A DNA stretch of 64,000 nt, taken from positions 1,488,001-1,552,000 of the forward strand of contig NZ_JAAAPL010000001.1 of NCBI RefSeq assembly GCF_011317445.1, in the 5' to 3' direction. The notes under the pieces were generated by a model that worked only from the letters and a program-made list of their open reading frames with translations, had not been told where the DNA came from and did no database searches. This DNA is from Chelativorans multitrophicus (lineage in GTDB: Bacteria > Pseudomonadota > Alphaproteobacteria > Rhizobiales > Rhizobiaceae). Below are positions 1 through 64,000 of the stretch, piece after piece. Both the position numbers and the translations under genes were made by a program. Each line of letters opens with the position of its first letter. The first letter of the stretch is position 1.

Positions 1-944
1 TTTTCCAGGATCACGATTGCTTCCGCGCCTGAATCCTTAAGCTGATGCTCAAGGTCCCGGGCGGTGTAGAGCGGGTTCACGTTGACGACCACATAGCCGG
101 CACGCAGAACGCCCATCATGACCACCGGATATTGCAGCAGGTTGGGCATCATGACGGCGACGCGAGCGCCCTTCTTCAATCCTTTCGATTGCAGATAGGC
201 AGCGAAGTCGCGCGAAGCCTTCTCCAAATCGGCGAAGCTGATCGTCTTGCCCATCGAGGTGAAGGCGGCCCGGTTGCCGAAGCTGCGGCAAGCCTCAAGC
301 AGCATGTCTGCAAGCGAACTGTGTCGGAACGGGCCGATCTCGGCGGGAATGCCCTCAGGATAGCTTTTCAGCCACGGTTTGGCGGCTTCACCGCCTGCCG
401 AAGCAGGCCTTGCTTTCGTTGCCCGTGTCTTCGCAGCGGACCCTTTAGCGGGAGCGGTCTTTGCTTCAGCCTTACGCGTGGTTTTGGGCTTGGGAGCGCT
501 CTTTTCCGTTGCTGCCCTTACCGGCTGTGCAGATGAAGCCGCTTTACCTGTTGGCTTCTTGGGCGTCGATTTCTTTGGGACTACTGGCGCCGCCTCTGCG
601 GCTTCCCTTTTAGCACCGTCTTTGGCGGTTGAGCCTCTAGAGCCGGTAGCCTTGCTCCGTTTCACCTTCGCGGGAGTTTCGTCAGTGGACGCGGCCTTGA
701 CGGGGGGAGATTTCTTCCGGGCCGGCTTTTCGGCCTTGTCCGTTTTCGCGGGTGTCGACTTAGCCTTCCCTGCGGCTGCTGGCTCCTTGGAGCGCACTTT
801 CTCAGAAGACCCCTTTCCGGACTTCGAACCTTTAGATGCTCCCGCCTTTCGCGCCGTTTTGGCGGCAGCTTTTACGGGTGACTCCACAGCGGCGCTTGTA
901 GCTTCAGTACCACGGCCCTTTTGGCTATTGCCGATCTTTGCCAA
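1..944 (-). CDS. Long-chain acyl-CoA synthetase (FadD-like), N-terminal part with Lys/Ala-rich tail; 3' end outside window
   Basis: The minus strand is open from a TTG at 944 to the window edge, about 314 codons. From about residue 190 the product begins [17 protein letters not shown] and continues through the N-terminal part of an AMP-forming acyl-CoA ligase ([50 protein letters not shown]). This is typical of bacterial FadD, which activates fatty acids with ATP and CoA. The first ~189 residues are a low-complexity Ala/Lys/Pro/Ser stretch resembling histone H1 or PhaF-type tails, which ordinary FadD lacks. The TTG is chosen because GAGGGAGGG lies just upstream, an in-frame stop lies further upstream, and the first in-frame ATG falls inside the enzyme domain. 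The ATP-binding and C-terminal domains are not visible. Confidence 0.85.
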
Positions 945-1049
945 TCTACCCTCCCTCAAATGCCTCCCCAGAACCCGCAACCGAACCGAAGCAGTTGGCT
1001 CCCATACCCGTTCACATTATGGTGCCGCGTTCCCTTCGAGCAAGGCCCC

Positions 1050-1601
1050 TTACTGGCCGTAACCCTTATGCGCTTCAAGAAAGGCCAGTTCTTCCCCAGT
1101 GCTTTCGCGGCCGAGCGTGCGGTTGCGATGGGGGAACCGTCCAAAGCGCTCGATGATGTCCCGGTGCTCGATCGCGTAGCGCAGCGCTTCCTCGTTGCCG
1201 AGTGCCTTGAAAAGCATGACGCAATGCTCTTGGTCGGCGGAAATCTCGGAATGCATAAACGGCATGTAGAGAAATTGCCTCTCCGCAGGCGTAAGACCGT
1301 CGTCAAATCCCTTGTCCAGTGCTTCGCGGGCAATCCGTAGCGCCAGATCATCCGTGGCGAACGCGGCAGCGCTGCCGCGAAACATGTTGCGGGGAAACTG
1401 GTCGAAAAGGATGATGGAGGCAAGCGCCGCTCGCTGGCTCTTGCCCGCTGCTTCAGGCGGATTTGCAGCGAGCCGCTTATGCAGCGCTCCGAAACGCTTG
1501 CGCACCGTCTCGTCAAGTTCAGGTGTAGGTTTGAACCAGCCTTCCGGCCCGACCTCTTCGAACCAGAAGGTAAGAATCTCCTCAACCCAGCGATCGGCCA
1601 T
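1050..1601 (-). CDS. DUF924 family protein
   Basis: The 183-aa product reads MADRWVEEILTFWFEEVGPE with the family's core DQFPRNMFRGSAAAFATDD and FMHSE. This matches DUF924, a helical, TPR-like cytoplasmic family of unknown function and about this length. The ATG at 1601 is preferred over an in-frame GTG three codons upstream, because AGGTG is correctly spaced for the ATG and overlaps the GTG. It is transcribed in the same direction as the acyl-CoA synthetase but separated by about 105 bases, so co-transcription is possible and not shown. The family call is solid; the function is unknown. Confidence 0.85.
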   Translation of the reverse strand: MADRWVEEILTFWFEEVGPEGWFKPTPELDETVRKRFGALHKRLAANPPEAAGKSQRAALASIILFDQFPRNMFRGSAAAFATDDLALRIAREALDKGFDDGLTPAERQFLYMPFMHSEISADQEHCVMLFKALGNEEALRYAIEHRDIIERFGRFPHRNRTLGRESTGEELAFLEAHKGYGQ

Positions 1602-1817
1602 GGACTGCACCTAGTGTTTTCTTCCTCTCGAATGAGTGTGGCGGCGAGGAGCGGCGGATGTCCACCTTAATTTCGCTGGCGACGAAAATTTACGCCGCAG
1701 AATGATTTTGTAGGCTGCTATTCTAGAGGGAGTTTTCCTACCGGAAAAATCTTGCTTATATTGCTTCAGGGGGCCGCGTGGGAAATGGCTCCAAATAAAG
1801 TTCGGGAGGTAATCCGC

Positions 1818-3413
1818 ATGAAACCGAAAATGACGTTCGCTGCTGTACTTCTTGCCGCCACGACATTGAGCGGCATGGCCGGCGCGAAGACCTTTGTCTA
1901 CTGTTCGGAGGGCTCGCCCGAAGGATTCGATCCAGGTCTCTACACGGCTGGTACCACTTTCGATGCCGCGGCTCACACCGTCTATAACCGGCTGCTTGAA
2001 TTTAAGCCGGGCACGACTGAAACCGTGCCCGGGCTTGCCGAGAGCTGGGAAATTTCGGACGACGGCCTGCAATATACCTTCAAGCTGCGGCCGGGAGTGA
2101 AGTTCCAGACGACAGATTTCTTCACCCCTACGCGCGACCTCAATGCCGATGACGTGATCTTCTCCTACGAGCGTCAGTGGAAAAGCGATAACCCCTGGCA
2201 TCAATACGTGACTGGCGCCTCCTGGGAATATTTCAACGGCATGGGCTTTCCGGACCTTATCGAGTCGATCGAGAAGATCGATGACATGACGGTTCGCTTC
2301 ACGCTCAAGCAACCGGAAGCGCCGTTCCTCGCCAATGTGGCGATGCCCTTCGCTTCGATCATGTCCAAGGAATACGCCGACAAGCTCGAAGCCGACGGCA
2401 AGATGCAGATGCTGAACCAGCAGCCGCTTGGCACCGGCCCCTACGAGTTTGTCGCCTACCAGCAAGATGCTGTGATCCGATACCGGGCGCATGAAGACTA
2501 TTGGAATGGCCAGCAGAAGATCGACGACCTGGTTTTCGCAATCACGCCGGACGCTTCGGTGCGCTATCAGAAACTGACAGCCGGCGAATGCCACCTCATG
2601 CCCTATCCGAACGCGGCCGACGTGGAGGACATGAAGGCGGATTCCAACCTGAAGGTGATGGAGCAGGAGGGGCTGAACATCGCCTATCTCGCCTACAACA
2701 CCACACAGGCGCCCTTCGATAAGCCGGAAGTGCGCAAGGCGTTGAACATGGCGATCAACAAGCAGGCGATCGTCCATGCGGTGTTCCAGGGCATGGCGAC
2801 GCCTGCAAAGAACCCAATTCCGCCGACGATGTGGTCCTATAACGACTCCATCGAGGACGATCCCTACGATCCGGAAGCAGCCAAGAAGATGCTCGAAGAG
2901 GCGGGCGTCAGCAATCTTTCCATGAAGGTGTGGGCGATGCCGGTGAGCCGGCCCTACATGCTGAACGCGCGCCGGGCGGCCGAGCTTATCCAGTCCGACT
3001 TCCAGAAAGTCGGCGTGAATGTCGAGATCGTTTCCTATGAGTGGGCCGAATATCTCGACCGCTCGAAGGAGAAGGACCGCGACGGAGCGGTGATCCTCGG
3101 CTGGACGGGCGACAACGGCGATCCCGACAACTTCCTGCACACCCTGCTCGGCTGCGATGCCGTGGGCGGAAACAACCGCGCACAATGGTGCAACGAGGAG
3201 TTCAACAACCTCGTGATGCAGGCAAAGCAGGCTTCCGATCAGGCGGAACGCACCAGACTCTACGAAGAGGCTCAGGTGGTCTTCAAGCGCGAGGCACCGT
3301 GGGCGACGCTCGACCACTCGCTGTCGATCGTGCCGATGCGCAAGGAGGTTGAAGGTTTCGTGCAGAGTCCGCTCGGCGATTTCGCCTTCGAAGGCGTCGA
3401 CCTGGCCGAATAA
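1818..3413 (+). CDS. dppA: Dipeptide/oligopeptide ABC transporter, periplasmic substrate-binding protein
   Basis: This 531-aa protein belongs to the SBP_bac_5 family. It has a signal peptide (MKPKMTFAAVLLAATTLSGMAGA, cleavage near AKT) and the start of mature family members, FVYCSEGSPEGFDPGLYTAG. Later blocks include AESWEISDDGLQYTFKLRPG, LGTGPYEF and LGWTGDNGDPDNF. It should bind short peptides in the periplasm and deliver them to the permease encoded just downstream. The start at 1818 has GGGAGG eight bases upstream; a longer open frame from 1752 would bury the signal peptide. It leads the dppABCDF operon. Substrate specificity (dipeptide or other small ligand such as haem or aminolevulinate) cannot be read from sequence. 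Confidence 0.93.
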   Translation: MKPKMTFAAVLLAATTLSGMAGAKTFVYCSEGSPEGFDPGLYTAGTTFDAAAHTVYNRLLEFKPGTTETVPGLAESWEISDDGLQYTFKLRPGVKFQTTDFFTPTRDLNADDVIFSYERQWKSDNPWHQYVTGASWEYFNGMGFPDLIESIEKIDDMTVRFTLKQPEAPFLANVAMPFASIMSKEYADKLEADGKMQMLNQQPLGTGPYEFVAYQQDAVIRYRAHEDYWNGQQKIDDLVFAITPDASVRYQKLTAGECHLMPYPNAADVEDMKADSNLKVMEQEGLNIAYLAYNTTQAPFDKPEVRKALNMAINKQAIVHAVFQGMATPAKNPIPPTMWSYNDSIEDDPYDPEAAKKMLEEAGVSNLSMKVWAMPVSRPYMLNARRAAELIQSDFQKVGVNVEIVSYEWAEYLDRSKEKDRDGAVILGWTGDNGDPDNFLHTLLGCDAVGGNNRAQWCNEEFNNLVMQAKQASDQAERTRLYEEAQVVFKREAPWATLDHSLSIVPMRKEVEGFVQSPLGDFAFEGVDLAE

Positions 3414-3437
3414 ATTGCTTTGCGAGGCAAATGTGAG

Positions 3438-3466
3438 GCGCGTCGGGAAACCGGCGCGCTTCTTTT
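3438..3466 (+). terminator. Stem-loop with T-rich tail between dppA and dppB
   Basis: GCGCGTCGG, a GAAA loop, then CCGGCGCGC forms a 9-bp stem with one G-T pair, followed by TTCTTTT. It lies 24 bases after the dppA stop and before dppB. In such operons a stem-loop here usually limits read-through or stabilises the abundant binding-protein mRNA. Confidence 0.75.
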
Positions 3467-3529
3467 CGATTATGACTGAGAAGCAGCCCTTTTCGGGCCT
3501 ATGGTTCTGACCAGGAGATTTGAAGCATT

Positions 3530-4534
3530 ATGTTCCGGTTTCTGATCCGGCGGCTCGCGGTCCTCATCCCGACTTTCCTCGGCGTGTCCATAATCGCCTT
3601 CGCTTTCATTCGTGTCCTGCCGGGCGATCCGGTGATGCTGATGTCCGGCGAGCGCGTGATGTCCCCGGAGCGCCATGCCGCGCTCACCCGCGAACTCGGC
3701 TTCGACCGGCCGATCTGGATTCAATATCTCGATTACATCGGCGGTGTCGTCCAAGGCGATTTTGGCAGTTCCATCGTCACCAAGCGGCCGGTGATGGATG
3801 ATTTTCTCGCGCTCTTCCCTGCCACGCTCGAGCTTTCGATCTGCGCCATCATCCTCGCAGTCGCCATCGGCGTGCCGTTCGGGGTGTTGGCGGCGGTAAA
3901 GCGCGGCTCTTGGCTCGATCAGTCGGTTATGGGCTTTGCGCTCGTCGGCTATTCCATGCCGATCTTTTGGTGGGGCCTGCTGCTCATCATCCTCTTCTCC
4001 GGCGTGCTGCAGTGGACTCCGGTATCAGGCCGCATCTCGCTCCTCTACTTCTTCCCGCCCGTAACCGGCTTCATGCTTATCGACAGCCTGCTTTCGGGAC
4101 AGGCGGGAGCCTTCAAGTCCGCCCTCTCGCATTTGATCCTGCCGACGGTCGTGCTTGCCACGATCCCGCTTGCCGTCATCGCGCGGCAGACGCGCTCGGC
4201 GATGCTGGAGGTGCTGGGCGAGGACTATGTGCGCACGGCGCGCGCAAAGGGCCTGCCGCCAAGGCGGGTGATCGGACTGCATGCGCTGCGCAATGCGCTG
4301 ATACCAGTCGTCACCACGATTGGCCTGCAGGTGGGCGTGTTGATGGCGGGCGCTATACTTACCGAAACGATTTTCTCCTGGCCGGGCATCGGCAAGTGGA
4401 TGGTCGATAGCGTCTTCCGGCGCGATTACGCAGTGGTGCAGGGCGGGCTGCTGCTCATCGCCGGCATCATCATGGTCGTGAACCTGATCGTGGATGTGCT
4501 CTACGGTCTCATCAACCCGAGGATCAGGCACTGA
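3530..4534 (+). CDS. dppB: Dipeptide ABC transporter permease, DppB type
   Basis: This 334-aa inner-membrane permease begins MFRFLIRRLAVLIPTFLGVSIIAFAFIR, the typical DppB/OppB first helix, followed by the periplasmic GDPVMLMSGERV segment. The cytoplasmic EAA loop that contacts the ATPase is at about residues 230-255 (GEDYVRTARAKGLPPRRVI), and the C-terminus ends LYGLINPRIRH as in the family. It pairs with DppC to form the channel. The dppC ATG overlaps its TGA by one base, so the two are probably translationally coupled. Confidence 0.93.
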   Translation: MFRFLIRRLAVLIPTFLGVSIIAFAFIRVLPGDPVMLMSGERVMSPERHAALTRELGFDRPIWIQYLDYIGGVVQGDFGSSIVTKRPVMDDFLALFPATLELSICAIILAVAIGVPFGVLAAVKRGSWLDQSVMGFALVGYSMPIFWWGLLLIILFSGVLQWTPVSGRISLLYFFPPVTGFMLIDSLLSGQAGAFKSALSHLILPTVVLATIPLAVIARQTRSAMLEVLGEDYVRTARAKGLPPRRVIGLHALRNALIPVVTTIGLQVGVLMAGAILTETIFSWPGIGKWMVDSVFRRDYAVVQGGLLLIAGIIMVVNLIVDVLYGLINPRIRH

Positions 4535-5469
4535 TGGCTACGACGAATCTCAAAGAAGCCGATGCAGCCATCGGGCTCGAAGGCGGACCAGTGGTGGACG
4601 CGAGCCGCCGCGCCATGCTGGCCGAGTTCTGGTACTATTTCCGCCAGAACCGCGGCGCTGTACTGGGCTTGTGGGTTTTCCTGCTGATCGTCGCGGTGGC
4701 GATCCTGGCTCCGGTAATCGCGCCTCATAATCCAACCGCGCAGGTGCGCGGCGCCTTCCTGGTGCCGCCCGCGTGGGAAGAGGGTGGAAGCTGGGACTAC
4801 ATCCTTGGCACGGATGCCGTGGGCCGCGACATCCTCTCACGCCTGATCTACGGCGCACGCTTCTCGCTTTTCATCGGTGTGGTGGTGGTCACGCTGGCGG
4901 TGGTGGTCGGCGTCGTGGTGGGCGTAATCGCCGGCTATTTCCGCGGGGCCGTGGACACTGTGATCATGCGGCTCATGGATATCATCCTGGCCTTCCCGTC
5001 GCTGTTGCTGGCCCTGGTGCTGGTGGCAGTCCTGGGACCGGGGTTGATGAACGCCATGATCGCTATCGCACTGGTGCTGCAACCGCATTTCGTGCGGCTT
5101 ACGCGCGCCGCCGTGATGGCGGAAAAGAACAGGGATTATGTGACCGCCGCGAAGGTGGCGGGCGCGGGCAATATCCGGCTGATGTTCAAGACCATCCTGC
5201 CGAACTGCACGGCGCCGTTAATCGTGCAGGCGACGCTCTCGTTCTCCAACGCCATCCTCGATGCCGCCGCGCTCGGCTTTCTGGGCATGGGCGCGCAGCC
5301 GCCTACGCCCGAATGGGGTACGATGCTGGCGGAAGCGCGCGAATTCATCCTGCGCGCCTGGTGGGTAGTGACCTTCCCCGGCCTTGCCATTCTCATCACG
5401 GTTTTGGCCATCAATCTTATGGGCGACGGCCTGCGCGACGCCCTCGATCCGAAACTGAAGAGGTCGTGA
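4534..5469 (+). CDS. dppC: Dipeptide ABC transporter permease, DppC type
   Basis: This 311-aa permease has the OppC/DppC N-terminal segment (LAEFWYYFRQNRGAVLGLWVF), the family signature HPLGTD-like stretch seen here as YILGTDAVGRDILSRLIYGAR, and an EAA loop near residue 198 (NRDYVTAAKVAGAGNIRLMF). About six membrane helices are apparent. It forms the second half of the inner-membrane channel with DppB. The downstream ATPase gene starts two bases after its stop. Confidence 0.93.
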   Translation: MATTNLKEADAAIGLEGGPVVDASRRAMLAEFWYYFRQNRGAVLGLWVFLLIVAVAILAPVIAPHNPTAQVRGAFLVPPAWEEGGSWDYILGTDAVGRDILSRLIYGARFSLFIGVVVVTLAVVVGVVVGVIAGYFRGAVDTVIMRLMDIILAFPSLLLALVLVAVLGPGLMNAMIAIALVLQPHFVRLTRAAVMAEKNRDYVTAAKVAGAGNIRLMFKTILPNCTAPLIVQATLSFSNAILDAAALGFLGMGAQPPTPEWGTMLAEAREFILRAWWVVTFPGLAILITVLAINLMGDGLRDALDPKLKRS

Positions 5470-5471
5470 GC

Positions 5472-6326
5472 ATGGCTCTGCTCGAGATCGAGAACCTTTC
5501 CGTCGAGTTCGAAACCGCAACCGGCAAGCTGCGGGCGGTGGACGGCATCTCGCTTTCCGTGGATGAGGGCGAGGTGCTTGCCATCGTCGGCGAGTCCGGG
5601 TCCGGCAAATCCGTCTCAATGCTGGCCGTTATGGGCCTCCTGCCCTGGACGGCGACGGTGAAGGCGGACCGCATGACATTCCAGGGGCGCGATATCCTCA
5701 GTCTCCCTTTCAGAGAGCGCAGGCGCATCGCCGGCAACGAAATTGCCATGATCTTTCAGGAGCCGATCGCCAGCCTCAATCCGTGCTTCACCGTCGGCTT
5801 CCAGATCGAGGAAACGCTGAAGGCGCACACGGACCTTGGCCGGGCGGACCGGAAGAAGCGGACAATCGAGTTGCTAAAATCCGTCGGCATTCCCGATCCG
5901 GAGGAGCGACTGAACTCCTTCCCGCACCAGATGTCCGGCGGCCAGTCGCAGAGGGTGATGATCGCAATGGCGCTCGCCTGCAACCCGAAGCTGTTGATTG
6001 CCGACGAACCAACGACGGCGCTCGACGTGACGATCCAAAAGCAGATTCTGGATCTCCTGATGGATCTGCAGGCCAGGACAGGCATGGCGATGATCCTGAT
6101 CACGCACGACATGGGCGTTGTGGCGGAGACGGCCGACCGGGTGATCGTGCAGTACAAAGGCAAGAAGATGGAGGAAGCCGACGTGCTTTCCCTGTTCGAG
6201 GCGCCGAACCATCCCTACACAAAGGCGCTGCTCTCCGCCCTGCCCGAGAATGCAGTAGGAGACCGCCTGCCGACCGTCTCCGATTTCGCGCTGGAAGAAG
6301 CGCCGTACACGGGAGCTGCCTCATGA
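5472..6326 (+). CDS. dppD: Dipeptide ABC transporter ATP-binding protein, DppD type (short)
   Basis: This 284-aa ABC ATPase has Walker A GESGSGKS near residue 39, signature MSGGQSQR near 154 and Walker B LLIADEPTTALD near 173. The H-loop is in ILITHDMG. Typical DppD proteins are about 320-330 aa and end in a cysteine-containing oligopeptide C-terminal domain. Here the chain stops soon after HPYTKALLSALPENAVGDRLP, so that domain is largely missing. The TGA overlaps the dppF ATG. The two ATPases presumably act as a heterodimer on DppBC. Confidence 0.92.
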   Translation: MALLEIENLSVEFETATGKLRAVDGISLSVDEGEVLAIVGESGSGKSVSMLAVMGLLPWTATVKADRMTFQGRDILSLPFRERRRIAGNEIAMIFQEPIASLNPCFTVGFQIEETLKAHTDLGRADRKKRTIELLKSVGIPDPEERLNSFPHQMSGGQSQRVMIAMALACNPKLLIADEPTTALDVTIQKQILDLLMDLQARTGMAMILITHDMGVVAETADRVIVQYKGKKMEEADVLSLFEAPNHPYTKALLSALPENAVGDRLPTVSDFALEEAPYTGAAS

Positions 6327-7171
6327 GCCAGGTCGTGCTCGAAACGCGCAATCTCGTGCGTGACTATCAGATCGGCGGCGGCCTCTTTCGCAAGAGCCAT
6401 GCGGTTCATGCGGTCAAAAACGTGAATTTGACGCTGGAGAAGGGCAAGACGCTCGCCATCGTAGGGGAAAGCGGTTCCGGCAAGTCCACACTCGCACGCA
6501 TGATAACCATGATCGATGCGCCGACCGCGGGCCAGATATTCATCGATGGCGAAGAGGTGGACATTCTCAGGAAGGGGTTGACCCCAGAGCTGCGCCGCAA
6601 GGTGCAGATCGTATTCCAGAACCCCTACGGCTCACTCAACCCCCGCCAGAAGATCGGCGACGTTTTAATGGAACCGCTCATCATCAACGCGAAGATCCCG
6701 GCTTCCGAGCGGCGCGACCGGGCAATGACCATGCTGAAGAAGGTCGGGCTCGGGACGGAGCATTTCAACCGTTATCCGCATATGTTTTCAGGCGGCCAGC
6801 GCCAACGTATCGCGATCGCGCGCGCGCTGATGCTCAATCCGCGACTTCTGGTGCTCGACGAGCCTGTCTCCGCGCTCGACCTTTCGGTGCAGGCGCAGGT
6901 TTTGAACCTGCTCGCCGACCTGCAGGACGAATTTGGCCTTACCTACGTGTTCATCAGCCATGATCTCTCGGTGGTGCGCTATATAGCGGACGAGGTGATG
7001 GTGATGTATCTGGGCGAGGCAGTCGAATACGGCCGGAGGGATGAGGTGTTCTCCAACCCGAAGCACGAATATACGAGGACCCTCTTCGCCGCTACGCCGC
7101 GTGCCGACCCCGAAGCAATCCGCGCCAGGCTTGCGCGGCGTGCGAAGCAAAGGACAACCGTCGAAGTTTAG
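6323..7171 (+). CDS. dppF: Dipeptide ABC transporter ATP-binding protein, DppF type
   Basis: This 282-aa ABC ATPase has Walker A GESGSGKST near residue 47, signature FSGGQRQR near 155, Walker B LLVLDEPVSALD near 174 and the switch histidine in FISHDLS. The DppF-specific QIVFQNPYGSLNPRQKIG region is intact. Like its partner it ends shortly after the YTRTLFAATPRADPEA region, without a long cysteine-rich C-terminal domain. It is the last gene of the dpp operon; a 131-base gap separates it from the next gene. Confidence 0.92.
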   Translation: MSQVVLETRNLVRDYQIGGGLFRKSHAVHAVKNVNLTLEKGKTLAIVGESGSGKSTLARMITMIDAPTAGQIFIDGEEVDILRKGLTPELRRKVQIVFQNPYGSLNPRQKIGDVLMEPLIINAKIPASERRDRAMTMLKKVGLGTEHFNRYPHMFSGGQRQRIAIARALMLNPRLLVLDEPVSALDLSVQAQVLNLLADLQDEFGLTYVFISHDLSVVRYIADEVMVMYLGEAVEYGRRDEVFSNPKHEYTRTLFAATPRADPEAIRARLARRAKQRTTVEV

Positions 7172-7302
7172 GATTCTCGCCTTAGACCAAAGTCATAGTT
7201 CCAAAGTCTCGCTGCATTTGCGGCTCCGATTCTGGCATTTCTTAAGGTGAACGGTGCGCGCTGAGGAGATGCCCGCGTCGTTTTCATACCTGGGAGGACA
7301 CT

Positions 7303-9195
7303 ATGACAGTTGCATCGACGGTCGATACCGGCCAGCGCGGCATGACGCGCGAGGAAAAGAAGGTCATCTTCGCCTCCTCGCTCGGCACGGTATTCGAGTG
7401 GTATGATTTTTATCTCTATGGGTCGCTCGCCGTCTTCATCGGCGCTACCTTCTTCAGCCAATATCCCGAGGCTACGCGGAACATCTTTGCGCTGCTGGCC
7501 TTTGCAGCGGGCTTCCTGGTGCGGCCCTTCGGGGCCCTGGTTTTCGGCCGCATCGGCGATCTCGTGGGACGAAAATACACGTTCCTGATCACTATTGTGA
7601 TCATGGGTCTTTCAACCTTTCTCGTGGGCCTGCTGCCCGGCTCCGCCTCGATCGGCATTGCCGCGCCAATCATCCTTATTGCGCTACGCATGCTGCAAGG
7701 CCTGGCTCTCGGCGGCGAATATGGCGGCGCAGCCACCTATGTCGCCGAGCACGCGCCGGATAACAGGCGCGGCTATTACACGTCGTGGATCCAGACCACG
7801 GCGACACTCGGCCTCTTTCTTTCGCTCATCATAATCCTGCTGGTGCAAGCCTCCATGGGTCGAGAAGCTTTCACCGCCTGGGGCTGGCGCATACCTTTCC
7901 TGCTCTCCTTCATCCTGCTCGCGATATCAGTCTGGATCCGGCTCTCACTCAACGAATCGCCGACTTTCCAGCGCATGAAGGAAGAAGGCAAAGGCTCCAA
8001 AGCGCCCCTGTCGGAGGCCTTCGGCCAGTGGAAGAACGCCAAGATAGCGCTCCTGGCGCTGCTCGGCCTGACGGCGGGCCAGGCAGTGGTTTGGTACAAT
8101 GGCCAGTTCTACGCGCTCTTCTTCCTGCAGAACGTGCTCAAGGTCGACGCCCAGTCCGTCAACATCATGATCGCCCTTTCGCTGGCGCTCGCCACGCCCT
8201 TCTTCATTTTCTTCGGCTGGCTGTCGGACAAAGTGGGCCGCAAGGTGATCATCATGGCCGGGCTGGCGCTCGCCATCGTCACCTATTTTCCGCTGTTCAA
8301 GGCGCTCACCTGGGCCGCTAATCCCGCTCTTGCCCAAGCTCAGGCGCAGGTGCGGGCTACTGTCACCGCCGCTCCGGGCGACTGCAAGTTCCAGTTCAAC
8401 CCGACTGGCACGGCGAAATTCACGACCTCCTGCGACATCGCCACTTCGTTCCTGACACGTACTTCCGTGCCGTATGACGTGGCGCTGACCGCGCCAGCGG
8501 GCACACCAGCAACGGTGCAGATCGGCAATGCAACAACCATCGAGTCCTATGACGCCGTCGCGGCAGGCGCCGACGCGCGGGCAAGGGAGTCTGCCTTCGC
8601 ACATTCCGTCAACCTTGCGCTGCAACAGGCAGGGTACCCGTTGGTTCGCGATCCCGCCAGGGTAGCAGAGCCGAAGCTCGACGCCTTCATTGCTGCCAAT
8701 CCGGAGCTTAACCTCGATGCAGCGGCCATCCGAGGCAGCCAGGGCGCTACGGTGCCGGCGGAGCAGGCGGTGGAAGATGGGTTGCTGACGGCCGCGGAAG
8801 CCGCGGCAGCCGGCAATGAGGTGGCCGTTTACACCATTCCCGGTGCAGGTGCGTTCAAAATGGTGGCAAATCCGGAGGCGGTGAACTGGCCGCTGGTCAT
8901 CGGCATCCTGTTCATACTGGTCGTCTATGTGACCATGGTCTACGGCCCGATCGCCGCGATCCTGGTGGAAATGTTCCCGACCCGCATCCGCTACACCGGC
9001 ATGTCATTGCCATACCACATCGGCAATGGCTGGTTTGGCGGGCTGCTGCCGGCAACGGTTTTCGCCATGAGTGCCTATCGGGGCGATATCTACTTCGGCC
9101 TCTGGTATCCGGTCGCCGTGGCCGCGATGTCGCTCATTATCGGCACCTTGTTCATACGGGACACGCTAGGCACCAATCTAAATACCAAGGAGTAG
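7303..9195 (+). CDS. MHS-type major facilitator transporter with large periplasmic loop insertion
   Basis: The 630-aa protein starts with the metabolite:H+ symporter signature TVFEWYDFYLYGSL, then GRIGDLVGRKYTF and GLALGGEYGGAATYVAEHAP. Family members (ProP, ShiA, KgtP, citrate/proline carriers) are usually 430-560 aa. The extra length is mostly a hydrophilic Ala-rich segment at about residues 345-525, between predicted helices 9 and 10, so it should face the periplasm. It carries two cysteines (APGDCKF, TTSCDIA). The ATG follows GGGAGGACACT. It may use a small organic acid or amino acid; the substrate is unknown. A rho-independent terminator follows. Confidence 0.88.
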   Translation: MTVASTVDTGQRGMTREEKKVIFASSLGTVFEWYDFYLYGSLAVFIGATFFSQYPEATRNIFALLAFAAGFLVRPFGALVFGRIGDLVGRKYTFLITIVIMGLSTFLVGLLPGSASIGIAAPIILIALRMLQGLALGGEYGGAATYVAEHAPDNRRGYYTSWIQTTATLGLFLSLIIILLVQASMGREAFTAWGWRIPFLLSFILLAISVWIRLSLNESPTFQRMKEEGKGSKAPLSEAFGQWKNAKIALLALLGLTAGQAVVWYNGQFYALFFLQNVLKVDAQSVNIMIALSLALATPFFIFFGWLSDKVGRKVIIMAGLALAIVTYFPLFKALTWAANPALAQAQAQVRATVTAAPGDCKFQFNPTGTAKFTTSCDIATSFLTRTSVPYDVALTAPAGTPATVQIGNATTIESYDAVAAGADARARESAFAHSVNLALQQAGYPLVRDPARVAEPKLDAFIAANPELNLDAAAIRGSQGATVPAEQAVEDGLLTAAEAAAAGNEVAVYTIPGAGAFKMVANPEAVNWPLVIGILFILVVYVTMVYGPIAAILVEMFPTRIRYTGMSLPYHIGNGWFGGLLPATVFAMSAYRGDIYFGLWYPVAVAAMSLIIGTLFIRDTLGTNLNTKE

Positions 9196-9218
9196 CCCCT
9201 TCTCCTCCCCTGCCCTGG

Positions 9219-9245
9219 CCCGGCGCTTCGCGCCGGGTCTTTTTT
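9219..9245 (+). terminator. Rho-independent terminator after the MHS transporter gene
   Basis: A perfect 8-bp stem, CCCGGCGC and GCGCCGGG, around a TTC loop is followed by TCTTTTTT. It begins 24 bases after the transporter stop. Confidence 0.93.
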
Positions 9246-9282
9246 AGCAGCCACAACCGAAGGCGGCGCCAAAGACTCCTAG

Positions 9283-9789
9283 TTAGCCTCGCCCGAAGAA
9301 ATCGAGCTTGCCCAGCGGCACGCCCTTGTGCCGAAGAATCCCGTAGGCGGTGGTCACGTGGAAATAGAAGTTGGGCAACGCAAAGCTGAGCACATAATCC
9401 TTCCCCGTATAGGTTATCGAAGCATTTGGCGTCTTCAGCGTTACCTCGATGTTCTCGCCCGCATCCACTGAATGTGCCGGCACCTGCTTCAGGAAATCCA
9501 CGGTCTTGGCGATGCGCGCCTGCAGTTCATCAAAGCTCGCCTCGGTATCCGGCATCGAAACGGCCTCCACCTGAGCGACCCGGACCGCGGCGAATTTTGC
9601 CGTGTCGCTCGCCCGTTGAATCTGGGCGGTTAGCGGCGCCATGTCTGGAAAAAGCCTGGCATTGAGCAATTCCGAATGCGGAATGCCTTTCTCGTCGGCA
9701 AAGGCCCGCCCCTTGTCGAGGAATTTTGAAAAATGACCGAAGGTTTTGATGAAGACCGGGATGCTGACGTCATAAAGCGACACGGGCAT
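9283..9789 (-). CDS. DUF1993 family protein
   Basis: This 168-aa predicted helical cytoplasmic protein begins MPVSLYDVSIPVFIKTFGHFSKFLDKG and has the conserved FPDMAPLTAQIQRASDTAKF, a mid-region F-LKQVPAHS and the end block FALPNFYFHVTTAYGILRHKGVPLGKLDF. These match DUF1993, a DinB-like four-helix family of unknown biochemical role. It is a single gene; 185 bases separate it from the next minus-strand cluster, and the convergent transporter has its own terminator. Confidence 0.9.
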   Translation of the reverse strand: MPVSLYDVSIPVFIKTFGHFSKFLDKGRAFADEKGIPHSELLNARLFPDMAPLTAQIQRASDTAKFAAVRVAQVEAVSMPDTEASFDELQARIAKTVDFLKQVPAHSVDAGENIEVTLKTPNASITYTGKDYVLSFALPNFYFHVTTAYGILRHKGVPLGKLDFFGRG

Positions 9790-9974
9790 GTGATTTTACC
9801 TTAGCGGTTCGGGTGAATGCCGGCGGAGGCCGGCGTTTTCGGAAGTGCACCATATCCTGCCGCCGAGCGCAGTCAATTGCAGCGGCAGGTACTGCCAACA
9901 TCGCTGTCGGCACTATTTTCGGACGAGCAAAAGGGGCCTGGGAAGGTCCCTTTCTCAATCGGTTTCAGAATGGC

Positions 9975-10775
9975 TCAGCCGTTCGCCGCCTGTACGGCGC
10001 GTTTCGCCATCACGACGATGAGGTTGGCGCGATACTCGGCTGAGGCGTGGATGTCGGACATCAGCCCATCCGCGGATATCGTGATGCCGTCGAGGGCGGA
10101 AGGATCGAAAGAACGGGAAAGCGCATCCTCCATGGCGGTGGCGCGGAAGACGCCGTCCTCGCCCGCCCCCGTTACCGCAACGCGCACGCCTTCCGGACGG
10201 TTCGCCACGAAAACGCCGGTAAGCGCATAGCGCGAGGCCGGGTTCGGGAATTTGGCATAGCCCGCCTTCTCCGGCGCCGTGAACGACACCGCCGTCACGA
10301 TCTCATCCTCGTCCAGGGCCGTGCCAAAGAGGCCGGTGAAGAACTCGTCCGCAGCAAGGGCGCGCTTGCTGGTGTGGATCATGGCGTTGAGGGCCAGCAT
10401 TGCGGCCGGATAGTCGGCGGCGGGGTCGTTGTTGGCAATCGACCCGCCAATCGTCCCCATGTGCCGCACATGCGGGTCGCCGATATGAGAGGCAAGATGA
10501 CAGATGGCAGGGCAGACAGAGGCAAGGCCGGTATGTTCAGCCACCTCCGCATGGGTGGTGCCGGCGCCGATACGTACATCCCGGCCGTTCACTGTGATGC
10601 CCTTCATTTCGGCGATGTGCCTCAGATCGATGACATCGGAAGGCGCAGCCAACCGCTGTTTCATGGTGGGGATGAGGGTCTGGCCGCCGGCGAGGAACTT
10701 TCCGTCCTCGGCCTCGCCCAGCATCTTTACGGCCTCGGTGACCGAGGAGGGGCGATGGTAAGTGGTTTGGTACAT
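9975..10775 (-). CDS. Molybdenum hydroxylase, FAD-binding medium subunit (CoxM/CutM-like)
   Basis: This 266-aa protein has the FAD-binding motifs of the xanthine dehydrogenase/CO dehydrogenase medium subunit: FLAGGQTLIPTMKQRL near residue 28 and the TIGGSIANNDPAADYPAAMLAL block near residue 110. The C-terminal CO-dehydrogenase-type domain follows. It passes electrons from the 2Fe-2S subunit to an acceptor via FAD. It is the last gene of a three-gene cluster whose order, from the first transcribed gene, is small, large, medium. Substrate unknown. Confidence 0.92.
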   Translation of the reverse strand: MYQTTYHRPSSVTEAVKMLGEAEDGKFLAGGQTLIPTMKQRLAAPSDVIDLRHIAEMKGITVNGRDVRIGAGTTHAEVAEHTGLASVCPAICHLASHIGDPHVRHMGTIGGSIANNDPAADYPAAMLALNAMIHTSKRALAADEFFTGLFGTALDEDEIVTAVSFTAPEKAGYAKFPNPASRYALTGVFVANRPEGVRVAVTGAGEDGVFRATAMEDALSRSFDPSALDGITISADGLMSDIHASAEYRANLIVVMAKRAVQAANG

Positions 10776-10797
10776 TGGCTTCTCCTCTTTGCGCCGG

Positions 10798-13143
10798 TCA
10801 GTGCTTCCGGAGCGCCGTCCACACCCTTTGCGGCGTGGCCGGCATGGTCAGGTCGTTGTTGCCGATGGCATCCGTTATCGCATTGATCACGGCAGGCGGG
10901 GAGCCGATAGCGCCCGCCTCTCCACAGCCCTTGATGCCCAGTGGATTGCTCGGGCTTGGCGTGACGGTTGTCGAAACGAGGAAGGAGGGCACGTCACTCG
11001 CACGCGGCATGGTGTAGTCCATATAGGACGCCGTGACGAGCTGGCCGGAAGACGGTTCGTAAACGCAGCCTTCGAGCAGTGCCTGTCCCACGCCCTGCGT
11101 GATGCCGCCATGGACCTGCCCCTCAACGATAAGGGGATTGATGATGGTGCCGAAATCGTCCGCCGCAACGAACTGCACGATCTCCGTCACGCCCGTCTCG
11201 GGATCGACCTCCACCTCGCAGATATAGCAGCCCGCGGGGAAGGTGAAATTGGTCGGATCATAGAAGGAGGTCTCCTTCAGGCCCGGCTCCATGCCAGCCG
11301 GCAGGTTGTGCGCCGTATAGGCGGCGAGCGCCACCTGTAACCAGGGCAGGCTGCGGTCCGTGCCGGCCACCTTCACCTCGCCGTTCTCGATGACGATGTC
11401 GCCCTCGTCCGCCTCGAGCAGGTGGGCGGCGATCTTCTTCGCCTTTGCCTCCACCTTGTCCAGAGCCTTCACGATGGCCGATATGCCAACAGCCCCGGAG
11501 CGCGAGCCATAGGTGCCCATGCCCATCTGCACCTTGTCGGTATCGCCATGGACGACGGACACCGAATCAAGCGGCACGCCCAGCCTGTCCGCCACCACCT
11601 GGGCAAAGGTGGTCTCGTGGCCCTGGCCGTGGCTGTGCGAGCCAGTGAGCACCTCGATCGTGCCGGCGGCGTTCACGCGCACCTCAGCCGATTCCCAAAG
11701 CCCGATGCCAGCGCCAAGGCTGCCCACCGCCTGCGAGGGCGCAAGACCGCAGGCCTCGATGTAGCAGCTCATGCCGATGCCGCGCAGCTTGCCGCGCCGC
11801 TTCGCCTCCTCGCGGCGGGCGGGGAAGCCTGCATAATCGGCAGCTCGCATGGCAGCTTCGAGCGACGCCTCATAATCCCCGGCGTCATAATTCATGATCA
11901 CCGGCGTTTGATGCGGGAATTCGCGGATGAAATTCTTGCGGCGCAATTCCGCCGGCGAGACGCCAAGCTCGCGCGCGGCGGTCTCCATCACCCGCTCCAA
12001 AAGGTAAGTTGCCTCCGGCCGTCCCGCGCCGCGATAGGCGTCAACAGGTGCGGTGTTGGTGTAGACGGTGCGCACGTTGCAGTGAATATGCGGGATTTCG
12101 TACTGGCCGGAAAGCAAGGTGGCGTAGAGATAGGTAGGCACGCAGGAGGAGAAGAGCGACATATAGGCGCCGAGATTGGCAATGGTGTCGACCTTCAGGC
12201 CCACGATTCGGTTGTCCGCGTCGAAGCCCATCGAGACTTCCGTAACATGATCGCGTCCATGGGCATCACAGAGGAAGCTCTCCGTGCGGTCCGCCACCCA
12301 TTTCACCGGTACGCCGGTGCGTTTCGAAGCCCAGAGGCAGACGATCTCCTCCGGATAGATGTAGATCTTGGAGCCGAAACCGCCGCCCACATCCGGCGCG
12401 ATGACGCGCAGCTTGTTTTCCGGCGCGACATTGTAGAAGGCGCTCATGACGAGGCGGGCCAAATGCGGGTTCTGACTCGTTGTCCAGAGCGTGAAATGGT
12501 CCTCCGCCTTGTCATAATGCCCGAGAGCCGCGCGAGGCTCGATTGCGTTAGGAATGAGGCGGTTGTTGACGATCCGCATGCGGGTGACGTGGGCCGCGCC
12601 CGCAAGCGCCCGCTCAGCATCCGCGGAATCGCCGAGCTCCCAATCGAAGATGAGATTGTTCGGGGCTTCCGGATGGATTTGCGGCGCGCCTGCTTCCAGC
12701 GCCTTTTGCGCATCGGTGACGGCGGGAAGCTCGTCATAATCGACCGCTACCGCCTCCGCCGCGTCGCGGGCCTGTCCTCGCGTTTCGGCCACGACGATCG
12801 CGACAGCATCGCCCACATAGCGCACTTTATCGGTGGCGAGCGGCGACCAGGCTCCCATCTTCATGGGACTGCCATCCTTGGAGTGGATCATCCAGCCGCA
12901 AATGATATTGCCGATCCCGTCGCTCTTGAGCTCCGGCCCGGTGAGCACGCCAATCACGCCGGGCATAGCTTTTGCCGAGGCCGTATCGATTGCCTTTATC
13001 GTCGCGTGTGCGTGCGGGCTGCGCACAAAAACCGCATATTTCATGCCGGGGACGACCATGTCGTCCACGTAACGGCCGAGACCGGTGACGAACCGCTGGT
13101 CCTCCTTGCGCGTGACCCGCGCGCCGATGCCTTCGATGCCCAT
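10798..13143 (-). CDS. Molybdenum hydroxylase, molybdopterin-binding large subunit
   Basis: The 781-aa product begins [21 protein letters not shown], the canonical N-terminus of CoxL-like xanthine dehydrogenase family subunits. It has [11 protein letters not shown], the active-site loop [20 protein letters not shown], and [16 protein letters not shown]. True (form I) CO dehydrogenases carry AYRCSFR; AYRGAGR is the form II type, so CO is probably not the substrate. An aldehyde, aromatic or N-heterocycle is more likely. The ATG at 13143 has GGAGG nearby; the longer frame from 13212 has no such support. A dedicated XdhC/CoxF-type maturation gene is not seen in the window. Confidence 0.93.
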
Positions 13144-13280
13144 GTTGCTCCTCCGTCGAAATGAGCGAATAGGGAACGCGTAAGAATGGCATCGCCACGC
13201 CTGCGCCGGCACTCAGGAGAGTTGCATCCTCAGCACATTTGCAGTCCCTATTCTAAATCCCCTCCTAGCTACTCGCTTTC

Positions 13281-13766
13281 CTACGCCGCTTGCGCCTTGC
13301 CGCTCATCTCTTCGGATGCGGCCATGATCGCCTTTACAATGTTGTGATAGCCGGTGCAGCGGCAGATATTGCCCTCCAGTTCCGCCCGCACGGTCTTCTC
13401 ATCGAGCCCTGCGGGATGACGGCGAATCATATCGACCGCGCTCATGACCATGCCTGGCGTGCAGAAGCCGCACTGCAGCCCGTGATGCTCCTTGAAAGCG
13501 GCCTGCACCGGGTGCAACTGCCCGTCTTTCGCAAGGCCCTCGATGGTGACAACCTCGCAGCCGGAAGCCTGGGCGGCCAGCATGGTGCAGGATTTTACCG
13601 CCTTGCCATCCACATGCACGACGCAGGCGCCGCACTGCGACGTGTCGCAGCCGACATGAGTGCCTGTAAGGCCTTGGCTCTCCCGCAGGAAATGGACGAG
13701 CAGCATCCTGTCCTCCACACTGCCCCGCACCTCGCGGCCATTGATCACCATCGATATATCAGCCAT
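13281..13766 (-). CDS. Molybdenum hydroxylase, 2Fe-2S small subunit (CoxS-like)
   Basis: This 161-aa protein has both 2Fe-2S clusters of the family. The plant-ferredoxin-type site is [16 protein letters not shown] with a later Cys in VKSCTMLA, and the C-terminal helical site is [12 protein letters not shown] with [11 protein letters not shown]. It relays electrons from the molybdenum centre to FAD. It is transcribed first in the cluster, 137 bases before the large-subunit ATG. Confidence 0.94.
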
Positions 13767-13883
13767 GGCTTCCCTCCTAATTCGCGACCGGCACTCAAAG
13801 GCGCGTAATAGCGCCGAGCTTACCTCACAAGTTGCAGGAGTCCATAACCTCTAAGTCGGAGAGAGCACGCGGCAGGGAACGCG

Positions 13884-14846
13884 CTAAAACCTGAAGCGCA
13901 GGCCGACGCCTATATTCAACGCCTGCAGCGAAGCGCCTGCGCTATCTTGAAAGAGAGAGCTTTGGCCGGTGCGCGTGTCCAAAATGTGCGTGTTGCCTTC
14001 CATGCGGAAATATTTTTCGAAGCGTGCCGACAGGAATGCCTCGCCCTTGTCGGAAACAGGCACGCTCGCCCGCAGCTGCAGGGCCAGATAAGGACTTCGC
14101 TTGAACTCGTCCTTGAATTTGAGCGACCGCAGCCAGTGGTGATCCTTATCGCGCGGCCACAGGGTCACGCCGCCCAGTATGCCTGCATCGAAATGCACGC
14201 TGCCGATCTGGCGGGATGCGCCTAACCCTCCATAGAGCGCCGGCAGCCGCTGGCGATAGGTGATTACGGCCTGGCCGTCAGGAAAACTCAAACTATCCCC
14301 GCGAAACTCACCGTCTTCGGTCGTATAAACGAAGGAGCCGCCGTAGGAGCTTAACTGAAAATCAGTATATCGCAGCCCGCCGAGAATGTTCAGGGTCGTC
14401 CTATTGATCTGCCAGGCGGCATAGCTGGCCCCCAGGTCCAGCGCCACATAATGGTCAAGCTGCGTGTCCCAATGGACGGAACGGTGGGACCAGTCAGGAC
14501 TTGGCGTCAACCAGTCATAATCGGCCATGAAATTGCTGTGGTCGATCCCGACCGTTGCGGAGCCCGACAGCCGCCATCGCGGTGTCATGTTCATTTCCGC
14601 GCGGGCAGTTATGGTTGCCGCGGCATTGATGTCCCATATCAGCCTGCTTACTGTTCTGCCTTCCTCATAGACGTATTCGTTCGCCCTGGCTGTGAGGTAG
14701 CCAGCCTCAACAGAGAAACGGAACTGTTCGTTCTGCGCGAGAAACAAGCCCGAAAAAGTCACAGGGTCCGCAGCATGCGCAGTTCCGATGAACGGGAGGA
14801 TGCACAAGCCCAAGATGCCCGTGTGAAGCATTAAATGCTTTCTCAT
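13884..14846 (-). CDS. Omptin-family outer-membrane protease
   Basis: The 320-aa protein has a signal peptide (cleavage after GTAHA, residue 25) and ends in an aromatic-terminated strand (GVGLRFRF), as expected for an outer-membrane barrel. It matches the omptin core: MADYDW places Asp109 and Asp111 like OmpT Asp83/Asp85, DWSHRSVHWDTQL follows as in the family, and DKDHHW gives an Asp235-x-His237 pair like OmpT Asp210/His212. Omptins cleave peptides and proteins at basic residues on the cell surface. The ATG at 14846 is preceded by GGAGG. No operon partner is visible. Catalytic residues appear intact, so it is probably active; substrates are unknown. Confidence 0.85.
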   Translation of the reverse strand: MRKHLMLHTGILGLCILPFIGTAHAADPVTFSGLFLAQNEQFRFSVEAGYLTARANEYVYEEGRTVSRLIWDINAAATITARAEMNMTPRWRLSGSATVGIDHSNFMADYDWLTPSPDWSHRSVHWDTQLDHYVALDLGASYAAWQINRTTLNILGGLRYTDFQLSSYGGSFVYTTEDGEFRGDSLSFPDGQAVITYRQRLPALYGGLGASRQIGSVHFDAGILGGVTLWPRDKDHHWLRSLKFKDEFKRSPYLALQLRASVPVSDKGEAFLSARFEKYFRMEGNTHILDTRTGQSSLFQDSAGASLQALNIGVGLRFRF

Positions 14847-15178
14847 GAATCCTCCTTCGATCCATGCTGTGCGGCAGATCCGGAACTTCAGGAACCCGTC
14901 AGCGCGATATGCCGGTTCTAGTGATCCGCCTGTTTTATGCGCAAATAATGCATGTTCGGGGGCTGCCGGGCGCGATCGCCTCCCGGTTTGGAAGGATAGG
15001 AACAATCGCAAGATGCCATCATCATGCACCAGGTGCCCCCTGGACGGACGCGCGGCACAAGGCCATTGGAAAAGTGAAAAGCTCACATGGGTCCGGAACT
15101 TGGCTCTGCTCTTATCGGGCTCTTGATTATCGGGCACAATGCCTGTATCAGCCGGGCACCGATGGCCGGTTGGCCCGG
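14847..15178. other. Intergenic region between omptin gene and tRNA-Thr
   Basis: These 332 bases contain no supported gene. They should hold the omptin promoter (minus strand) and the tRNA promoter (plus strand). A possible tRNA promoter is TTGATT at 15123-15128, a 17-base spacer and TATCAG at 15146-15151. Confidence 0.5.
15123..15151 (+). promoter_or_regulatory. Candidate promoter of tRNA-Thr
   Basis: TTGATT and TATCAG with 17-base spacing lie 27 bases upstream of the tRNA. The -10 box matches only four of six consensus positions, so this is tentative. Confidence 0.35.
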
Positions 15179-15254
15179 GCCGCATTAGCTCAGTTGGTAG
15201 AGCACGTCATTCGTAATGATGGGGTCGCTGGTTCGAGTCCGGCATGCGGCACCA
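15179..15254 (+). tRNA. tRNA-Thr (anticodon CGT)
   Basis: The 76-nt cloverleaf has acceptor arms GCCGCAT/ATGCGGC, a D arm with AGTTGGTAGA, an anticodon stem CGTCA/TGATG around loop TTCGTAA (anticodon CGT), T arm GCTGG-TTCGAGT-CCGGC and an encoded CCA end. It reads ACG threonine codons. It lies next to the gentisate catabolic island, a typical position for island integration, but no integrase or repeated tRNA end was found. Confidence 0.97.
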
Positions 15255-15662
15255 CCTAACCACCAGTAGCCATACTGGCGGCAGACCTGCCTTGCAGCAT
15301 TTCTCCCAAAAAATTTATAAGAGCACGACGTGCCATTGTTATAGTCGATGCAACGCCATGTAGCTCTATGGCTAAACTACAGTAAAAATCACGAATTAGT
15401 TGAAATCTGCATGATCAGACGGATGTCATCCCCTTTTGTTTTTTAGAAGGAGGATGGCATGGAAACATACTAGGCGATTCAAACTACTTGCCCACAGACC
15501 ACGCTTGCCGGCCCTGGGGCGGCATCCTCCTTTTCAGCATATCCGGGCAGCGGCGGCGCGCTGGGCGGCGTAGCACGGATCAGCATGCCCGCTTTCAACG
15601 CAACCGCTGCCATGCAGCTTTGGGCACACAAAGCTGGCGACAGCTTCTCGCACACTTATCGG
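15255..15662. other. Intergenic region with hairpins between tRNA-Thr and fumarase
   Basis: These 408 bases hold no supported gene. CCAGTA-GCCA-TACTGG at 15263-15278 is a small hairpin just after the tRNA. The middle (about 15300-15480) is AT-rich compared with the rest of the window. AGAAGGAGG followed by ATG GAA ACA TAC TAG at 15446-15473 is a strong ribosome-binding site leading into only four codons. Confidence 0.5.
15615..15636 (-). terminator. Hairpin downstream of the gentisate operon
   Basis: CAGCTTTG-GGCACA-CAAAGCTG is a perfect 8-bp inverted repeat 26 bases past the fumarase stop. There is no T-run, so it may end transcription with Rho or protect the mRNA 3' end. Confidence 0.45.
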
Positions 15663-17171
15663 TTAAGAAGACCGGCTGGTTGACGTTCTACGCCACTGCG
15701 CGGGTCCTGTGTCGTGTATCGATGTACCCGCGGTGTCGACTGCGACGATGACGGGCAGGTCCTGGACTTCGAATTCGTGGATGGCTTCCATGCCGAGGTC
15801 CTCGAAGGCGACGACGCGGGCGTTGCGGATCGCGCGGGAGATGAGAACGGCTGCGCCGCCGACGGCGATGAGGTACGGGGCCTTGTGGCGAGCGATCGCT
15901 TCAATAACGTCTGGTCCACGCTCGGCCTTCCCAATCATCAGTCCGAGACCGGTTTGGGCAAGAAGACGGGGAGTGAATTTGTCCATTCGGGTGGAAGTGG
16001 TGGGTCCCGCCGGGCCGATGATCTCGCCCGGAGCGGGATCGACCGGACCGACATAATAGATCGCGCGGCCGCGCAAATCGACGGGCAGGGGATCGCCGCG
16101 ATCCAGCATTTCGTCGAGGCGCTTGTGGGCTGCATCACGGCCAGTCAGGATGCGGCCCGACAGAAGCAGGGTGTCGCCTGCTTTCCAACTCTGCTTCGCG
16201 GACTCGGTCAAGGTGTCGAGATTGATCCGCTGGACTCCGTCAACGGCGGGGGCGGTGATCTCCGGCCAAAGCGCAGGATCGGGCGGCGAGAGATCGAAGC
16301 CCTCGGTTGCCGAGATGCGGAAGCGGACCATTCGCGTTGCCACGCATTGCGGGATCAGCGCGACCGGCAGCGCAGAGGCATGCGTTGGCGCGGTCCGTAG
16401 CTTTACGTCGAGCACCGCGGTCAGCCCACCCAACCCCTGGGCACCAATGCCGAGTGCGTTGGCCCGGTCACAGACGCGGACGCGGAAGGCCTCCTCTTCG
16501 GTGTGGTTCGCCTTCTGTCGTAACCATGCCATGTTGGGCGCATCGTAAAGGCTCTCCTTGGCAAGCCGCATGGCCATGTCGGCGCTGCCGCCGACCCCGA
16601 TGCCCAGCATGCCCGGAGGGCACCAGCCGGCGCCCAAGCCGGGAAGCTGATCGATTACCCAGTCCTCGACGCTGTCTGAAGGCCTGAGTGTGGTGAAGCG
16701 GCTCTTGTTCTCCGAGCCGCCGCCCTTCGACATGAGGGCAATTTCGATACCGTCTCCGGGCACGATTTCCACGGTCAGCATGCCCGGGGTGTTGTCGCGG
16801 GTATTGCGGCGCGCGAACAGCGGGTCGGCGACGATGGAGGCCCTCAGCGGGTTGCGGTCATCGGCCCAGGCTAGCCGGATCGCTTCGTCGAGCAGGTTCT
16901 GAAGGCTGGAATCACCATCAAGCCGCACCCCCATGCCCACTTTCATATGCGCGTTGACAGTGCCGGTGTCCTGACAAATGGCACGTTGCCCGAGCGCGGC
17001 CATGCGCGAACTGATCAGGATCTGCTCGATTGCGGCGCGGGCGGGCAAGCTCTCCTCTTGTGCGTGGGCAGCCGCAAGGTGGCGGATGTACTCGGGCGGA
17101 TGGAAGACCGAGATGTACTGCAGCGCGGCGGCGATGTTAGTGACGATCGCTGCGTTGGAAATACGGGTCAT
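15663..17171 (-). CDS. fumA: Fumarate hydratase class I
   Basis: The 502-aa protein matches the oxygen-sensitive 4Fe-4S class I fumarases: ICQDTGTVNAHMKVG, NTRDNTPGMLTVEIVPGD, SKGGGSENKSRFTTLRPSD and GIGVGGSADMAMRLAKESL. The C-terminal beta domain has YYVGPVDPAPGEIIGPAGPTTSTRMDKF. It converts fumarate to malate. It is the last gene of the gentisate operon and its ATG overlaps the isomerase stop, so it likely serves to feed pathway fumarate into the citric acid cycle. The final 15 residues diverge from the usual ending. Confidence 0.94.
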   Translation of the reverse strand: MTRISNAAIVTNIAAALQYISVFHPPEYIRHLAAAHAQEESLPARAAIEQILISSRMAALGQRAICQDTGTVNAHMKVGMGVRLDGDSSLQNLLDEAIRLAWADDRNPLRASIVADPLFARRNTRDNTPGMLTVEIVPGDGIEIALMSKGGGSENKSRFTTLRPSDSVEDWVIDQLPGLGAGWCPPGMLGIGVGGSADMAMRLAKESLYDAPNMAWLRQKANHTEEEAFRVRVCDRANALGIGAQGLGGLTAVLDVKLRTAPTHASALPVALIPQCVATRMVRFRISATEGFDLSPPDPALWPEITAPAVDGVQRINLDTLTESAKQSWKAGDTLLLSGRILTGRDAAHKRLDEMLDRGDPLPVDLRGRAIYYVGPVDPAPGEIIGPAGPTTSTRMDKFTPRLLAQTGLGLMIGKAERGPDVIEAIARHKAPYLIAVGGAAVLISRAIRNARVVAFEDLGMEAIHEFEVQDLPVIVAVDTAGTSIHDTGPAQWRRTSTSRSS

Positions 17172-17812
17172 GCTTTGGCTGCGTCAGGCTGGCGGTCCGG
17201 ATGGGCAGCCTGCACCTCCGGCAGGGCCGTCATCGCCGCATGGGCGCGGGCGAGTGTCGGATAGTTATTCACATCGACACCCGCACGAGCCGCGTTGCCG
17301 ACTTGCGGGACGAGGCATATGTCGGCCATAGTCGGCGTGGCGCCGAAGAGGAACGGCCCCTGGCCACCGGCGCATTGCGCTTCGATCCCACGGAAGCCCT
17401 CGGCGACCCAGGTCCTCTCCCAAGCCTTCACGGCAGCTTCGTCGAGGCCGAGCTCTCCCTTTAAATATTCCAGCACCCGGCGGTTGTTCAAAGGGTGGAT
17501 ATCGCAGGCGACCAGTAGTGCAACCGAGCGAACCAGAGCCCGGTCGAGCGGGTCGGCGGGCAGCAGCGGCGGGGTGGGATACGTCTCGTCCAGCCAGTCG
17601 ATGATCGCGATGGATTGCGGAAGGATGGTCTCCCCCACGCCAAGAGCAGGAACAAGGCCTTGCGGATTGGCGGCACGGTAGGTCGCGCTCTTGTGCTCCT
17701 CACCGCGAATCCAAACACCGTGGCGGTCATAGGCTACGCCCTTCAAATTGAACGCGATCCGCACCCGCCAAGCCGCGGTCGAACGGAAGAAGTCGTAGAG
17801 AACGGGTTTCAT
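17168..17812 (-). CDS. Zeta-class GST-type isomerase, probable maleylpyruvate isomerase
   Basis: The 214-aa protein starts MKPVLYDFFRSTAAWRVRIAFNLKGV and has the family's ANPQGLVPALGVGETILPQSIAIIDWLDE and the C-terminal helix block GATPTMADICLVPQV. Homologs are named maleylacetoacetate isomerase (MaiA) or maleylpyruvate isomerase (NagL). Next to a gentisate dioxygenase the second is more likely: glutathione-dependent isomerisation of maleylpyruvate to fumarylpyruvate. Both ends overlap neighbours by four bases (ATGA), which indicates tight coupling. The enzyme class is clear; the exact substrate is inferred from context. Confidence 0.9.
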   Translation of the reverse strand: MKPVLYDFFRSTAAWRVRIAFNLKGVAYDRHGVWIRGEEHKSATYRAANPQGLVPALGVGETILPQSIAIIDWLDETYPTPPLLPADPLDRALVRSVALLVACDIHPLNNRRVLEYLKGELGLDEAAVKAWERTWVAEGFRGIEAQCAGGQGPFLFGATPTMADICLVPQVGNAARAGVDVNNYPTLARAHAAMTALPEVQAAHPDRQPDAAKA

Positions 17813-18507
17813 ATCGCGGGCCCGATCGTCGTGGTGAGGACGGGGAACCCTGCGATTCCGCCGGTCATGGTCTGCCCGGCAGTGACCGGCCCGATCCCGG
17901 CTGGTGTACCCGTCATAATGAGATCGCCCGGCTCCAGTCGCCAGAGGCGTGAGCAGGCGGCAACGATCTCGTCGAGCTTCCAGATCAATTGCGCCAAATC
18001 TCCCTCCTGCTTCCGCTCGCCGTCGACGTCGAGCCAGATTTCCCCGCTTTGAGGGTGGCCGATTTCTTCGCTGCGGAGGATCTCCGTCATTGGAGCGGAT
18101 GCGTCAAAGGCCTTGCCGGTGTCCCAGGGACGGCCATCGTCGCGCGCCTGCGTCTGTAGATCTCGCCGGGTCAGGTCATTACCCACGGCGTAGCCCATGA
18201 CATGAGAAAGGGCATCTTGCTCGGAGATGTTGGCGCCTGCCGTTCCGATGGCAGCGACCAGTGCGATTTCGTGCTGCAAGTTGCCTGTCGCGGCAGGATA
18301 AGGAATCGTGCTCCCGTTTTGCACCAGCGCATCGGATGGCTTGGTGAAGAAGAATGGCGGGTTGCGGTCCGGGTCGCGGCCCATCTCGCGCACATGTTCG
18401 GCGTAGTTCCGTCCGACACAAAAGATGCGGCGGACGGGGAAGCGCGCCGAAAGGCCACGCACGGGAAGGCTGGGCCGCTCAGGCGGTGTGAAGATATAGT
18501 TGGTCAT
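17809..18507 (-). CDS. FAH-family hydrolase, probable fumarylpyruvate hydrolase
   Basis: The 232-aa protein is a fumarylacetoacetate-hydrolase-fold enzyme: RIFCVGRNYAEHVREMG, FFFTKPSDALV, HEIALVAAIG and LDEIVAACSRLWRLEPGDLIMTGTPAGIGPV. Acidic metal ligands of the fold are present. It should cleave fumarylpyruvate to fumarate and pyruvate. The ATG at 18507 has AAGGA seven bases upstream; the frame extends eight codons further without support. It is followed by the isomerase with an ATGA overlap and preceded by a 55-base gap from gentisate dioxygenase. Confidence 0.91.
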   Translation of the reverse strand: MTNYIFTPPERPSLPVRGLSARFPVRRIFCVGRNYAEHVREMGRDPDRNPPFFFTKPSDALVQNGSTIPYPAATGNLQHEIALVAAIGTAGANISEQDALSHVMGYAVGNDLTRRDLQTQARDDGRPWDTGKAFDASAPMTEILRSEEIGHPQSGEIWLDVDGERKQEGDLAQLIWKLDEIVAACSRLWRLEPGDLIMTGTPAGIGPVTAGQTMTGGIAGFPVLTTTIGPAI

Positions 18508-18562
18508 ATCTGTATCCTTTGGAGCCAGCACCAGCCTGCCGACTGGTGGGGCTCAGATCTCG

Positions 18563-19624
18563 TCAATGCGAGGGTGGGAAAGACGGTGCCTCGTTGCCGC
18601 GCGCTTCCATGAAGAAGCCGAGTTTTTCTTGCGCGGCACGATCCGAGTAGTTGAAAAGGAAGGTGTCGGGCTCCGCCTCCAGCGTGAAAGAGGTCCAGGC
18701 GGGCACGACGAAGATATCCTTCTTCTTAAAGGCCATGCGCTTGCCCGCGACCTCTACGTGCCCGCGTCCCTCGGTGACAACGAAGACCGTGCTTTCGGTC
18801 GAACGGTAAGGGGTTGAGACGAAGCCCGCCGGCAGTTTGCGCAGGTAGGTCGCGAGTGTTGGCATCGCCCATCCGCCATCGACGGGATTGGTATAGCGCA
18901 GCCGCCAGCCATGGCAGGGGTCGGGCTTACCGGTTCTCGCGGCCTGTTCGACTGCCGCGCGACTCTTTTCGTAGGAATAGTTGAAAACTGGCGAAGAGAG
19001 CCGCTCCCATTTCTGATCCACGGGCATCAGCCCTGAACCGTAACGGGCGAGGCTGTCGCCCTCCTCCTTGACGATCTCCTGCGCCTCTGTCTCCATGTCC
19101 TCTTCGAAACCCGCATTGAACATCCGCACCATCGGGATATCGAGCCCGTCGAGCCAGATCATCGGTGCGTCAGAGGGATTGCCGTGATCGTGCCAGCGCC
19201 ACGGCGGAGTCACAATGAAGTCACCGAACTCCATCGTGGTTCTCTCACCGCCCACGGCGGTATAGGCGCCCGAGCCATCGAGGACAAAGCGCAGTGCGGC
19301 CTGGCTATGGCGGTGCGAAGGCGCGACCTCGCCCGGCAGGATGATCTGGAAACCCGCAAAGACAGAATCCGCTATCCGGCTCGTTCCTTTTAGTGCCGGG
19401 TTTTCGAGGATCAGCACCCGCCGCTCGGCCTCCTTGGCAGTCACCAGCCGGCCAGCTTCAAGGATGTGAGGTTTCAGGGCGTCGAAATCCCATAAATGCG
19501 CTTCAGCCTGAGGTTTGGGTTCTGTTGGAACCAGCCCGCGAAGCCGACCCCAGAGTGGCGCAAGCGCCTGTGCCTCAACAGCATCGATGTAACTCTGCGG
19601 CGTCTTCGAAAGTGCGTCGCTCAT
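18563..19624 (-). CDS. Gentisate 1,2-dioxygenase
   Basis: The 353-aa bicupin has the gentisate dioxygenase features PLWGRLRGLVPTEP, APSHRHSQAALRFVLDG (metal-binding His-x-His in the first cupin) and FIVTPPWRWHDHGN. It also has LDIPMVRMFNAGFEED and a second cupin near FVVTEGRGHVEVAG. It opens gentisate with Fe(II) and oxygen to maleylpyruvate. The ATG at 19624 has GGAGGAGA upstream and overlaps the hydroxylase stop by four bases. It is often called gtdA, nagI or xlnE; I leave the symbol open. Confidence 0.95.
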   Translation of the reverse strand: MSDALSKTPQSYIDAVEAQALAPLWGRLRGLVPTEPKPQAEAHLWDFDALKPHILEAGRLVTAKEAERRVLILENPALKGTSRIADSVFAGFQIILPGEVAPSHRHSQAALRFVLDGSGAYTAVGGERTTMEFGDFIVTPPWRWHDHGNPSDAPMIWLDGLDIPMVRMFNAGFEEDMETEAQEIVKEEGDSLARYGSGLMPVDQKWERLSSPVFNYSYEKSRAAVEQAARTGKPDPCHGWRLRYTNPVDGGWAMPTLATYLRKLPAGFVSTPYRSTESTVFVVTEGRGHVEVAGKRMAFKKKDIFVVPAWTSFTLEAEPDTFLFNYSDRAAQEKLGFFMEARGNEAPSFPPSH

Positions 19625-20862
19625 CGCGTCTCCTCCATCAATTCTTCTGTGCAAATTCCAGCATCTGGATCAGCTCCGTCTAACGAACCTCGCCAGCCCC
19701 AAAGCCACTCCATTTGCGAATAGTCCGCAGGATCGTGTGATTGCAGGATTGTGTCGCGCAGGCTGGCGGCCATGCCACCCAAGTGAATGAATTCCCCGAA
19801 TTTGCGTGCGGTCAGCTGGACTTGGGCCGTCCTGGTCTGCCGAAGGCGGGCGTAACGGGCCAACGCTTTGCCGGAAACTTCCACCCCCAGACAAGCACCG
19901 AGCGTCACGGCATCTTCCAGAGCCTGACATGCTCCCTGCGCGAGGTACTGGTACATCGGGTGGGCGGCATCGCCCATCAACGCCGCACTGTCGCGTACCC
20001 AGTTGCGAATTGGATCTCGATCCCTCAGAGGCCAGCGGAACTGCCTGTCGATCCGCGAAATTGATGCTCTGACGTATGGAACGGTCTTCGCGAAGGCCGC
20101 GTCAAGCTCATCCGGCGTAGCCCAGCTGGCGTCGTCAAGGTCCGGTCGGTACTGAGAACTGCGGAACACCGCGACCTGATTGTAGAGTTCACCACGTCGC
20201 ACAGGGTACTGCACCAGGTGGTTGCCATCCCCGGTGTAGAGCACAACCGTATCCTCGCCTGAATGCTCGGGCAGTTCAGCAAAAGGGACCGTTCCGCGAT
20301 AGGCAACATACCCTTCACAGCGCACGGAATCGGGGCCATGGATCTGGCGCCTGAGGACGGAATTGACGCCGTCCGCCGCTATTAAGACCCGACCGTGGAA
20401 TGAATTGCCGTTGGCGCAGGTCACGGTACTTCCGTCGGCTTCAATTCGCGCTTGGGTCACATGCTGTCCGGTTTCCAGCACGACATTCGGAAGAGCACGA
20501 ACGGCCGACAGCAAAGCGTCGAGCAGATCGGATCGATGCATAACCCGATAGCGATGTCCAAAACGTTTTGAGAGATTGCTACCCAGGTCTATACGCGACA
20601 GCGCCGTGCCGGAATTGATGTCATGCATGGCCATCTGCGCGGGGAAGACGGCCATTTCGTCAAGGGTGTCGAGAACCCCGAGAATGCGCAACGCCTCGGC
20701 GCCGTTGGGGGCAAGCTGTAGCCCCGCGCCAACTTCAGAGAACTTGCTGGCACGCTCAACAACGCGTACTTCGCGGCCTGACCGGGCGCATGCCAGTGCC
20801 GTAGCAAGGCCACCAATTCCGCCGCCCACGACTAGGATTTCGCTGTCTGATGTCGATGGCAA
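19621..20862 (-). CDS. FAD-dependent monooxygenase, probable 3-hydroxybenzoate 6-hydroxylase
   Basis: The 413-aa flavoprotein hydroxylase has the dinucleotide-binding start EILVVGGGIGGLATALACARSGREV, the DG region VLIAADGVNSVLRRQI and the FAD ribityl-binding GDAAHPMYQYLAQGACQALEDA. It resembles salicylate and 3-hydroxybenzoate 6-hydroxylases. Directly before a gentisate dioxygenase, para-hydroxylation of 3-hydroxybenzoate (or decarboxylation-free conversion of salicylate) to gentisate is the likely job. I chose TTG at 20862 because GAGGGAGGG precedes it with good spacing; a GTG at 20901 is the alternative. First gene of the minus operon. Confidence 0.88.
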   Translation of the reverse strand: MPSTSDSEILVVGGGIGGLATALACARSGREVRVVERASKFSEVGAGLQLAPNGAEALRILGVLDTLDEMAVFPAQMAMHDINSGTALSRIDLGSNLSKRFGHRYRVMHRSDLLDALLSAVRALPNVVLETGQHVTQARIEADGSTVTCANGNSFHGRVLIAADGVNSVLRRQIHGPDSVRCEGYVAYRGTVPFAELPEHSGEDTVVLYTGDGNHLVQYPVRRGELYNQVAVFRSSQYRPDLDDASWATPDELDAAFAKTVPYVRASISRIDRQFRWPLRDRDPIRNWVRDSAALMGDAAHPMYQYLAQGACQALEDAVTLGACLGVEVSGKALARYARLRQTRTAQVQLTARKFGEFIHLGGMAASLRDTILQSHDPADYSQMEWLWGWRGSLDGADPDAGICTEELMEETR

Positions 20863-20947
20863 GTTTGCCCTCCCTCGGCTTCCCTCTGGCGTAGAGGACA
20901 CACCATTGGAAAATCGGCGGGTGGAGTCTAGAAGTCGGTTTTCAGAC

Positions 20948-20962
20948 GTGCACTAAGTGCAC
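20948..20962. promoter_or_regulatory. Perfect 15-bp palindrome, probable IclR operator (site 1)
   Basis: GTGCACTAAGTGCAC lies between the divergent hydroxylase and iclR genes, 25 bases before the iclR ATG and about 85 before the hydroxylase start. An identical copy lies after iclR at 21809. IclR-family proteins bind palindromes of about this size as dimers. Confidence 0.8.
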
Positions 20963-20987
20963 ATCAGAAGGTGAATGGGATTGAAGC

Positions 20988-21806
20988 ATGGAGAGGTACA
21001 AACACGTCGAAGGACTATTGCGGGGATTGTCGCTGCTCAGGGCGATGAATGAGGAGGAAGGAGGCTTCGCCACCGTGACAACGCTGGCCGATCGAACCGG
21101 CCTGCATCGCACCACGGTTAAACGCCTTCTTGAGACCCTGCACTTCGCCGGATATGTCCAACCGGCTGAAGACCGGCGGGGATATACGCTTGCCTTGGCG
21201 GTACGGGAACTAAGCGAGGGCTTCACCGACGAAGCCTGGATCACTCAAATAGCGGGCCCTGCCCTGGGAGAACTGGTCGAGCGCGTGGTCTGGCCTTCCG
21301 ATTTCACGACGCCCCAAGCTGACCAGATGGTGATCCGGGAAACCACCCGTCGTTTTAGCCCCTTTTCGTTTCATCGTGCGATGGTGGGGCAGCGCCTCCC
21401 AATGCTGCAATCCTCAGCGGGGCGCGCCTTTCTGGGATTCTGCGCCGAGAACCAACGAGAGGCCTTGATTCGCCACCTGCAACGAGGCGTTACCGACAGG
21501 GCAACGCGACATGCCCTCCGTCAGGCAGTGGAACACGCTGCCCGCGAGACAGCTGCCGTCGGTTATGGATGGAACTATGGCGGGTGGAGCCGACAACAAC
21601 GCTTTGGGGGAATAGCGTTACCCGTGATCGTCGACGGACGGGTGCTCGCCTGCCTGAGCGTGGTCTTTCTTATCAAGAGCCTGTCTCTCAGGGAGGCGGA
21701 GAACCGGTTTCTCTCGCACCTTTCTCACGCGGTGGATCGCATCCGAAATGGTCTGATCGAGATGGGGGTAGACCGCGAATTCGTGCCAGGTCAATCCAAT
21801 CATTGA
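20988..21806 (+). CDS. IclR-family transcriptional regulator of the gentisate pathway
   Basis: The 272-aa protein has an N-terminal winged helix (FATVTTLADRTGLHRTTVKRLLETLHFAGYV, residues ~28-58) and an IclR effector domain with LPMLQSSAGRAFLGFCAENQRE and GGIALPVIVDGRVLACLSVVF. It resembles regulators of 3-hydroxy-aromatic degradation such as MhpR, which activate with the aromatic as inducer; activation here is inferred. It sits between the two operons it most likely controls, and identical palindromes lie on each side of the gene. Confidence 0.92.
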   Translation: MERYKHVEGLLRGLSLLRAMNEEEGGFATVTTLADRTGLHRTTVKRLLETLHFAGYVQPAEDRRGYTLALAVRELSEGFTDEAWITQIAGPALGELVERVVWPSDFTTPQADQMVIRETTRRFSPFSFHRAMVGQRLPMLQSSAGRAFLGFCAENQREALIRHLQRGVTDRATRHALRQAVEHAARETAAVGYGWNYGGWSRQQRFGGIALPVIVDGRVLACLSVVFLIKSLSLREAENRFLSHLSHAVDRIRNGLIEMGVDREFVPGQSNH

Positions 21807-21808
21807 AT

Positions 21809-21823
21809 GTGCACTAAGTGCAC
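21809..21823. promoter_or_regulatory. Perfect 15-bp palindrome, probable IclR operator (site 2)
   Basis: GTGCACTAAGTGCAC begins three bases after the iclR stop and ends about 79 bases before the TRAP operon start. The spacing and flanking bases mirror site 1 relative to the hydroxylase start. Confidence 0.8.
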
Positions 21824-21902
21824 GTTCTTGGTTTTGCTTCTGGCAGCGCGCGGTTCGAAACGTTAAATCCTTGCCAAATTGAACGGGCAAGGGAGGAGAG
21901 CC

Positions 21903-22904
21903 GTGCATCGTTACGTTTTGGGAATTTGTGGTGGCGTGGCCTTGTTTGCAGGTGTCACGGCCAGTGCAGCCGCCGAGAAAAGCCTACGGTTTGCCAGCAT
22001 CGCCGGACCGACGGCATACATCAACACAGGAATACTTGAACCGTGGTTTGAGGACATCGTGAAAGCGTGCAACGGAGAGATTTCGGTCGAGCTTCTCTCG
22101 GCCGGGTCCGCGGCGCGGCCTGAAGACGTCTTCGAATCAGTTCAGGACGGGCTGGTCGACTTTGCCTGGGGTGTCATGCCTTTCAGTCCGGGCCGGTTCC
22201 CAGAAGGCTCGGTGTTGGAATTGCCGCTTCTGGCCCGCACCACGGCTGAGGCGTCTCCTGCGATGTGGCATCTCTGGGAAGAAGGGATGCTGTCCGGGTT
22301 CGATGGCGTTCAGGTTCTGAGCGTCGCTTCGAGTGCAGTGTTCAGCTTCCATGCGGCCAGCGATCTATCTGACCTTGATGGCTTAAAGGGGATGAGGACC
22401 CGCGTATCTGGCGCGACGGCCTCGGACACGATGACAGCCTTGGGCGCGACACCCCTTGGCCTTCCGATCCCGGCAGTGGCCGAAAACCTTGCCAGAAAGA
22501 CGGTCGATGCGGTGGCCACCGATTGGTACGCTCTGGAGGGCTGGGGCATCATTGACCTTGTCAGCGCGCATATTGACATCCCGCTCGGCGCCGCGGGGAT
22601 CTACTTGATCATGAATTCGGATACGTGGGCGGGCCTATCGCCAGACTGCCAGAACGGGATCAATGACGTTTCCGGACTGGCTTTTGCCAAGCGGTGGGGG
22701 AATGGGTTGACCGCTCGAAGTGCTGAAACCCGCGCGAAACTCGAGGCGCGAGGCGATACCATCATCGTGCCCGATGACGCAGAAATCGGAAGGCTGCGCG
22801 AAATGCTTGCTTCCGTCGAAGCTAGCTGGATCGAAAGCACGCCGAACGGGCAGGCTGTCATCGACCGTTTCCGTGAACTTCTGGCTGGCGGAGCTCAGCC
22901 GTGA
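21903..22904 (+). CDS. TRAP transporter substrate-binding protein (DctP family)
   Basis: The 333-aa protein has a signal peptide (HRYVLGICGGVALFAGVTASAAA) and the DctP-type core: EPWFEDIVKACNGEISVELL, GLVDFAWGVMPFSPGRFPEGSVLELPLL, then GLKGMRTRV and VDAVATDW near the ligand-binding Arg region. It should capture an organic acid in the periplasm, probably 3-hydroxybenzoate or a related aromatic given the context. The GTG at 21903 has GGGAGGAGA upstream; the frame extends to a TTG at 21879. The stop overlaps the next start (GTGA). Confidence 0.92.
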   Translation: MHRYVLGICGGVALFAGVTASAAAEKSLRFASIAGPTAYINTGILEPWFEDIVKACNGEISVELLSAGSAARPEDVFESVQDGLVDFAWGVMPFSPGRFPEGSVLELPLLARTTAEASPAMWHLWEEGMLSGFDGVQVLSVASSAVFSFHAASDLSDLDGLKGMRTRVSGATASDTMTALGATPLGLPIPAVAENLARKTVDAVATDWYALEGWGIIDLVSAHIDIPLGAAGIYLIMNSDTWAGLSPDCQNGINDVSGLAFAKRWGNGLTARSAETRAKLEARGDTIIVPDDAEIGRLREMLASVEASWIESTPNGQAVIDRFRELLAGGAQP

Positions 22905-24796
22905 CGGACACCGCCAATCAGGCGTGTGGCGCCAACATAAACCTCTGGTCCCCGATTCGAGCAGTGGTTCTCGACCAGTTCGCGCTTTGGGCGGGTTTTC
23001 TTCTTCTCGGGCTGGCGGTTGTGGTCTGCGCGGATGTCGTGCTTCGCCTTGGCGCTGATCTGCCAATGGCGGGTCTATACGAGATTTCAGCTCTTGTTGC
23101 TGCGATGGCAATGGCGGCTTCCTTCGTTCGCCCGACACTTCTATCCGATCACATTGGAATGGACCTCCTGGCGGAACGCGGGGATTTTCTCTCGCGGCTG
23201 ATCCCCGCAGCCGTGACCTCCATCTTCATCGGGCTCGCCACGTGGGCGTTGTTCCGCATGGCAATGCATGCCTTTGCCAGCGCGGAGACGACGCTGGTGG
23301 TCCGGTGGCCCACATGGCCATTCTGGTTTGCCGCGCTTTTCCTACTTTTCCCGGCTCTTCTCACCATGGCCGTGAATTTCGGCGCCGTGCGGGAGAAACT
23401 GCCGGCATGGGATCGAGGCGCCTTGATCGTGCCATTCTTCCTCCTGCTTGCGATCGGGATTTTGGTGGCGATCTTTGTCTATCAGGACCAGCTTGGCCCG
23501 GTTGCCAAGGGCGGACTTCTTTTCGGGGCGGTCTATGCGCTTGCCATGGCGCAAGTCCCCATCGGGATTTCAATGGGCATCGTCGGCGTTACGGGTGTTT
23601 GGGCCCTGCTCAGCACGCGTGCAGCAGAACGGGTGTTGCAGAACGAAGTCCGCGACGTGTTGTCGAGCAATGAACTAATAGCGATCCCTCTGTTCCTAAT
23701 GATGGGCAGTTTCGCCATCCGGGCCGGGCTGGCGGCGCGGATCTTCACGGCAGCCCGTGCGATATTCGGTCCGGTGCGCGGCGGCCTGGCCATCGCGACA
23801 GTCGTCGGCTGCGGCGGGTTTGGGGCAGTCAGCGGGTCATCCGTGGCCACGACGGCGACACTCGGACGTGTGGCCTTCGACGAGATGAGGGTGAACGGTT
23901 ACCGCCAAAGCTTTGCTTGCGGTACGATTGCGGCAGGGGGAACTCTGGGCGCGCTGATCCCGCCTTCGGTCATTCTCATCATCTACTGCGTGGTGGCGGA
24001 GCAATCCATCGAGCGGGCCTTCGCGGCAGCGCTGTTTCCGGGATTACTGGCGATCTTGCTCTATGCCGCCACCATCGCCGTCATGGTGCGGCTGCGCCCG
24101 GACGTAGCGCCACAGATGGCACAGAAACCGCTGCGCGAGATCCTGCGCGATGTTCTTGGGGCCTGGCCACCCGCGCTGCTCTTCATCATTGTCCTGGCCG
24201 GTCTTTACGGAGGCCTTTTCACTTCGAGCGAAGCGGCAGCCGTGGGGTGCATCCTTGCGCTCATATTCTGGGTTGTCGGCGGGTCGTTTACATTCGGTGC
24301 TCTCAGCGCCTCGCTTTTGGATGCCATGACCTCCAGTGCCAAGCTCTACATGGTTATACTTGGCGCCAGCCTGTTCGCGGCTCTTCTAAACCTAACCGGG
24401 CTTGCCCGCGTCGTCCTCACATGGGCAGATCCCGCGACCACCCCGCAGATCGTGGTGCTGCTGGCCTTCGTCGCGGTTTACCTCATTCTTGGGGCGATCT
24501 TTGATTCCGTTGCAGCCCTTCTAGTTACCGCGCCAATCGTCATTCCCGTAATCGAGGGGTACGGCCTCGACCTCGTCTGGTGGGGCATCGTGACGCTCAG
24601 CATGATCGAGACGGGAATGATCACGCCACCGATCGGGATGAATGTTTTCGTTCTGCGGGGGGTGCTTGGCGGCGAGATCCGGCTGCAGGACATCTATCGC
24701 GGGATCTGGCCTTTCGTCTGCGCGGATCTGGTGCGGCTGGCACTGCTGCTCGCCATACCTTCCATCGCCCTTTGGTTGCCGAGCGCGATAGGCTAG
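22901..24796 (+). CDS. TRAP transporter fused permease (DctQ-DctM)
   Basis: The 631-aa membrane protein combines both TRAP membrane subunits. Residues ~1-170 form a DctQ-like four-helix unit (DQFALWAGFLLLGLAVVV, PMAGLYEISALVAAMAMA). From ~180 on, DctM follows with LLFGAVYALAMAQVPIGISMG, SNELIAIPLFLMMGSFAIRAGLAARIF and TIAAGGTLGALIPPSVILIIYCVVAEQS. The C-terminal block MIETGMITPPIGMNVFVLRG is characteristic. It couples Na+ flow to solute uptake with the binding protein encoded just upstream. Fused QM forms are known in the family. Confidence 0.93.
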   Translation: MTDTANQACGANINLWSPIRAVVLDQFALWAGFLLLGLAVVVCADVVLRLGADLPMAGLYEISALVAAMAMAASFVRPTLLSDHIGMDLLAERGDFLSRLIPAAVTSIFIGLATWALFRMAMHAFASAETTLVVRWPTWPFWFAALFLLFPALLTMAVNFGAVREKLPAWDRGALIVPFFLLLAIGILVAIFVYQDQLGPVAKGGLLFGAVYALAMAQVPIGISMGIVGVTGVWALLSTRAAERVLQNEVRDVLSSNELIAIPLFLMMGSFAIRAGLAARIFTAARAIFGPVRGGLAIATVVGCGGFGAVSGSSVATTATLGRVAFDEMRVNGYRQSFACGTIAAGGTLGALIPPSVILIIYCVVAEQSIERAFAAALFPGLLAILLYAATIAVMVRLRPDVAPQMAQKPLREILRDVLGAWPPALLFIIVLAGLYGGLFTSSEAAAVGCILALIFWVVGGSFTFGALSASLLDAMTSSAKLYMVILGASLFAALLNLTGLARVVLTWADPATTPQIVVLLAFVAVYLILGAIFDSVAALLVTAPIVIPVIEGYGLDLVWWGIVTLSMIETGMITPPIGMNVFVLRGVLGGEIRLQDIYRGIWPFVCADLVRLALLLAIPSIALWLPSAIG

Positions 24797-25225
24797 GCCG
24801 TTTGGAGGTCAGTGATGTCCATGGAGCCTTCCGTTAAAAATGGCAGGCTTCGGCAGACGTCGCGCCAGGAGTAATTGGCGAGCTTCGTTTCGCGCAACCG
24901 TCCCCGGCCGCTTCTGTATTATATATGACTGAGGCCGCAATAGACTGCAGGATCGAAGATTTAAGTCCGCTGACGGTTCGTTTTATCAAGCGATAACAGG
25001 AACTTAGAAAGCTACTACTACAATTGGCCGGAACGGCACAACGCGCATTTTCCTGATAATAAAGCAGCATTCTGAAATACCGCATTCCCGGATTGTGCTC
25101 ACCTACAACAAAACTGATTACCCGGTTTGGGTCGTGGCTCGCTTCAAACCGTGGTGGTAGCGCAGCCGGCATGGCGAAAACCGGCTGCGATTGGCCGGGG
25201 GGCTATTCATGCGGTGCTACTGTCG
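24797..25225. other. Intergenic region upstream of the first giant surface-protein gene
   Basis: These 429 bases contain no supported gene. They include an AT-rich TATTATATAT at about 24915 and, at 25052-25080, a block reading CCTGATAATAAAGCAGCATT and so on. That block recurs upstream of the paralogous gene at 31314-31337. Promoter and leader functions are likely. No clear Shine-Dalgarno precedes the annotated ATG, only a G-rich GGCCGGGGGGC about 30 bases upstream. Confidence 0.5.
25052..25080 (+). promoter_or_regulatory. Conserved upstream block, copy 1
   Basis: The core CTGATAATAAAGCAGCATTC aligns with CTGATAAGCAGCATTC upstream of the second paralog, with a four-base difference in length. 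Flanking CCGGAA upstream and TCCCG downstream also recur. It lies about 145 bases before the start codon. Confidence 0.5.
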
Positions 25226-28200
25226 ATGAACTTTGCAACGCGTCATCTCGGCGGGGGATTGGCGGGAGCATTCGCCATTTTAGCTATGTCCGGGTGGGGT
25301 TCCGAGGCGCAGGCGCAGGCCCAGCCCACCTTCGCATGCGACTCGAGCATATATCTTACGATGGGCGCCAACCCGACGCAGCTTGTCAGGGTCGACACGA
25401 GCACCAATCCGTTCGATTTCTCCGATACCGTAGGCCCGGGCGATTCCCCCGGCTACAACGGGGCCGGCTTCGACCCGTTCAGCGGATACATCTATGCCAC
25501 CCGCTGGGACGGCACCACGCACCGCCTCCTGCGAATCGGCAGCGACGGCTCCGTGCGGGACATGGGGCGCGTCGTCGGCGGCGGGATAAATACGACCGAT
25601 TTCCAAGCTAGCTTCGCGACCGGCGTGGTCGGCGCAGACGGCTTTCTCTACGTCAAGCACAATGGCGGCGCTGGCTCGGACACGATGTTCAGGATCGACC
25701 TTGGCGGCGACACCGTGGGAGACCGCAGCGCCACCGCCATTCCGCTCACCCTTAACGGCGTTTCAACCGCCATCGCTTCTGCAGACTCGGCCTGGCACAA
25801 TGGCCTGATCTACGCCCATGATCACGTCAACGATCGTCTCTATACGGTCGACCCCAGCAGCGGCGCGATAACTCTCCTGCCGCAGATCTCGGGCACCGGC
25901 GGCGCCTTCGGCTCGATGATCAGCGCCACCAACGGTGTTTTCGGCCGCGACAATAACGGCGGATTTTACCGGTTCGACACCACGACGGGGCGAGCGGTGC
26001 TGATCTCCAGCTCGCCGACGGGCGGTGGCGACGGCGCCAAGTGCCCTACGACGGCCGTCACTCTGCCCGCCGACACGCAGATCACCAAGACGGACTCCGC
26101 CCAAGAATATCTGGCGGGCCAGCAAGTGCAGTACATGATCGTTGTTTCCAACAAGGGTCCTTTCGGTGTTCAGAACGCACTGGTCAACGACCCGCTGCCT
26201 AGCGGGATCAGCCAGGCGAGTTGGAGCTGCGGCTCGCCGACCGGCGGTGCCTCATGCAGCAGCACAGCCACTCAATCCGGCGCCATCGTGGACTTCCCGG
26301 TAAACCTGCCGGCCAACTCGTCAGTCACCATTACGTTTACGATCGATGTGCCGGCGGATTACACAGGCGATCTCGTCAACACGACGACAGTGGTAAATCC
26401 GGGCCCGGATGTGCCGGACCCCGACCCGGACAACAATTCGGCCACCGATACCGACACCTCTACAAGGCTGACGCTGCAGAAAACGGTAATTAACGATGAC
26501 GGCGGCACGGCAACGGAGGCGAACTTCACCCTTTCAGCCAGCGGCCCGACACCAATCTCAGGCACATCCGGCGATCCGGCGGTGACGAATGCGACTATCC
26601 TGGCGGGCGACTACACCCTGTCGGAGAGCGCGCCTTCCGGCTATCAGGCGGTGGGGCCCTATAGCTGCTCCGTGAATGGTGCCGCCGCAGTGGATGGGAA
26701 CACACTGAGCCTGGCGGTGGGCGACGTCGCCGTCTGCACGATCACCAATGACGACCAGCCGGCCACGCTGACGTTGCAGAAAACAGTAGTAAACGACAAT
26801 GGCGGCACGGCAGCGGTTGCGGACTTCACGCTTTCGGCCAGTGGCCCGACTCCGATCTCCGGCACCTCCGGCGATGCGGCGGTGACGAATGCACTGGTGG
26901 ATGCGGGCAGCTACACGCTGTCGGAGTCCGGGCCCGCCGGCTATGCGGCCTCGCTTTACAGTTGCTCGATCGATGGCGGGGCGGCCGTTGATGGCAACAA
27001 CCTGACCCTGGGAAGCGGGCAGAACGCGGTTTGCACGATCACCAATAATGACGAGCAGGCGACTCTGACGCTGCAGAAAGCCGTGGTGAATGATGATGGC
27101 GGCACGGCCGTGGTGGCGGACTTCATGCTTTCGGCGAGCGGCCCGACACCGATCTCCGGCACGTCCGGTGATCCGGCTGTGACAAATGCGCCGGTGGACG
27201 CCGGCGCCTACACGCTGTCGGAAACCGGTCCAGCCGGTTATGCGGCACTCTACAGTTGCTCGATTGATGGCGGCGCGGCCGTTGATGGCATCAATCTGAC
27301 ATTGGACAGCGGTCAGAGCGCCGTCTGCACCATCACCAATGACGACCAACCGGCCACGCTGACATTGCAGAAAACAGTCGTGAACGACAATGGCGGCACG
27401 GCAGCGGTTGCTGACTTCACGCTTTTGGCCAGTGGCCCCACTCCGATCTCCGGCACGTCCGGCGATGCGGCGGTGACGAACGCACCGGTGGATGCGGGCA
27501 GCTATACGCTGTCGGAGACCGGGCCGACCGGCTATGCGGACTCGCTTTACAGTTGCTCGGTCGATGGCGGGGCGGCCGTTGATGGCAACAACCTGACCCT
27601 GGGCAGCGGGCAGAGCGCGGTTTGCACGATCACCAATGATGACGAGCAGGCGACGCTGACGCTGCAGAAAACGGTGGTCAACGACAACGGTGGCACGGCG
27701 ACGGTTGCGGACTTCACGCTTTCGGCGAGCGGCCCGACACCGATCTCCGGCACGTCCGGTGATCCGGCGGTGACGAATGCGCCAGTGGACGCCGGCGCCT
27801 ACACGTTGTCGGAAACCGGCCCAGCCGGCTATGGGGCACTCTACAGTTGCTCGGTCGACGGCGGCGCGGCCGTTGATGGCGCCAATCTGATATTGGACAG
27901 CGGTCAGAACGCCGTCTGCACGATCACCAACGACGATGAGCAGGCGATCCTGACGCTGGAGAAAGTCGTCGTAAACGACAATGGCGGAACGGCGGCGGCT
28001 GCGGATTTCACGCTTCTGGCCGATGGCCCCACTCCGATCTCCGGCACGTCCGGCGATGCGGCGGTGACGAACGCGCCTGTGGATGCGGGCAGCTACACGC
28101 TTTCGGAGACCGGGCCGGCGGGCTATGCGGCCTCGCTCTACAGCTGCTCGATTGATGGCGGCGCGGCTGTTGATGGTAACGATCTGACGCTTGGTAGCGG

Positions 28201-31066
28201 GCAGAATGCGGTTTGTACCATCACCAATAACGACCAGTCCGCGACCCTGACACTGCGAAAGACCGTCGTGAATGATGATGGCGGCACGGCGACGGTTGCG
28301 GATTTCACCCTTTCGGCGAGCGGGCCGATTCCGATCTCCGGCGCATCGGGTGATCCGGCGGTGACGAATGCGCCGATAGACGCAGGCACCTATACGCTTT
28401 CCGAGACCGGACCTTCGGGCTACGCTCCCACGCTTTACAGTTGCTCGATCGACGGCGGGACGGCTGTCGACAGCAACACGCTGAACCTCGGCAGCGGGCA
28501 GAGCGCCGTCTGCGAAATCACCAACGACGACTTTGCCCCGGTCAAGGCGCTGACCGGCGAGGACGGAATCATTTCCGGTGTCGCGGAGCCGGGCGAGACA
28601 CTCACCTACACCTTGACCCTGACCAATAACGGGGCCAGCACCGCAACATACGATCTCAAAGACAACATCGACGACAACACGACATATGTGGCGGGTTCGG
28701 CGACTGTGAACGGCATAGCGCACGAGCCTACCGGACCGGACCCGCTCCTTTGGGACGATCTTCCTGTCCCCGCCGGAAGTACGGCAAGGGTCGTTTATTC
28801 GGTTAAGGTCGCGGATCCTCTTCCGGACGGGGTGACGACCATCGGCAACGCTGCAACCGACGACTGCGCCCTAAACCCCGATGCCTGCGTCACCATACCG
28901 GCGGCAGGCAAGGCGGTACCTTCGAAAGCATTAACCGGGGAGGACGGTATTATCCCCGATGCCGCCGAGCCGGGCGAAACACTGACCTACACGGTAATCC
29001 TGACCAATAATGACGGCAATCCCGCGCCCTATGATTTGAAAGACGATATCGACGACGCAACCATCTATGTGACCGGCTCCGCATCGATCGATGGGACACC
29101 ACGCGAGCCGGTGGGCGCAGATCCTCTAACCTGGGACAATTTGGTCGTTCCTGCCAACGGCACTCTGACTGCGGTCTATTCGGTGAAAGTGGCCGATCCC
29201 CTTCCCGACGGGGTCACGGAGATCCGCAATGCCGCGACCGACGATTGCGACGCAAATCCGGATGCGTGCGTCACGACCCCCGCCGCCGGAAAGGCGGAAC
29301 CGTCAAAGGCTCTGACAGGCGAGAGCGGGGTAGCGCCGGACGTTGCCGAGCCCGGCGAAACCTTGACCTATACAATTACGCTGACGAACGGGCACTCCCA
29401 GGCAGCACCCTATGACCTTGTCGACAACATCGACGACAACACGGCATATGTGGCAGGTTCGGCGACCGTCGACGGTGCAGCACGGGAGCCCACGGGAAGC
29501 GATCCCCTGCTGTGGAGCGACTTGATCATTCCGGCCAATGGCGCCGTCAACGTGGTTTATCAGGTGCGGGTTGCCGATCTACTCCCGGAGGGTGTGACGT
29601 CGATTGGCAATGTTGCCTATGACGAGGGCGATCCGGAGCCGAAGTGCGACGTGATGCCAACGCCGCCCAACTGCGTGCCTACCCCGGCGCAAAGGACCGG
29701 GCTCGAATTGGTCAAGAAGGGCGCATACGACCACGACGGCAATGCGGCGGCGATTGCGGGCGACAAGATCCTCTACACTTTCACGGTGACCAACACGGGC
29801 AATGTGCCGCTGGCCGAGGTCACACCCGTGGATGAAGGGCCCACCTTCAATGGCATGAAGGGGACGGGTGCCCTCTCGCCCTTCACGCCCGCTCCGCTGA
29901 CGCTCAATCCCGGCCGAAGCCAGGTTTTCCAAGCGACCTACACACTCAGTCAGACCGACATCGACAATGGCGCTGGAATCGAGGATGGCGTGCGGAACAT
30001 GGCCATTGCAATGGGCTACGCCAACGGCACGCGTGTTACCGGCACACCGGTTGAATCTAAGGAGAGCGTCTGGTCGCTGGCACTGCCGGCGCCAAAACCG
30101 CTTACGGTGGTGAAGCAGGCGCTGGTGCGCGCTGTCCGTCGCGGCGAACAGGCCCCGTTCATTATACAAGTCGTCAACGATGCCGGCTCCCCCGCATCCG
30201 GAATCACCGTGATCGACACTGTGCCGCCGGGCTTCCGCTATGTGGAGGATTCGGCAACGGTGGATGGGGTGGAAGTGTCGCCGGAGATCGCCGGACGGCA
30301 AATCCGCTTCACCGGTATCACCGTACCCGGCAATGGCGAGGTGCAGATCCGGCTCAGGCTGCTGGCGCTCTCCTCGGCCGGGCCGGGCGAGCACGTCAAT
30401 CTAGCCCATGCCGAGGACCGGTCCGGCCACATGAGCAATCAGGCACGCGCAGCGGTCGAGATCCTGGCCGAGCCGGTGTTCGACTGCGGAGACATCGTCG
30501 GCAGGGTGTTCGATGACCGGAACGGCAACGGCTACCAGGATCAGGGCGAGCCGGGGCTGCCGGGCGTGCGGCTCGCCACGGTGAAGGGGTGGCTGGTGAC
30601 GACGGACGCCCATGGCCGCTTCCATGTCGCCTGCGCCGACCTGCCGGACCAGCGCATCGGGTCGAACTTCATCATGAAGCTCGATACGCGCACGCTGCCT
30701 TCGGGCTATCGCGTGACGACGGAAAATCCGCGCGTGGTGCGGCTGACGGCGGGCAAGATGACAAAGCTCGATTTCGGGGCGTCGATCGGCAGGGTGGTGC
30801 GGCTCGATCTCACGGGCGAGGCGTTCGAACCCGGCAGGGTAGATCTCCGGTCCATCTGGGTGGCCGGCATTGACGAGCTAATCGAGGTGCTTTCCGAGGA
30901 ACGCTCGGCGCTGCAGCTCTTCTATATCGACGCGGGCAGCGATCTAGCGCTGGCAAAAGAGCGCATGCGCCTCATGAAAAAGCTGATCTCCGAACGCTGG
31001 CGAGAGCGGCCACGGGCCTACTCCTTGGAGATCGAGACGCGTCTTGAAGCGCGTGGTGAGCCTTGA
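25226..31066 (+). CDS. Giant exported repeat protein: DUF6923-like, prealbumin/SpaA-like repeats, DUF11-like repeats, SdrD-B-like, OmpA-like C-terminus
   Basis: The 1,946-aa protein has a signal peptide (GGGLAGAFAILAMSGWGSEAQAQA). Approximate order: DUF6923-like domain, residues 29-280; DUF11-like domain, 276-413; seven ~98-100-aa prealbumin-like repeats, 415-1103, each with a Cys pair (YSCS, AVCTITN). Then three ~125-aa DUF11-like repeats, 1105-1490 (KALTGEDGI, EPGETLTYT); a DUF7507-like domain to ~1622; a further DUF11-like domain to ~1747; an SdrD-B-like domain with Ca2+-type loop FDDRNGNGYQDQGEPG, ~1752-1852; and a degenerate OmpA-like domain, ~1854-1946. No LPXTG motif is present. It is probably a surface or peptidoglycan-linked stalk. 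The ATG at 25226 fits the signal peptide but lacks a strong ribosome site. Confidence 0.8.
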   Translation: MNFATRHLGGGLAGAFAILAMSGWGSEAQAQAQPTFACDSSIYLTMGANPTQLVRVDTSTNPFDFSDTVGPGDSPGYNGAGFDPFSGYIYATRWDGTTHRLLRIGSDGSVRDMGRVVGGGINTTDFQASFATGVVGADGFLYVKHNGGAGSDTMFRIDLGGDTVGDRSATAIPLTLNGVSTAIASADSAWHNGLIYAHDHVNDRLYTVDPSSGAITLLPQISGTGGAFGSMISATNGVFGRDNNGGFYRFDTTTGRAVLISSSPTGGGDGAKCPTTAVTLPADTQITKTDSAQEYLAGQQVQYMIVVSNKGPFGVQNALVNDPLPSGISQASWSCGSPTGGASCSSTATQSGAIVDFPVNLPANSSVTITFTIDVPADYTGDLVNTTTVVNPGPDVPDPDPDNNSATDTDTSTRLTLQKTVINDDGGTATEANFTLSASGPTPISGTSGDPAVTNATILAGDYTLSESAPSGYQAVGPYSCSVNGAAAVDGNTLSLAVGDVAVCTITNDDQPATLTLQKTVVNDNGGTAAVADFTLSASGPTPISGTSGDAAVTNALVDAGSYTLSESGPAGYAASLYSCSIDGGAAVDGNNLTLGSGQNAVCTITNNDEQATLTLQKAVVNDDGGTAVVADFMLSASGPTPISGTSGDPAVTNAPVDAGAYTLSETGPAGYAALYSCSIDGGAAVDGINLTLDSGQSAVCTITNDDQPATLTLQKTVVNDNGGTAAVADFTLLASGPTPISGTSGDAAVTNAPVDAGSYTLSETGPTGYADSLYSCSVDGGAAVDGNNLTLGSGQSAVCTITNDDEQATLTLQKTVVNDNGGTATVADFTLSASGPTPISGTSGDPAVTNAPVDAGAYTLSETGPAGYGALYSCSVDGGAAVDGANLILDSGQNAVCTITNDDEQAILTLEKVVVNDNGGTAAAADFTLLADGPTPISGTSGDAAVTNAPVDAGSYTLSETGPAGYAASLYSCSIDGGAAVDGNDLTLGSGQNAVCTITNNDQSATLTLRKTVVNDDGGTATVADFTLSASGPIPISGASGDPAVTNAPIDAGTYTLSETGPSGYAPTLYSCSIDGGTAVDSNTLNLGSGQSAVCEITNDDFAPVKALTGEDGIISGVAEPGETLTYTLTLTNNGASTATYDLKDNIDDNTTYVAGSATVNGIAHEPTGPDPLLWDDLPVPAGSTARVVYSVKVADPLPDGVTTIGNAATDDCALNPDACVTIPAAGKAVPSKALTGEDGIIPDAAEPGETLTYTVILTNNDGNPAPYDLKDDIDDATIYVTGSASIDGTPREPVGADPLTWDNLVVPANGTLTAVYSVKVADPLPDGVTEIRNAATDDCDANPDACVTTPAAGKAEPSKALTGESGVAPDVAEPGETLTYTITLTNGHSQAAPYDLVDNIDDNTAYVAGSATVDGAAREPTGSDPLLWSDLIIPANGAVNVVYQVRVADLLPEGVTSIGNVAYDEGDPEPKCDVMPTPPNCVPTPAQRTGLELVKKGAYDHDGNAAAIAGDKILYTFTVTNTGNVPLAEVTPVDEGPTFNGMKGTGALSPFTPAPLTLNPGRSQVFQATYTLSQTDIDNGAGIEDGVRNMAIAMGYANGTRVTGTPVESKESVWSLALPAPKPLTVVKQALVRAVRRGEQAPFIIQVVNDAGSPASGITVIDTVPPGFRYVEDSATVDGVEVSPEIAGRQIRFTGITVPGNGEVQIRLRLLALSSAGPGEHVNLAHAEDRSGHMSNQARAAVEILAEPVFDCGDIVGRVFDDRNGNGYQDQGEPGLPGVRLATVKGWLVTTDAHGRFHVACADLPDQRIGSNFIMKLDTRTLPSGYRVTTENPRVVRLTAGKMTKLDFGASIGRVVRLDLTGEAFEPGRVDLRSIWVAGIDELIEVLSEERSALQLFYIDAGSDLALAKERMRLMKKLISERWRERPRAYSLEIETRLEARGEP
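26468..28534 (+). repeat. Seven tandem ~294-300-bp coding repeats in alternating A/B order
   Basis: Units start at 26468, 26768, 27065, 27359, 27656, 27950 and 28247. Units 2, 4 and 6 are 297 bp and encode GDAAVTNA and LYSCS after an extra Ser. Units 3 and 5 are 294 bp and encode GDPAVTNAPVDAGAYTLSET. The first and last units are divergent. The A-B-A-B-A pattern points to duplication of a two-unit ~591-bp block. Confidence 0.9.
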
Positions 31067-31530
31067 GACTGAAACCGCTTGGAACACCAAAACTCGGCCG
31101 CTTCTGTGGAGTTGCCTGCGGCGCAACCTCTGCAGCCTCATCGGTCTTTTGCCGCCTCAAGAATTGCACGTACTGTGCCGGCAGCAACATTATATCTTCA
31201 CCTCATGCGAGCAGTCGTCTCCAGGCATCGGGGCGGCTTCTCGTAAATCCGAGGACTAGCCCATGATCGGCGTGATTATCCTCGTGACGTGACCGGAAGC
31301 TGGCAAATAAAACCCTGATAAGCAGCATTCTAATACTCAGAGCAATATCCCGAAATACAAGACCATAGATCACGTGCCTAACTCCGCGGACTGGAATTGT
31401 CCGGTGCGGGGGTTTGCCTGGCATTTGATGCGGCGTCCGGGATCGAGGGGGATCCCATGCCATGCCAGGGCGGTCCGAGGTTGTCGCTCGGAAAACCGCA
31501 ACGGACGATTCACATACGAGGGAGTCGTCC
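31067..31530. other. Intergenic region between the two giant surface-protein genes
   Basis: These 464 bases contain no supported gene. The block at 31314-31337 matches one upstream of the first paralog. A terminator for the first gene is not obvious. The start region of the second gene has a clear GAGGGAG ribosome-binding site at 31518-31524. Confidence 0.5.
31314..31337 (+). promoter_or_regulatory. Conserved upstream block, copy 2
   Basis: CCTGATAAGCAGCATTCTAA matches the block at 25052-25080 apart from a four-base length difference. The surrounding ACCGGAAG upstream and ATCCCGAAATAC downstream also resemble the first leader. It lies about 195 bases before the start codon. Confidence 0.5.
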
Positions 31531-34500
31531 ATGCAGAAGCCGGTCTTTCACTCCGCTGTCGCAAGCAGCTTTCTTAGTCGTCGCCAAAACATAGGTGGGG
31601 CGGCAACACGGCGGCCGGGGGCCGTGCGCCGATATCCCCCTGGTCTTCTCAGGAGTTCCCTTACCGGTTTCTTGTTTTTAGCGGCTTGGGTTGCGTTCGG
31701 CACCACGGAAGAGGCTCGTGCCCAAGCGGGCCCCACCGTCTCGTGCACGACGGACGGCGCCATTTTCAACACGGCATACGATTCCTCGAGTGGCGGCATG
31801 CTGACTTCGGGCACCGATGCCAACTGGGACGTCGCCCTGACAACCACGGATATTACCGGTCCGCCGCCGGGAGGTCTGACCTACGCCGACGCCGTCGTCG
31901 TAGATGATCCACCTGCCAACTACACGACCTCGCCCTTTGGCAACGCCAACTGGATTTCTCATAACTCCACTGCCACTCAACCCACCCCCGAAAATTACGA
32001 CATCTTCTACCGCTACGAGTTCAGCCTCGATCCCTCGGTCGACCCCTCGACGCTCGATCTGCAGATGACCTTTTTTGCGGATAACTCGGTTTACGAGGTG
32101 TGGGTGAACGGGGTCGACCAGAATATCCAATCCGACTACGCTCCTGAGGATCCGTATTTCTACAGCGGATTCCAGGCCGGCAACGGAGCTAGCGGTGCCA
32201 TGAACGGCGCCTGGCAGACCGGCCTCAACACCATCGTCGTCCACATAAAGTCCGGACCTGGTGCGCAGGCGTTCATGGCGCAAATCGAGTCGACCTCCGT
32301 GTGCCAGCCAACGCTGACCCTGCGGAAGATTGTCGACAACTCTCAAGGGGGCAGCGCCGGGCCGGGCGACTTCACCCTGCAGGCTGAGGGGCCGACAACG
32401 ATTCAAGGCGTGATGGGCGACCCTGCCGTCACCGATGCGTCGGTCCCGGCGGGCACATATGCGCTGAGCGAGTCCTACACTGAACTTGGCTATGCTGCTT
32501 CCGAGTATAGCTGCGCGATTGACGGCGGGGCAGCAACGGATGGCAATTCCGTGGCATTGGAAAACGGTCAAAGCGCCGTCTGCACGATCACCAACACATT
32601 TTCTCCGTCCTTCGGCTCCTGCAGCCCATCCATGTATCTGGCGCAGAACGTTCCGACACAGCTCTTCCGCTTCGAAACCTCGGATAACCCGTTCGACGTC
32701 AATCCGATAGGGCCAGCCTCGAATAACCAGTACAACGGCATCGCGATGAACCCCATAGACAACTATATCTATGGCTTCGAGATCAACACTACCCCCCCAC
32801 GGTTGGCGCGCGTTGGCAGTGACGGCGGCGTGCAGGTGCTCGGAGAGATTGCCGGCTTTCCGAATGCCACTGTCACAGGTGAATTCAGTCCGGACGGCAC
32901 ACTCTATTCGGCGACTGCCGGTCGGCTCTATACCGTTAATGTAACAAACAGAACGGCGACATCCGTGCCGCTGACCGGGGCCGCCACCCACGGTCCGGAC
33001 CTCGCATGGTATAACGGGCTGCTCTACAGCGTCACCGGTACTGGCCAACTCGTTACGATCGACCCGGCCACGGGCTTTGTCGACACCGTCGGCGAGACCG
33101 GCCTGACACAGAATTCGTTCGGCGGCATGTTCGGCGCCAGCAACGGCATCTTCGGCTCGAACAATGTTGGCGGCTTCTACCGGTTCAATGTAGAAACAGG
33201 CCGCGGAACACTCATCTCAGACCTTCAAGGCTCGGGCCAGAACGACGGCGCCAAATGCGCCACCACGCCGCTGACCTTTCCGGCCGACGTGACGATCGCC
33301 AAGGACGACGGCAGCGAGACCTACACGGCGGGCGGCGAGGTGGTTTACACGATCGTCGTTTCCAATGACGGTCCGTTCGGGGTGGCAGGGACATTGGTGA
33401 ACGATCCGCTCCCCGACGGTATCACCGATGCGGAGTGGACTTGCGGCAGCCCGACCGGCGGTGGGTACTGCAGCGTGCCAAGCGGCACGGGCGCCATCAC
33501 CGACGTGCCGGTGGACCTCCCGGTGGACGGCGACGTGGGCAGCTCCGTCACCTTCACGCTCACCATGACGGTGCCGGCAGACTTTGAGGGCGATCTCGTC
33601 AATACGGCGACGGTCACCAACCCATCTGACGTGCCGGATCCCGACCCGAACGACAACGAATCCACGGACACCAACACGGTGCCCGTTATCCGTAAGGTCA
33701 AGGAGCTGGTTGGCGAGAGCGGTGAACTGGCCGGTGTTGCCGAGCCGGGCGAGACGCTCACCTACGAAATCACGCTCACCAACCCCTATGACTCGGCGCG
33801 CGGCAGTTACGAGCTGATCGACGATTATGACGAAAACCTGACGGTGGTAGATGCCGCCGGCGGCACGGACGATGGCGATCTGATCACCTGGACGGGGCTC
33901 ACCGTTCCGGCGCACGACGGAACCAATCCGGGCCAACTGGTGCTCACGGTACAGCTCCAGGTCGTCGATCCGATCCCCGAGAGCGTAACCAGGATCAGCA
34001 ATATCGTCTACGAGCCCAATGAGATCGTTGACTGCCGGGTGACGCCCACCCAGTGCTACGAATTGCCGGCCTCCGCGCGTATCCTGCGGATGAAGCAATT
34101 GGTCGCCGAGGATGGCCTCACGGAAGGTGTTGCCGAGCCGGGCGAAAGGCTCACCTACGAGATCACGCTCACCAATACCGGTGGCCCGGCGGACGACTAT
34201 GCCATCCAGGACCTGCTCGACGAGAACACTGTCTTTGTCTCGGCCGACAATGGCGGCACCCACTCGGGGGGCAATCCCGGCGGTGGTGTGGTGGATTGGA
34301 CCGGGCTCAGCATTCCGGAGCACGACGGGACCAATCCGGGCCAACTGGTGCTGACGGTGATAGCGACGGTGGTCGACCCACTGCCCGACGGAGCGATTGG
34401 GATATCCAACATGATCAAGGAGCCGGGCGACCCGGATCCCGTATGTCCGTCGGACGACTGTGTGACGGTGCCGTCCCAGTTGACCGGGCTCGAGTTGGTC

Positions 34501-35856
34501 AAGACGGGAACCTATGAGGACACCGACGGCAACGGCTTCGCCAATGTGGGTGACACGATCCACTACAAGTTCACGGTAACCAATACCGGGAACGTGGTGC
34601 TGCAGGACGTGGTTCCGGAGGATGCCGGTCCGACATTTGACGGCCAGGAAGGCGGCGGCGAGCTGTCGGCTTTCGATCCGGCCTCGGCAACGCTGGAGCC
34701 GGGCGAGGAGACTGTGTTCGAGGCCAGCTATGTCCTGACGCAGGCCGATATCGACAATGGAGCCGGTGTCGAGGAGGGCGTCGAGAACACGGCTACGGCG
34801 GTAGGTTATGCCAATGGCGATCGGGTAACCGGTACGGAGGTGAACTCACCAGGCAGCGGAACCTCTTTGGACTTGCCGGCTGCGGCGAGCAATATCTCGA
34901 TTGCGAAGATCGCCAATCTGCGCGCCATCCGGCGCGGCGAGCAGGCGCCGTTCACGATCCGGGTGACGAACCTTGCCGGGTCGCGGGTGGACGGGCTGAC
35001 GGTGGTCGACCGGATCCCGCCGGGCTTCCGCTATGTGGAGGGCTCGGCGACGGTCGGCGATGTTGCCGTGGAGCCGGTGGAGGCGGGGCGCGAGATCCGC
35101 TTCGAGAACCTGTCGCTGGAAGGCAATCAGGAAATCGAGATCCGGCTGCGAATGCTGGCCTTGAGCTCGGCGGGTCCCGGCGAGCATGTCAACCGGGCGC
35201 GCGCCGAGGATGCCTCGGGACGGCAGCTGGCGCCGGAAGCGCAGGCGGTGGTGGAGATCCTGGCGGAGCCGGTGTTCGACTGCGGCGACGTGATCGGCAA
35301 GGTGTTCGACGACGTCAACCGCAACGGCTACCAGGACCAGGGCGAGCCGGGGCTCCCCGGCGTGCGGGTGGCCACCGTCAAGGGCTGGCTCATCACCACG
35401 GATGAATATGGCCGCTTCCATGTGGCCTGCGCCGACCTGCCGGAGGCGCGCATCGGTTCGAACTTCATCATGAAGCTGGACACGCGCACGCTGCCGACGG
35501 GCTATCGCCTGACGACGGAGAACCCGCGCGTGGTGCGGCTGACGGCGGGCAAGACGACGAAGCTGAACTTCGGCGCCGCGGTGGGACGCGTCGTCCGTCT
35601 GGAATTGACGGACGCGGCCTTCGCGCCGGACGCCGCGCAGCTGAAGCCGGAATGGGCAGAGAGCGTCGACCGGCTGATCGGCGTCCTTGCCGAGGAGCAG
35701 TCGGTGCTGCGGCTGACCTACTTCTACGGCGGTGTCGACCGGGCATTGGCCGGCGCGCGGATCATGCAGGCGAGAGAGCTGATCGCGGAACGCTGGCGCA
35801 GGAGAGGAGGTGCTTACCGACTGGAGATCGAGATGCGAGTGGAGGCGGTTCAATGA
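31531..35856 (+). CDS. Second giant exported repeat protein, paralog with DUF6923, DUF11-like, SdrD-B-like and OmpA-like domains
   Basis: The 1,441-aa protein has a long N-terminus (~65 aa) with a hydrophobic segment LTGFLFLAAWVAFG and an ARAQA end, like an extended signal peptide. A unique beta-sandwich-like domain (~67-260, including MTFFADNSVYEVWVNGVDQ) follows, then one prealbumin-like repeat, a DUF6923-like domain, DUF11-like repeats, a DUF7507-like domain, an SdrD-B-like domain (FDDVNRNGYQDQGEPG) and an OmpA-like end. The last ~200 residues are highly similar to the upstream paralog. The ATG at 31531 has GAGGGAG upstream. Its TGA overlaps the next gene's ATG, tying it to the barrel protein. 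Confidence 0.82.
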   Translation: MQKPVFHSAVASSFLSRRQNIGGAATRRPGAVRRYPPGLLRSSLTGFLFLAAWVAFGTTEEARAQAGPTVSCTTDGAIFNTAYDSSSGGMLTSGTDANWDVALTTTDITGPPPGGLTYADAVVVDDPPANYTTSPFGNANWISHNSTATQPTPENYDIFYRYEFSLDPSVDPSTLDLQMTFFADNSVYEVWVNGVDQNIQSDYAPEDPYFYSGFQAGNGASGAMNGAWQTGLNTIVVHIKSGPGAQAFMAQIESTSVCQPTLTLRKIVDNSQGGSAGPGDFTLQAEGPTTIQGVMGDPAVTDASVPAGTYALSESYTELGYAASEYSCAIDGGAATDGNSVALENGQSAVCTITNTFSPSFGSCSPSMYLAQNVPTQLFRFETSDNPFDVNPIGPASNNQYNGIAMNPIDNYIYGFEINTTPPRLARVGSDGGVQVLGEIAGFPNATVTGEFSPDGTLYSATAGRLYTVNVTNRTATSVPLTGAATHGPDLAWYNGLLYSVTGTGQLVTIDPATGFVDTVGETGLTQNSFGGMFGASNGIFGSNNVGGFYRFNVETGRGTLISDLQGSGQNDGAKCATTPLTFPADVTIAKDDGSETYTAGGEVVYTIVVSNDGPFGVAGTLVNDPLPDGITDAEWTCGSPTGGGYCSVPSGTGAITDVPVDLPVDGDVGSSVTFTLTMTVPADFEGDLVNTATVTNPSDVPDPDPNDNESTDTNTVPVIRKVKELVGESGELAGVAEPGETLTYEITLTNPYDSARGSYELIDDYDENLTVVDAAGGTDDGDLITWTGLTVPAHDGTNPGQLVLTVQLQVVDPIPESVTRISNIVYEPNEIVDCRVTPTQCYELPASARILRMKQLVAEDGLTEGVAEPGERLTYEITLTNTGGPADDYAIQDLLDENTVFVSADNGGTHSGGNPGGGVVDWTGLSIPEHDGTNPGQLVLTVIATVVDPLPDGAIGISNMIKEPGDPDPVCPSDDCVTVPSQLTGLELVKTGTYEDTDGNGFANVGDTIHYKFTVTNTGNVVLQDVVPEDAGPTFDGQEGGGELSAFDPASATLEPGEETVFEASYVLTQADIDNGAGVEEGVENTATAVGYANGDRVTGTEVNSPGSGTSLDLPAAASNISIAKIANLRAIRRGEQAPFTIRVTNLAGSRVDGLTVVDRIPPGFRYVEGSATVGDVAVEPVEAGREIRFENLSLEGNQEIEIRLRMLALSSAGPGEHVNRARAEDASGRQLAPEAQAVVEILAEPVFDCGDVIGKVFDDVNRNGYQDQGEPGLPGVRVATVKGWLITTDEYGRFHVACADLPEARIGSNFIMKLDTRTLPTGYRLTTENPRVVRLTAGKTTKLNFGAAVGRVVRLELTDAAFAPDAAQLKPEWAESVDRLIGVLAEEQSVLRLTYFYGGVDRALAGARIMQARELIAERWRRRGGAYRLEIEMRVEAVQ

Positions 35857-38800
35857 GCGCGCTGATCGGGAAGACGGGCATGAATACCACGCATATTGTT
35901 TGCCGCAATCGCACGCTCCTGCTGGCCGGCATCGCGCTCATGGCGCTTGTCGGCAGCGGCCCGGCCCTGGCCGAGGGGGAGGCTTGTGCGGGCGCCGGTT
36001 GCGCCGCGCCGATCCGCGGCAAGGCCGTCGATGACGGCACGGCCGGACACCTTCCGGTCGGCGCCAACACCGAAACGGAAACGGCGGCCGACGCGCCGGC
36101 GATTCCCTTCATGATCAAGGTCGACGGCGAGACGGTCGACAAGAGCGGCGAGCGCGCCAAGGAAGCGCTGGCGCCCGGCCAGGCCGAACCCGCATCGAAG
36201 CCGGTGGACCGGCAGCGCCAGACCGATGTGGCGCTGTCGGCGGTCGACATCCAGGTCAAGTTCGACGGGCTCGAGGCGGACCGGCTGCTCAATGTCTCGA
36301 CCATGCCGGTCGAACGCCTCTACCGGCCGGGCGAGACGATCACATTCCTCGCCACGGCCAACTACCCCGCCTTCATCGACCGCGCCGAGATCCGCATTTA
36401 TGAAGCGGGCGAGAAAGCAGATGTCCGCCCGGCGGCGGTGGTGCCGGTGACGATCAACGGCACCGCCACCTGGACCATGCCGGAAGGCGGCGAGGCGGGC
36501 TACGCCTATGTGCTGCGCGTCTATGACGCCAAGGGCCGCTATGACGAGACGGTGCCGCTGACCATCGCCCGCAGCGGGCGGGAGGACTTGGCCAGCCACA
36601 AACAGGCCGAGGCGGCAGCGCCAGGCTGGGGCGAGGACCGCACGGCCTTCCACAACATCCCCGTCAAGGGCGGCGCGGTGACGGTGCACGGCCGGCACGT
36701 GCCGCCGGGCTACTCCGTCGAGGTGCTGGGCGAGACGATCCCGCTCGACCCGGACCAGGCCTTCGTGGTCAGCCGCATCCTTCCGCCGGGCGAGCATGTG
36801 GTCGACGTGGCGGTCGACGGCCCGTCGAAGAGCGGCGGCCTCTCCTTCTTCCGCGAGATCAACATCCCCGACAATGACTGGTTCTATGTGGCGCTCGCCG
36901 ACCTCACCGTCGGCAAGCGCATGGGAGACGACGCCATCGAGGAGGTGCGCCCGGGCGAATATGACGAGGTCTATTCCAAGGGGCGGCTGGCCTTTTACCT
37001 CAAGGGCAAGATCAAGGGCGAATATCTCCTGACGGCGGCCGCCGATACGGGCGAGGACGACCTGGAAAGCCTGTGGCGCAATCTCGACAAGCAGGACCCG
37101 CGCCGGCTGCTGCGCCGCCTCGATCCGGACGATTACTATCCGGTCTATGGCGACGACTCGACCTTTGTCGAGGACGCGCCGACCAAGGGCAAGTTCTATG
37201 TCCGGCTGGAGCGCGGCGACAGCCATGTGATGTGGGGCAATTACAAGACCCAGATCACCGGCACCGAGTTCCTGCGCTCCGACCGCGCGCTCTACGGGGC
37301 CTCCGCCGTCTACCGTTCCGAAGAGGCGACCTCGTTCGGCGAGCGGCGCACCGAGGTCACCCTCTACGGCGCGCAGCCCGACACGCTTCCCTCACGCGAG
37401 GTGTTCCTCGGCACCGGCGGCTCGGCCTACTTCCTGAAGCGCCAGGACATCGTCGAAGGCTCGGAAACGGTGCGGGTGGAGACCCGCGACGCGGTGACCG
37501 GGCGGGTGGTCGCGCGGCAGACGCTCTCCTATGGCGAGGACTACTCCTTCGACTATATGCAAGGGGTGATCATCCTGCGCCGGCCGCTCTCCTCGATGAC
37601 CGGCACCGACGCGCCGGTGCGCAACGGCGCGCTCGGCGGCAACGACCTTTATCTGACGGTCGACTACGAATACGAGCCGCTGGCGAGCGATGTCGACGGC
37701 TATGTCTATGGCGGGCGGGCCCAGCACTGGCTGAACGAGAAGGTGCGGGTCGGCGTCACCGGCATGGACGATTCGACCGATCTTGCCGACCAGAGGGCCT
37801 ATGGCGCCGACATTGAGATCCGCCAATCCGAGCGCACCTTCCTGGAGGCGGAGATCGCCCATTCCAAGGGGCGCGGCTTCGACCTGTCGCAATCGGCCGA
37901 TGGCGGGCTGACCTGGGGTGACGACCGGGCGGACGCGCCGGCCGATGCCGACGACGAGGGCACCGCCTGGCGCGTGCGCGGCCAGGTGGCGCTGGAAGAG
38001 CTCGGCGCCGGCATCAACGGCACGGTGGGCGGCTATTACGAGGAGAAGGAAGCGGGCTTCTCCACGCTCTACGACCATGCCGATGTCGACCGCCGCATCT
38101 GGGGGGCGCATGCCAATCTCGATCTCACCGAGGAGCTGGCGCTGGCGCTCGCCTATGACGATCTGAAGGACGCGGACGGGCAGCTCCGCCGCGACGGCGC
38201 CGGCAGCGTCAGCTGGCAGTTCGACCAGCACTGGAAGCTCTCCTTCGGCGTCGCCTATTCGGAGATCATGTCGCCGCTGGCGCGCCGGGTCGGCAAGTCC
38301 GGCTATAACGGCTCCCGGCTCGACGCCGGGGCGCGCGTCGACTACCGGATCGATGAGGACCGCCTGGTCTACGCCTTCGCGCAAGGCACCCTTGACCGCT
38401 CGCGCGACATCGACCGCAACGACCGCGCCGGCATCGGCGCCGAGTGGCGGCTGACCGAGAAGGTGGGGCTGACCGGCGAGATCTCCTACGGCACCCACGG
38501 CATCGGCGGGCTGGCCGGCATCACCTACGACCCGACCGCCGACGACCATTACTATCTCGGCTACAAGCTCGACCCGGACCGCGCCTTCCAGCTGGACAAC
38601 AGCCGCGACCTCTACGGCAGCGACAAGGGCACGGTCGTCGCCGGCATGCGGCGGCGCATGGGCGATGCGGTGTCGGCCTATTCGGAGAGCAATTACGACC
38701 TTTACGGCAACCGCAGGTCGCTCACCCAGACCTATGGCGTCATCTACACCCCCGACGCCCAGTGGACCGTCGACGGCGGGCTGGAGATCGGCCGCGTGCA

Positions 38801-39635
38801 AGACGAGACCGTCTATGAGGACGCGGCCGGCAATCCCACCTTGCGCGAGGACTTCGACCGCTACGCCCCCTCGCTTTCGCTCGGCTACAAGGACGAGGAG
38901 CGCGGCATCGATGCGCGAGTGCGCGGCGAGGTCAGGATCGAGCGCTCCGACGACGGCACGCGCGATCAGAACTCCTACCTGTTCGCCGCCGGCCTCGGCT
39001 GGAAGACCAGCCCCGACTGGCGGCTCCTCGCCCATGTCGACGCGGTCCTCTCCGACACCAGGTCCGCCCAGGTCTTCTTCGCCGACACGGACTATGTCGA
39101 GGCCTCGCTCGGCTACGCCTACCGGCCGGTCGAGAACGACCGCCTGAACGCGCTGTTCAAATACACCTGGCTTTACGACCTGCCGGGCAACAACCAGGTG
39201 ATCTCGGGCGCCACCGGCGACAGCTTCGCCCCGGCCCAGCGCAGCCACATCCTGTCGGCCGACGTCAATTACGACCTGATGCCCTGGCTCACCGTCGGCG
39301 GCAAATACGGCTTCCGCATCGGCCAGGTCAAATACCGCACCGACGACGGCTCCGGCACCGGCTTTGCGGAAGAGTGGCAGGAATCCTCCGCCCATCTCGG
39401 CATCCTGCGCGCCGACCTGCACCTCATCAAGAAATGGGACCTCCTGGTCGAGGGCCGCGTCATGCACATCCCCGGCGTCGACACCGACTATGGCGCCCTC
39501 GCCGCCCTTTACCGCCATGTCGGCGACAACTTCAAGGTCGGCGTCGGCTACAACTTCGGCCGCTTCTCCGACGACCTCCGCGACCTCACACTCGACGACC
39601 AGGGCGTCTTCCTCAACGTCGTCGGAAAATTCTAG
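35853..39635 (+). CDS. Large predicted outer-membrane beta-barrel protein coupled to the repeat protein
   Basis: The 1,260-aa protein has a signal peptide (LLLAGIALMALVGSGPALA). An N-terminal periplasmic part follows, with Ig-like segments (RLYRPGETITFLATANYPAF; VTVHGRHVPPGYSVEVLG). After about residue 370 it is rich in alternating polar/aromatic strands typical of a barrel: VYGDDSTFVEDAPTKGKFYV, GDSHVMWGNYKTQITG, many Tyr/Asp turns, and the end GVFLNVVGKF with terminal Phe. No TonB box or plug domain is evident. ATGA overlap with the repeat-protein gene and a GGAGG inside its end imply translational coupling. It may anchor or export the neighbouring surface proteins. No named family is certain. 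Confidence 0.75.
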   Translation: MSALIGKTGMNTTHIVCRNRTLLLAGIALMALVGSGPALAEGEACAGAGCAAPIRGKAVDDGTAGHLPVGANTETETAADAPAIPFMIKVDGETVDKSGERAKEALAPGQAEPASKPVDRQRQTDVALSAVDIQVKFDGLEADRLLNVSTMPVERLYRPGETITFLATANYPAFIDRAEIRIYEAGEKADVRPAAVVPVTINGTATWTMPEGGEAGYAYVLRVYDAKGRYDETVPLTIARSGREDLASHKQAEAAAPGWGEDRTAFHNIPVKGGAVTVHGRHVPPGYSVEVLGETIPLDPDQAFVVSRILPPGEHVVDVAVDGPSKSGGLSFFREINIPDNDWFYVALADLTVGKRMGDDAIEEVRPGEYDEVYSKGRLAFYLKGKIKGEYLLTAAADTGEDDLESLWRNLDKQDPRRLLRRLDPDDYYPVYGDDSTFVEDAPTKGKFYVRLERGDSHVMWGNYKTQITGTEFLRSDRALYGASAVYRSEEATSFGERRTEVTLYGAQPDTLPSREVFLGTGGSAYFLKRQDIVEGSETVRVETRDAVTGRVVARQTLSYGEDYSFDYMQGVIILRRPLSSMTGTDAPVRNGALGGNDLYLTVDYEYEPLASDVDGYVYGGRAQHWLNEKVRVGVTGMDDSTDLADQRAYGADIEIRQSERTFLEAEIAHSKGRGFDLSQSADGGLTWGDDRADAPADADDEGTAWRVRGQVALEELGAGINGTVGGYYEEKEAGFSTLYDHADVDRRIWGAHANLDLTEELALALAYDDLKDADGQLRRDGAGSVSWQFDQHWKLSFGVAYSEIMSPLARRVGKSGYNGSRLDAGARVDYRIDEDRLVYAFAQGTLDRSRDIDRNDRAGIGAEWRLTEKVGLTGEISYGTHGIGGLAGITYDPTADDHYYLGYKLDPDRAFQLDNSRDLYGSDKGTVVAGMRRRMGDAVSAYSESNYDLYGNRRSLTQTYGVIYTPDAQWTVDGGLEIGRVQDETVYEDAAGNPTLREDFDRYAPSLSLGYKDEERGIDARVRGEVRIERSDDGTRDQNSYLFAAGLGWKTSPDWRLLAHVDAVLSDTRSAQVFFADTDYVEASLGYAYRPVENDRLNALFKYTWLYDLPGNNQVISGATGDSFAPAQRSHILSADVNYDLMPWLTVGGKYGFRIGQVKYRTDDGSGTGFAEEWQESSAHLGILRADLHLIKKWDLLVEGRVMHIPGVDTDYGALAALYRHVGDNFKVGVGYNFGRFSDDLRDLTLDDQGVFLNVVGKF

Positions 39636-40064
39636 CCAACAAAGCAAGACCCCGCGCTTACACCGCACGGGGTCTTGCGGAAATAGGCCTGGGGCACAGC
39701 AATGCGGGGCATGTGCCAGGCTACACGAGGCGCGAGGCTGGGCGAGCCAGGAATGTGGGCTCGATCACCGCTTACAAGCGGCTGATCGCAGGGTGAAGCC
39801 CCTGCCTCCCGGCGGACACCGCTCACTCACTGCATGGACATTCTGTAGATGATTCACGACCGCCACGGCCGCGTGGCTATTTTCGGCGGATCACTTCCGG
39901 CAGCGTGGTCTGTTCAGTCTCTTAGGTCAGGTGACCAGTCGCTGCTCTTCCACGAGTTGCTTGGGCCGCCGGATCTCCCGCAGCCCATGCTCGCAAATCG
40001 CTTAACGAAAAAGTCGGCTTTGATAGCGCGAGCTTACGGCAAGCAGCCGACAGCTCGCTTGAAG
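39636..40064. other. Intergenic region between surface-protein locus and ectoine cluster
   Basis: These 429 bases hold the stem-loop at 39644-39678 and otherwise no gene I can support. Open frames here overlap the barrel gene end or lack ribosome-binding sites. It separates convergent transcription units. Confidence 0.5.
39644..39678 (+). terminator. Strong stem-loop after the barrel gene
   Basis: GCAAGACCCCG and CGGGGTCTTGC form a perfect 11-bp stem around a 13-base loop, nine bases after the stop. No T-run follows, so it may act with Rho or as a 3'-end stabiliser. Confidence 0.65.
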
Positions 40065-41438
40065 TCATCCCAACACGCTATCGACGGCAGAGGCCGTCGC
40101 GGCGATAACCTTGTCCGCTTCTTCTTTCGTCAGGCACAGCGGTGGGGCGAAGCCCAGAATGTCGCCCTGAGGCATTGCGCGGCCGATCACGCCGCGTTCG
40201 GCGAGTGCGGCGGCGATCTGCGGCCCGATCTTCTTCGACGCATCGAAAAAGACGCGATCGTCACGATCGGCGACGAATTCGACGGCGGCCAGCATACCAT
40301 CGCCCCGGACCTCGCCGACATTGGGGTGACTGCCCACTGCATTCGCCAGTTCTGCACGGAAATAGGCGCCGACCGTGCCCGCATTCTCGACCAGATTCAT
40401 TTCATCGATCAGCTCGAGATTGGCAACGCCGGCGGCCGCGCAGAGCGGATGCGCCGAATAGGTCCAGCCATGGCCGAGCGCGCCGAGCTTGTCGGAGCCT
40501 TGGACCAATACCTGCCAGACCTTGTCCGAGACAATGACGCCCGAAAGTGGGGCATAGGCCGAGGTCAGGCCCTTGGCGATGGTGATGAGATCCGGCTTTA
40601 TGCCGTAGTGGTCGGAGCCGAACATGGTGCCAAGACGGCCAAAGCCGGTCACCACCTCGTCGGCGATGAGAAGCACGTCGTACTTCTTCAGCACGGCCTG
40701 AATCTTTTCCCAATAGCCGGCCGGCGGCGGCACGATGCCTCCTGTGCCGAGGATCGGCTCGCCAATGAAGGCGGCCACCGTGTCCGGACCTTCCGCCAGA
40801 ATCATCTCCTCCAGTTTGTCGGCGCAGTACTGCGAGAACTGCTCCTCGCTCATGGAGCGGTCAGGGCGGCGGAAATAATAGGGCGCCTCGGTGTGCAGGA
40901 TCGGCGCACGCGGCAGGTCGAAGGCATTGTGGAAGAGATCGAGCCCGGTTAGCGAGCCGGTCATGATGCCGGAGCCGTGATAGCCGCGCCAGCGCGAGAT
41001 GATCTTCTTCTTCTCAGGCCGGCCGAGCACATTGTTGTAGTACCAGATCAGCTTGATGTTGGTCTCGTTGGCATCCGAGCCCGACAGGCCGAAATAGACG
41101 CGGCTCATGCCCTGCGGCGCACGATCGATGATCATCTTGGCGAGCCGGATGGAGGCGTCCGTGCCGTGGCCGACATAGGCGTGGTAATAGGCGAGATTCC
41201 TGGCCTGTTCGGCGATCGCGTCGGCGATCTTCTGGCGGCCATAACCGACATTGACGCAGTAGAGGCCAGCGAAGGCGTCGAGGCTCGTGCGGCCATTCAC
41301 GTCTGTAATGTAGACGCCCTCGCCACCGGCGACGACGCGGTTGGGCGATTCACCACGCGCATGCGTGCCCATATGGGTCGAGGGATGGAAGAAATGGTCG
41401 CGATCCCAGGCGTTGAGTTCGTTCGAGCGGTCGGTCAT
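40065..41438 (-). CDS. doeD: Class III aminotransferase, probable diaminobutyrate transaminase of ectoine breakdown
   Basis: The 457-aa PLP enzyme has the class III signatures FGLSGSDANETNIKLIWYYNN, SRWRGYHGSGIMTGSLTG, LLIADEVVTGFGRLG and the PLP lysine in TIAKGLTSAYAPLSG. Homologs include omega-amino acid:pyruvate transaminases. Its place next to a semialdehyde dehydrogenase, an AsnC regulator, an M24 hydrolase and an M20 deacetylase matches the doeD of ectoine degradation, where it removes the amino group of diaminobutyrate to give aspartate semialdehyde. The ATG at 41438 is chosen from an AGGA site and the usual MTDRSNELNAWDRDH start. GABA transaminase is the alternative. Confidence 0.85.
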   Translation of the reverse strand: MTDRSNELNAWDRDHFFHPSTHMGTHARGESPNRVVAGGEGVYITDVNGRTSLDAFAGLYCVNVGYGRQKIADAIAEQARNLAYYHAYVGHGTDASIRLAKMIIDRAPQGMSRVYFGLSGSDANETNIKLIWYYNNVLGRPEKKKIISRWRGYHGSGIMTGSLTGLDLFHNAFDLPRAPILHTEAPYYFRRPDRSMSEEQFSQYCADKLEEMILAEGPDTVAAFIGEPILGTGGIVPPPAGYWEKIQAVLKKYDVLLIADEVVTGFGRLGTMFGSDHYGIKPDLITIAKGLTSAYAPLSGVIVSDKVWQVLVQGSDKLGALGHGWTYSAHPLCAAAGVANLELIDEMNLVENAGTVGAYFRAELANAVGSHPNVGEVRGDGMLAAVEFVADRDDRVFFDASKKIGPQIAAALAERGVIGRAMPQGDILGFAPPLCLTKEEADKVIAATASAVDSVLG

Positions 41439-41461
41439 GGCGGATTCCTGCTTCCTTTTTT

Positions 41462-42955
41462 TCAGGCTGCGTCGAGGCACAGATATTTGAGATCGGTGAA
41501 GGCCTCCAGCCCGTGGCGGGCGCCTTCGCGCCCTATGCCGGACTGCTTGACGCCGCCGAAGGGGATGGGGGCGCCGGTGATCTTCACGCGGTTGATGGCG
41601 ACCATGCCGTAATCCAGCGCGCGGCCCATGCGCAGTTGGCGAGCTCCGTTTTCGGTGACGACATAGGCGACGAGCCCGTATTCGGTGTTGTTGGCGCGGC
41701 GCACGACCTCGTCCTCGGTGTCGAAGGGGACCGCGGCGGCAACCGGCCCGAAAGTCTCCTCGCGCATGATCAGCGCCGCGTCGGGTACATCGGCCAGCAG
41801 GGTCGGCTGGTAGAACAGCCGGCCGGCCGGATGACGTTCGCCGCCGATCAGGCAGCGCGCGCCGCGCCCGAGCGCATCGGTGACCTGCTCCTCGACCTTT
41901 GCTATTGCCCGCTCATGCATCAGCGGGCCGATATCACCGGTCTCGTCGAGTCCGTCCGACACCTTCAGGGTCGCGATCCGCGCGGCAAAGGCTTCGCAGA
42001 AGGCGCCATAGATTCCCCGCTGCACATATATCCGGTTGGCGGCGAGGCAGTCCTGGCCCGAGGTCGCGAATTTCGCGCCGATCGCGATATCGACGGCTTT
42101 GTCGAGCGGGGCGTCTTCGAACACGATCAGGGGCGCATGGCCGCCAAGCTCCATCACGAGGCGCTTCATAGTAGGCGCGCATTGCGCGGCGATCAGCCGT
42201 CCGATCTCGGTCGAGCCGGTGAAGCTCATGGCACGGATGCGGGAATCCCCGCACATGCGACCTACGATGGTCGCGGCATCGCCCGTGACGACGTTTAACA
42301 CGCCGGCCGGCAACCCGGCTCGTTCGCCGAGTTCGGCCAGCGCAAGGGCCGACAGCGGCGTCTCGGAAGAAGGATGGGCGACGATCGTGCAGCCGGCGGC
42401 TAAAGCTGCGGCCGCCTTGCGCGTCAGCATGGCCGACGGAAAGTTCCAGGGCGTTACCACGCCAACGACGCCGAGCGGCTCGCGCCGAACCATCATCTCG
42501 GCACCGGGTAAATGGCTGGTCACGCTCTCGACGTTGAGGCGCTTTGCTTCCTCGGCATACCATTCGACGAAGGAAGCGGCATAATCGATCTCGCCGCGCG
42601 ATTCCGCCAGCGGCTTGCCCTGTTCCAACGTCATCAGCAGCGCCAGGTCTTCCTTGGCGGCGACGATGAGTTCGTACCAGGCGCGCAAGGTTGCGGCGCG
42701 TTCCTGAGGCAAGAGCCTCTTCCACGACAGAAAGGCGCGGGCGGCCGCATCGATCCCGGAGTCGACCTGTGCCGCGTTAAGGGAAGCGACATAGGCGAGC
42801 ACAGCGCCGGTGGCGGGATCGCGGACCTCGAAGTTGACCGGCTCGTGGCCCGTTACCCAGCGACCGTCGACATAGGCCAGCTCGCGCAGCAGGCTTTTGT
42901 CATGGAGCAGGTCGAGCTTCGCGGATAAATCGATCTTGGCCGTGGCAGCATTCAT
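41462..42955 (-). CDS. doeC: Aldehyde dehydrogenase, probable aspartate-semialdehyde dehydrogenase of ectoine breakdown
   Basis: The 497-aa NAD(P)-dependent aldehyde dehydrogenase resembles succinate-semialdehyde dehydrogenase. It has VVTPWNFPSAMLTRKAAAALAAGC, FTGSTEIGRLI, the catalytic Glu in VMELGGHAPLIVFED and the catalytic Cys in SGQDCLAANRIYVQ. In most family members the last motif is GQ-C-ANR with other residues between. In the ectoine pathway DoeC oxidises L-aspartate-beta-semialdehyde to aspartate. The ATG at 42955 has AGAGG upstream; 23 bases separate its stop from the aminotransferase start. Confidence 0.85.
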   Translation of the reverse strand: MNAATAKIDLSAKLDLLHDKSLLRELAYVDGRWVTGHEPVNFEVRDPATGAVLAYVASLNAAQVDSGIDAAARAFLSWKRLLPQERAATLRAWYELIVAAKEDLALLMTLEQGKPLAESRGEIDYAASFVEWYAEEAKRLNVESVTSHLPGAEMMVRREPLGVVGVVTPWNFPSAMLTRKAAAALAAGCTIVAHPSSETPLSALALAELGERAGLPAGVLNVVTGDAATIVGRMCGDSRIRAMSFTGSTEIGRLIAAQCAPTMKRLVMELGGHAPLIVFEDAPLDKAVDIAIGAKFATSGQDCLAANRIYVQRGIYGAFCEAFAARIATLKVSDGLDETGDIGPLMHERAIAKVEEQVTDALGRGARCLIGGERHPAGRLFYQPTLLADVPDAALIMREETFGPVAAAVPFDTEDEVVRRANNTEYGLVAYVVTENGARQLRMGRALDYGMVAINRVKITGAPIPFGGVKQSGIGREGARHGLEAFTDLKYLCLDAA

Positions 42956-43085
42956 GGAAAGCCTCTTGGAAGGACACCGCAAAACTGAAATCTGATCGGA
43001 CAGGTTACGAGCAGGAACCGGCTCGGCACGAATGGTCACAATCGGTCAGTCCCCATGCAGATTATCCTATCCCATGGACGGTTTT

Positions 43086-43110
43086 CGGCGCTAAAATGGG
43101 ACATGCGCCG
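43086..43110. promoter_or_regulatory. Inverted repeat in the doeC-doeX divergent region, candidate regulator site
   Basis: CGGCGC and GCGCCG flank a 13-base AT-richer spacer, 40 bases before the doeX ATG. It lies between divergent genes where an Lrp/AsnC protein would act. Arm length is only six bases, so this is weak. Confidence 0.3.
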
Positions 43111-43150
43111 AATTTCGGCTCTCATCGGCATGTTTTTACAGGAATCCTGC

Positions 43151-43630
43151 ATGAAGCCCCTCGATCGCGCTGACGTCGCCCTTCTGCGTGCAGTCCAAAT
43201 CAACAACCGCCTCAGCTCGGAAGAGCTCGCGGAAATCGCACATCTTTCACCGACAGCTTGCCAGCGCCGGCTTAAACGGTTGCGAGCGGAGGGCGTGATC
43301 GAGAGCGATGTCGCAATTGTTTCGCCCAAGGCCGTAGGCCGACCGATAATCATGGTGGTCAGCGTATCGCTGGAGCGGGAACGCGCCGACATTATCGACA
43401 AGTTCAAGCGCGCAATCCGCAAATCGCCGGAAGTGATGACCGGCTATTACGTTACCGGTGACGCAGATTTCGTCTTGGTGATCACCGCAAGAGACATGGA
43501 GACCTACGAGGCGTTTACCCGCCGCTTTTTCTACGAAAATCCAGACATCAAGAACTTCAAGACGCTGGTCGTTATGGATCGCGTCAAGGCCGGCCTCGCC
43601 ATTCCGATCGAGGAGCCGGATATCGAGTAA
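43151..43630 (+). CDS. doeX: Lrp/AsnC-family regulator of ectoine degradation
   Basis: The 159-aa protein has an N-terminal AsnC helix-turn-helix (DVALLRAVQINNRLSSEELAEIAHLSPTACQRRLKRLRAEGVI) and a ligand-binding RAM domain (MTGYYVTGDADFVLVITARDMETYEAF). DoeX in Halomonas binds DNA near the doe genes. Here the gene is divergent from doeC-doeD and precedes doeA by about 120 bases. The ATG at 43151 follows AGGAAT; longer frames add an unusual leader. Confidence 0.88.
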   Translation: MKPLDRADVALLRAVQINNRLSSEELAEIAHLSPTACQRRLKRLRAEGVIESDVAIVSPKAVGRPIIMVVSVSLERERADIIDKFKRAIRKSPEVMTGYYVTGDADFVLVITARDMETYEAFTRRFFYENPDIKNFKTLVVMDRVKAGLAIPIEEPDIE

Positions 43631-43752
43631 GATGCAAAGCACTGAACACTGACGCGACCCTATGAAACCACAAGCCTACGCGCCGGAAAATCATTATCGT
43701 TTTGGAAAAGCCTCGGCCTCATAACCAGCCCATCGAACAGGACGTGTTCTCC

Positions 43753-44931
43753 ATGATCGAGCTTCCCTTCGCCCGCCTCGAATATAGAAACAGGCTTCAG
43801 GCCATTCGCGCGGAGATGACGCGGCGCAACCTCGATCTTCTGATCGTCAACGACATCGCCAACCAGCATTACATCACGGGCTATGACGGCTGGTCGTTCT
43901 ACACGCCGCAAGTCGTGCTCGTGCCTCTGGTCGATGAGGAGCCGGTCTGGATTGGCCGCGCCATGGACGCCGCCGGCGGTCTGCTGACCGCCTGGATGAA
44001 ACCGGAAAACATCGTCGGCTACCCCGAGGACTACGTCCAGCGCGCCGATCGGCACCCGATGGATTGGATTGCTGCTTGGATTGCCAGGAAGGGCTGGGGC
44101 CGCGGCAATATCGGAGTCGAGCTTGAAGCCTACTACTATTCGCCGAAAGCGCATGCCCGCCTGACCGCCGGCCTGCCGAACGCCACCCTCCACGATGCCG
44201 ACCTCCTGGTCAACTGGATCCGCAGCGTCAAGTCCGCCGCCGAGATCGACTATCTGCGCAAAGCCTCGCGCCTAGCCGAAGCGGCGATGACCGCAGCCTA
44301 TGGCGCCGTCGCCCCCGGCGTGCGCGAATGCGACGCGATTGCCAAAATCCAGGCCGCACAGGTCGCTGGCTCGCCGGACTTCGCGGGCGACATTACCGCG
44401 CTTCCCCCGACCATTCTCGGCGGCGAAAACGCCTCCGCCCCCCATCTCATGTGGAGCGACCGCCGCTTTGGGGAAAATGAAACCGTCGCCCTTGAGCTTG
44501 CGGGGGCTGTGCGCCGCTACACCGCCGGGCTCGCAAGAACGCTCCAGCTCGGCAAGATGCCGGCCAAGGTCAGCGATACGGGCAAGGCCGTTCTCGAAGG
44601 CATGGAAGCCGTTCTCGCCACCATCAAGCCTGACGTGACGGCCGAGGCGGTCGAGGCGAGCTGGCGCCAGGTCATACAGCGTTATGGCCTTAAGAAGGAG
44701 TCGCGCATCGGCTATTCAATCGGTGTAGCCTATCCGCCGGATTGGGGTGAGCACACGATCAGCCTGCGCCCCGGCGACCAGACCATCCTTAAACCGGGCA
44801 ACGTGCTGCATGCCATCCTCGGCATGTGGATGGATGGCTGGGGCATCGAGGTGAGCGAGACGATTCTCGTCACGGAGAATGGCTGCGAGACGCTGACTGA
44901 CTTTCCTCGAGGGATCCATGTCAAAGCCTGA
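43753..44931 (+). CDS. doeA: Ectoine hydrolase (M24 peptidase-like)
   Basis: The 392-aa protein is of the creatinase/aminopeptidase fold. It begins IELPFARLEYRNRLQAIRAEMTRRNLDLLIVNDIANQHYITGYDGWSFYTPQVVL in pieces characteristic of DoeA/EutD, and continues with NWIRSVKSAAEIDYLRKASRLAEAAM and IGVAYPPDWGEHTISL. DoeA opens the ectoine ring to N-acetyl-diaminobutyrate. The 14-base overlap with the deacetylase gene supports a shared pathway. The ATG at 43753 fits homologs; an upstream TTG at 43702 would add 17 residues. Confidence 0.9.
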   Translation: MIELPFARLEYRNRLQAIRAEMTRRNLDLLIVNDIANQHYITGYDGWSFYTPQVVLVPLVDEEPVWIGRAMDAAGGLLTAWMKPENIVGYPEDYVQRADRHPMDWIAAWIARKGWGRGNIGVELEAYYYSPKAHARLTAGLPNATLHDADLLVNWIRSVKSAAEIDYLRKASRLAEAAMTAAYGAVAPGVRECDAIAKIQAAQVAGSPDFAGDITALPPTILGGENASAPHLMWSDRRFGENETVALELAGAVRRYTAGLARTLQLGKMPAKVSDTGKAVLEGMEAVLATIKPDVTAEAVEASWRQVIQRYGLKKESRIGYSIGVAYPPDWGEHTISLRPGDQTILKPGNVLHAILGMWMDGWGIEVSETILVTENGCETLTDFPRGIHVKA

Positions 44932-46114
44932 TTCCAACGCAGTGATGATGGACGCAGCACTGGAACGCCGGATGATCGAAATCCGGCGTCACCTTCACCG
45001 CAATCCCGAGCTGTCGAACCAGGAACGCGAGACGCAGGCCTATCTGCAACAGGTTCTGGAAGAGGCGGGCCTGGATCAGGTCCGGCCAGTGGCGGGCTTC
45101 GGCCTTGCCTTGGATATCGTCGGCACGGCCGCCCCCTCAAACCGCAAGATCGTCATCCGCGCCGACATCGACGCATTGCCGATCCTCGAAACGTCGGGCG
45201 TGCCCTTCGCATCCGAAAAGCCGGGCGTGATGCATGCCTGCGGCCACGACGCGCACTCGGCCATGGGCTACGCCGCGGCTGTTCTTCTGGATCGGCAGCG
45301 GCAGACCTTTAGCGGCACCGTGAGGCTGATCTTCCAGCCTGCGGAAGAAGCCGAGCCGCTCGGCGGCCGGCGGGTCGTGCAAGAGGGACTTCTCGACGAC
45401 ATTGATGCAGCGATCGGCATCCATGTCGATCCCTATACGCCGACGGGGAAAATCGCGGTCGGCGCGGGCCCCTATACGCTCGCCTGCGACATATTCGATG
45501 TGGTGGTCACCGGCAATTCCGCGCATGCGGCCAAGCCCTCCGAAGGGGTTGACGCCATTACCGTCGCCTGTGCCATGGTGACTGAGCTGCAAAAAATCGT
45601 CTCGCGGGAAGTCGACCCGTATGACCAGCTGGTCGTCTCCGTGACCGGCATCGAAGGGGGCGGGGCTTATAACGTCATCGCCGCCGAGACACGGCTGAAA
45701 GGCACGATCCGCAGCGGCCGTGACGAAACTCGGCAAAAGGCGTGGCGCAGGTTGCGGCAGATCCTGGAGGGCGTGGCGGCAATCCATGGGGCCCGTGTGG
45801 AGGTGAAGCTGCAGCGCGGCGAACCGCCGGTTGTCAATGCACCGGAAATGGTAGACATCATCCGGTACGCGGGCGCCGCGGTCGTCGGCACGGAGAACGT
45901 GCTCGATGCGCCCGGATGGACGGCAGCCGATGACTTCGCATTCTACAGCGAAAAATGCCCATCCGTTTATTTCCGACTTGGCATTCGTAACGACAGCATC
46001 GACGCGGTCCACCCGCTCCATCACCCAAATTTCCGGGTAGACGAGGCAGCCCTTGCCAAAGGCGCGATGGTGCTTTGCACCGCTGCCAAGACGTTCCTCC
46101 TGCGGCTGGACTGA
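44918..46114 (+). CDS. doeB: N-acetyl-diaminobutyrate deacetylase (M20 family)
   Basis: The 398-aa M20 metallopeptidase-like amidohydrolase has IRRHLHRNPELSNQERETQAYL, IVIRADIDALPILETSG, MHACGHDAHSAMGYAAAVLL and LIFQPAEEAEPLGG with metal ligands. DoeB removes the acetyl group from N-alpha-acetyl-diaminobutyrate made by DoeA, giving diaminobutyrate for DoeD. GAGGGA precedes the ATG inside the end of doeA. Confidence 0.9.
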   Translation: MSKPDSNAVMMDAALERRMIEIRRHLHRNPELSNQERETQAYLQQVLEEAGLDQVRPVAGFGLALDIVGTAAPSNRKIVIRADIDALPILETSGVPFASEKPGVMHACGHDAHSAMGYAAAVLLDRQRQTFSGTVRLIFQPAEEAEPLGGRRVVQEGLLDDIDAAIGIHVDPYTPTGKIAVGAGPYTLACDIFDVVVTGNSAHAAKPSEGVDAITVACAMVTELQKIVSREVDPYDQLVVSVTGIEGGGAYNVIAAETRLKGTIRSGRDETRQKAWRRLRQILEGVAAIHGARVEVKLQRGEPPVVNAPEMVDIIRYAGAAVVGTENVLDAPGWTAADDFAFYSEKCPSVYFRLGIRNDSIDAVHPLHHPNFRVDEAALAKGAMVLCTAAKTFLLRLD

Positions 46115-46208
46115 TCGTAGCGTCAAAAGCAATACAGCGACGAGCCTCTAGGACCGCTGCACGCGGGCGGACGGGCATGGTCGCCATGATCTGCGACTGC
46201 TCGCCATG

Positions 46209-47990
46209 TCAGTCTTGTGAGAACACAAGCGCGGTGTAGGGACCTATCGCCACCTCTCCAGACCAGGAGAGCCCATCGCATTCCACGGCTTCGGCAACCA
46301 CATCGTGGCTTTCGAAACTGCCGAAATCCGGGCTGTAGCCGCTCCAATCCGTGTTGAGACGGAGGTTCCAAAGGCCCTGCCTTGGAAAGCCCATGCGATA
46401 GGATGCATATGCCTGATGGCTGAAATTTGCGACGACGACGACATCGTCCCGCGGCCCGCCTTCGACCCACCGGTGAAAGGCGATAAGCTTCTTTTCCTCG
46501 TCGACCCTGAAGATTCGGGTATTTCGGCCAAGCAGGCCGGACGTGACCGACATTTGATTTCGGCGCAGGCGAATGAGATCGCGGTAGAGGCGGACGATGC
46601 CCTTGAATTCCTCGCTCTGATCCCAGTCCAGAGGAACCGTATCCTGGAACCATTCGCCTTGCAGAAACTCCTGGCCCTGGAACAGCATCGGAATGCCGGG
46701 GGCCGTAAGCATGAGCGCGGCACCCAGCGTTGAGCGCTTTTGCGCCGCCCAATGCGAAGGGTCGCCCGGCGCGATCTCATGCGGGATGCGAGCCTTTCCA
46801 TTGGCCACTTCGTCATGGGATTCGGTATAGACGACCCGCTGGAAAGGATCCCCATTATAGGAATGGCCGAGCGCATGGGCGACGGTTCCCATGTGCCGGG
46901 ACTCATCATCAGGCGCAATCAGCGTCTCGCGGATCGGGTGCACGAACTCAGAATCCCATTGCGCGCCGAACCCTGCGCCGCCTTCATCGACTGCGCCTGT
47001 GATTTCCGCCTTGTTGCGCAGGTCCTCGGCGATGGTAATGCGGCCGGGAAGGCGCTCGCGGATTTCGCTGTTGACCCACTGCAACAGGCTCCAGCCCTCG
47101 GGGATTGCATCGCCCTCATCCCCTTCGTCGCCGCGCACATTGCGAATGTAGAGCGTCATGTCGAAACGCAGACCGTCGAGATGGTACTCTTCGAGCCAGA
47201 AAAGGGCATTGTCTCGGATGAACTGGCGGACTTCACCGCGGCCGTAAACGGGACGCGTATCGCCCCATGGAGTATCGCTGCGCCAGTCGTTGTAAAAATA
47301 AATGCCGCCCTTGTCGTCTTCGCTCCAGCCGTCGAACTGCCAGAGATCGAGATCACTCGGCCCGAAATGGTTGTAGACCACGTCGAGGATGACAGCGATC
47401 CCCTGCTTATGCGCCGCGTTGATAAAGGCCTTGAAGGCAGCCGGCCCGCCATAGGAGCTTTCAATGGCAAAGATATGCGCCGGGTTGTATCCCCAGGAGA
47501 TATCGCCGGCGAACTCCATCGCTGGCATAATCTGCACAGCATTGATCCCAAGGCGCTTCAGATGGGCAAGCCTTTCGGTGGCATCGTCGAACGTACCGAG
47601 CTCATTGTCTTGCGGCCGATGGAAGGTGCCGATGTGCATCTCGTAGATGACCAACTCGTTCCATGGCGGTGTTTCGAATTCGGCCTCATGCCAGTCGTCC
47701 TGCTGCTCGACGATGATGCCGTTGCCGACCGAATTCGTCACAGCGCGGGCATAAGGGTCAATGCGCGACAGGCGTTTTTCGCCGTTACGGATTAGGAACC
47801 GGTATTCGTCGCCGGGCTTTGCGGAAGGCAGGTCCGCGTACCAGAACCCGCCATCTTCGGCGGTCATCGGCGCGGCCTCGTCCGACCAGTCGTTGAAAGT
47901 GCCGACGACCGACACCGCGTCGGCATGAGGAGCCCAAACGCGGAATGCCACGCCGTTTCCGTGGACGATCGCGCCCATACCCTCTTGCAT
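46209..47990 (-). CDS. GH13 alpha-amylase-family protein, branching-enzyme-like
   Basis: The 593-aa cytoplasmic protein starts with a CBM48-like module (GVAFRVWAPHADAVSVVGTFNDW) then a GH13 barrel. Catalytic regions are intact: DVVYNHFG (region I), GLRFDMTLYI (nucleophile Asp), TIAEDLRNKAEI (acid Glu) and VVYTESHDEV (region IV His-Asp). It resembles GlgB and malto-oligosyltrehalose trehalohydrolase relatives but lacks visible glg or tre neighbours. The ATG at 47990 has AAGGAGA eight bases upstream. The exact activity is open. Confidence 0.85.
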   Translation of the reverse strand: MQEGMGAIVHGNGVAFRVWAPHADAVSVVGTFNDWSDEAAPMTAEDGGFWYADLPSAKPGDEYRFLIRNGEKRLSRIDPYARAVTNSVGNGIIVEQQDDWHEAEFETPPWNELVIYEMHIGTFHRPQDNELGTFDDATERLAHLKRLGINAVQIMPAMEFAGDISWGYNPAHIFAIESSYGGPAAFKAFINAAHKQGIAVILDVVYNHFGPSDLDLWQFDGWSEDDKGGIYFYNDWRSDTPWGDTRPVYGRGEVRQFIRDNALFWLEEYHLDGLRFDMTLYIRNVRGDEGDEGDAIPEGWSLLQWVNSEIRERLPGRITIAEDLRNKAEITGAVDEGGAGFGAQWDSEFVHPIRETLIAPDDESRHMGTVAHALGHSYNGDPFQRVVYTESHDEVANGKARIPHEIAPGDPSHWAAQKRSTLGAALMLTAPGIPMLFQGQEFLQGEWFQDTVPLDWDQSEEFKGIVRLYRDLIRLRRNQMSVTSGLLGRNTRIFRVDEEKKLIAFHRWVEGGPRDDVVVVANFSHQAYASYRMGFPRQGLWNLRLNTDWSGYSPDFGSFESHDVVAEAVECDGLSWSGEVAIGPYTALVFSQD

Positions 47991-48263
47991 GATGGATTCT
48001 CCTTGAAGCCAGGCGCGAGCCGCATCGGCGGCTGTTCTGCGGCGGACTGTTGCAACAGCCACGGAGCCGTTTGGTTCCGACAGTCGAGCGCAGCGAGATC
48101 CTTATGGCTTCATGCATTTTCCGGGAACTCGTGATGCTGGCCCGAGTTTTTACCGAGGGTCTGCACAAGCAAGAGCCTCATTGGTCCATGCTGCAGCGGC
48201 AGCGGAACGATCTTCGACAAACCGTCGAGGAGCCAGGCACCAGGCCAAGTGGACAGGTGGCAA

Positions 48264-48476
48264 ATGACTAAAAGCTTCAAAAAGGGCGACAAGGTCTCCT
48301 GGGACACCAGCCAGGGCGAGACGCATGGCAAGGTAGTCAAGAAGCAGACCTCTGAAACCTACATCAAGTCGCACAAGGTGGCCGCGTCCAAGGACGATCC
48401 GCAATACATCGTCCAGAGCGACAAGTCGGGAAAGAAGGCGGCGCATAAACCAACCGAGCTGAGGAAGAAGTCCTGA
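48264..48476 (+). CDS. DUF2945 family small protein
   Basis: The 70-aa lysine-rich protein begins TKSFKKGDKVSWDTSQGETHGKVVKK and contains YIKSHKVAASKDDPQYIVQSDKSGKKAAHKP. It matches DUF2945, a small Tudor-like domain family also called hypervirulence-associated; its function is unknown. The ATG at 48264 has AGGTGG five bases upstream. The stop overlaps the possible start of the next gene. Confidence 0.85.
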   Translation: MTKSFKKGDKVSWDTSQGETHGKVVKKQTSETYIKSHKVAASKDDPQYIVQSDKSGKKAAHKPTELRKKS

Positions 48477-48523
48477 CCGGGAGCGACACAGGCGAGGTCT
48501 TCCGCAGGGCAGTCGAGCAGTTT

Positions 48524-49519
48524 GTGCTCGACCTTCCGATCCTCATTCTTACTCACAATGACGCCGACGGCCTGTCGGCTGCCGCTTTGCTCGCGCGTGC
48601 TTTCACGCGCGCAGGCAAGGAGACGGGTGTTCGTATTCTGGGACGAGGCGAGAACCCGTGGATGGATGAGGTTCGAGCCGAAGTCGCCCAAACGCCCAAA
48701 GCGGGGCTGATCGTGACCGATCTTGGGATTCGTGCGGAAGTGATCGCCCCCGGAACCATCGTGGTTTTCATCGACCATCATGTGCCGCAAGGCTTTCCCA
48801 CGGACGCCACGGTCATTTCCGGCTATGGCGAGCAGCCCACTCCGACCTCGAGTTTGCTGGCCTGGCGGTGCGCCGGCGTCATGGCCGATATCGACGATCT
48901 CCTGTGGCTCGCAGCTTTAGGCATCATAGGCGACCTGGGTAGCAATGCGCCTTTCGAGGAATTGGCGGTGGCGAAGCGACGCTATGGTGCGGCCGTTCTG
49001 CGAGAGGCGACCTCCCTCATAAATGCGCCGCGGCGGACAAGCACCGGCGATGCGCGTCCGGCCTTCGATCTGCTCGTGAAAGCCAAGTCACCGCACGAGG
49101 TCGTCTCCAGTGATCACCCGGAAACAAGAATTCTCCAGGGGGCCCGAGAGGAAGTTAGCACGGCTCTCCAAGCCGCCAAACGGACCCCACCGAAGATCAG
49201 GAACGGCGTTGCCCTGATCCTCTTTTCATCGCCCTGTCAGCTTCACCCGTTGGTTGCACAAGCGTGGCGCAGTCGCCTCAAGGGCAATATCGTGATCGCC
49301 GCAAACAGCGGATATCGCCAGGGCTGGGTACATTTCAGCGCCCGCAGTGCGACGGGCATCAACCTTGTGGAGTTTCTGCGTGAGAAAGCGCCGGCCGGCG
49401 CCGATGCGAACTATGGGAGCGGACATGAGCAGGCGACCGGCGGAGCGCTGCGGCCGGATGCCTGGAATGAATTCGTCGCCCGGCTCGGTTTTGGGCCGGA
49501 AGCAAGGGTCACGTCATGA
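48524..49519 (+). CDS. DHH-family phosphoesterase
   Basis: The 331-aa protein has the DHH signatures: ILTHNDADGLSAAALLARAF near the N-terminus, VTDLG and VFIDHHVPQGFP, then GIIGDLGSNAPF. A DHHA1-like end has YGSGHEQATGG. Such enzymes hydrolyse phosphodiesters of nucleotides or DNA ends. The first standard start is GTG 48524, with a weak ribosome site. The frame upstream stays coding-like (SDTGEVFRRAVEQF) to a CTG at 48473 with GAGGAAG just before it, so the true N-terminus may be 17 residues longer. Confidence 0.86.
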   Translation: MLDLPILILTHNDADGLSAAALLARAFTRAGKETGVRILGRGENPWMDEVRAEVAQTPKAGLIVTDLGIRAEVIAPGTIVVFIDHHVPQGFPTDATVISGYGEQPTPTSSLLAWRCAGVMADIDDLLWLAALGIIGDLGSNAPFEELAVAKRRYGAAVLREATSLINAPRRTSTGDARPAFDLLVKAKSPHEVVSSDHPETRILQGAREEVSTALQAAKRTPPKIRNGVALILFSSPCQLHPLVAQAWRSRLKGNIVIAANSGYRQGWVHFSARSATGINLVEFLREKAPAGADANYGSGHEQATGGALRPDAWNEFVARLGFGPEARVTS

Positions 49520-50577
49520 GCGAAGGGCCGCTGCGACTTGGGTTCCCGGTCAAAGTGATGGGCGATCCCACACTCAAGAGCAATGACAGCCGCCGCTGGG
49601 CGAACAATCCGCACCTGAAAGTCTCGCTCGAGTATCTTGATGCGATCTTCGATTATCTGGTGCGCCATAACATCAATATGTATCGAATGTCTTCGGACCT
49701 TGCTCCCTATGCCACACATCCCGATATGCCACAGTTCCACGGCATGATCAGGCAAAGCGCCGGTGAACTGCAGGCGATCGGCCGCAAGGCTCGCGATCTG
49801 AACCTGCGGCTGTCGTTCCATCCCTCGCAATTCGTGGTGCTGAACAGCCCGGACGCGGAATTGGTCCGCAAGAGCGTCTGGGATCTGTCGGCGCAGGCCG
49901 AGATGCTCGACCTCATGGAACTCGGGCCGGAAGCTGTGGTCGTGATCCATGTGGGAGGCACCTATGACGACAGGCGGGAGAGCGCGGCGCGTTGGGTGAA
50001 AAACTGGGAAATACTGCCCGAGCACGTACGCCGGCGGCTGGTGCTGGAGCATGATGATCTTCGTTTCAGCGCTGCGGACGTGCTCTGGATTCACGAGCGG
50101 ACCGGGGTGCGCCTAATCTTCGACTATCAGCACTTCTGCTGCCTCAATCCGGAAGGCCTAGATATGCGCGAAACCCTGGAGGCCATCCTGAAAACCTGGC
50201 CAGGCGGCGTTCGCCCAAAGATCCACTTCTCGACGCCGCGGACGGAGATGCGGGAGATAATCCGGAAGAACCGCAGGACGGGAAAGCAAGAGAAGATTCA
50301 TGCCGCGCCCGTGTGGACGGCGCACGCCGACTTCTGCAATCCATTTGAGTTCTCTGGCTTCATGAGGATGGCCGCAGGGCTGAATTTCGATGTAATGCTC
50401 GAAAGCAAGGCAAAGGACCTGGCGCTGATCCGCCTGCGGCCCGACATGCTGCGCTATGCGCCGGACGTGGCGCCCCGGTTCGGCCTAAAACCTGCCGAGG
50501 CGGAGCGTCTTCACGAAGAGGAAGCTGCTCTGCTGGACCAGCAGACGAATGACATCGATCGTTCCGTGGTTGAATGA
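49516..50577 (+). CDS. uvsE: UV damage endonuclease UvsE (UVDE)
   Basis: The 353-aa TIM-barrel enzyme matches UvsE: GFPVKVMGDP, NPHLKVSLEYLDAIFDYLVRHNINMYRMSSDLAPYATHP (in segments), RLSFHPSQFVVLNSP, VVVIHVGGTYDDR, VLEHDDLRFSAADVLW, FDYQHFCCLNP and PKIHFSTPR. Conserved His, Glu and Asp metal ligands are visible. It nicks DNA 5' to UV photoproducts and other lesions. Its ATG overlaps the DHH gene stop (ATGA), so the two are coupled. Confidence 0.95.
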   Translation: MSEGPLRLGFPVKVMGDPTLKSNDSRRWANNPHLKVSLEYLDAIFDYLVRHNINMYRMSSDLAPYATHPDMPQFHGMIRQSAGELQAIGRKARDLNLRLSFHPSQFVVLNSPDAELVRKSVWDLSAQAEMLDLMELGPEAVVVIHVGGTYDDRRESAARWVKNWEILPEHVRRRLVLEHDDLRFSAADVLWIHERTGVRLIFDYQHFCCLNPEGLDMRETLEAILKTWPGGVRPKIHFSTPRTEMREIIRKNRRTGKQEKIHAAPVWTAHADFCNPFEFSGFMRMAAGLNFDVMLESKAKDLALIRLRPDMLRYAPDVAPRFGLKPAEAERLHEEEAALLDQQTNDIDRSVVE

Positions 50578-50752
50578 GGCTGGCGGGATCGCTCCGACGG
50601 CGCTCCCGTCTGGAGCCGCGCGGTCTTGCCGCCTTGCCAACGGCATCGTCAATGTAGTTGGCTTGCGGCCGTAAGGCGCCTTCGGCTTCGACTCGCCCTT
50701 GTTGCCCTCTCCGGTGAGCCCTAGTTTCGGTGCCAAAACGATGGAGGCGGAC

Positions 50753-52183
50753 GTGCTTGATGGAATAGACGCGCTCTTGCTGGCCCGCGTTCAGTTCGCC
50801 TTCACCGTTTCCTTCCACTTCATCTTCCCGGCCTTCACAATCGGGCTGGCCAGTTACCTGGCCGTGCTTGAAGGGCTGTGGCTCTGGACGGGACGGACGG
50901 TCTTCCTCGACCTGTTTCGCTACTGGGTCAAAATCTTCGCCCTGACATTCGCCATGGGCGTGGTCTCCGGCATTGTGCTCTCATATCAGTTCGGGACCAA
51001 TTGGTCCGCGTTCTCCGATCGCGCCGGGCCGATCGTGGGGCCGCTGATGGCATATGAGGTTCTCACCGCGTTCTTTCTTGAGGCGGGGTTTCTCGGGATC
51101 ATGCTTTTCGGCATGAACCGCGTGGGCAAGGGCCTTCACTTCACCGCGACGCTCATGGTCGCCGTGGGAACCCTGCTTTCGTCCTTCTGGGTGCTCGCGG
51201 CGAACTCGTGGATGCACACGCCCGTCGGCTACTCAATTAGCGAAGCCGGCCAGTTCGTCCCGGAAGACTGGTGGCAGATCGTTTTCAACCCTTCCTTTCC
51301 CTACCGTCTCGTCCACACGGTCCTGGGTGCCTACCTCACCACGGCGCTCGTCGTGGGAGCGGTCGGCGCATGGCACCTGCTTCGGGAAAGCACCAATGAA
51401 CGTGCGCGCGTGATGTTTTCCATGGCCATGGGCATGCTCATAGTCGCAGCGCCGATACAAGTTTTCGTGGGAGACTTGCACGGCCTCAACACACAGGAGC
51501 ATCAGCCCGTCAAGGTTCTGGCACTCGAGGGACATTTTGAAAGCCATCCGAACGGCGCGCCGCTCTACCTGTTTGGCATCCCGGATCAGGAAGCAGGTAC
51601 TCTGCGCTATGCGCTCGGCATTCCAAAGCTCGGCTCGCTCATTCTGCACCACAGCTTCGATGCGCCAATAGAAGGCCTGGAAACGGTTCCGCGCGAGGAA
51701 TGGCCGCCGGTGGCGATCGTCTTCTGGTCCTTCCGCATAATGGTCGGCTTAGGCCTGCTTATGCTGGCCTTGGGCGGGCTGGCTCTATTCGCGCGGTGGC
51801 GGGGGAGACTTTACGACTGGCGCAATCTGCATCGCTTTGCTGTCGCGATGGGGCCGGCCGGCTTCATTGCAGTGCTGGCTGGCTGGGTCACGACAGAGGT
51901 CGGGAGGCAGCCATTTACGGTTTACGGGATGCTGAGGACGGCGGAATCGGTCTCACCGCTGGATGCACCTGCGGTAGCTTTCTCTCTTGTCGCCTTCATA
52001 GTCGTCTATTTCGCCGTATTTTCCGTTGGCACATGGTACATATTCCGGCTGATGGCGCATCTGCCGGTAACTCCAGAACCAGGACTGGAACCGGGGGATG
52101 CCCCGATCCGGACTGCGGGCATTACACCAGCTCCGGCCATTGACCCGGAGCGGACCATCGGCGCGACAAAGAAAGGGTGGTGA
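50753..52183 (+). CDS. cydA: Cytochrome bd-type ubiquinol oxidase subunit I (cyanide-insensitive type)
   Basis: The 476-aa membrane protein begins LDGIDALLLARVQFAFTVSFHFIFPAFTIGLASYLAVLEG, including the haem-ligand His region. It has ALTFAMGVVSGIVLSYQFGTNW and GWVTTEVGRQPFTVYGMLRT. The quinol-binding Q-loop is short, which places it with the CioA/cyanide-insensitive group. It oxidises ubiquinol with oxygen and pumps no protons. GTG 50753 follows GGAGG; ATG 50741 (four codons earlier) is an alternative start with no clear ribosome site. Confidence 0.95.
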   Translation: MLDGIDALLLARVQFAFTVSFHFIFPAFTIGLASYLAVLEGLWLWTGRTVFLDLFRYWVKIFALTFAMGVVSGIVLSYQFGTNWSAFSDRAGPIVGPLMAYEVLTAFFLEAGFLGIMLFGMNRVGKGLHFTATLMVAVGTLLSSFWVLAANSWMHTPVGYSISEAGQFVPEDWWQIVFNPSFPYRLVHTVLGAYLTTALVVGAVGAWHLLRESTNERARVMFSMAMGMLIVAAPIQVFVGDLHGLNTQEHQPVKVLALEGHFESHPNGAPLYLFGIPDQEAGTLRYALGIPKLGSLILHHSFDAPIEGLETVPREEWPPVAIVFWSFRIMVGLGLLMLALGGLALFARWRGRLYDWRNLHRFAVAMGPAGFIAVLAGWVTTEVGRQPFTVYGMLRTAESVSPLDAPAVAFSLVAFIVVYFAVFSVGTWYIFRLMAHLPVTPEPGLEPGDAPIRTAGITPAPAIDPERTIGATKKGW

Positions 52184-53181
52184 TGATGGACCTGCCCACG
52201 CTTTGGGCCTTTATTCTGGCCTTTGCAGTTTTCGCCTATGTGGTTCTCGACGGGTTCGACCTCGGCATAGGCATCCTCTTCCCTACGCTCCAGCGGGGTC
52301 CCGAACGCGATCAGGCAATGAACTCGGTTGCCCCGATCTGGGACGGCAACGAAACCTGGCTGGTGATGGGCGGTGGCGGCCTGCTCGCCGCATTTCCCCT
52401 CGCCTACGCAATCATCATGCCCGCCGTCTATGCGCCAATCATCGCGATGCTGCTTGCATTGATCTTCCGAGGCGTCGCTTTCGAGTTTCGCTGGCGCGAC
52501 CCGGGCCATCAATGGTTCTGGGACCTTTCGTTCGCAAGCGGGTCCATTTTGTCCGCTTTCGCCCAGGGCGTCACTCTCGGCGCATTGCTGCAGGGGATCG
52601 TCGTGGAAGGCAGGCAATATGGGGGCGGCTGGTGGGACTGGCTGTCCCCGTTCAGTCTGCTGACCGGCGTCAGCGTGGTTATAGGCTACGCGCTTTTGGG
52701 CTCGACCTGGCTGATTATGAAGACGGAAGGAGCGCTGCAGGAACACGCCTTCCGCTATGCCCGCATCACCGGAGCGGGGACTCTGGCCGCCATAGCCGCA
52801 GTCAGCCTCGCGACGCCATTCCTCGAAGAGGCTTATTACGAGCGCTGGTTCGCCTGGCCGCATGTCCTATTTACCGCCCAGGTGCCCCTGCTCGTGGTCA
52901 TCATCGCGGGAGCGTTTGTCCTAAGCCTCCACCGTCGCAACGAGCGGCTGCCCTTTCTCCTCGCGCTGGCACTGTTTGCCGTCAGCATGGCGGGGCTGGG
53001 CATCAGCATTTTCCCCGATATTGTACCCGGGGCTGTCCGTATCCATGATGCGGCGGCGCCAGAGTCGAGCCTCATCTTCATGCTGATCGGAGCGGGTTTC
53101 CTCATCCCGATCATCATCGCCTACACCTCCTACTCCTACTGGATTTTCCGCGGAAAGGTGGGGCACGAGGGATATCACTGA
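52183..53181 (+). CDS. cydB: Cytochrome bd-type ubiquinol oxidase subunit II
   Basis: The 332-aa membrane protein starts MMDLPTLWAFILAFAVFAYVVLDGFDLGIGILFP and has NSVAPIWDGNETWLVMGGGGLLAAFPLAYA and FRGVAFEFRWR, the CydB/CioB core. It stabilises the haem centres of CydA. Its start overlaps the cydA TGA, and its own stop overlaps the small DUF2474 gene. Confidence 0.95.
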   Translation: MMDLPTLWAFILAFAVFAYVVLDGFDLGIGILFPTLQRGPERDQAMNSVAPIWDGNETWLVMGGGGLLAAFPLAYAIIMPAVYAPIIAMLLALIFRGVAFEFRWRDPGHQWFWDLSFASGSILSAFAQGVTLGALLQGIVVEGRQYGGGWWDWLSPFSLLTGVSVVIGYALLGSTWLIMKTEGALQEHAFRYARITGAGTLAAIAAVSLATPFLEEAYYERWFAWPHVLFTAQVPLLVVIIAGAFVLSLHRRNERLPFLLALALFAVSMAGLGISIFPDIVPGAVRIHDAAAPESSLIFMLIGAGFLIPIIIAYTSYSYWIFRGKVGHEGYH

Positions 53182-53297
53182 TGGCCGATGCTCCCGGGCC
53201 GCTTTGGCAGCGGCTTCTTTGGTTCGTCGGCCTTTGGATAGCTGGCGTGGCGGTCGTTGCCGCCATCGGCTACGGAATCCGCATGTGGCTGATTTGA
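53181..53297 (+). CDS. DUF2474 small membrane protein of the bd oxidase
   Basis: A 38-codon frame reads MADAPGPLWQRLLWFVGLW then IAGVAVVAAIGYGIRMWLI. It has a single hydrophobic helix and the DUF2474 pattern (PLW-RLLWFV-LW--GVA). Such small proteins follow cioAB in many proteobacteria and probably act like CydX in assembly or stability. The ATG overlaps the cydB TGA. Confidence 0.9.
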   Translation: MADAPGPLWQRLLWFVGLWIAGVAVVAAIGYGIRMWLI

Positions 53298-53339
53298 ATC
53301 AAGCCGGTGAAGCAATACCTGATCCGGCAGCCGTGAACA

Positions 53340-56132
53340 TCATTCGGCAGCTTCGCCTCTGGAAGACGGCACAACCCGCGCGGCACAGTATTTGAACTCC
53401 GGAATCTTGCCGTAGGGGTCGAGCATCGGGTTGGTGAGCTTGTTCGCCGGGCTCTCATTGAAGCAGAAGGGCATGAACACCATTCCCTCGGCGACCTCCC
53501 GGTCGGCCCGCAGGATGGCCTCCACTGTGCCGCGCCGCGTCTCGACGGCGATCACATCTCCTTGTGACAGACCACGGCGCCTGATCTCGTATGGACTCAT
53601 GGCGGCGATGCCGTAGGGCTCGATGGCGTTGAGCACGCCGGCGCGGCGCGTCATGGCGCCGGTGTGCCAATGCTCCAGCAGGCGTCCCGTGGTCAGCACC
53701 AGTGGGTACTCCTCATCCGGCACCTCGTCGGGCGGCAGGAGGTCCGCCGGCACAATGCGCCCTCGCCCATCGGTGGTCGGGAAGCCGGAGGAAAAGACGA
53801 TCTCGTTGCCGGGAATGTCGGGGCCATCGGCCGGATAGATCACCGACTCCTCGCGCTCGATGCGCTCCCAGGAGATGTGCTTCAGCGACGGCATCACGCT
53901 GGCCATCTCGTTGTAGACTTCGGAGACATGGCCGTAATTCCAGCCGAGACCCATGCGGCTGGCCAGTTCGATGATGAGGTCGAGGTCCTGGCGCGCATCG
54001 CCGGGCAATTCAAGCGCCGGGCGGCCGATCTGCACTTGACGGTTGGTGTTGGTGTAGGTGCCAAGCTTTTCGGCATGGGCGGAGGCGGGCAAAACCACAT
54101 CGGCATGCCAAGCCGTCTCGGTGAGAAAGATGTCCTGCACCACGAGATGCTCAAGCTTCGCGAGGGCTGCGCGCGCATGGCTCTGGTCGGGGTCGGACAT
54201 CGCGGGGTTCTCGCCCATGATATACATGCCGCGAATCTCACCGTCATGGATCGCGTCGACGATCTCGACGACGGTGAGGCCGCGCTTGGGGTCCAGCGTC
54301 TGGCCCCAGAAGTTCTCGTACTGGCCCCGAGTATCGATGTTCTCGACGGACCTGTAATCCGGGAAATACATCGGGATGAGGCCGGCATCCGAGGCGCCCT
54401 GCACATTGTTCTGGCCGCGCAGCGGGTGGAGCCCGGTGCCGGGCCGCCCGACATGCCCGGTGATCAGCGCCAGCGCGATCAGGCAGCGCGAATTATCGGT
54501 GCCGTGCGTATGCTGGGAAATGCCCATGCCCCAGAAGATCATGGAGCGCTCGGCCTTGGCATAGGTGCGCGCCACCTCGCGCAGAACGTTCGCTTCAATA
54601 CCGCAGACAGGCGCCATGGCCTCGGGCGAGAAGTCCCTGACCTTCTCCTTCAGCGCCTCGAAGCCCGAAACATTGGCCTGGATGTACTGCTCGTCATAGA
54701 GCTTCTCCTCGATGATCACGTGCAGCAGCGCATTGAGCATGGCGACGTCGCTGCCCGGCTTGAAGCGCAGCGCGTAGCTGGCATGGCGCATCAGCTCCTG
54801 GCCGCGCGGGTCCATGACAATCAGCTTTGTGCCGCGCTTGGCCGCCTGCTTGAAATAGGTCGCCGCGACGGGATGATTGGTGGCGGGCCGCGCGCCGATG
54901 ATGATCACGCAGTCGGCCTTCAGCGCGTCCATGAAGGGCGCGGAGACCGCGCCCGAGCCGACGCCCTCCATCAGGGCTGCAACGGAAGAAGCGTGGCACA
55001 GCCGGGTGCAATGGTCCACATTGTTGGTGCCGAAACCCTGCCGCACGAATTTCTGGAAGAGATAAGCCTCTTCATTGGAGCCCTTGGCAGAGCCGAAGCC
55101 GGCCAGCGCCGCTCCGCCATGCTCGTCGCGAATGCGCTTGAGACCACCAGCGGCGCGCTCCAGCGCCTCTTCCCAGCTGGCTTCACGGAAAACCGTGAGC
55201 GGGTCGACGTTGCTCAGGTCGAGGTCGCCCGTCTTGGGAGCATCGTCGCGCCGGATTAGTGGCTTCGTCAGCCGCTCCGGCGACATTGCATAATCAAAGC
55301 CGAAACGGCCTTTCACGCAAAGCCGGTTCTCATTGGCAGGGCCGTTGCGGCCGTCGATCTGGACGATCCTGTTGTCCTTGACCGCAACTTTTGTCTGGCA
55401 ACCGACACCGCAGAACGGGCAGACCGAATCGACGACCTTGTCGAACGACTGGACGACACGCGTCTTGCCCTCCCCGTCCATCAGCGACTTCTCGAAGAGC
55501 GCGCCTGTCGGACAGGCCTGAACACACTCGCCGCAGGTCACGCATGTCGAAAGGCCCATCGGATCGTGCATGTCGAAGACGGGAACCGAATGGTTTCCGC
55601 GCTCGGCCATGCCGATCACGTCATTGACCTGCACCTCGCGGCAGGCGCGTACGCAAGCGCCGCAGGCGATGCAGGCGTCGAGATTGACCGCGATGGCCGG
55701 ATTGGTGACGTCGAACTCCGCCGGCACGCTGTCCTGGGCAAATTTCGAACCATATCGGTTCCCGGAAATGCCCATCGAGTTCGCCCATTGCCAGAACAAT
55801 GACTGCTGGTCCGGGCCTTCAGAAACCGGCCGCATATTGCTGGCGAGAAGCTCGAACACCATTTCGCGCGATTTCCTGGCCCGCTCCGTACTGGTGTTCA
55901 CTACCATGCCAGCCGTCGGTCTACGGATGCAGGAGGCGGCCAACACACGTTCTCCCTCGATATCGACCATGCAGGCGCGGCAATTTCCGTCAGGACGGTA
56001 GCCCGGCAAGTCGACATGGCAGAGGTGCGGGATCTTCGTGCCTTCGCGCTTGGCGACGTCCCAAATGGTCTCCTCCTCACCGGCGGTGACAGTTTTCCCA
56101 TCGAGCGTGAAAGTGATGCCGTTTGCCATCAA
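53340..56132 (-). CDS. fdsA: NAD-linked formate dehydrogenase, alpha (catalytic) subunit
   Basis: The 930-aa molybdoenzyme has an N-terminal 2Fe-2S ferredoxin domain (HLCHVDLPGYRPDGNCRACMV), then 4Fe-4S modules (CIACGACVRACREVQ, CVTCGECVQACPTGALF) and the CPFCGVGCQT cluster. The catalytic site is Cys near residue 380 in TRLCHASSV rather than selenocysteine. RGQNNVQGASDAGLIP and the C-terminal bis-MGD region complete it. It oxidises formate to CO2 and passes electrons to the NAD-reducing subunit, whose gene stop overlaps its ATG. Similar genes are also called fdhA or fdhF. Confidence 0.94.
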   Translation of the reverse strand: MMANGITFTLDGKTVTAGEEETIWDVAKREGTKIPHLCHVDLPGYRPDGNCRACMVDIEGERVLAASCIRRPTAGMVVNTSTERARKSREMVFELLASNMRPVSEGPDQQSLFWQWANSMGISGNRYGSKFAQDSVPAEFDVTNPAIAVNLDACIACGACVRACREVQVNDVIGMAERGNHSVPVFDMHDPMGLSTCVTCGECVQACPTGALFEKSLMDGEGKTRVVQSFDKVVDSVCPFCGVGCQTKVAVKDNRIVQIDGRNGPANENRLCVKGRFGFDYAMSPERLTKPLIRRDDAPKTGDLDLSNVDPLTVFREASWEEALERAAGGLKRIRDEHGGAALAGFGSAKGSNEEAYLFQKFVRQGFGTNNVDHCTRLCHASSVAALMEGVGSGAVSAPFMDALKADCVIIIGARPATNHPVAATYFKQAAKRGTKLIVMDPRGQELMRHASYALRFKPGSDVAMLNALLHVIIEEKLYDEQYIQANVSGFEALKEKVRDFSPEAMAPVCGIEANVLREVARTYAKAERSMIFWGMGISQHTHGTDNSRCLIALALITGHVGRPGTGLHPLRGQNNVQGASDAGLIPMYFPDYRSVENIDTRGQYENFWGQTLDPKRGLTVVEIVDAIHDGEIRGMYIMGENPAMSDPDQSHARAALAKLEHLVVQDIFLTETAWHADVVLPASAHAEKLGTYTNTNRQVQIGRPALELPGDARQDLDLIIELASRMGLGWNYGHVSEVYNEMASVMPSLKHISWERIEREESVIYPADGPDIPGNEIVFSSGFPTTDGRGRIVPADLLPPDEVPDEEYPLVLTTGRLLEHWHTGAMTRRAGVLNAIEPYGIAAMSPYEIRRRGLSQGDVIAVETRRGTVEAILRADREVAEGMVFMPFCFNESPANKLTNPMLDPYGKIPEFKYCAARVVPSSRGEAAE

Positions 56133-57802
56133 AGATCATCCCAGAAATGGGTCAGGAGGTGATTGACCGGGTTGGGCGCGGCCTGGCCGAGGCCGCAGAT
56201 CGATGAGTCGCGCATGACCGTTTCCAGGTCACGTATCGCGGTTTCGCGCAGCGGGCCTGGCTCTTTAAGGAGCGTGACCATCTTTTCGGTTCCCTCCCGG
56301 CAAGGCGTGCACTTCCCGCAGCTCTCATGTTTGAAGAAGTTCATGAGATTGAGGGTCACGTCCTTGAGGTTATCCGCCTGCGAGAACACCACGACCGCAT
56401 GCGATCCGACAAAGGAGCCCTGCTTGGCGAGTTCGCCGCCGAAATCGAGCGGGATGTCGCCCAGCGCGGCAGGCAGGATACCACCGGAGGCCCCGCCGGG
56501 AAGATAGGCCTTGAACTCGTGGCCATCTGCCATGCCGCCGCAATAGTCCTCGATCAGCCCACGCGCAGTGACACCAGCAGGTGCGAGCTTTACACCCGGC
56601 TCCTTCACCCGTCCGGAAACCGACCAGGAGCGGACGCCCGGATGGCCCGGCTTGCCGAGGCCGGCGAACCAGTCCGGCCCCTTCTCGACGATGTCGCGGA
56701 TCCACCACAGCGTCTCGACATTGTGGTTGAGCGTCGGGCGGCCGAACAGACCAACCTCGGCGATATAGGGCGGCCTGTGGCGCGGCATTCCGCGCCGCCC
56801 CTCGATGCTCTCCAGCATCGCGCTCTCCTCGCCGCAGATATAGGCGCCGGCGCCGCGGCGCAGTTCGATAAAGCCCGGCGCAACAATGCCGGCAGCCTCG
56901 AGCGCGGCGATCTCGGCGCGCAGGATGGCCAGCACCGCCGGATATTCGTCGCGCATGTAGAAATAGATCCGCTCGGCCTCCACCGCATACGCGGCGATCA
57001 GCGCGCCCTCAAAGGTACGGTGGGGATCACGTTCGAGATAAATCCGGTCCTTGAAGGTGCCGGGCTCACCCTCGTCGCCGTTTATCGACATCAGGCGCGG
57101 GCCGGGATAGGAGCGCACGATCTGCCACTTCTTGCCCGCCGGGAAACCGGCGCCGCCAAGGCCCCTCAGACCTGCATCGCCCAGCATGGCTATGACGGCG
57201 TCGATGGTCACGGCGCGCTCACGGATCTTCTGCAGGAGCTGATAGCCCCCTGCCCCGCGATACGCATCGAGCCCGATATACTCGGGCACCTTGACCCCCG
57301 TCTCGCCGGCAGCCGCCATGCCAAGCAGGCCCTCGGCAGTCGCTCCGTCAACCTCGCGATCTCCGACGCGGGCGGCGGGCGCCCCGGCGCAGCGCCCCAT
57401 GCAGGGTGCCCGCATGATACGGATAGCCGCCGGATCGGCGCCTGCCTGCAACTCGGCGATGAGCGTCTCGGCGCCCGCAAGCATGCAGCTTACCGAATCG
57501 CAAACCCGGATCGTCAGCGCCGGCGGCGCCGCCTCTCCTTCCTTCACCACGTCGAAGTGGTCGTAGAAGGTCGCCACTTCATAGACTTCCGCCTGAGACA
57601 GCCGCATTTCCTCGGCCAGCGCACGCAGATGCCGCGCCGAAAGACAGCCGTAACGATCCTGGATCAGGTGCAGGAACTCAATGAGCAGGTCACGCCGGCG
57701 CTCGCGTGTACCAAGCAGCGTCCTGACCTCGGCAAGAGCGGCATCGTCGAGCGCCCGCCCCTTGGGTCCGCGATCCCGTGGCCGCCTTTCCTGCATGGTC
57801 AT
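56129..57802 (-). CDS. NAD-linked formate dehydrogenase, fused gamma-beta (NuoE-NuoF-like) subunit
   Basis: The 557-aa protein has a NuoE/FdsG-like 2Fe-2S part at residues ~30-150 (IRVCDSVSCMLAGA, APCMGRCAGAP). A NuoF/FdsB part follows, with GLRGLGGAGFPAGKKW (NADH/FMN loops), INGDEGEPGTFKDR, GAGAYICGEESAMLESIEGRRG and the 4Fe-4S site CGKCTPCREGT. It takes electrons from the alpha subunit to FMN and NAD+. In Cupriavidus and Rhodobacter these are separate fdsG and fdsB genes. It is transcribed first and overlaps fdsA by ATGA. Confidence 0.93.
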   Translation of the reverse strand: MTMQERRPRDRGPKGRALDDAALAEVRTLLGTRERRRDLLIEFLHLIQDRYGCLSARHLRALAEEMRLSQAEVYEVATFYDHFDVVKEGEAAPPALTIRVCDSVSCMLAGAETLIAELQAGADPAAIRIMRAPCMGRCAGAPAARVGDREVDGATAEGLLGMAAAGETGVKVPEYIGLDAYRGAGGYQLLQKIRERAVTIDAVIAMLGDAGLRGLGGAGFPAGKKWQIVRSYPGPRLMSINGDEGEPGTFKDRIYLERDPHRTFEGALIAAYAVEAERIYFYMRDEYPAVLAILRAEIAALEAAGIVAPGFIELRRGAGAYICGEESAMLESIEGRRGMPRHRPPYIAEVGLFGRPTLNHNVETLWWIRDIVEKGPDWFAGLGKPGHPGVRSWSVSGRVKEPGVKLAPAGVTARGLIEDYCGGMADGHEFKAYLPGGASGGILPAALGDIPLDFGGELAKQGSFVGSHAVVVFSQADNLKDVTLNLMNFFKHESCGKCTPCREGTEKMVTLLKEPGPLRETAIRDLETVMRDSSICGLGQAAPNPVNHLLTHFWDDL

Positions 57803-57933
57803 GCCCTCACCTCCCGAACAAGACGTTGCTGTTTACGACAATTGCAGCGGGCGAGCATGCTGAATATCAGGCACGATGATTCCCTGCACCGGCAGCGAGA
57901 GCATTATGGGACCGCAGGGTACCATGCAACCCA

Positions 57934-58176
57934 TCATACCGCCGCAGGCTGCGCCTTCTCGATCACGAACACGATACGATCGCCGGCGCGTTCCGTCGAT
58001 TCAAGACTGTCTCCCATCTCGTTGAGCAGATTGGGGATGTCTATGACGGCCAACGGGTCGGTGCAGTGGACCTCGAGCCGCTCCCCCGGCCTGAGAGCCT
58101 TGAGAGCCTTGCGGGTCTTGAGGGCTGGCAAGGGGCACTTCAGTCCCGTCAGGTCGAGCTTGATCGTCGTCACCAT
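57934..58176 (-). CDS. TusA-like sulfur carrier protein
   Basis: The 80-aa protein has the TusA/SirA fold: TIKLDLTGLKCPLPALKTRK with the sulfur-carrying Cys in the CPLP motif, then a LEVHCTDPLAVIDIPNLL core. TusA-type carriers hand persulfide sulfur to acceptors, and near fdhD this suggests sulfur supply for formate dehydrogenase activation. The ATG at 58176 fits the family start; ribosome-site support is weak. Confidence 0.88.
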   Translation of the reverse strand: MVTTIKLDLTGLKCPLPALKTRKALKALRPGERLEVHCTDPLAVIDIPNLLNEMGDSLESTERAGDRIVFVIEKAQPAAV

Positions 58177-58242
58177 GATGCAGGCATGATGCCCTACCCG
58201 GCGCGCCATCGTCAATCACGCCACAGCTTGGCATGGTGCAGT

Positions 58243-59499
58243 TTAGAGCAGGCTCGAATAGCCGAGAAACTGCACCGTATCGCCCGGCTCCACCCGAGTG
58301 GTCTCCTCGCCGAGCTCGATCAAACCATCGGTGGCAACGAGAGACGACAGCAGCCCCGCACCCTCGCGCGGGAACTTGACCGCCTCGAACGAGCCGTCTT
58401 CAGCCGCACGAAGGCTTGCCCGCACATATTCGCGCCGCCCCTGCTTCTTGCGATAAGAGAAAGCCGCCCGCACAGCAGTCGAAACCGACTGCTCCGGCTG
58501 CGCTCCCGCAAGGGCGAGGATTGCCGGACGGGCAATATGAGCAAAGGTGACGAAACTCGCCACCGGATTACCGGGAAGTCCGATGAGCGGGGTTCCCTTG
58601 ATCACACCCATGGCGACGGGCCGACCCGGTTTGATCGCCACACGCCAGAACACCAGGGTTCCGACGCTCTCGACGGCGGCCCTCACGCAATCCGCCTCGC
58701 CGGTCGACACGCCGCCCGAGGTGAGGATCAGATCATGCGTCGAGGCCGCGTCGCTCAATCGGCCGGCGATCATCCCCATGTTATCTGGCAGTATGCCGAG
58801 ATCGGTGACGTCGCAGCCGAGGCGCATGACCATCGCCATCAACATGAAGCGGTTCGAATCAAAAAGCTGCGCCTGGCCGCGCTTTTCTCCCGGCGCGACG
58901 ATCTCGTCTCCGGTCGAGAACACCGCGACGCGTATCCTGCGCCGGACTTCGACCCCGGTGAAACCAAGCGCGGCAGCAAGAGCGACATCTTGCGGCCGCA
59001 TTCGATGGCCTGCCGGCAGAACCGTGTCGCCCAGGGCGATATCCTCACCTGCGGGCCGTACATTGGCGCCCCTTTTCAGCCCGGGCGGAAGGATGACCTT
59101 GCCAGAGTCGTTCACACGCACGTCTTCCTGCATGAACACCGTGTCGGCCTGCTCGGGCATTGGAGCACCGGTGAAGATGCGAACCGTTTGGCCGGGCGAT
59201 ACTGGTATGTCTGGAACCATCCCTGCCTGAACCCTCCCGACCACGGCAAAGGCCTTCTCGACGGTCTGCGGCAAGTCTGCGCCTCGTATGGCATAACCAT
59301 CGACTGCCGAATTGGTGAAGGGCGGCAGCGGCAGCGGCGCTGTCATTTCCCTTGCAAGCACGCGCCCATCCGCAAGCACGAGGGGCACTGTCTCGGCCTC
59401 TTCCACGGCGCTTAGCTTGGAGGCTATCAGCGCGGCCGTCTCGGCAATGGACCGCATCGGTCCGCCGAAAGCGAAGCAATCATCCGAGAGTTGCACCAT
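58243..59499 (-). CDS. moeA: Molybdopterin molybdotransferase MoeA
   Basis: The 418-aa protein has the full MoeA layout: PLPPFTNSAVDGYAIRGADL, VRIFTGAPMPEQADTVFMQED, VAVFSTGDEIVAPGE and SGGVSTGEADCVR. VAIKPGRPVAMGVIKGTPLIGLPGNPVAS and the C-terminal domain IV complete it. It inserts molybdate into molybdopterin, which formate dehydrogenase and the molybdenum hydroxylase in this window need. It is separated from the TusA-like gene by 66 bases, same strand. Confidence 0.95.
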   Translation of the reverse strand: MVQLSDDCFAFGGPMRSIAETAALIASKLSAVEEAETVPLVLADGRVLAREMTAPLPLPPFTNSAVDGYAIRGADLPQTVEKAFAVVGRVQAGMVPDIPVSPGQTVRIFTGAPMPEQADTVFMQEDVRVNDSGKVILPPGLKRGANVRPAGEDIALGDTVLPAGHRMRPQDVALAAALGFTGVEVRRRIRVAVFSTGDEIVAPGEKRGQAQLFDSNRFMLMAMVMRLGCDVTDLGILPDNMGMIAGRLSDAASTHDLILTSGGVSTGEADCVRAAVESVGTLVFWRVAIKPGRPVAMGVIKGTPLIGLPGNPVASFVTFAHIARPAILALAGAQPEQSVSTAVRAAFSYRKKQGRREYVRASLRAAEDGSFEAVKFPREGAGLLSSLVATDGLIELGEETTRVEPGDTVQFLGYSSLL

Positions 59500-59562
59500 C
59501 TAGCTTCTTCAGCCCATCAGGAAGTGGAGCCCGTTACCATCGCGTACCAATCCTATGGCACT

Positions 59563-59590
59563 TTGGTCCTTCGTTTGAACAGGCTATAAG
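59563..59590 (+). promoter_or_regulatory. Candidate promoter of fdhD-mobA
   Basis: TTGGTC and TATAAG are spaced by 16 bases, 37 bases before the fdhD ATG in the divergent moeA-fdhD gap. Both boxes are imperfect. Confidence 0.3.
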
Positions 59591-59626
59591 GTATAGGGTC
59601 AAGCCTGAGCCGGCGAGAGCCAGAAT

Positions 59627-60538
59627 ATGATCAACGAGGCTGCGATGCATCAGATAACAGGCCGGCCGAACCACTCCACGGTCATGCCGGACCCTCAGGA
59701 CCCGCGGCTGACGGAGCTGGTCGAGGGCGTCGACCATACGGGCGAGGCGGTGCAGGTGCGCGTGCCGGTGGAGCGCGCCTTGACCCTTTATCTCAATGCG
59801 CAGGAGATCGTCACCATGATGACGATCAACGACTACCCCGAATATCTCGCGCTCGGCTACCTTCTGAACCAGAACATGCTCCTGTCCGACGATGTGGTGA
59901 CCGGCGTCGAGTATGACGAGGACCTGCAGGTCGTGGTGGTCCGAACCGAGCGCAACACCGACTACGAGCAGAAGCTCAAGAAGCGGACGCAGACCTCGGG
60001 CTGCGCCCAGGGCACGGCTTTCGGCGACCTGCTCGAGGCGATTGAGGACATCACGCTTCCCGCCGCGGAACTGCGCACCTCCTGGCTCTACGAGCTGACG
60101 CGCAAGATCAACATCACTCCCTCGCTCTATCTGGAGGCAGGAGCCATCCATGGCTGCGTCCTTTGCAAGGAGGGAGAGGCGATCTGCTATATGGAGGACG
60201 TGGGCCGCCACAACGCCGTCGACAAGATCGCCGGCTGGATGTACCGGCATGGAGTCGATCCGGCCGACAAAATTCTCTACACCACCGGACGGCTGACTTC
60301 CGAGATGACGATCAAGACCGTGCGGATGGGCATCCCCGTCCTGGTCTCCCGTTCCGGCTTCACGGCCTGGGGCGTGGCGCTGGCCCGCGAGGTGGGACTG
60401 ACGCTGGTTGGCCGCGCGCGCGGCAAGCGTTTCATCGCGCTTTCCGGACAGGAGCGGATCGTCTTTGACCAGGACCTTGCGTCGGTGAACGAAGAAGCAC
60501 CGCGCCACCGCCGCAAAGGCGCAGAGCATGATGAGTAA
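59627..60538 (+). CDS. fdhD: Formate dehydrogenase accessory sulfurtransferase FdhD
   Basis: The 303-aa protein has the FdhD core: [35 protein letters not shown] in parts, then [58 protein letters not shown] and TAWGVALA. It carries sulfur from a desulfurase to the molybdenum cofactor of formate dehydrogenase. The loop that is CGICG-like with two cysteines in E. coli reads [11 protein letters not shown] here, with one Cys. Starts at 59627 or 59645 are both possible; GAGG precedes the latter. It overlaps mobA by 11 bases. Confidence 0.93.
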
Positions 60539-61154
60539 TCTGCCTTCCACCTTGTGCGTGGTGCTGGCCGGCGGCCTGGGCCGGCGCATGGGCGGAGGGG
60601 ATAAGCCAATGCGCGAGATCGGCGGACGTGCGATCCTAGACCACGTCATCGAGCGGCTGGAGCCGCAATGCGATGGCCTTCTGCTCAACGCAAACGGCGA
60701 CCCTGCCCGCTTCGCCCGTTTCCGGCTTCCGGTCATTGCTGACCCGGTCGAAGGCTATCCAGGCCCGCTCGCCGGCATACTCGCGGCGCTCGAATGGACG
60801 GCGGCGAACAGGGCGGGCGTCGAATGGGTGGTCAGCGCCGCCGGCGACTGCCCGTTTCTGCCGCGCGACCTCATCACCCGTCTGCAGGAGGCGCGCTTGG
60901 CCGATGGCGCTGACCTGGCTGTGGCGGCATCCGGCGGTCAGGTGCATCCGGTTATCGGGCTCTGGAAGGTTGCCTTGCGCGACGAACTGCGTCATGCGCT
61001 GGTCGAAGAGGATCTCCGCAAGATCGACCGCTGGACCGCCCGTTACCGGCTTGCGACTGTCTCCTGGCCGCATGAGCCGGTGGATCCCTTCTTCAACGCG
61101 AACACGCTCGATGATCTTGCCGAGGCCGAGCGGCTGACGACGCAGGCCGACTAG
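60528..61154 (+). CDS. mobA: Molybdenum cofactor guanylyltransferase MobA
   Basis: The 208-aa nucleotidyltransferase has [27 protein letters not shown] (GTP-binding loop), then [19 protein letters not shown] and [16 protein letters not shown]. It attaches GMP to Mo-molybdopterin to make the MGD form used by formate dehydrogenase. It begins inside the end of fdhD and its stop overlaps, by four bases, the convergent MoeA-fusion gene. Confidence 0.94.
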
Positions 61155-63100
61155 TCAGCGCGGGTAAAGCCCGCCTCCTCCAGCGCCGCTTGGATCTCCG
61201 GCAACTGGAGAGTGGCAAGAAAGGCCTGCACCGCGGGCCGCTCCTTACGGGCCGAGACCAGCGCGAAATCATAGTGCTCTTCCGTCAGCGGTATGAAAGC
61301 AAGCCCCGCCGCATGCGCTACCGGCGCGATGGTGACACCCCAGTCGGCACGTTCCTGCGCGATCGCCGCAGCGACGGCATTGTGCGAGCGCGGCTGGTTC
61401 CAGTAGCCGTCCGGGCGCGCCGAGCCGAGCAGTTGATCGATCAGGATGCGCGTTCCCGAGCCTTGATTGCGGTTGACCATCATGCAATCGGGATTACTGA
61501 GCGCGGCGCGGATCGCCTCCTCCGCGCTCATCCCTCCAAAACGCTTGTCGCCCTGGCGGAACGCAAAGCCCTGCATGCGCCGCCAGCCCGGCACCAGTTC
61601 GAGGCCATCGCCGAGGAACGGCGCGTTGTAGCTCTGCGTCTTCGGGTCGAAGAGATGGATCGGCGCGAGGTCGCATTCGCCGCGTTTCGCGGCGGCAAGC
61701 CCACCCAGGCTCCCGACCGCTAGGGAGCGGACCGATGTTCCTCCGCGAGAGAGCGCCCCGACAACAAGGTCGAGGCCCGTGCAGTGGCTGCCGATGACGA
61801 CGAGGTCGGGCACGCGGACCTGCGGCGTGAACAAAGTCACCGGCAATTCACTGCCCGCGGGAATGTGATCTGCCAGGGCCTCGATGCGGATGAATCCATC
61901 TGCCTGGGTGAAGGACGTAATCGCCCCCGAGCCCTTGCCCGTCGGGTAGGCCGCGAGGCCTTCCTGCCCTTCAACCAGCGAGACCATGACGAACTCGGTG
62001 CGTCCGACCTCGGACGCCACGCGGAACGGCACCCGCGCCGCGACCTGCGCGTCGACGCGCGGCGGCAGTCCGGCCATGCGCCGCAGCACGGGCACGATCA
62101 TGTCGTGGAATGTGAACATCGCCGAAGTGGGAAAACCCGGCAGGATGACGACCGGCTTGCCGTCGCAGACCGCGAGGCAAAGCGGCTTGCCCGGTTTCAG
62201 CGCCACGCCGTGCGCGATAACGCCTGGGCTGCCGAGCCGGCCGAGAATGCGATAGCTGACATCCCCTGCTCCCTTCGACGTGCCGCCCGAGAGGATCAGC
62301 ATGTCGTGAGCCGCGAGCGCATCGCGCATGGCTCGTTCGAGCGCAGCCTCGTCGTCCGGAAAGGCGCCGAGGAAGTCCGCCTCGCCACCATTTTCAGTGA
62401 CAGCCGCGCTAATGATCGGGCCATTGGCATCGTAGATGCCGGCCTGACGCAATGGCGCACCGGGTTGGACAAGCTCGTCGCCGGTGGAGAGTATCGCGAC
62501 GCGCGGCCTGCGAGCCACCGTTACCCGCGAGACCCCGCAGGCGGCAAGCATGCCGATCTCGCGCGCGCCGATTACGGTTCCGGTGCGCAGCACGACCTCG
62601 CCTCGCGCCATATCCGAACCGGCGTTTGAAACGAACTGGCCGGGGGAGACGCCGCGCCTCACCTCGATCAAGCCGGCCTCTGCCGGCTGGGTGTGCTCCA
62701 CCATTATGATTGCGTCGGCGCCACGGGGCATTGGGCCGCCGGTCGCGATGGCCGTGGCGGTGCCAGCCAGTACCGGCAGCTGCGGAACGGTGCCGCAGGC
62801 GATGGACTCCGCGTTTAGCGTGAGCCGGGCGGGAAGCGCTTCCGATGCGGCGGCGAGATCGGCGGCGCGCACGGCGAAGCCGTCAACGTTGGAGCGGTCG
62901 AAGGGCGGCACGTCGATCGGCGCTGTCACGTCTCCGGCAAGCGCCAGCCCAAGTGCCCCGGCCAGGGTCCGTTCTTCGGTCGGGATCGCCCATGGAAACA
63001 CTGCTGCCTCAAAGCGGGCCAGCGCCTCCTCGCGCGACAAGATCGTTAGGAACTGCTCCTGATGGGAATCGTGCCGGATGGAGTTGGGAGACTGAGACAT
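61151..63100 (-). CDS. MoeA-like protein fused to a periplasmic-binding-protein-like C-terminal domain
   Basis: The ~649-aa protein has a MoeA part at residues ~1-420 ([80 protein letters not shown]). A PBP-like domain follows, related to those beside ModE/LysR-type sensors ([41 protein letters not shown]). This MoeA-PBP architecture is known but of uncertain role, perhaps molybdate or ligand sensing. I chose ATG 63100; a TTG at 63112 overlaps the upstream stop. Confidence 0.9.
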
Positions 63101-63108
63101 GTCCGGGC

Positions 63109-64000
63109 TCAATTCATGCTGCGGAGCGGAAAAGCTGCGACAGGCGTGCCGGCGGCATATCCCTCGCTGTCATCCGGCACCGCAAGCCAGGCGTCAGCCA
63201 GCCGCATGGCGTCCAGCGAGAAATTACCGACAGCGAGCGGCGCCCACGCTCCTTGCTCCAGGCCAAGCAGGGCGATCTCGCTTAATCCGATGGCTGACGG
63301 GACCTTCCGCGACAACGGCAAGGTGATGCCGCTCCGTTCGGAACGGCCGGACAAGTGATCGAGGACTGGCTGGACGAGTGCGAGAAAGGCGGCAAAGGCC
63401 TGGTCGGGCGAGCCGGGCAACGCAATCACCGGAACTTTTCCGAGCCGGCCGATTGCCGTGGTCCCGCCGGGCCGCAAGGCGAGCCGGTGCGCAATCAGCA
63501 CCCCGCGCCGCGCAAGCGCCTCGGCGGTCATATCGGAGCGACCGTCGCCCGTGCCTCCGATCAGGAGGAGCAGGTCGCAGCTCTCTCCATCAAGCGCGGC
63601 GGCAATCGAGGCTGCGTCTCGCGCCGTGGTTTCCATCGCGGTAACGGTCGCGCCCGCCTCCATCAGATACTCGGCGACGAACTGCCCCGAGAAGGTCTCC
63701 TGGCTCACGGCGGCGACATTTATCATGTGAGCACGCGGAGTCCGCACGGCAAGCTTGTCCAACCCTAGCCTCCGCGCGACCAGCAGGTCGATGCTGCAGA
63801 TCATATTTCCTGCAACGGCCGGCGGGCGGCCGGCCGCCAAATCCTCGCCCGCCCGACGCATGCCTTGGCCGGGCGCGGCCTCGCCGACGGCCTGGGCCAT
63901 CGGGCCGCTGCAATCGACCAGATCTGCTTCGAGTACGCAGTCACAATCCTCCGGCATGACTTCGCCCGTTTCCACCCAGATCGGAACCGTAGGCAGCGCC
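63109..64000 (-). CDS. MoeA-like molybdopterin-binding protein, 5' end outside window
   Basis: The visible 296 codons are open to the window edge. They contain a molybdopterin-binding fold: INVAAVSQETFSGQFVAEYLMEAGATVTAMET, LLLLIGGTGDGRSDMTAEALARRG, GLALRPGGTT-like HRLALRPGGTTAIGRLGKVPVIALPGSPDQAFAAFLALVQPVLDHL in parts. The protein is MoeA/MogA-like but not a full standard MoeA. It overlaps the MoeA-PBP gene, so the two form a unit. Function beyond cofactor binding is not clear. Confidence 0.86.
   Translation of the reverse strand, partial: ALPTVPIWVETGEVMPEDCDCVLEADLVDCSGPMAQAVGEAAPGQGMRRAGEDLAAGRPPAVAGNMICSIDLLVARRLGLDKLAVRTPRAHMINVAAVSQETFSGQFVAEYLMEAGATVTAMETTARDAASIAAALDGESCDLLLLIGGTGDGRSDMTAEALARRGVLIAHRLALRPGGTTAIGRLGKVPVIALPGSPDQAFAAFLALVQPVLDHLSGRSERSGITLPLSRKVPSAIGLSEIALLGLEQGAWAPLAVGNFSLDAMRLADAWLAVPDDSEGYAAGTPVAAFPLRSMN

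Follow-up and report, generated by a model that had tools for sequence, protein, structure and literature searches.

A very long stalk protein and an unnamed outer-membrane barrel: a probable two-gene surface unit of Gram-negative bacteria

Introduction

Within the window analysed here, a 64,000-nucleotide stretch of the Chelativorans multitrophicus genome, two genes for very long exported proteins (P1 and P2) are followed by one for a large outer-membrane barrel protein (BAR). This arrangement raises the question of whether stalk proteins and barrel belong together and, if so, what the barrel does for the stalk. Our reading is that the locus probably exemplifies a Gram-negative two-gene unit, common to many bacteria, in which an unnamed dedicated barrel holds or exports a very long stalk. 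The features are collected in Table 1.

Table 1. Features of the stalk-barrel locus (positions are those of the window)
Feature	Position	Strand	Remarks
P1, exported stalk protein	25226-31066	+	1,946 aa; signal peptide
Seven SpaA_2 (CnaB-type) repeats of P1	26456-28534	+	Pfam and residue pattern match
P1 conserved C-terminus (CT): neck DUF11, SdrD_B, OmpA-like fold	30092-31048	+	322-position profile, 495 bits
P2, exported stalk protein	31531-35856	+	1,441 aa
Anchor cassette: neck, SdrD_B, OmpA-like, BAR	34876-39633	+	Putative second, collapsed copy behind a different stalk
P2 CT: neck DUF11, SdrD_B, OmpA-like fold	34885-35844	+	CT profile, 508 bits
Degenerate OmpA-like domain, P2 end	35569-35847	+	Strand-helix-strand-helix-strand in predicted model
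BAR, outer-membrane barrel protein	35853-39635	+	1,260 aa; signal peptide; beta-rich N-terminal region; ends in GKF
Hairpin FMIKVDG near BAR N-terminus	36105-36146	+	Conserved; docking candidate
Widely conserved BAR segment (GTGGSAYFLKRQDI...DYxQGVIILRRPL)	37386-37592	+	Conservation

Results

The stalk proteins and their C-terminal end

A first-pass annotation of this DNA had described two long exported proteins with shared domains in a similar order, and the reading frames and signal peptides of P1 and P2 bear out the first part of that description. From the N- to the C-terminus, P1 consists of a signal peptide, DUF6923, DUF11, seven SpaA_2 repeats, DUF7927/DUF11, DUF7507, a neck DUF11 domain, SdrD_B and a degenerate OmpA-like end, and P2 of an unassigned N-terminal domain, SpaA_2, DUF6923, DUF11 repeats, DUF7507 and the conserved C-terminus. 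Pfam matches at or above cut-off were obtained in P1 for the seven SpaA_2 repeats, DUF6923, DUF11, DUF7927, DUF7507 and fn3_5, and in P2 for DUF6923, DUF11, DUF7507 and SpaA_2. Both proteins thus share SpaA_2, DUF6923, DUF11 and DUF7507, but SdrD_B scored below its curated cut-off in both proteins (21.9 and 23.0 bits versus 29.7), the OmpA-like end had no Pfam match, and the domain order is alike rather than identical, with a single SpaA_2 and the unassigned domain before DUF6923 in P2 and seven SpaA_2 repeats after it in P1. By pattern match, each of these seven repeats contains a Lys, a Glu and an Asn, which we take to be the triad of a CnaB isopeptide domain, together with a Cys pair. The start of P2 was set at 31531 because a paralogue on contig C8 begins at the homologous Met; an alternative ATG at 31462 would give a protein of 1,464 aa. 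The DNA upstream of P2 is visibly related to that upstream of P3. A promoter or RNA element was considered at both places, and Rfam returned nothing at gathering scores within positions 19000-46000.

Fibrillar adhesins are defined by a stalk of Ig-like repeats, a terminal adhesive region and an extracellular location, with a surface anchor 'usually' present (PMC8286594). A stalk of repeated Ig-like domains is found in P1 and P2, and DUF6923 (in P1, P2 and P3) and GEVED (in P3) are, judging by sequence, candidate adhesive tips. Neither P1 nor P2 had a Pfam match to known surface anchors (LPXTG, IAT, YadA and LysM among them). A genome-wide search for sortase, already reported as absent by the first-pass annotation, found nothing at E ≤ 0.001, and the same search was positive in three of 14 control genomes.

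The OmpA-like ends had been proposed to bind peptidoglycan or the barrel, and the peptidoglycan part of this proposal did not hold up well. The AlphaFold2 model of the P2 C-terminus is of high confidence (pLDDT 91.5); its fold search aligned residues 18-252 only, and the OmpA-like part lies outside this range. PF00691 (OmpA) matched none of 55 homologous C-termini at E ≤ 1, a PDB profile search with the C-terminal end returned no OmpA entry at E ≤ 10, and an hhalign comparison with the OmpA profile was weak (probability 16%, E 0.0016; 10.5%, E 0.003 with a longer profile; 0.2%, E 0.33 for the negative control). The model and this weak match point to, at most, a degenerate OmpA-like fold, which makes peptidoglycan binding doubtful; some other lineages do have canonical OmpA domains at this junction. 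Full-length proteins with this C-terminus (CT proteins) range from 641 to 3,312 aa (median 1,782; 40 of 61 were complete in their locus), and because of these lengths we judge them too long to lie stretched within the periplasm.

The barrel protein

As first described, the start codon of BAR overlaps the P2 stop codon by ATGA (35853-35856). BAR has about 34 barrel strands, counted from predicted elements, and showed no Pfam or NCBIfam match above cut-off, no Pfam match at E ≤ 0.1 to the autotransporter, IAT_beta/intimin, POTRA or ShlB/TpsB families, and none to Plug, TonB_dep_Rec or the usher family PF00577; no PDB chain matched its profile at E ≤ 1. Homology to LptD, to FhuA and, at the sequence level, to ushers was rejected by profile comparison (probabilities of 1.3%, 0.1% and, with five K-12 ushers, 0.2%). 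A barrel clearly belonging to an unrelated transport family had been named as an observation that would speak against a surface system, and BAR matches no known family by sequence.

In a fold search with the AlphaFold2 model, itself of middling confidence (pLDDT 75, pTM 0.68), the top matches were ushers, and these matches were partial (9bog_D, Z 16.5, 12.8 A over 362 residues; 9fxs_D, Z 15.4, 6.0 A over 328). SprA (6h3i_A) followed with a poor superposition (Z 14.3, 17 A over 538), and TpsB was not among the matches listed. To judge from the aligned ranges, the widely conserved BAR segment would coincide with what we take to be the position of the usher plug. The FMIKVDG hairpin, present in 66 of 76 related barrels and in five of 20 in the phylum set, and not found in the fused L045 (see below), is a candidate docking site for the stalk.

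Linkage of barrel and stalk

Loci were located by the barrel alone, taking the best 80 of at least 568 relatives. A CT protein was encoded upstream on the same strand in 63 of these; seven lay at contig ends and were unreadable, and ten were without one. In 60 of the 63 linked loci the CT protein lay no more than 276 bases from where the barrel profile matched, and in the other three 778-1,224 bases away; the ATGA stop recurred in 49. A wider barrel search reached 57 genomes, many with a partial, distant match alone, and 30 loci were fetched; where the barrel was near full length, a neck/CT protein was found upstream in 19 of 20 loci and downstream in one. Stalk and barrel are also fused, in the order stalk-neck-barrel, in L045, the nearest case, and in the more distant relatives L024 (in the C. 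multitrophicus genome itself), L066, L186, L187, L189 and L190. The pair is present in Alpha-, Beta- and Gammaproteobacteria.

Among 199 genomes of the family, for each of which at most 11 CT and three BAR candidates were scored, 28 had a CT protein, 24 a barrel and 21 both (Fisher p 1.7e-19). No barrel was found in seven of the 28, and no CT protein in three of the 24, whose barrels were all truncated or fragments. In two related genomes (G471 and G560) a single barrel is accompanied by four CT proteins encoded elsewhere, and stalk proteins unlinked to the barrel also occur in G005. A three-part system as such is not supported by this, since P1 adds another stalk protein to P2 and both appear to be clients of the same barrel.

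Neck and barrel also appear to travel together. Exact 88-base overlaps where contigs C8 and C10 end suggest that the genome has a second copy of the cassette, which follows another stalk and appears identical across 4,758 bp. The finished genome of Sinorhizobium meliloti T073 has an anchor of 100% and a barrel of 99.3% identity, with different tips. The anchor end and barrel thus seem to behave as one cassette, the identity of which would be caused by recombination. Co-occurrence of the barrel with DUF11/OmpA-like proteins, the absence of which the first-pass annotation had named as a refuting observation, is seen in gene order, in fusions, in shared genomes and in a homogenised cassette, and these signatures support the view that barrel and stalk proteins belong together.

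Downstream neighbours varied, with the commonest Pfam family in six of 109 frames (109 of 178 listed frames were scanned). Nine solo barrels fell in one Chelativorans/Nitratireductor subgroup, and by eye ferric-siderophore-type ABC genes lie at six of their loci; downstream of the pair in Phyllobacterium sp. 628 lie genes for a siderophore-interacting protein, ExbB, ExbD and TonB. A link of the barrel to iron is possible because of these neighbours. As a general role, iron is disfavoured because the neighbours are so varied, and we keep it as a possibility for the solo subgroup.

Split DUF7507 domains in related loci

In ten related loci outside the window the stalk is cut inside DUF7507 at a gene boundary, such that one protein stops before the last strands of the domain and the next starts with them, placing the predicted isopeptide Lys and Asn on separate chains. 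At the sequence level, 19 acceptors were found, 18 with a donor in the next gene; the gene after acceptor L220 426-2495 has none. This set takes in L219 13604-14578 and leaves out L168 (13 bits, ending at position 71, no motif). A count of all such C-termini gives 20, with one at position 71. Donor strands were recognized by eye in L120 7101, L134 6146, L209 8150, L215 7079, L219 10666 and L220 7766, and by pattern in the others. The Lys motif was matched by pattern in 17 of 19 acceptors, missing L127 (where the Lys is visible in the alignment) and L219 14636 (which is without it). Asp, read from printed alignment columns, was present in 17 of 19 (E in L120 5958, S in L219 14636), and Asn in 16 of 18. 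An incomplete Ig domain at the chain end, with its missing strands at the next N-terminus, is the sequence hallmark of a donor-strand fibre, and these loci display it by sequence.

The '...TQADVD.LQ' stops recur, and programmed readthrough was rejected for them because those that were read precede a new signal peptide and have no in-frame continuation. Pseudogene decay, considered for genomes with CT proteins only, was replaced by split-domain chains in G457, G483, G487 and G570, a set from which G016, G535 and G568 are left out. G016 and G535 have a stop inside.

Discussion

We consider it rather likely that P2, and with it P1, is a Gram-negative fibrillar adhesin and BAR its dedicated outer-membrane partner. 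The stalk protein would pass the inner membrane via its signal peptide and BAR would insert into the outer membrane, after which stalk and N-terminal tip would come to lie outside the cell. The conserved neck and degenerate OmpA-like domain would remain on the periplasmic side of the pore and dock there on the N-terminal part of BAR. This docking would make BAR the anchor and, most likely, the export pore too, an arrangement that resembles an autotransporter with passenger and barrel divided between two genes. A single barrel could serve several stalk proteins, and recombination would keep neck and barrel uniform as tips and stalks diversify. We infer surface location, export route, direct contact and adhesion, the first of these because of the length and domains of the stalk. 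Running against the model are the failure to find profile similarity between BAR and any exporter, the hairpin missing from 15 of 20 phylum pairs, the nine solo barrels, the genomes in which only a CT protein or only a barrel was found, and the middling confidence of the BAR model.

BAR might instead be an anchor alone, another exporter bringing the stalk to the surface before its C-terminal end docks. The lack of a sequence match to known protein exporters and the unlinked stalk proteins of G471, G560 and G005 would suit this arrangement, which nevertheless seems unlikely: exporter families are not frequent in the neighbour frames that were scanned, one-chain fusions make a separate exporter awkward, and the strand number of BAR is within the range of protein-conducting barrels. 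That BAR is a TonB-dependent (iron) receptor, with the stalk incidental or a surface lid, is very unlikely. Such is the frequent NCBI name, given in seven of the 23 plasmid records that hold the barrel or part of it, and in addition to the iron-type genes of the solo and Phyllobacterium loci, FecCD occurs in two of 109 neighbours; however, BAR has neither Plug or TonB_dep_Rec matches nor profile similarity to FhuA, iron genes are not its general neighbours, and it is fused to a stalk protein in some relatives.

The OmpA-type ends, canonical in some relatives, could also suggest a stalk that stays in the periplasm as a link from peptidoglycan to outer membrane, with no display. We regard this as highly improbable given complete CT proteins of up to 3,312 aa, variable tips (GEVED in P3 among them), the degenerate end of P1 and P2, and domains that are typical of surface stalks (PMC12617251). 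Passive hitch-hiking of functionally unrelated genes on one cassette, for which the 23 plasmid records might speak, was already disfavoured and is extremely improbable in light of the fusions and one reversed-order pair, the chromosome-sized contigs across classes, and the co-occurrence of genes that are unlinked.

For the wider family, we place at even balance the proposal that the window holds the single-chain version of a Gram-negative surface-fibre system, whose large dedicated barrel exports and holds isopeptide-type stalks and whose other members build the stalk from several proteins by means of naturally split CLIPPER_2 (DUF7507) domains. In these members the mature N-terminus of each subunit would complete the cut, Lys-bearing domain of its predecessor with the final strands and the isopeptide Asn. 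The predicted fibre would in this way be linked, possibly covalently, with no need of sortase, and the subunit with neck and anchor would form its end on the barrel. The stalk-barrel pair is a concrete, testable candidate with clear sequence signatures in three proteobacterial classes. Should the split-domain reading be true, nature would already use cut isopeptide domains to make fibres that need no sortase and may be covalent, which would bear on how Gram-negative cells make strong surface threads and would offer a source of new protein-ligation pairs.

Comparison with known systems

The system had been called undescribed. This stands for the stalk-barrel pair, as it does for split CLIPPER domains, neither being described in the open literature among the matches listed, but not for the stalks themselves: Gram-negative fibrillar adhesins with DUF11/DUF7507 stalks and an 'OmpA-like anchoring domain' are in the literature (PMC12617251). 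The CLIPPER (DUF11)/CLIPPER_2 (DUF7507) adhesin B9T28_05395 of Acinetobacter silvestris described there resembles P1 and P2 in being long and exported, with an N-terminal candidate tip, an isopeptide-type Ig stalk and an OmpA-like end. A word search of that paper found neither 'barrel' nor 'outer membrane', whereas P1 and P2 would be anchored, in our reading, by a degenerate OmpA-like end and a dedicated barrel gene. The solved CLIPPER domain 9ifr superimposes on the P2 neck with Z 12.8 (2.9 A over 119 residues).

In type V autotransporters and in two-partner secretion, too, the passenger has an outer-membrane barrel, either as part of itself or encoded next to it, and the stalk-barrel order of the fusions is like the passenger-barrel order of type Va autotransporters; BAR differs in its approximately 34 strands and its lack of autotransporter, intimin or TpsB Pfam matches at E ≤ 0.1. 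Chaperone-usher pili (FimD) provide the best structural matches of the BAR model and share the donor-strand logic of the split domains, but the structural match is partial, BAR has no profile similarity to the five K-12 ushers, and no chaperone family is common among its neighbours. SprA of the type 9 secretion system is also a very large barrel, but superimposes poorly and shows no sequence relation to BAR among PDB chains. In LapA-type RTX adhesins a periplasmic stopper holds the long adhesin in an outer-membrane pore, as is proposed for P2 and BAR, where the stopper would instead be C-terminal and the pore dedicated; Pfam matched no RTX repeats.

The split domains are comparable to isopeptide domains divided into a catcher and a strand, as in SpyTag/SpyCatcher. 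DogTag/DogCatcher is divided in the same way (PMC8878318). Both are engineered, whereas DUF7507 is cut naturally, at a gene boundary, with the bond predicted from sequence. The archaeal threads of Sulfolobus acidocaldarius (PMC9715654) combine donor-strand complementation with a proposed intersubunit isopeptide bond made without a known sortase, and in both respects resemble what is predicted for the split DUF7507 loci; they are built from other proteins and by other chemistry, linking the N-terminal amine to Asn, from subunit n to n+2.

Organization of the stalk and barrel genes

The two long exported stalk proteins of the window, P1 and P2, and BAR, the outer-membrane barrel protein encoded directly behind them, are best accounted for as a split, autotransporter-like adhesin with a variable tip, an isopeptide-type stalk, a conserved neck/anchor and a dedicated barrel. 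The barrel would export the stalk, the neck/anchor would dock on the barrel and the stalk would serve adhesion.

Features of the window and of related loci (window coordinates, or those of the locus named)
Feature	Location	Strand	Description
P1	25226-31066	+	exported protein, 1,946 aa
DNA upstream of P2	31067-31545		related to DNA upstream of P3
P2	31531-35856	+	exported protein, 1,441 aa
P2 N-terminal domain	31726-32310		ahead of SpaA_2
BAR	35853-39635	+	1,260 aa; ATG overlaps P2 stop
Frame behind BAR	39849-40952		367 aa
Solo barrels, Chelativorans/Nitratireductor	L099, L102, L104-L107, L110, L121, L123, plus L221		long N-termini
Stalk proteins with extra [VLG]Y[KR] tail	L211 1-2880, L212 9301-13851, L213 11052-14402, L216 4822-10593, L217 10502-14371		no linked barrel

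Pfam assigned seven SpaA_2 repeats, DUF6923, DUF11, DUF7927 and DUF7507 to P1, and DUF6923, DUF11, DUF7507 and SpaA_2 to P2, with SdrD_B falling under the cut-off in both. All seven P1 SpaA_2 repeats contain two Cys as well as a Lys, a Glu and an Asn, which we take to be the CnaB isopeptide-domain triad. The P2 N-terminal domain had no Pfam and no convincing PDB match, and is a possible tip domain. BAR matched no family above cut-off in Pfam or NCBIfam and had no convincing relative among PDB sequences. A TRAP transporter lies upstream in ordinary surroundings; downstream, the frame behind BAR, which had no Pfam or NCBIfam match and did not turn up in relatives' loci L023-L062, is accompanied by ectoine-hydrolase-like and other catabolic genes.

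Linkage of stalk and barrel in other genomes

Of 61 relatives, counting the own genome, 21 gave a BAR match, and a scan of named genomes yielded at least 568 relatives, the closest 80 of which were analysed. Using a 322-position profile of CT, the conserved P1/P2-type C-terminus (neck DUF11, SdrD_B and OmpA-like end), we found that 63 of these 80 loci encode a CT protein ahead of BAR and in the same orientation, at most 276 bases from the BAR match in 60 and 778-1,224 bases away in the other three; seven of the remaining loci lie at contig ends and ten have no CT protein upstream. In all 63 linked loci the stalk stop lies 1-7 residues past the end of the CT match, and the four bases there read ATGA in 49, GTGA in seven, TTGA in one and otherwise in six; ATGA is expected by chance at about one TGA stop in four. 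An even sample of the phylum gave BAR matches in 57 of 398 genomes, often to a distant central part only; 20 near-full-length barrel loci retrieved from it (L152-L171) have a neck/CT protein upstream in 19 cases and downstream in one (G242, L158/L208), with the CT match ending at position 234-236 of 322 in L164-L166. Moreover, among 199 family genomes CT occurred in 28, BAR in 24 and both in 21 (Fisher p 1.7e-19, scored on best candidates per genome only). The three BAR-only genomes hold truncated barrels or fragments, and the seven CT-only genomes hold weak CTs (171-303 bits vs 373-530 elsewhere, one partial match aside).

Some individual loci deserve mention. The barrel gene of L046 (3779-9771, G015) is a broken copy in three pieces, two of them separated by ~2.2 kb, and on a plasmid of Phyllobacterium sp. 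628 (L063, 11995-19573) stalk and barrel are followed by genes for a siderophore-interacting protein, ExbB, ExbD and TonB. As plasmid matches to the central BAR segment also occur in Pacificitalea, Acinetobacter and the cyanobacterium Kovacikia minuta, the family may extend past Proteobacteria.

Nine of the ten named barrel loci without a linked stalk belong to one Chelativorans/Nitratireductor subgroup. Inspection by eye placed a biotin-carboxylase-like gene upstream of at least seven of the nine, and ferric-siderophore-type ABC genes near six of them and near L221; in the tenth locus, L114, a short upstream frame matches CT weakly. A solo barrel does not preclude stalk proteins elsewhere in the genome, and since G471 and G560 each encode four CT proteins and one barrel, a barrel can have several stalk clients, as with P1 and P2. 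Of ten stalk proteins that lack a linked barrel, five are extended at the C-terminus by an additional tail with [VLG]Y[KR] as its last residues, in contrast to the barrel-linked proteins, which stop just behind CT.

A shared anchor cassette behind different stalks

A third stalk protein of the genome, P3, lies on contig C8, measures no less than 1,601 aa counted from its Met and contains GEVED, DUF6923, DUF7927, DUF11 and DUF7507. The end of C8 matches window positions 34876-34963 exactly over 88 bases, and the end of contig C10 likewise matches 39546-39633, where the match breaks off on base one of the BAR stop codon. Both ends are most simply explained by a collapsed repeat with identical copies of 4,758 bp, which would place neck, SdrD_B, OmpA-like end and the whole barrel behind two different stalks; those of P2 and P3 are 41-42% identical over aligned parts. 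In the complete sequences of S. meliloti T073, the pSymA and accessoryA copies agree at 960 of 960 bases of neck and CT, at 3,759 of 3,786 bases of BAR and at 97.3% in the stalk repeats, the similar block ending ~170 bases beyond the BAR stop, and the tips are 51-61% identical over aligned parts. Contig pairs of G002 and G036 begin inside the barrel with identical DNA (L054/L055 1-291, 291 bases; L052/L053 1-119, 119 bases), a pattern that collapsed near-identical copies would produce. The related DNA upstream of P2 and P3 (L207) shares a GTCCGGTG(C/T)GGGG stretch and matched no Rfam family.

Predicted structures and fused forms

The CT model was good (pLDDT 91.5, pTM 0.58), with an Ig-like neck matching the CLIPPER (DUF11) crystal structure 9ifr, SdrD_B, and a strand-helix-strand-helix-strand end. 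Pfam OmpA matched no CT member, and hhalign against six OmpA domains gave 16% and E 0.0016 (negative control 0.2% and 0.33), the OmpA ligand loop being shortened in our reading of the alignment; the end is thus at most a degenerate OmpA-like fold. Canonical OmpA domains do occur at the stalk/barrel junction of other lineages, in the N-terminal part of the barrel protein (L065, L152, L153, L154) or at the stalk C-terminus (L169); none was matched in L156, L161, L168, L170, L112, L024 or L066. Furthermore, CT and BAR form one 2,079-aa frame in L045, from the same order as the window's organism, and a CT-like neck precedes a more distant barrel (best stretch only 64-180 bits) in single frames of L024 (own genome), L066 (Acinetobacter haemolyticus), L186, L187, L189 and L190.

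Split DUF7507 domains between consecutive stalk proteins

At ten loci (L120, L127, L134, L136, L143, L209, L210, L215, L219, L220) consecutive exported proteins end in a cut DUF7507 (CLIPPER_2) domain, e.g. '...YTVTQSDVDTLQ', and the strands it lacks, e.g. 'TIDNTATATG...', open the next protein directly after the signal peptide. P1 and P2 are not split. On a 105-position profile from 16 intact domains, 19 of 20 proteins whose last DUF7507 domain reaches the C-terminus end at positions 74-77 (16 at 76), and of the 644 internal domains, 630 extend to position 85 or beyond. Pfam concurs for L143 3655 and L127 4057 (positions 1-83 of 105 in Pfam DUF7507), the best stretch in other scanned proteins being another domain or a part. 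A donor follows 18 of the 19 acceptors. Intact domains have Lys at 6 (31/32), Asp at 41 (29/32) and Asn at 81 (30/32); acceptors retain the Lys motif (by pattern) and the Asp in 17 of 19 each, and donors supply the Asn in 16 of 18, the other two having one Asp and one Ser. A CT subunit directly precedes BAR in L120, L127, L134, L136 and L143, and a genome search did not find BAR in the genomes of L209, L210, L215 and L219.

Comparison with known systems

The BAR model was fair (pLDDT 75.0, pTM 0.68), with ~34 barrel strands by our count. Ushers and SprA led its fold ranking (VIA), but with large rmsd, and profile comparison gave no support for an usher relation. Our literature search found no description of the stalk/BAR pair or of split CLIPPER domains. 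Gram-negative DUF11 stalks and OmpA-like anchoring are already known (PMC12617251), and PMC8286594 expects novel anchors. For archaeal threads, PMC9715654 proposes donor strands together with an intersubunit isopeptide bond.
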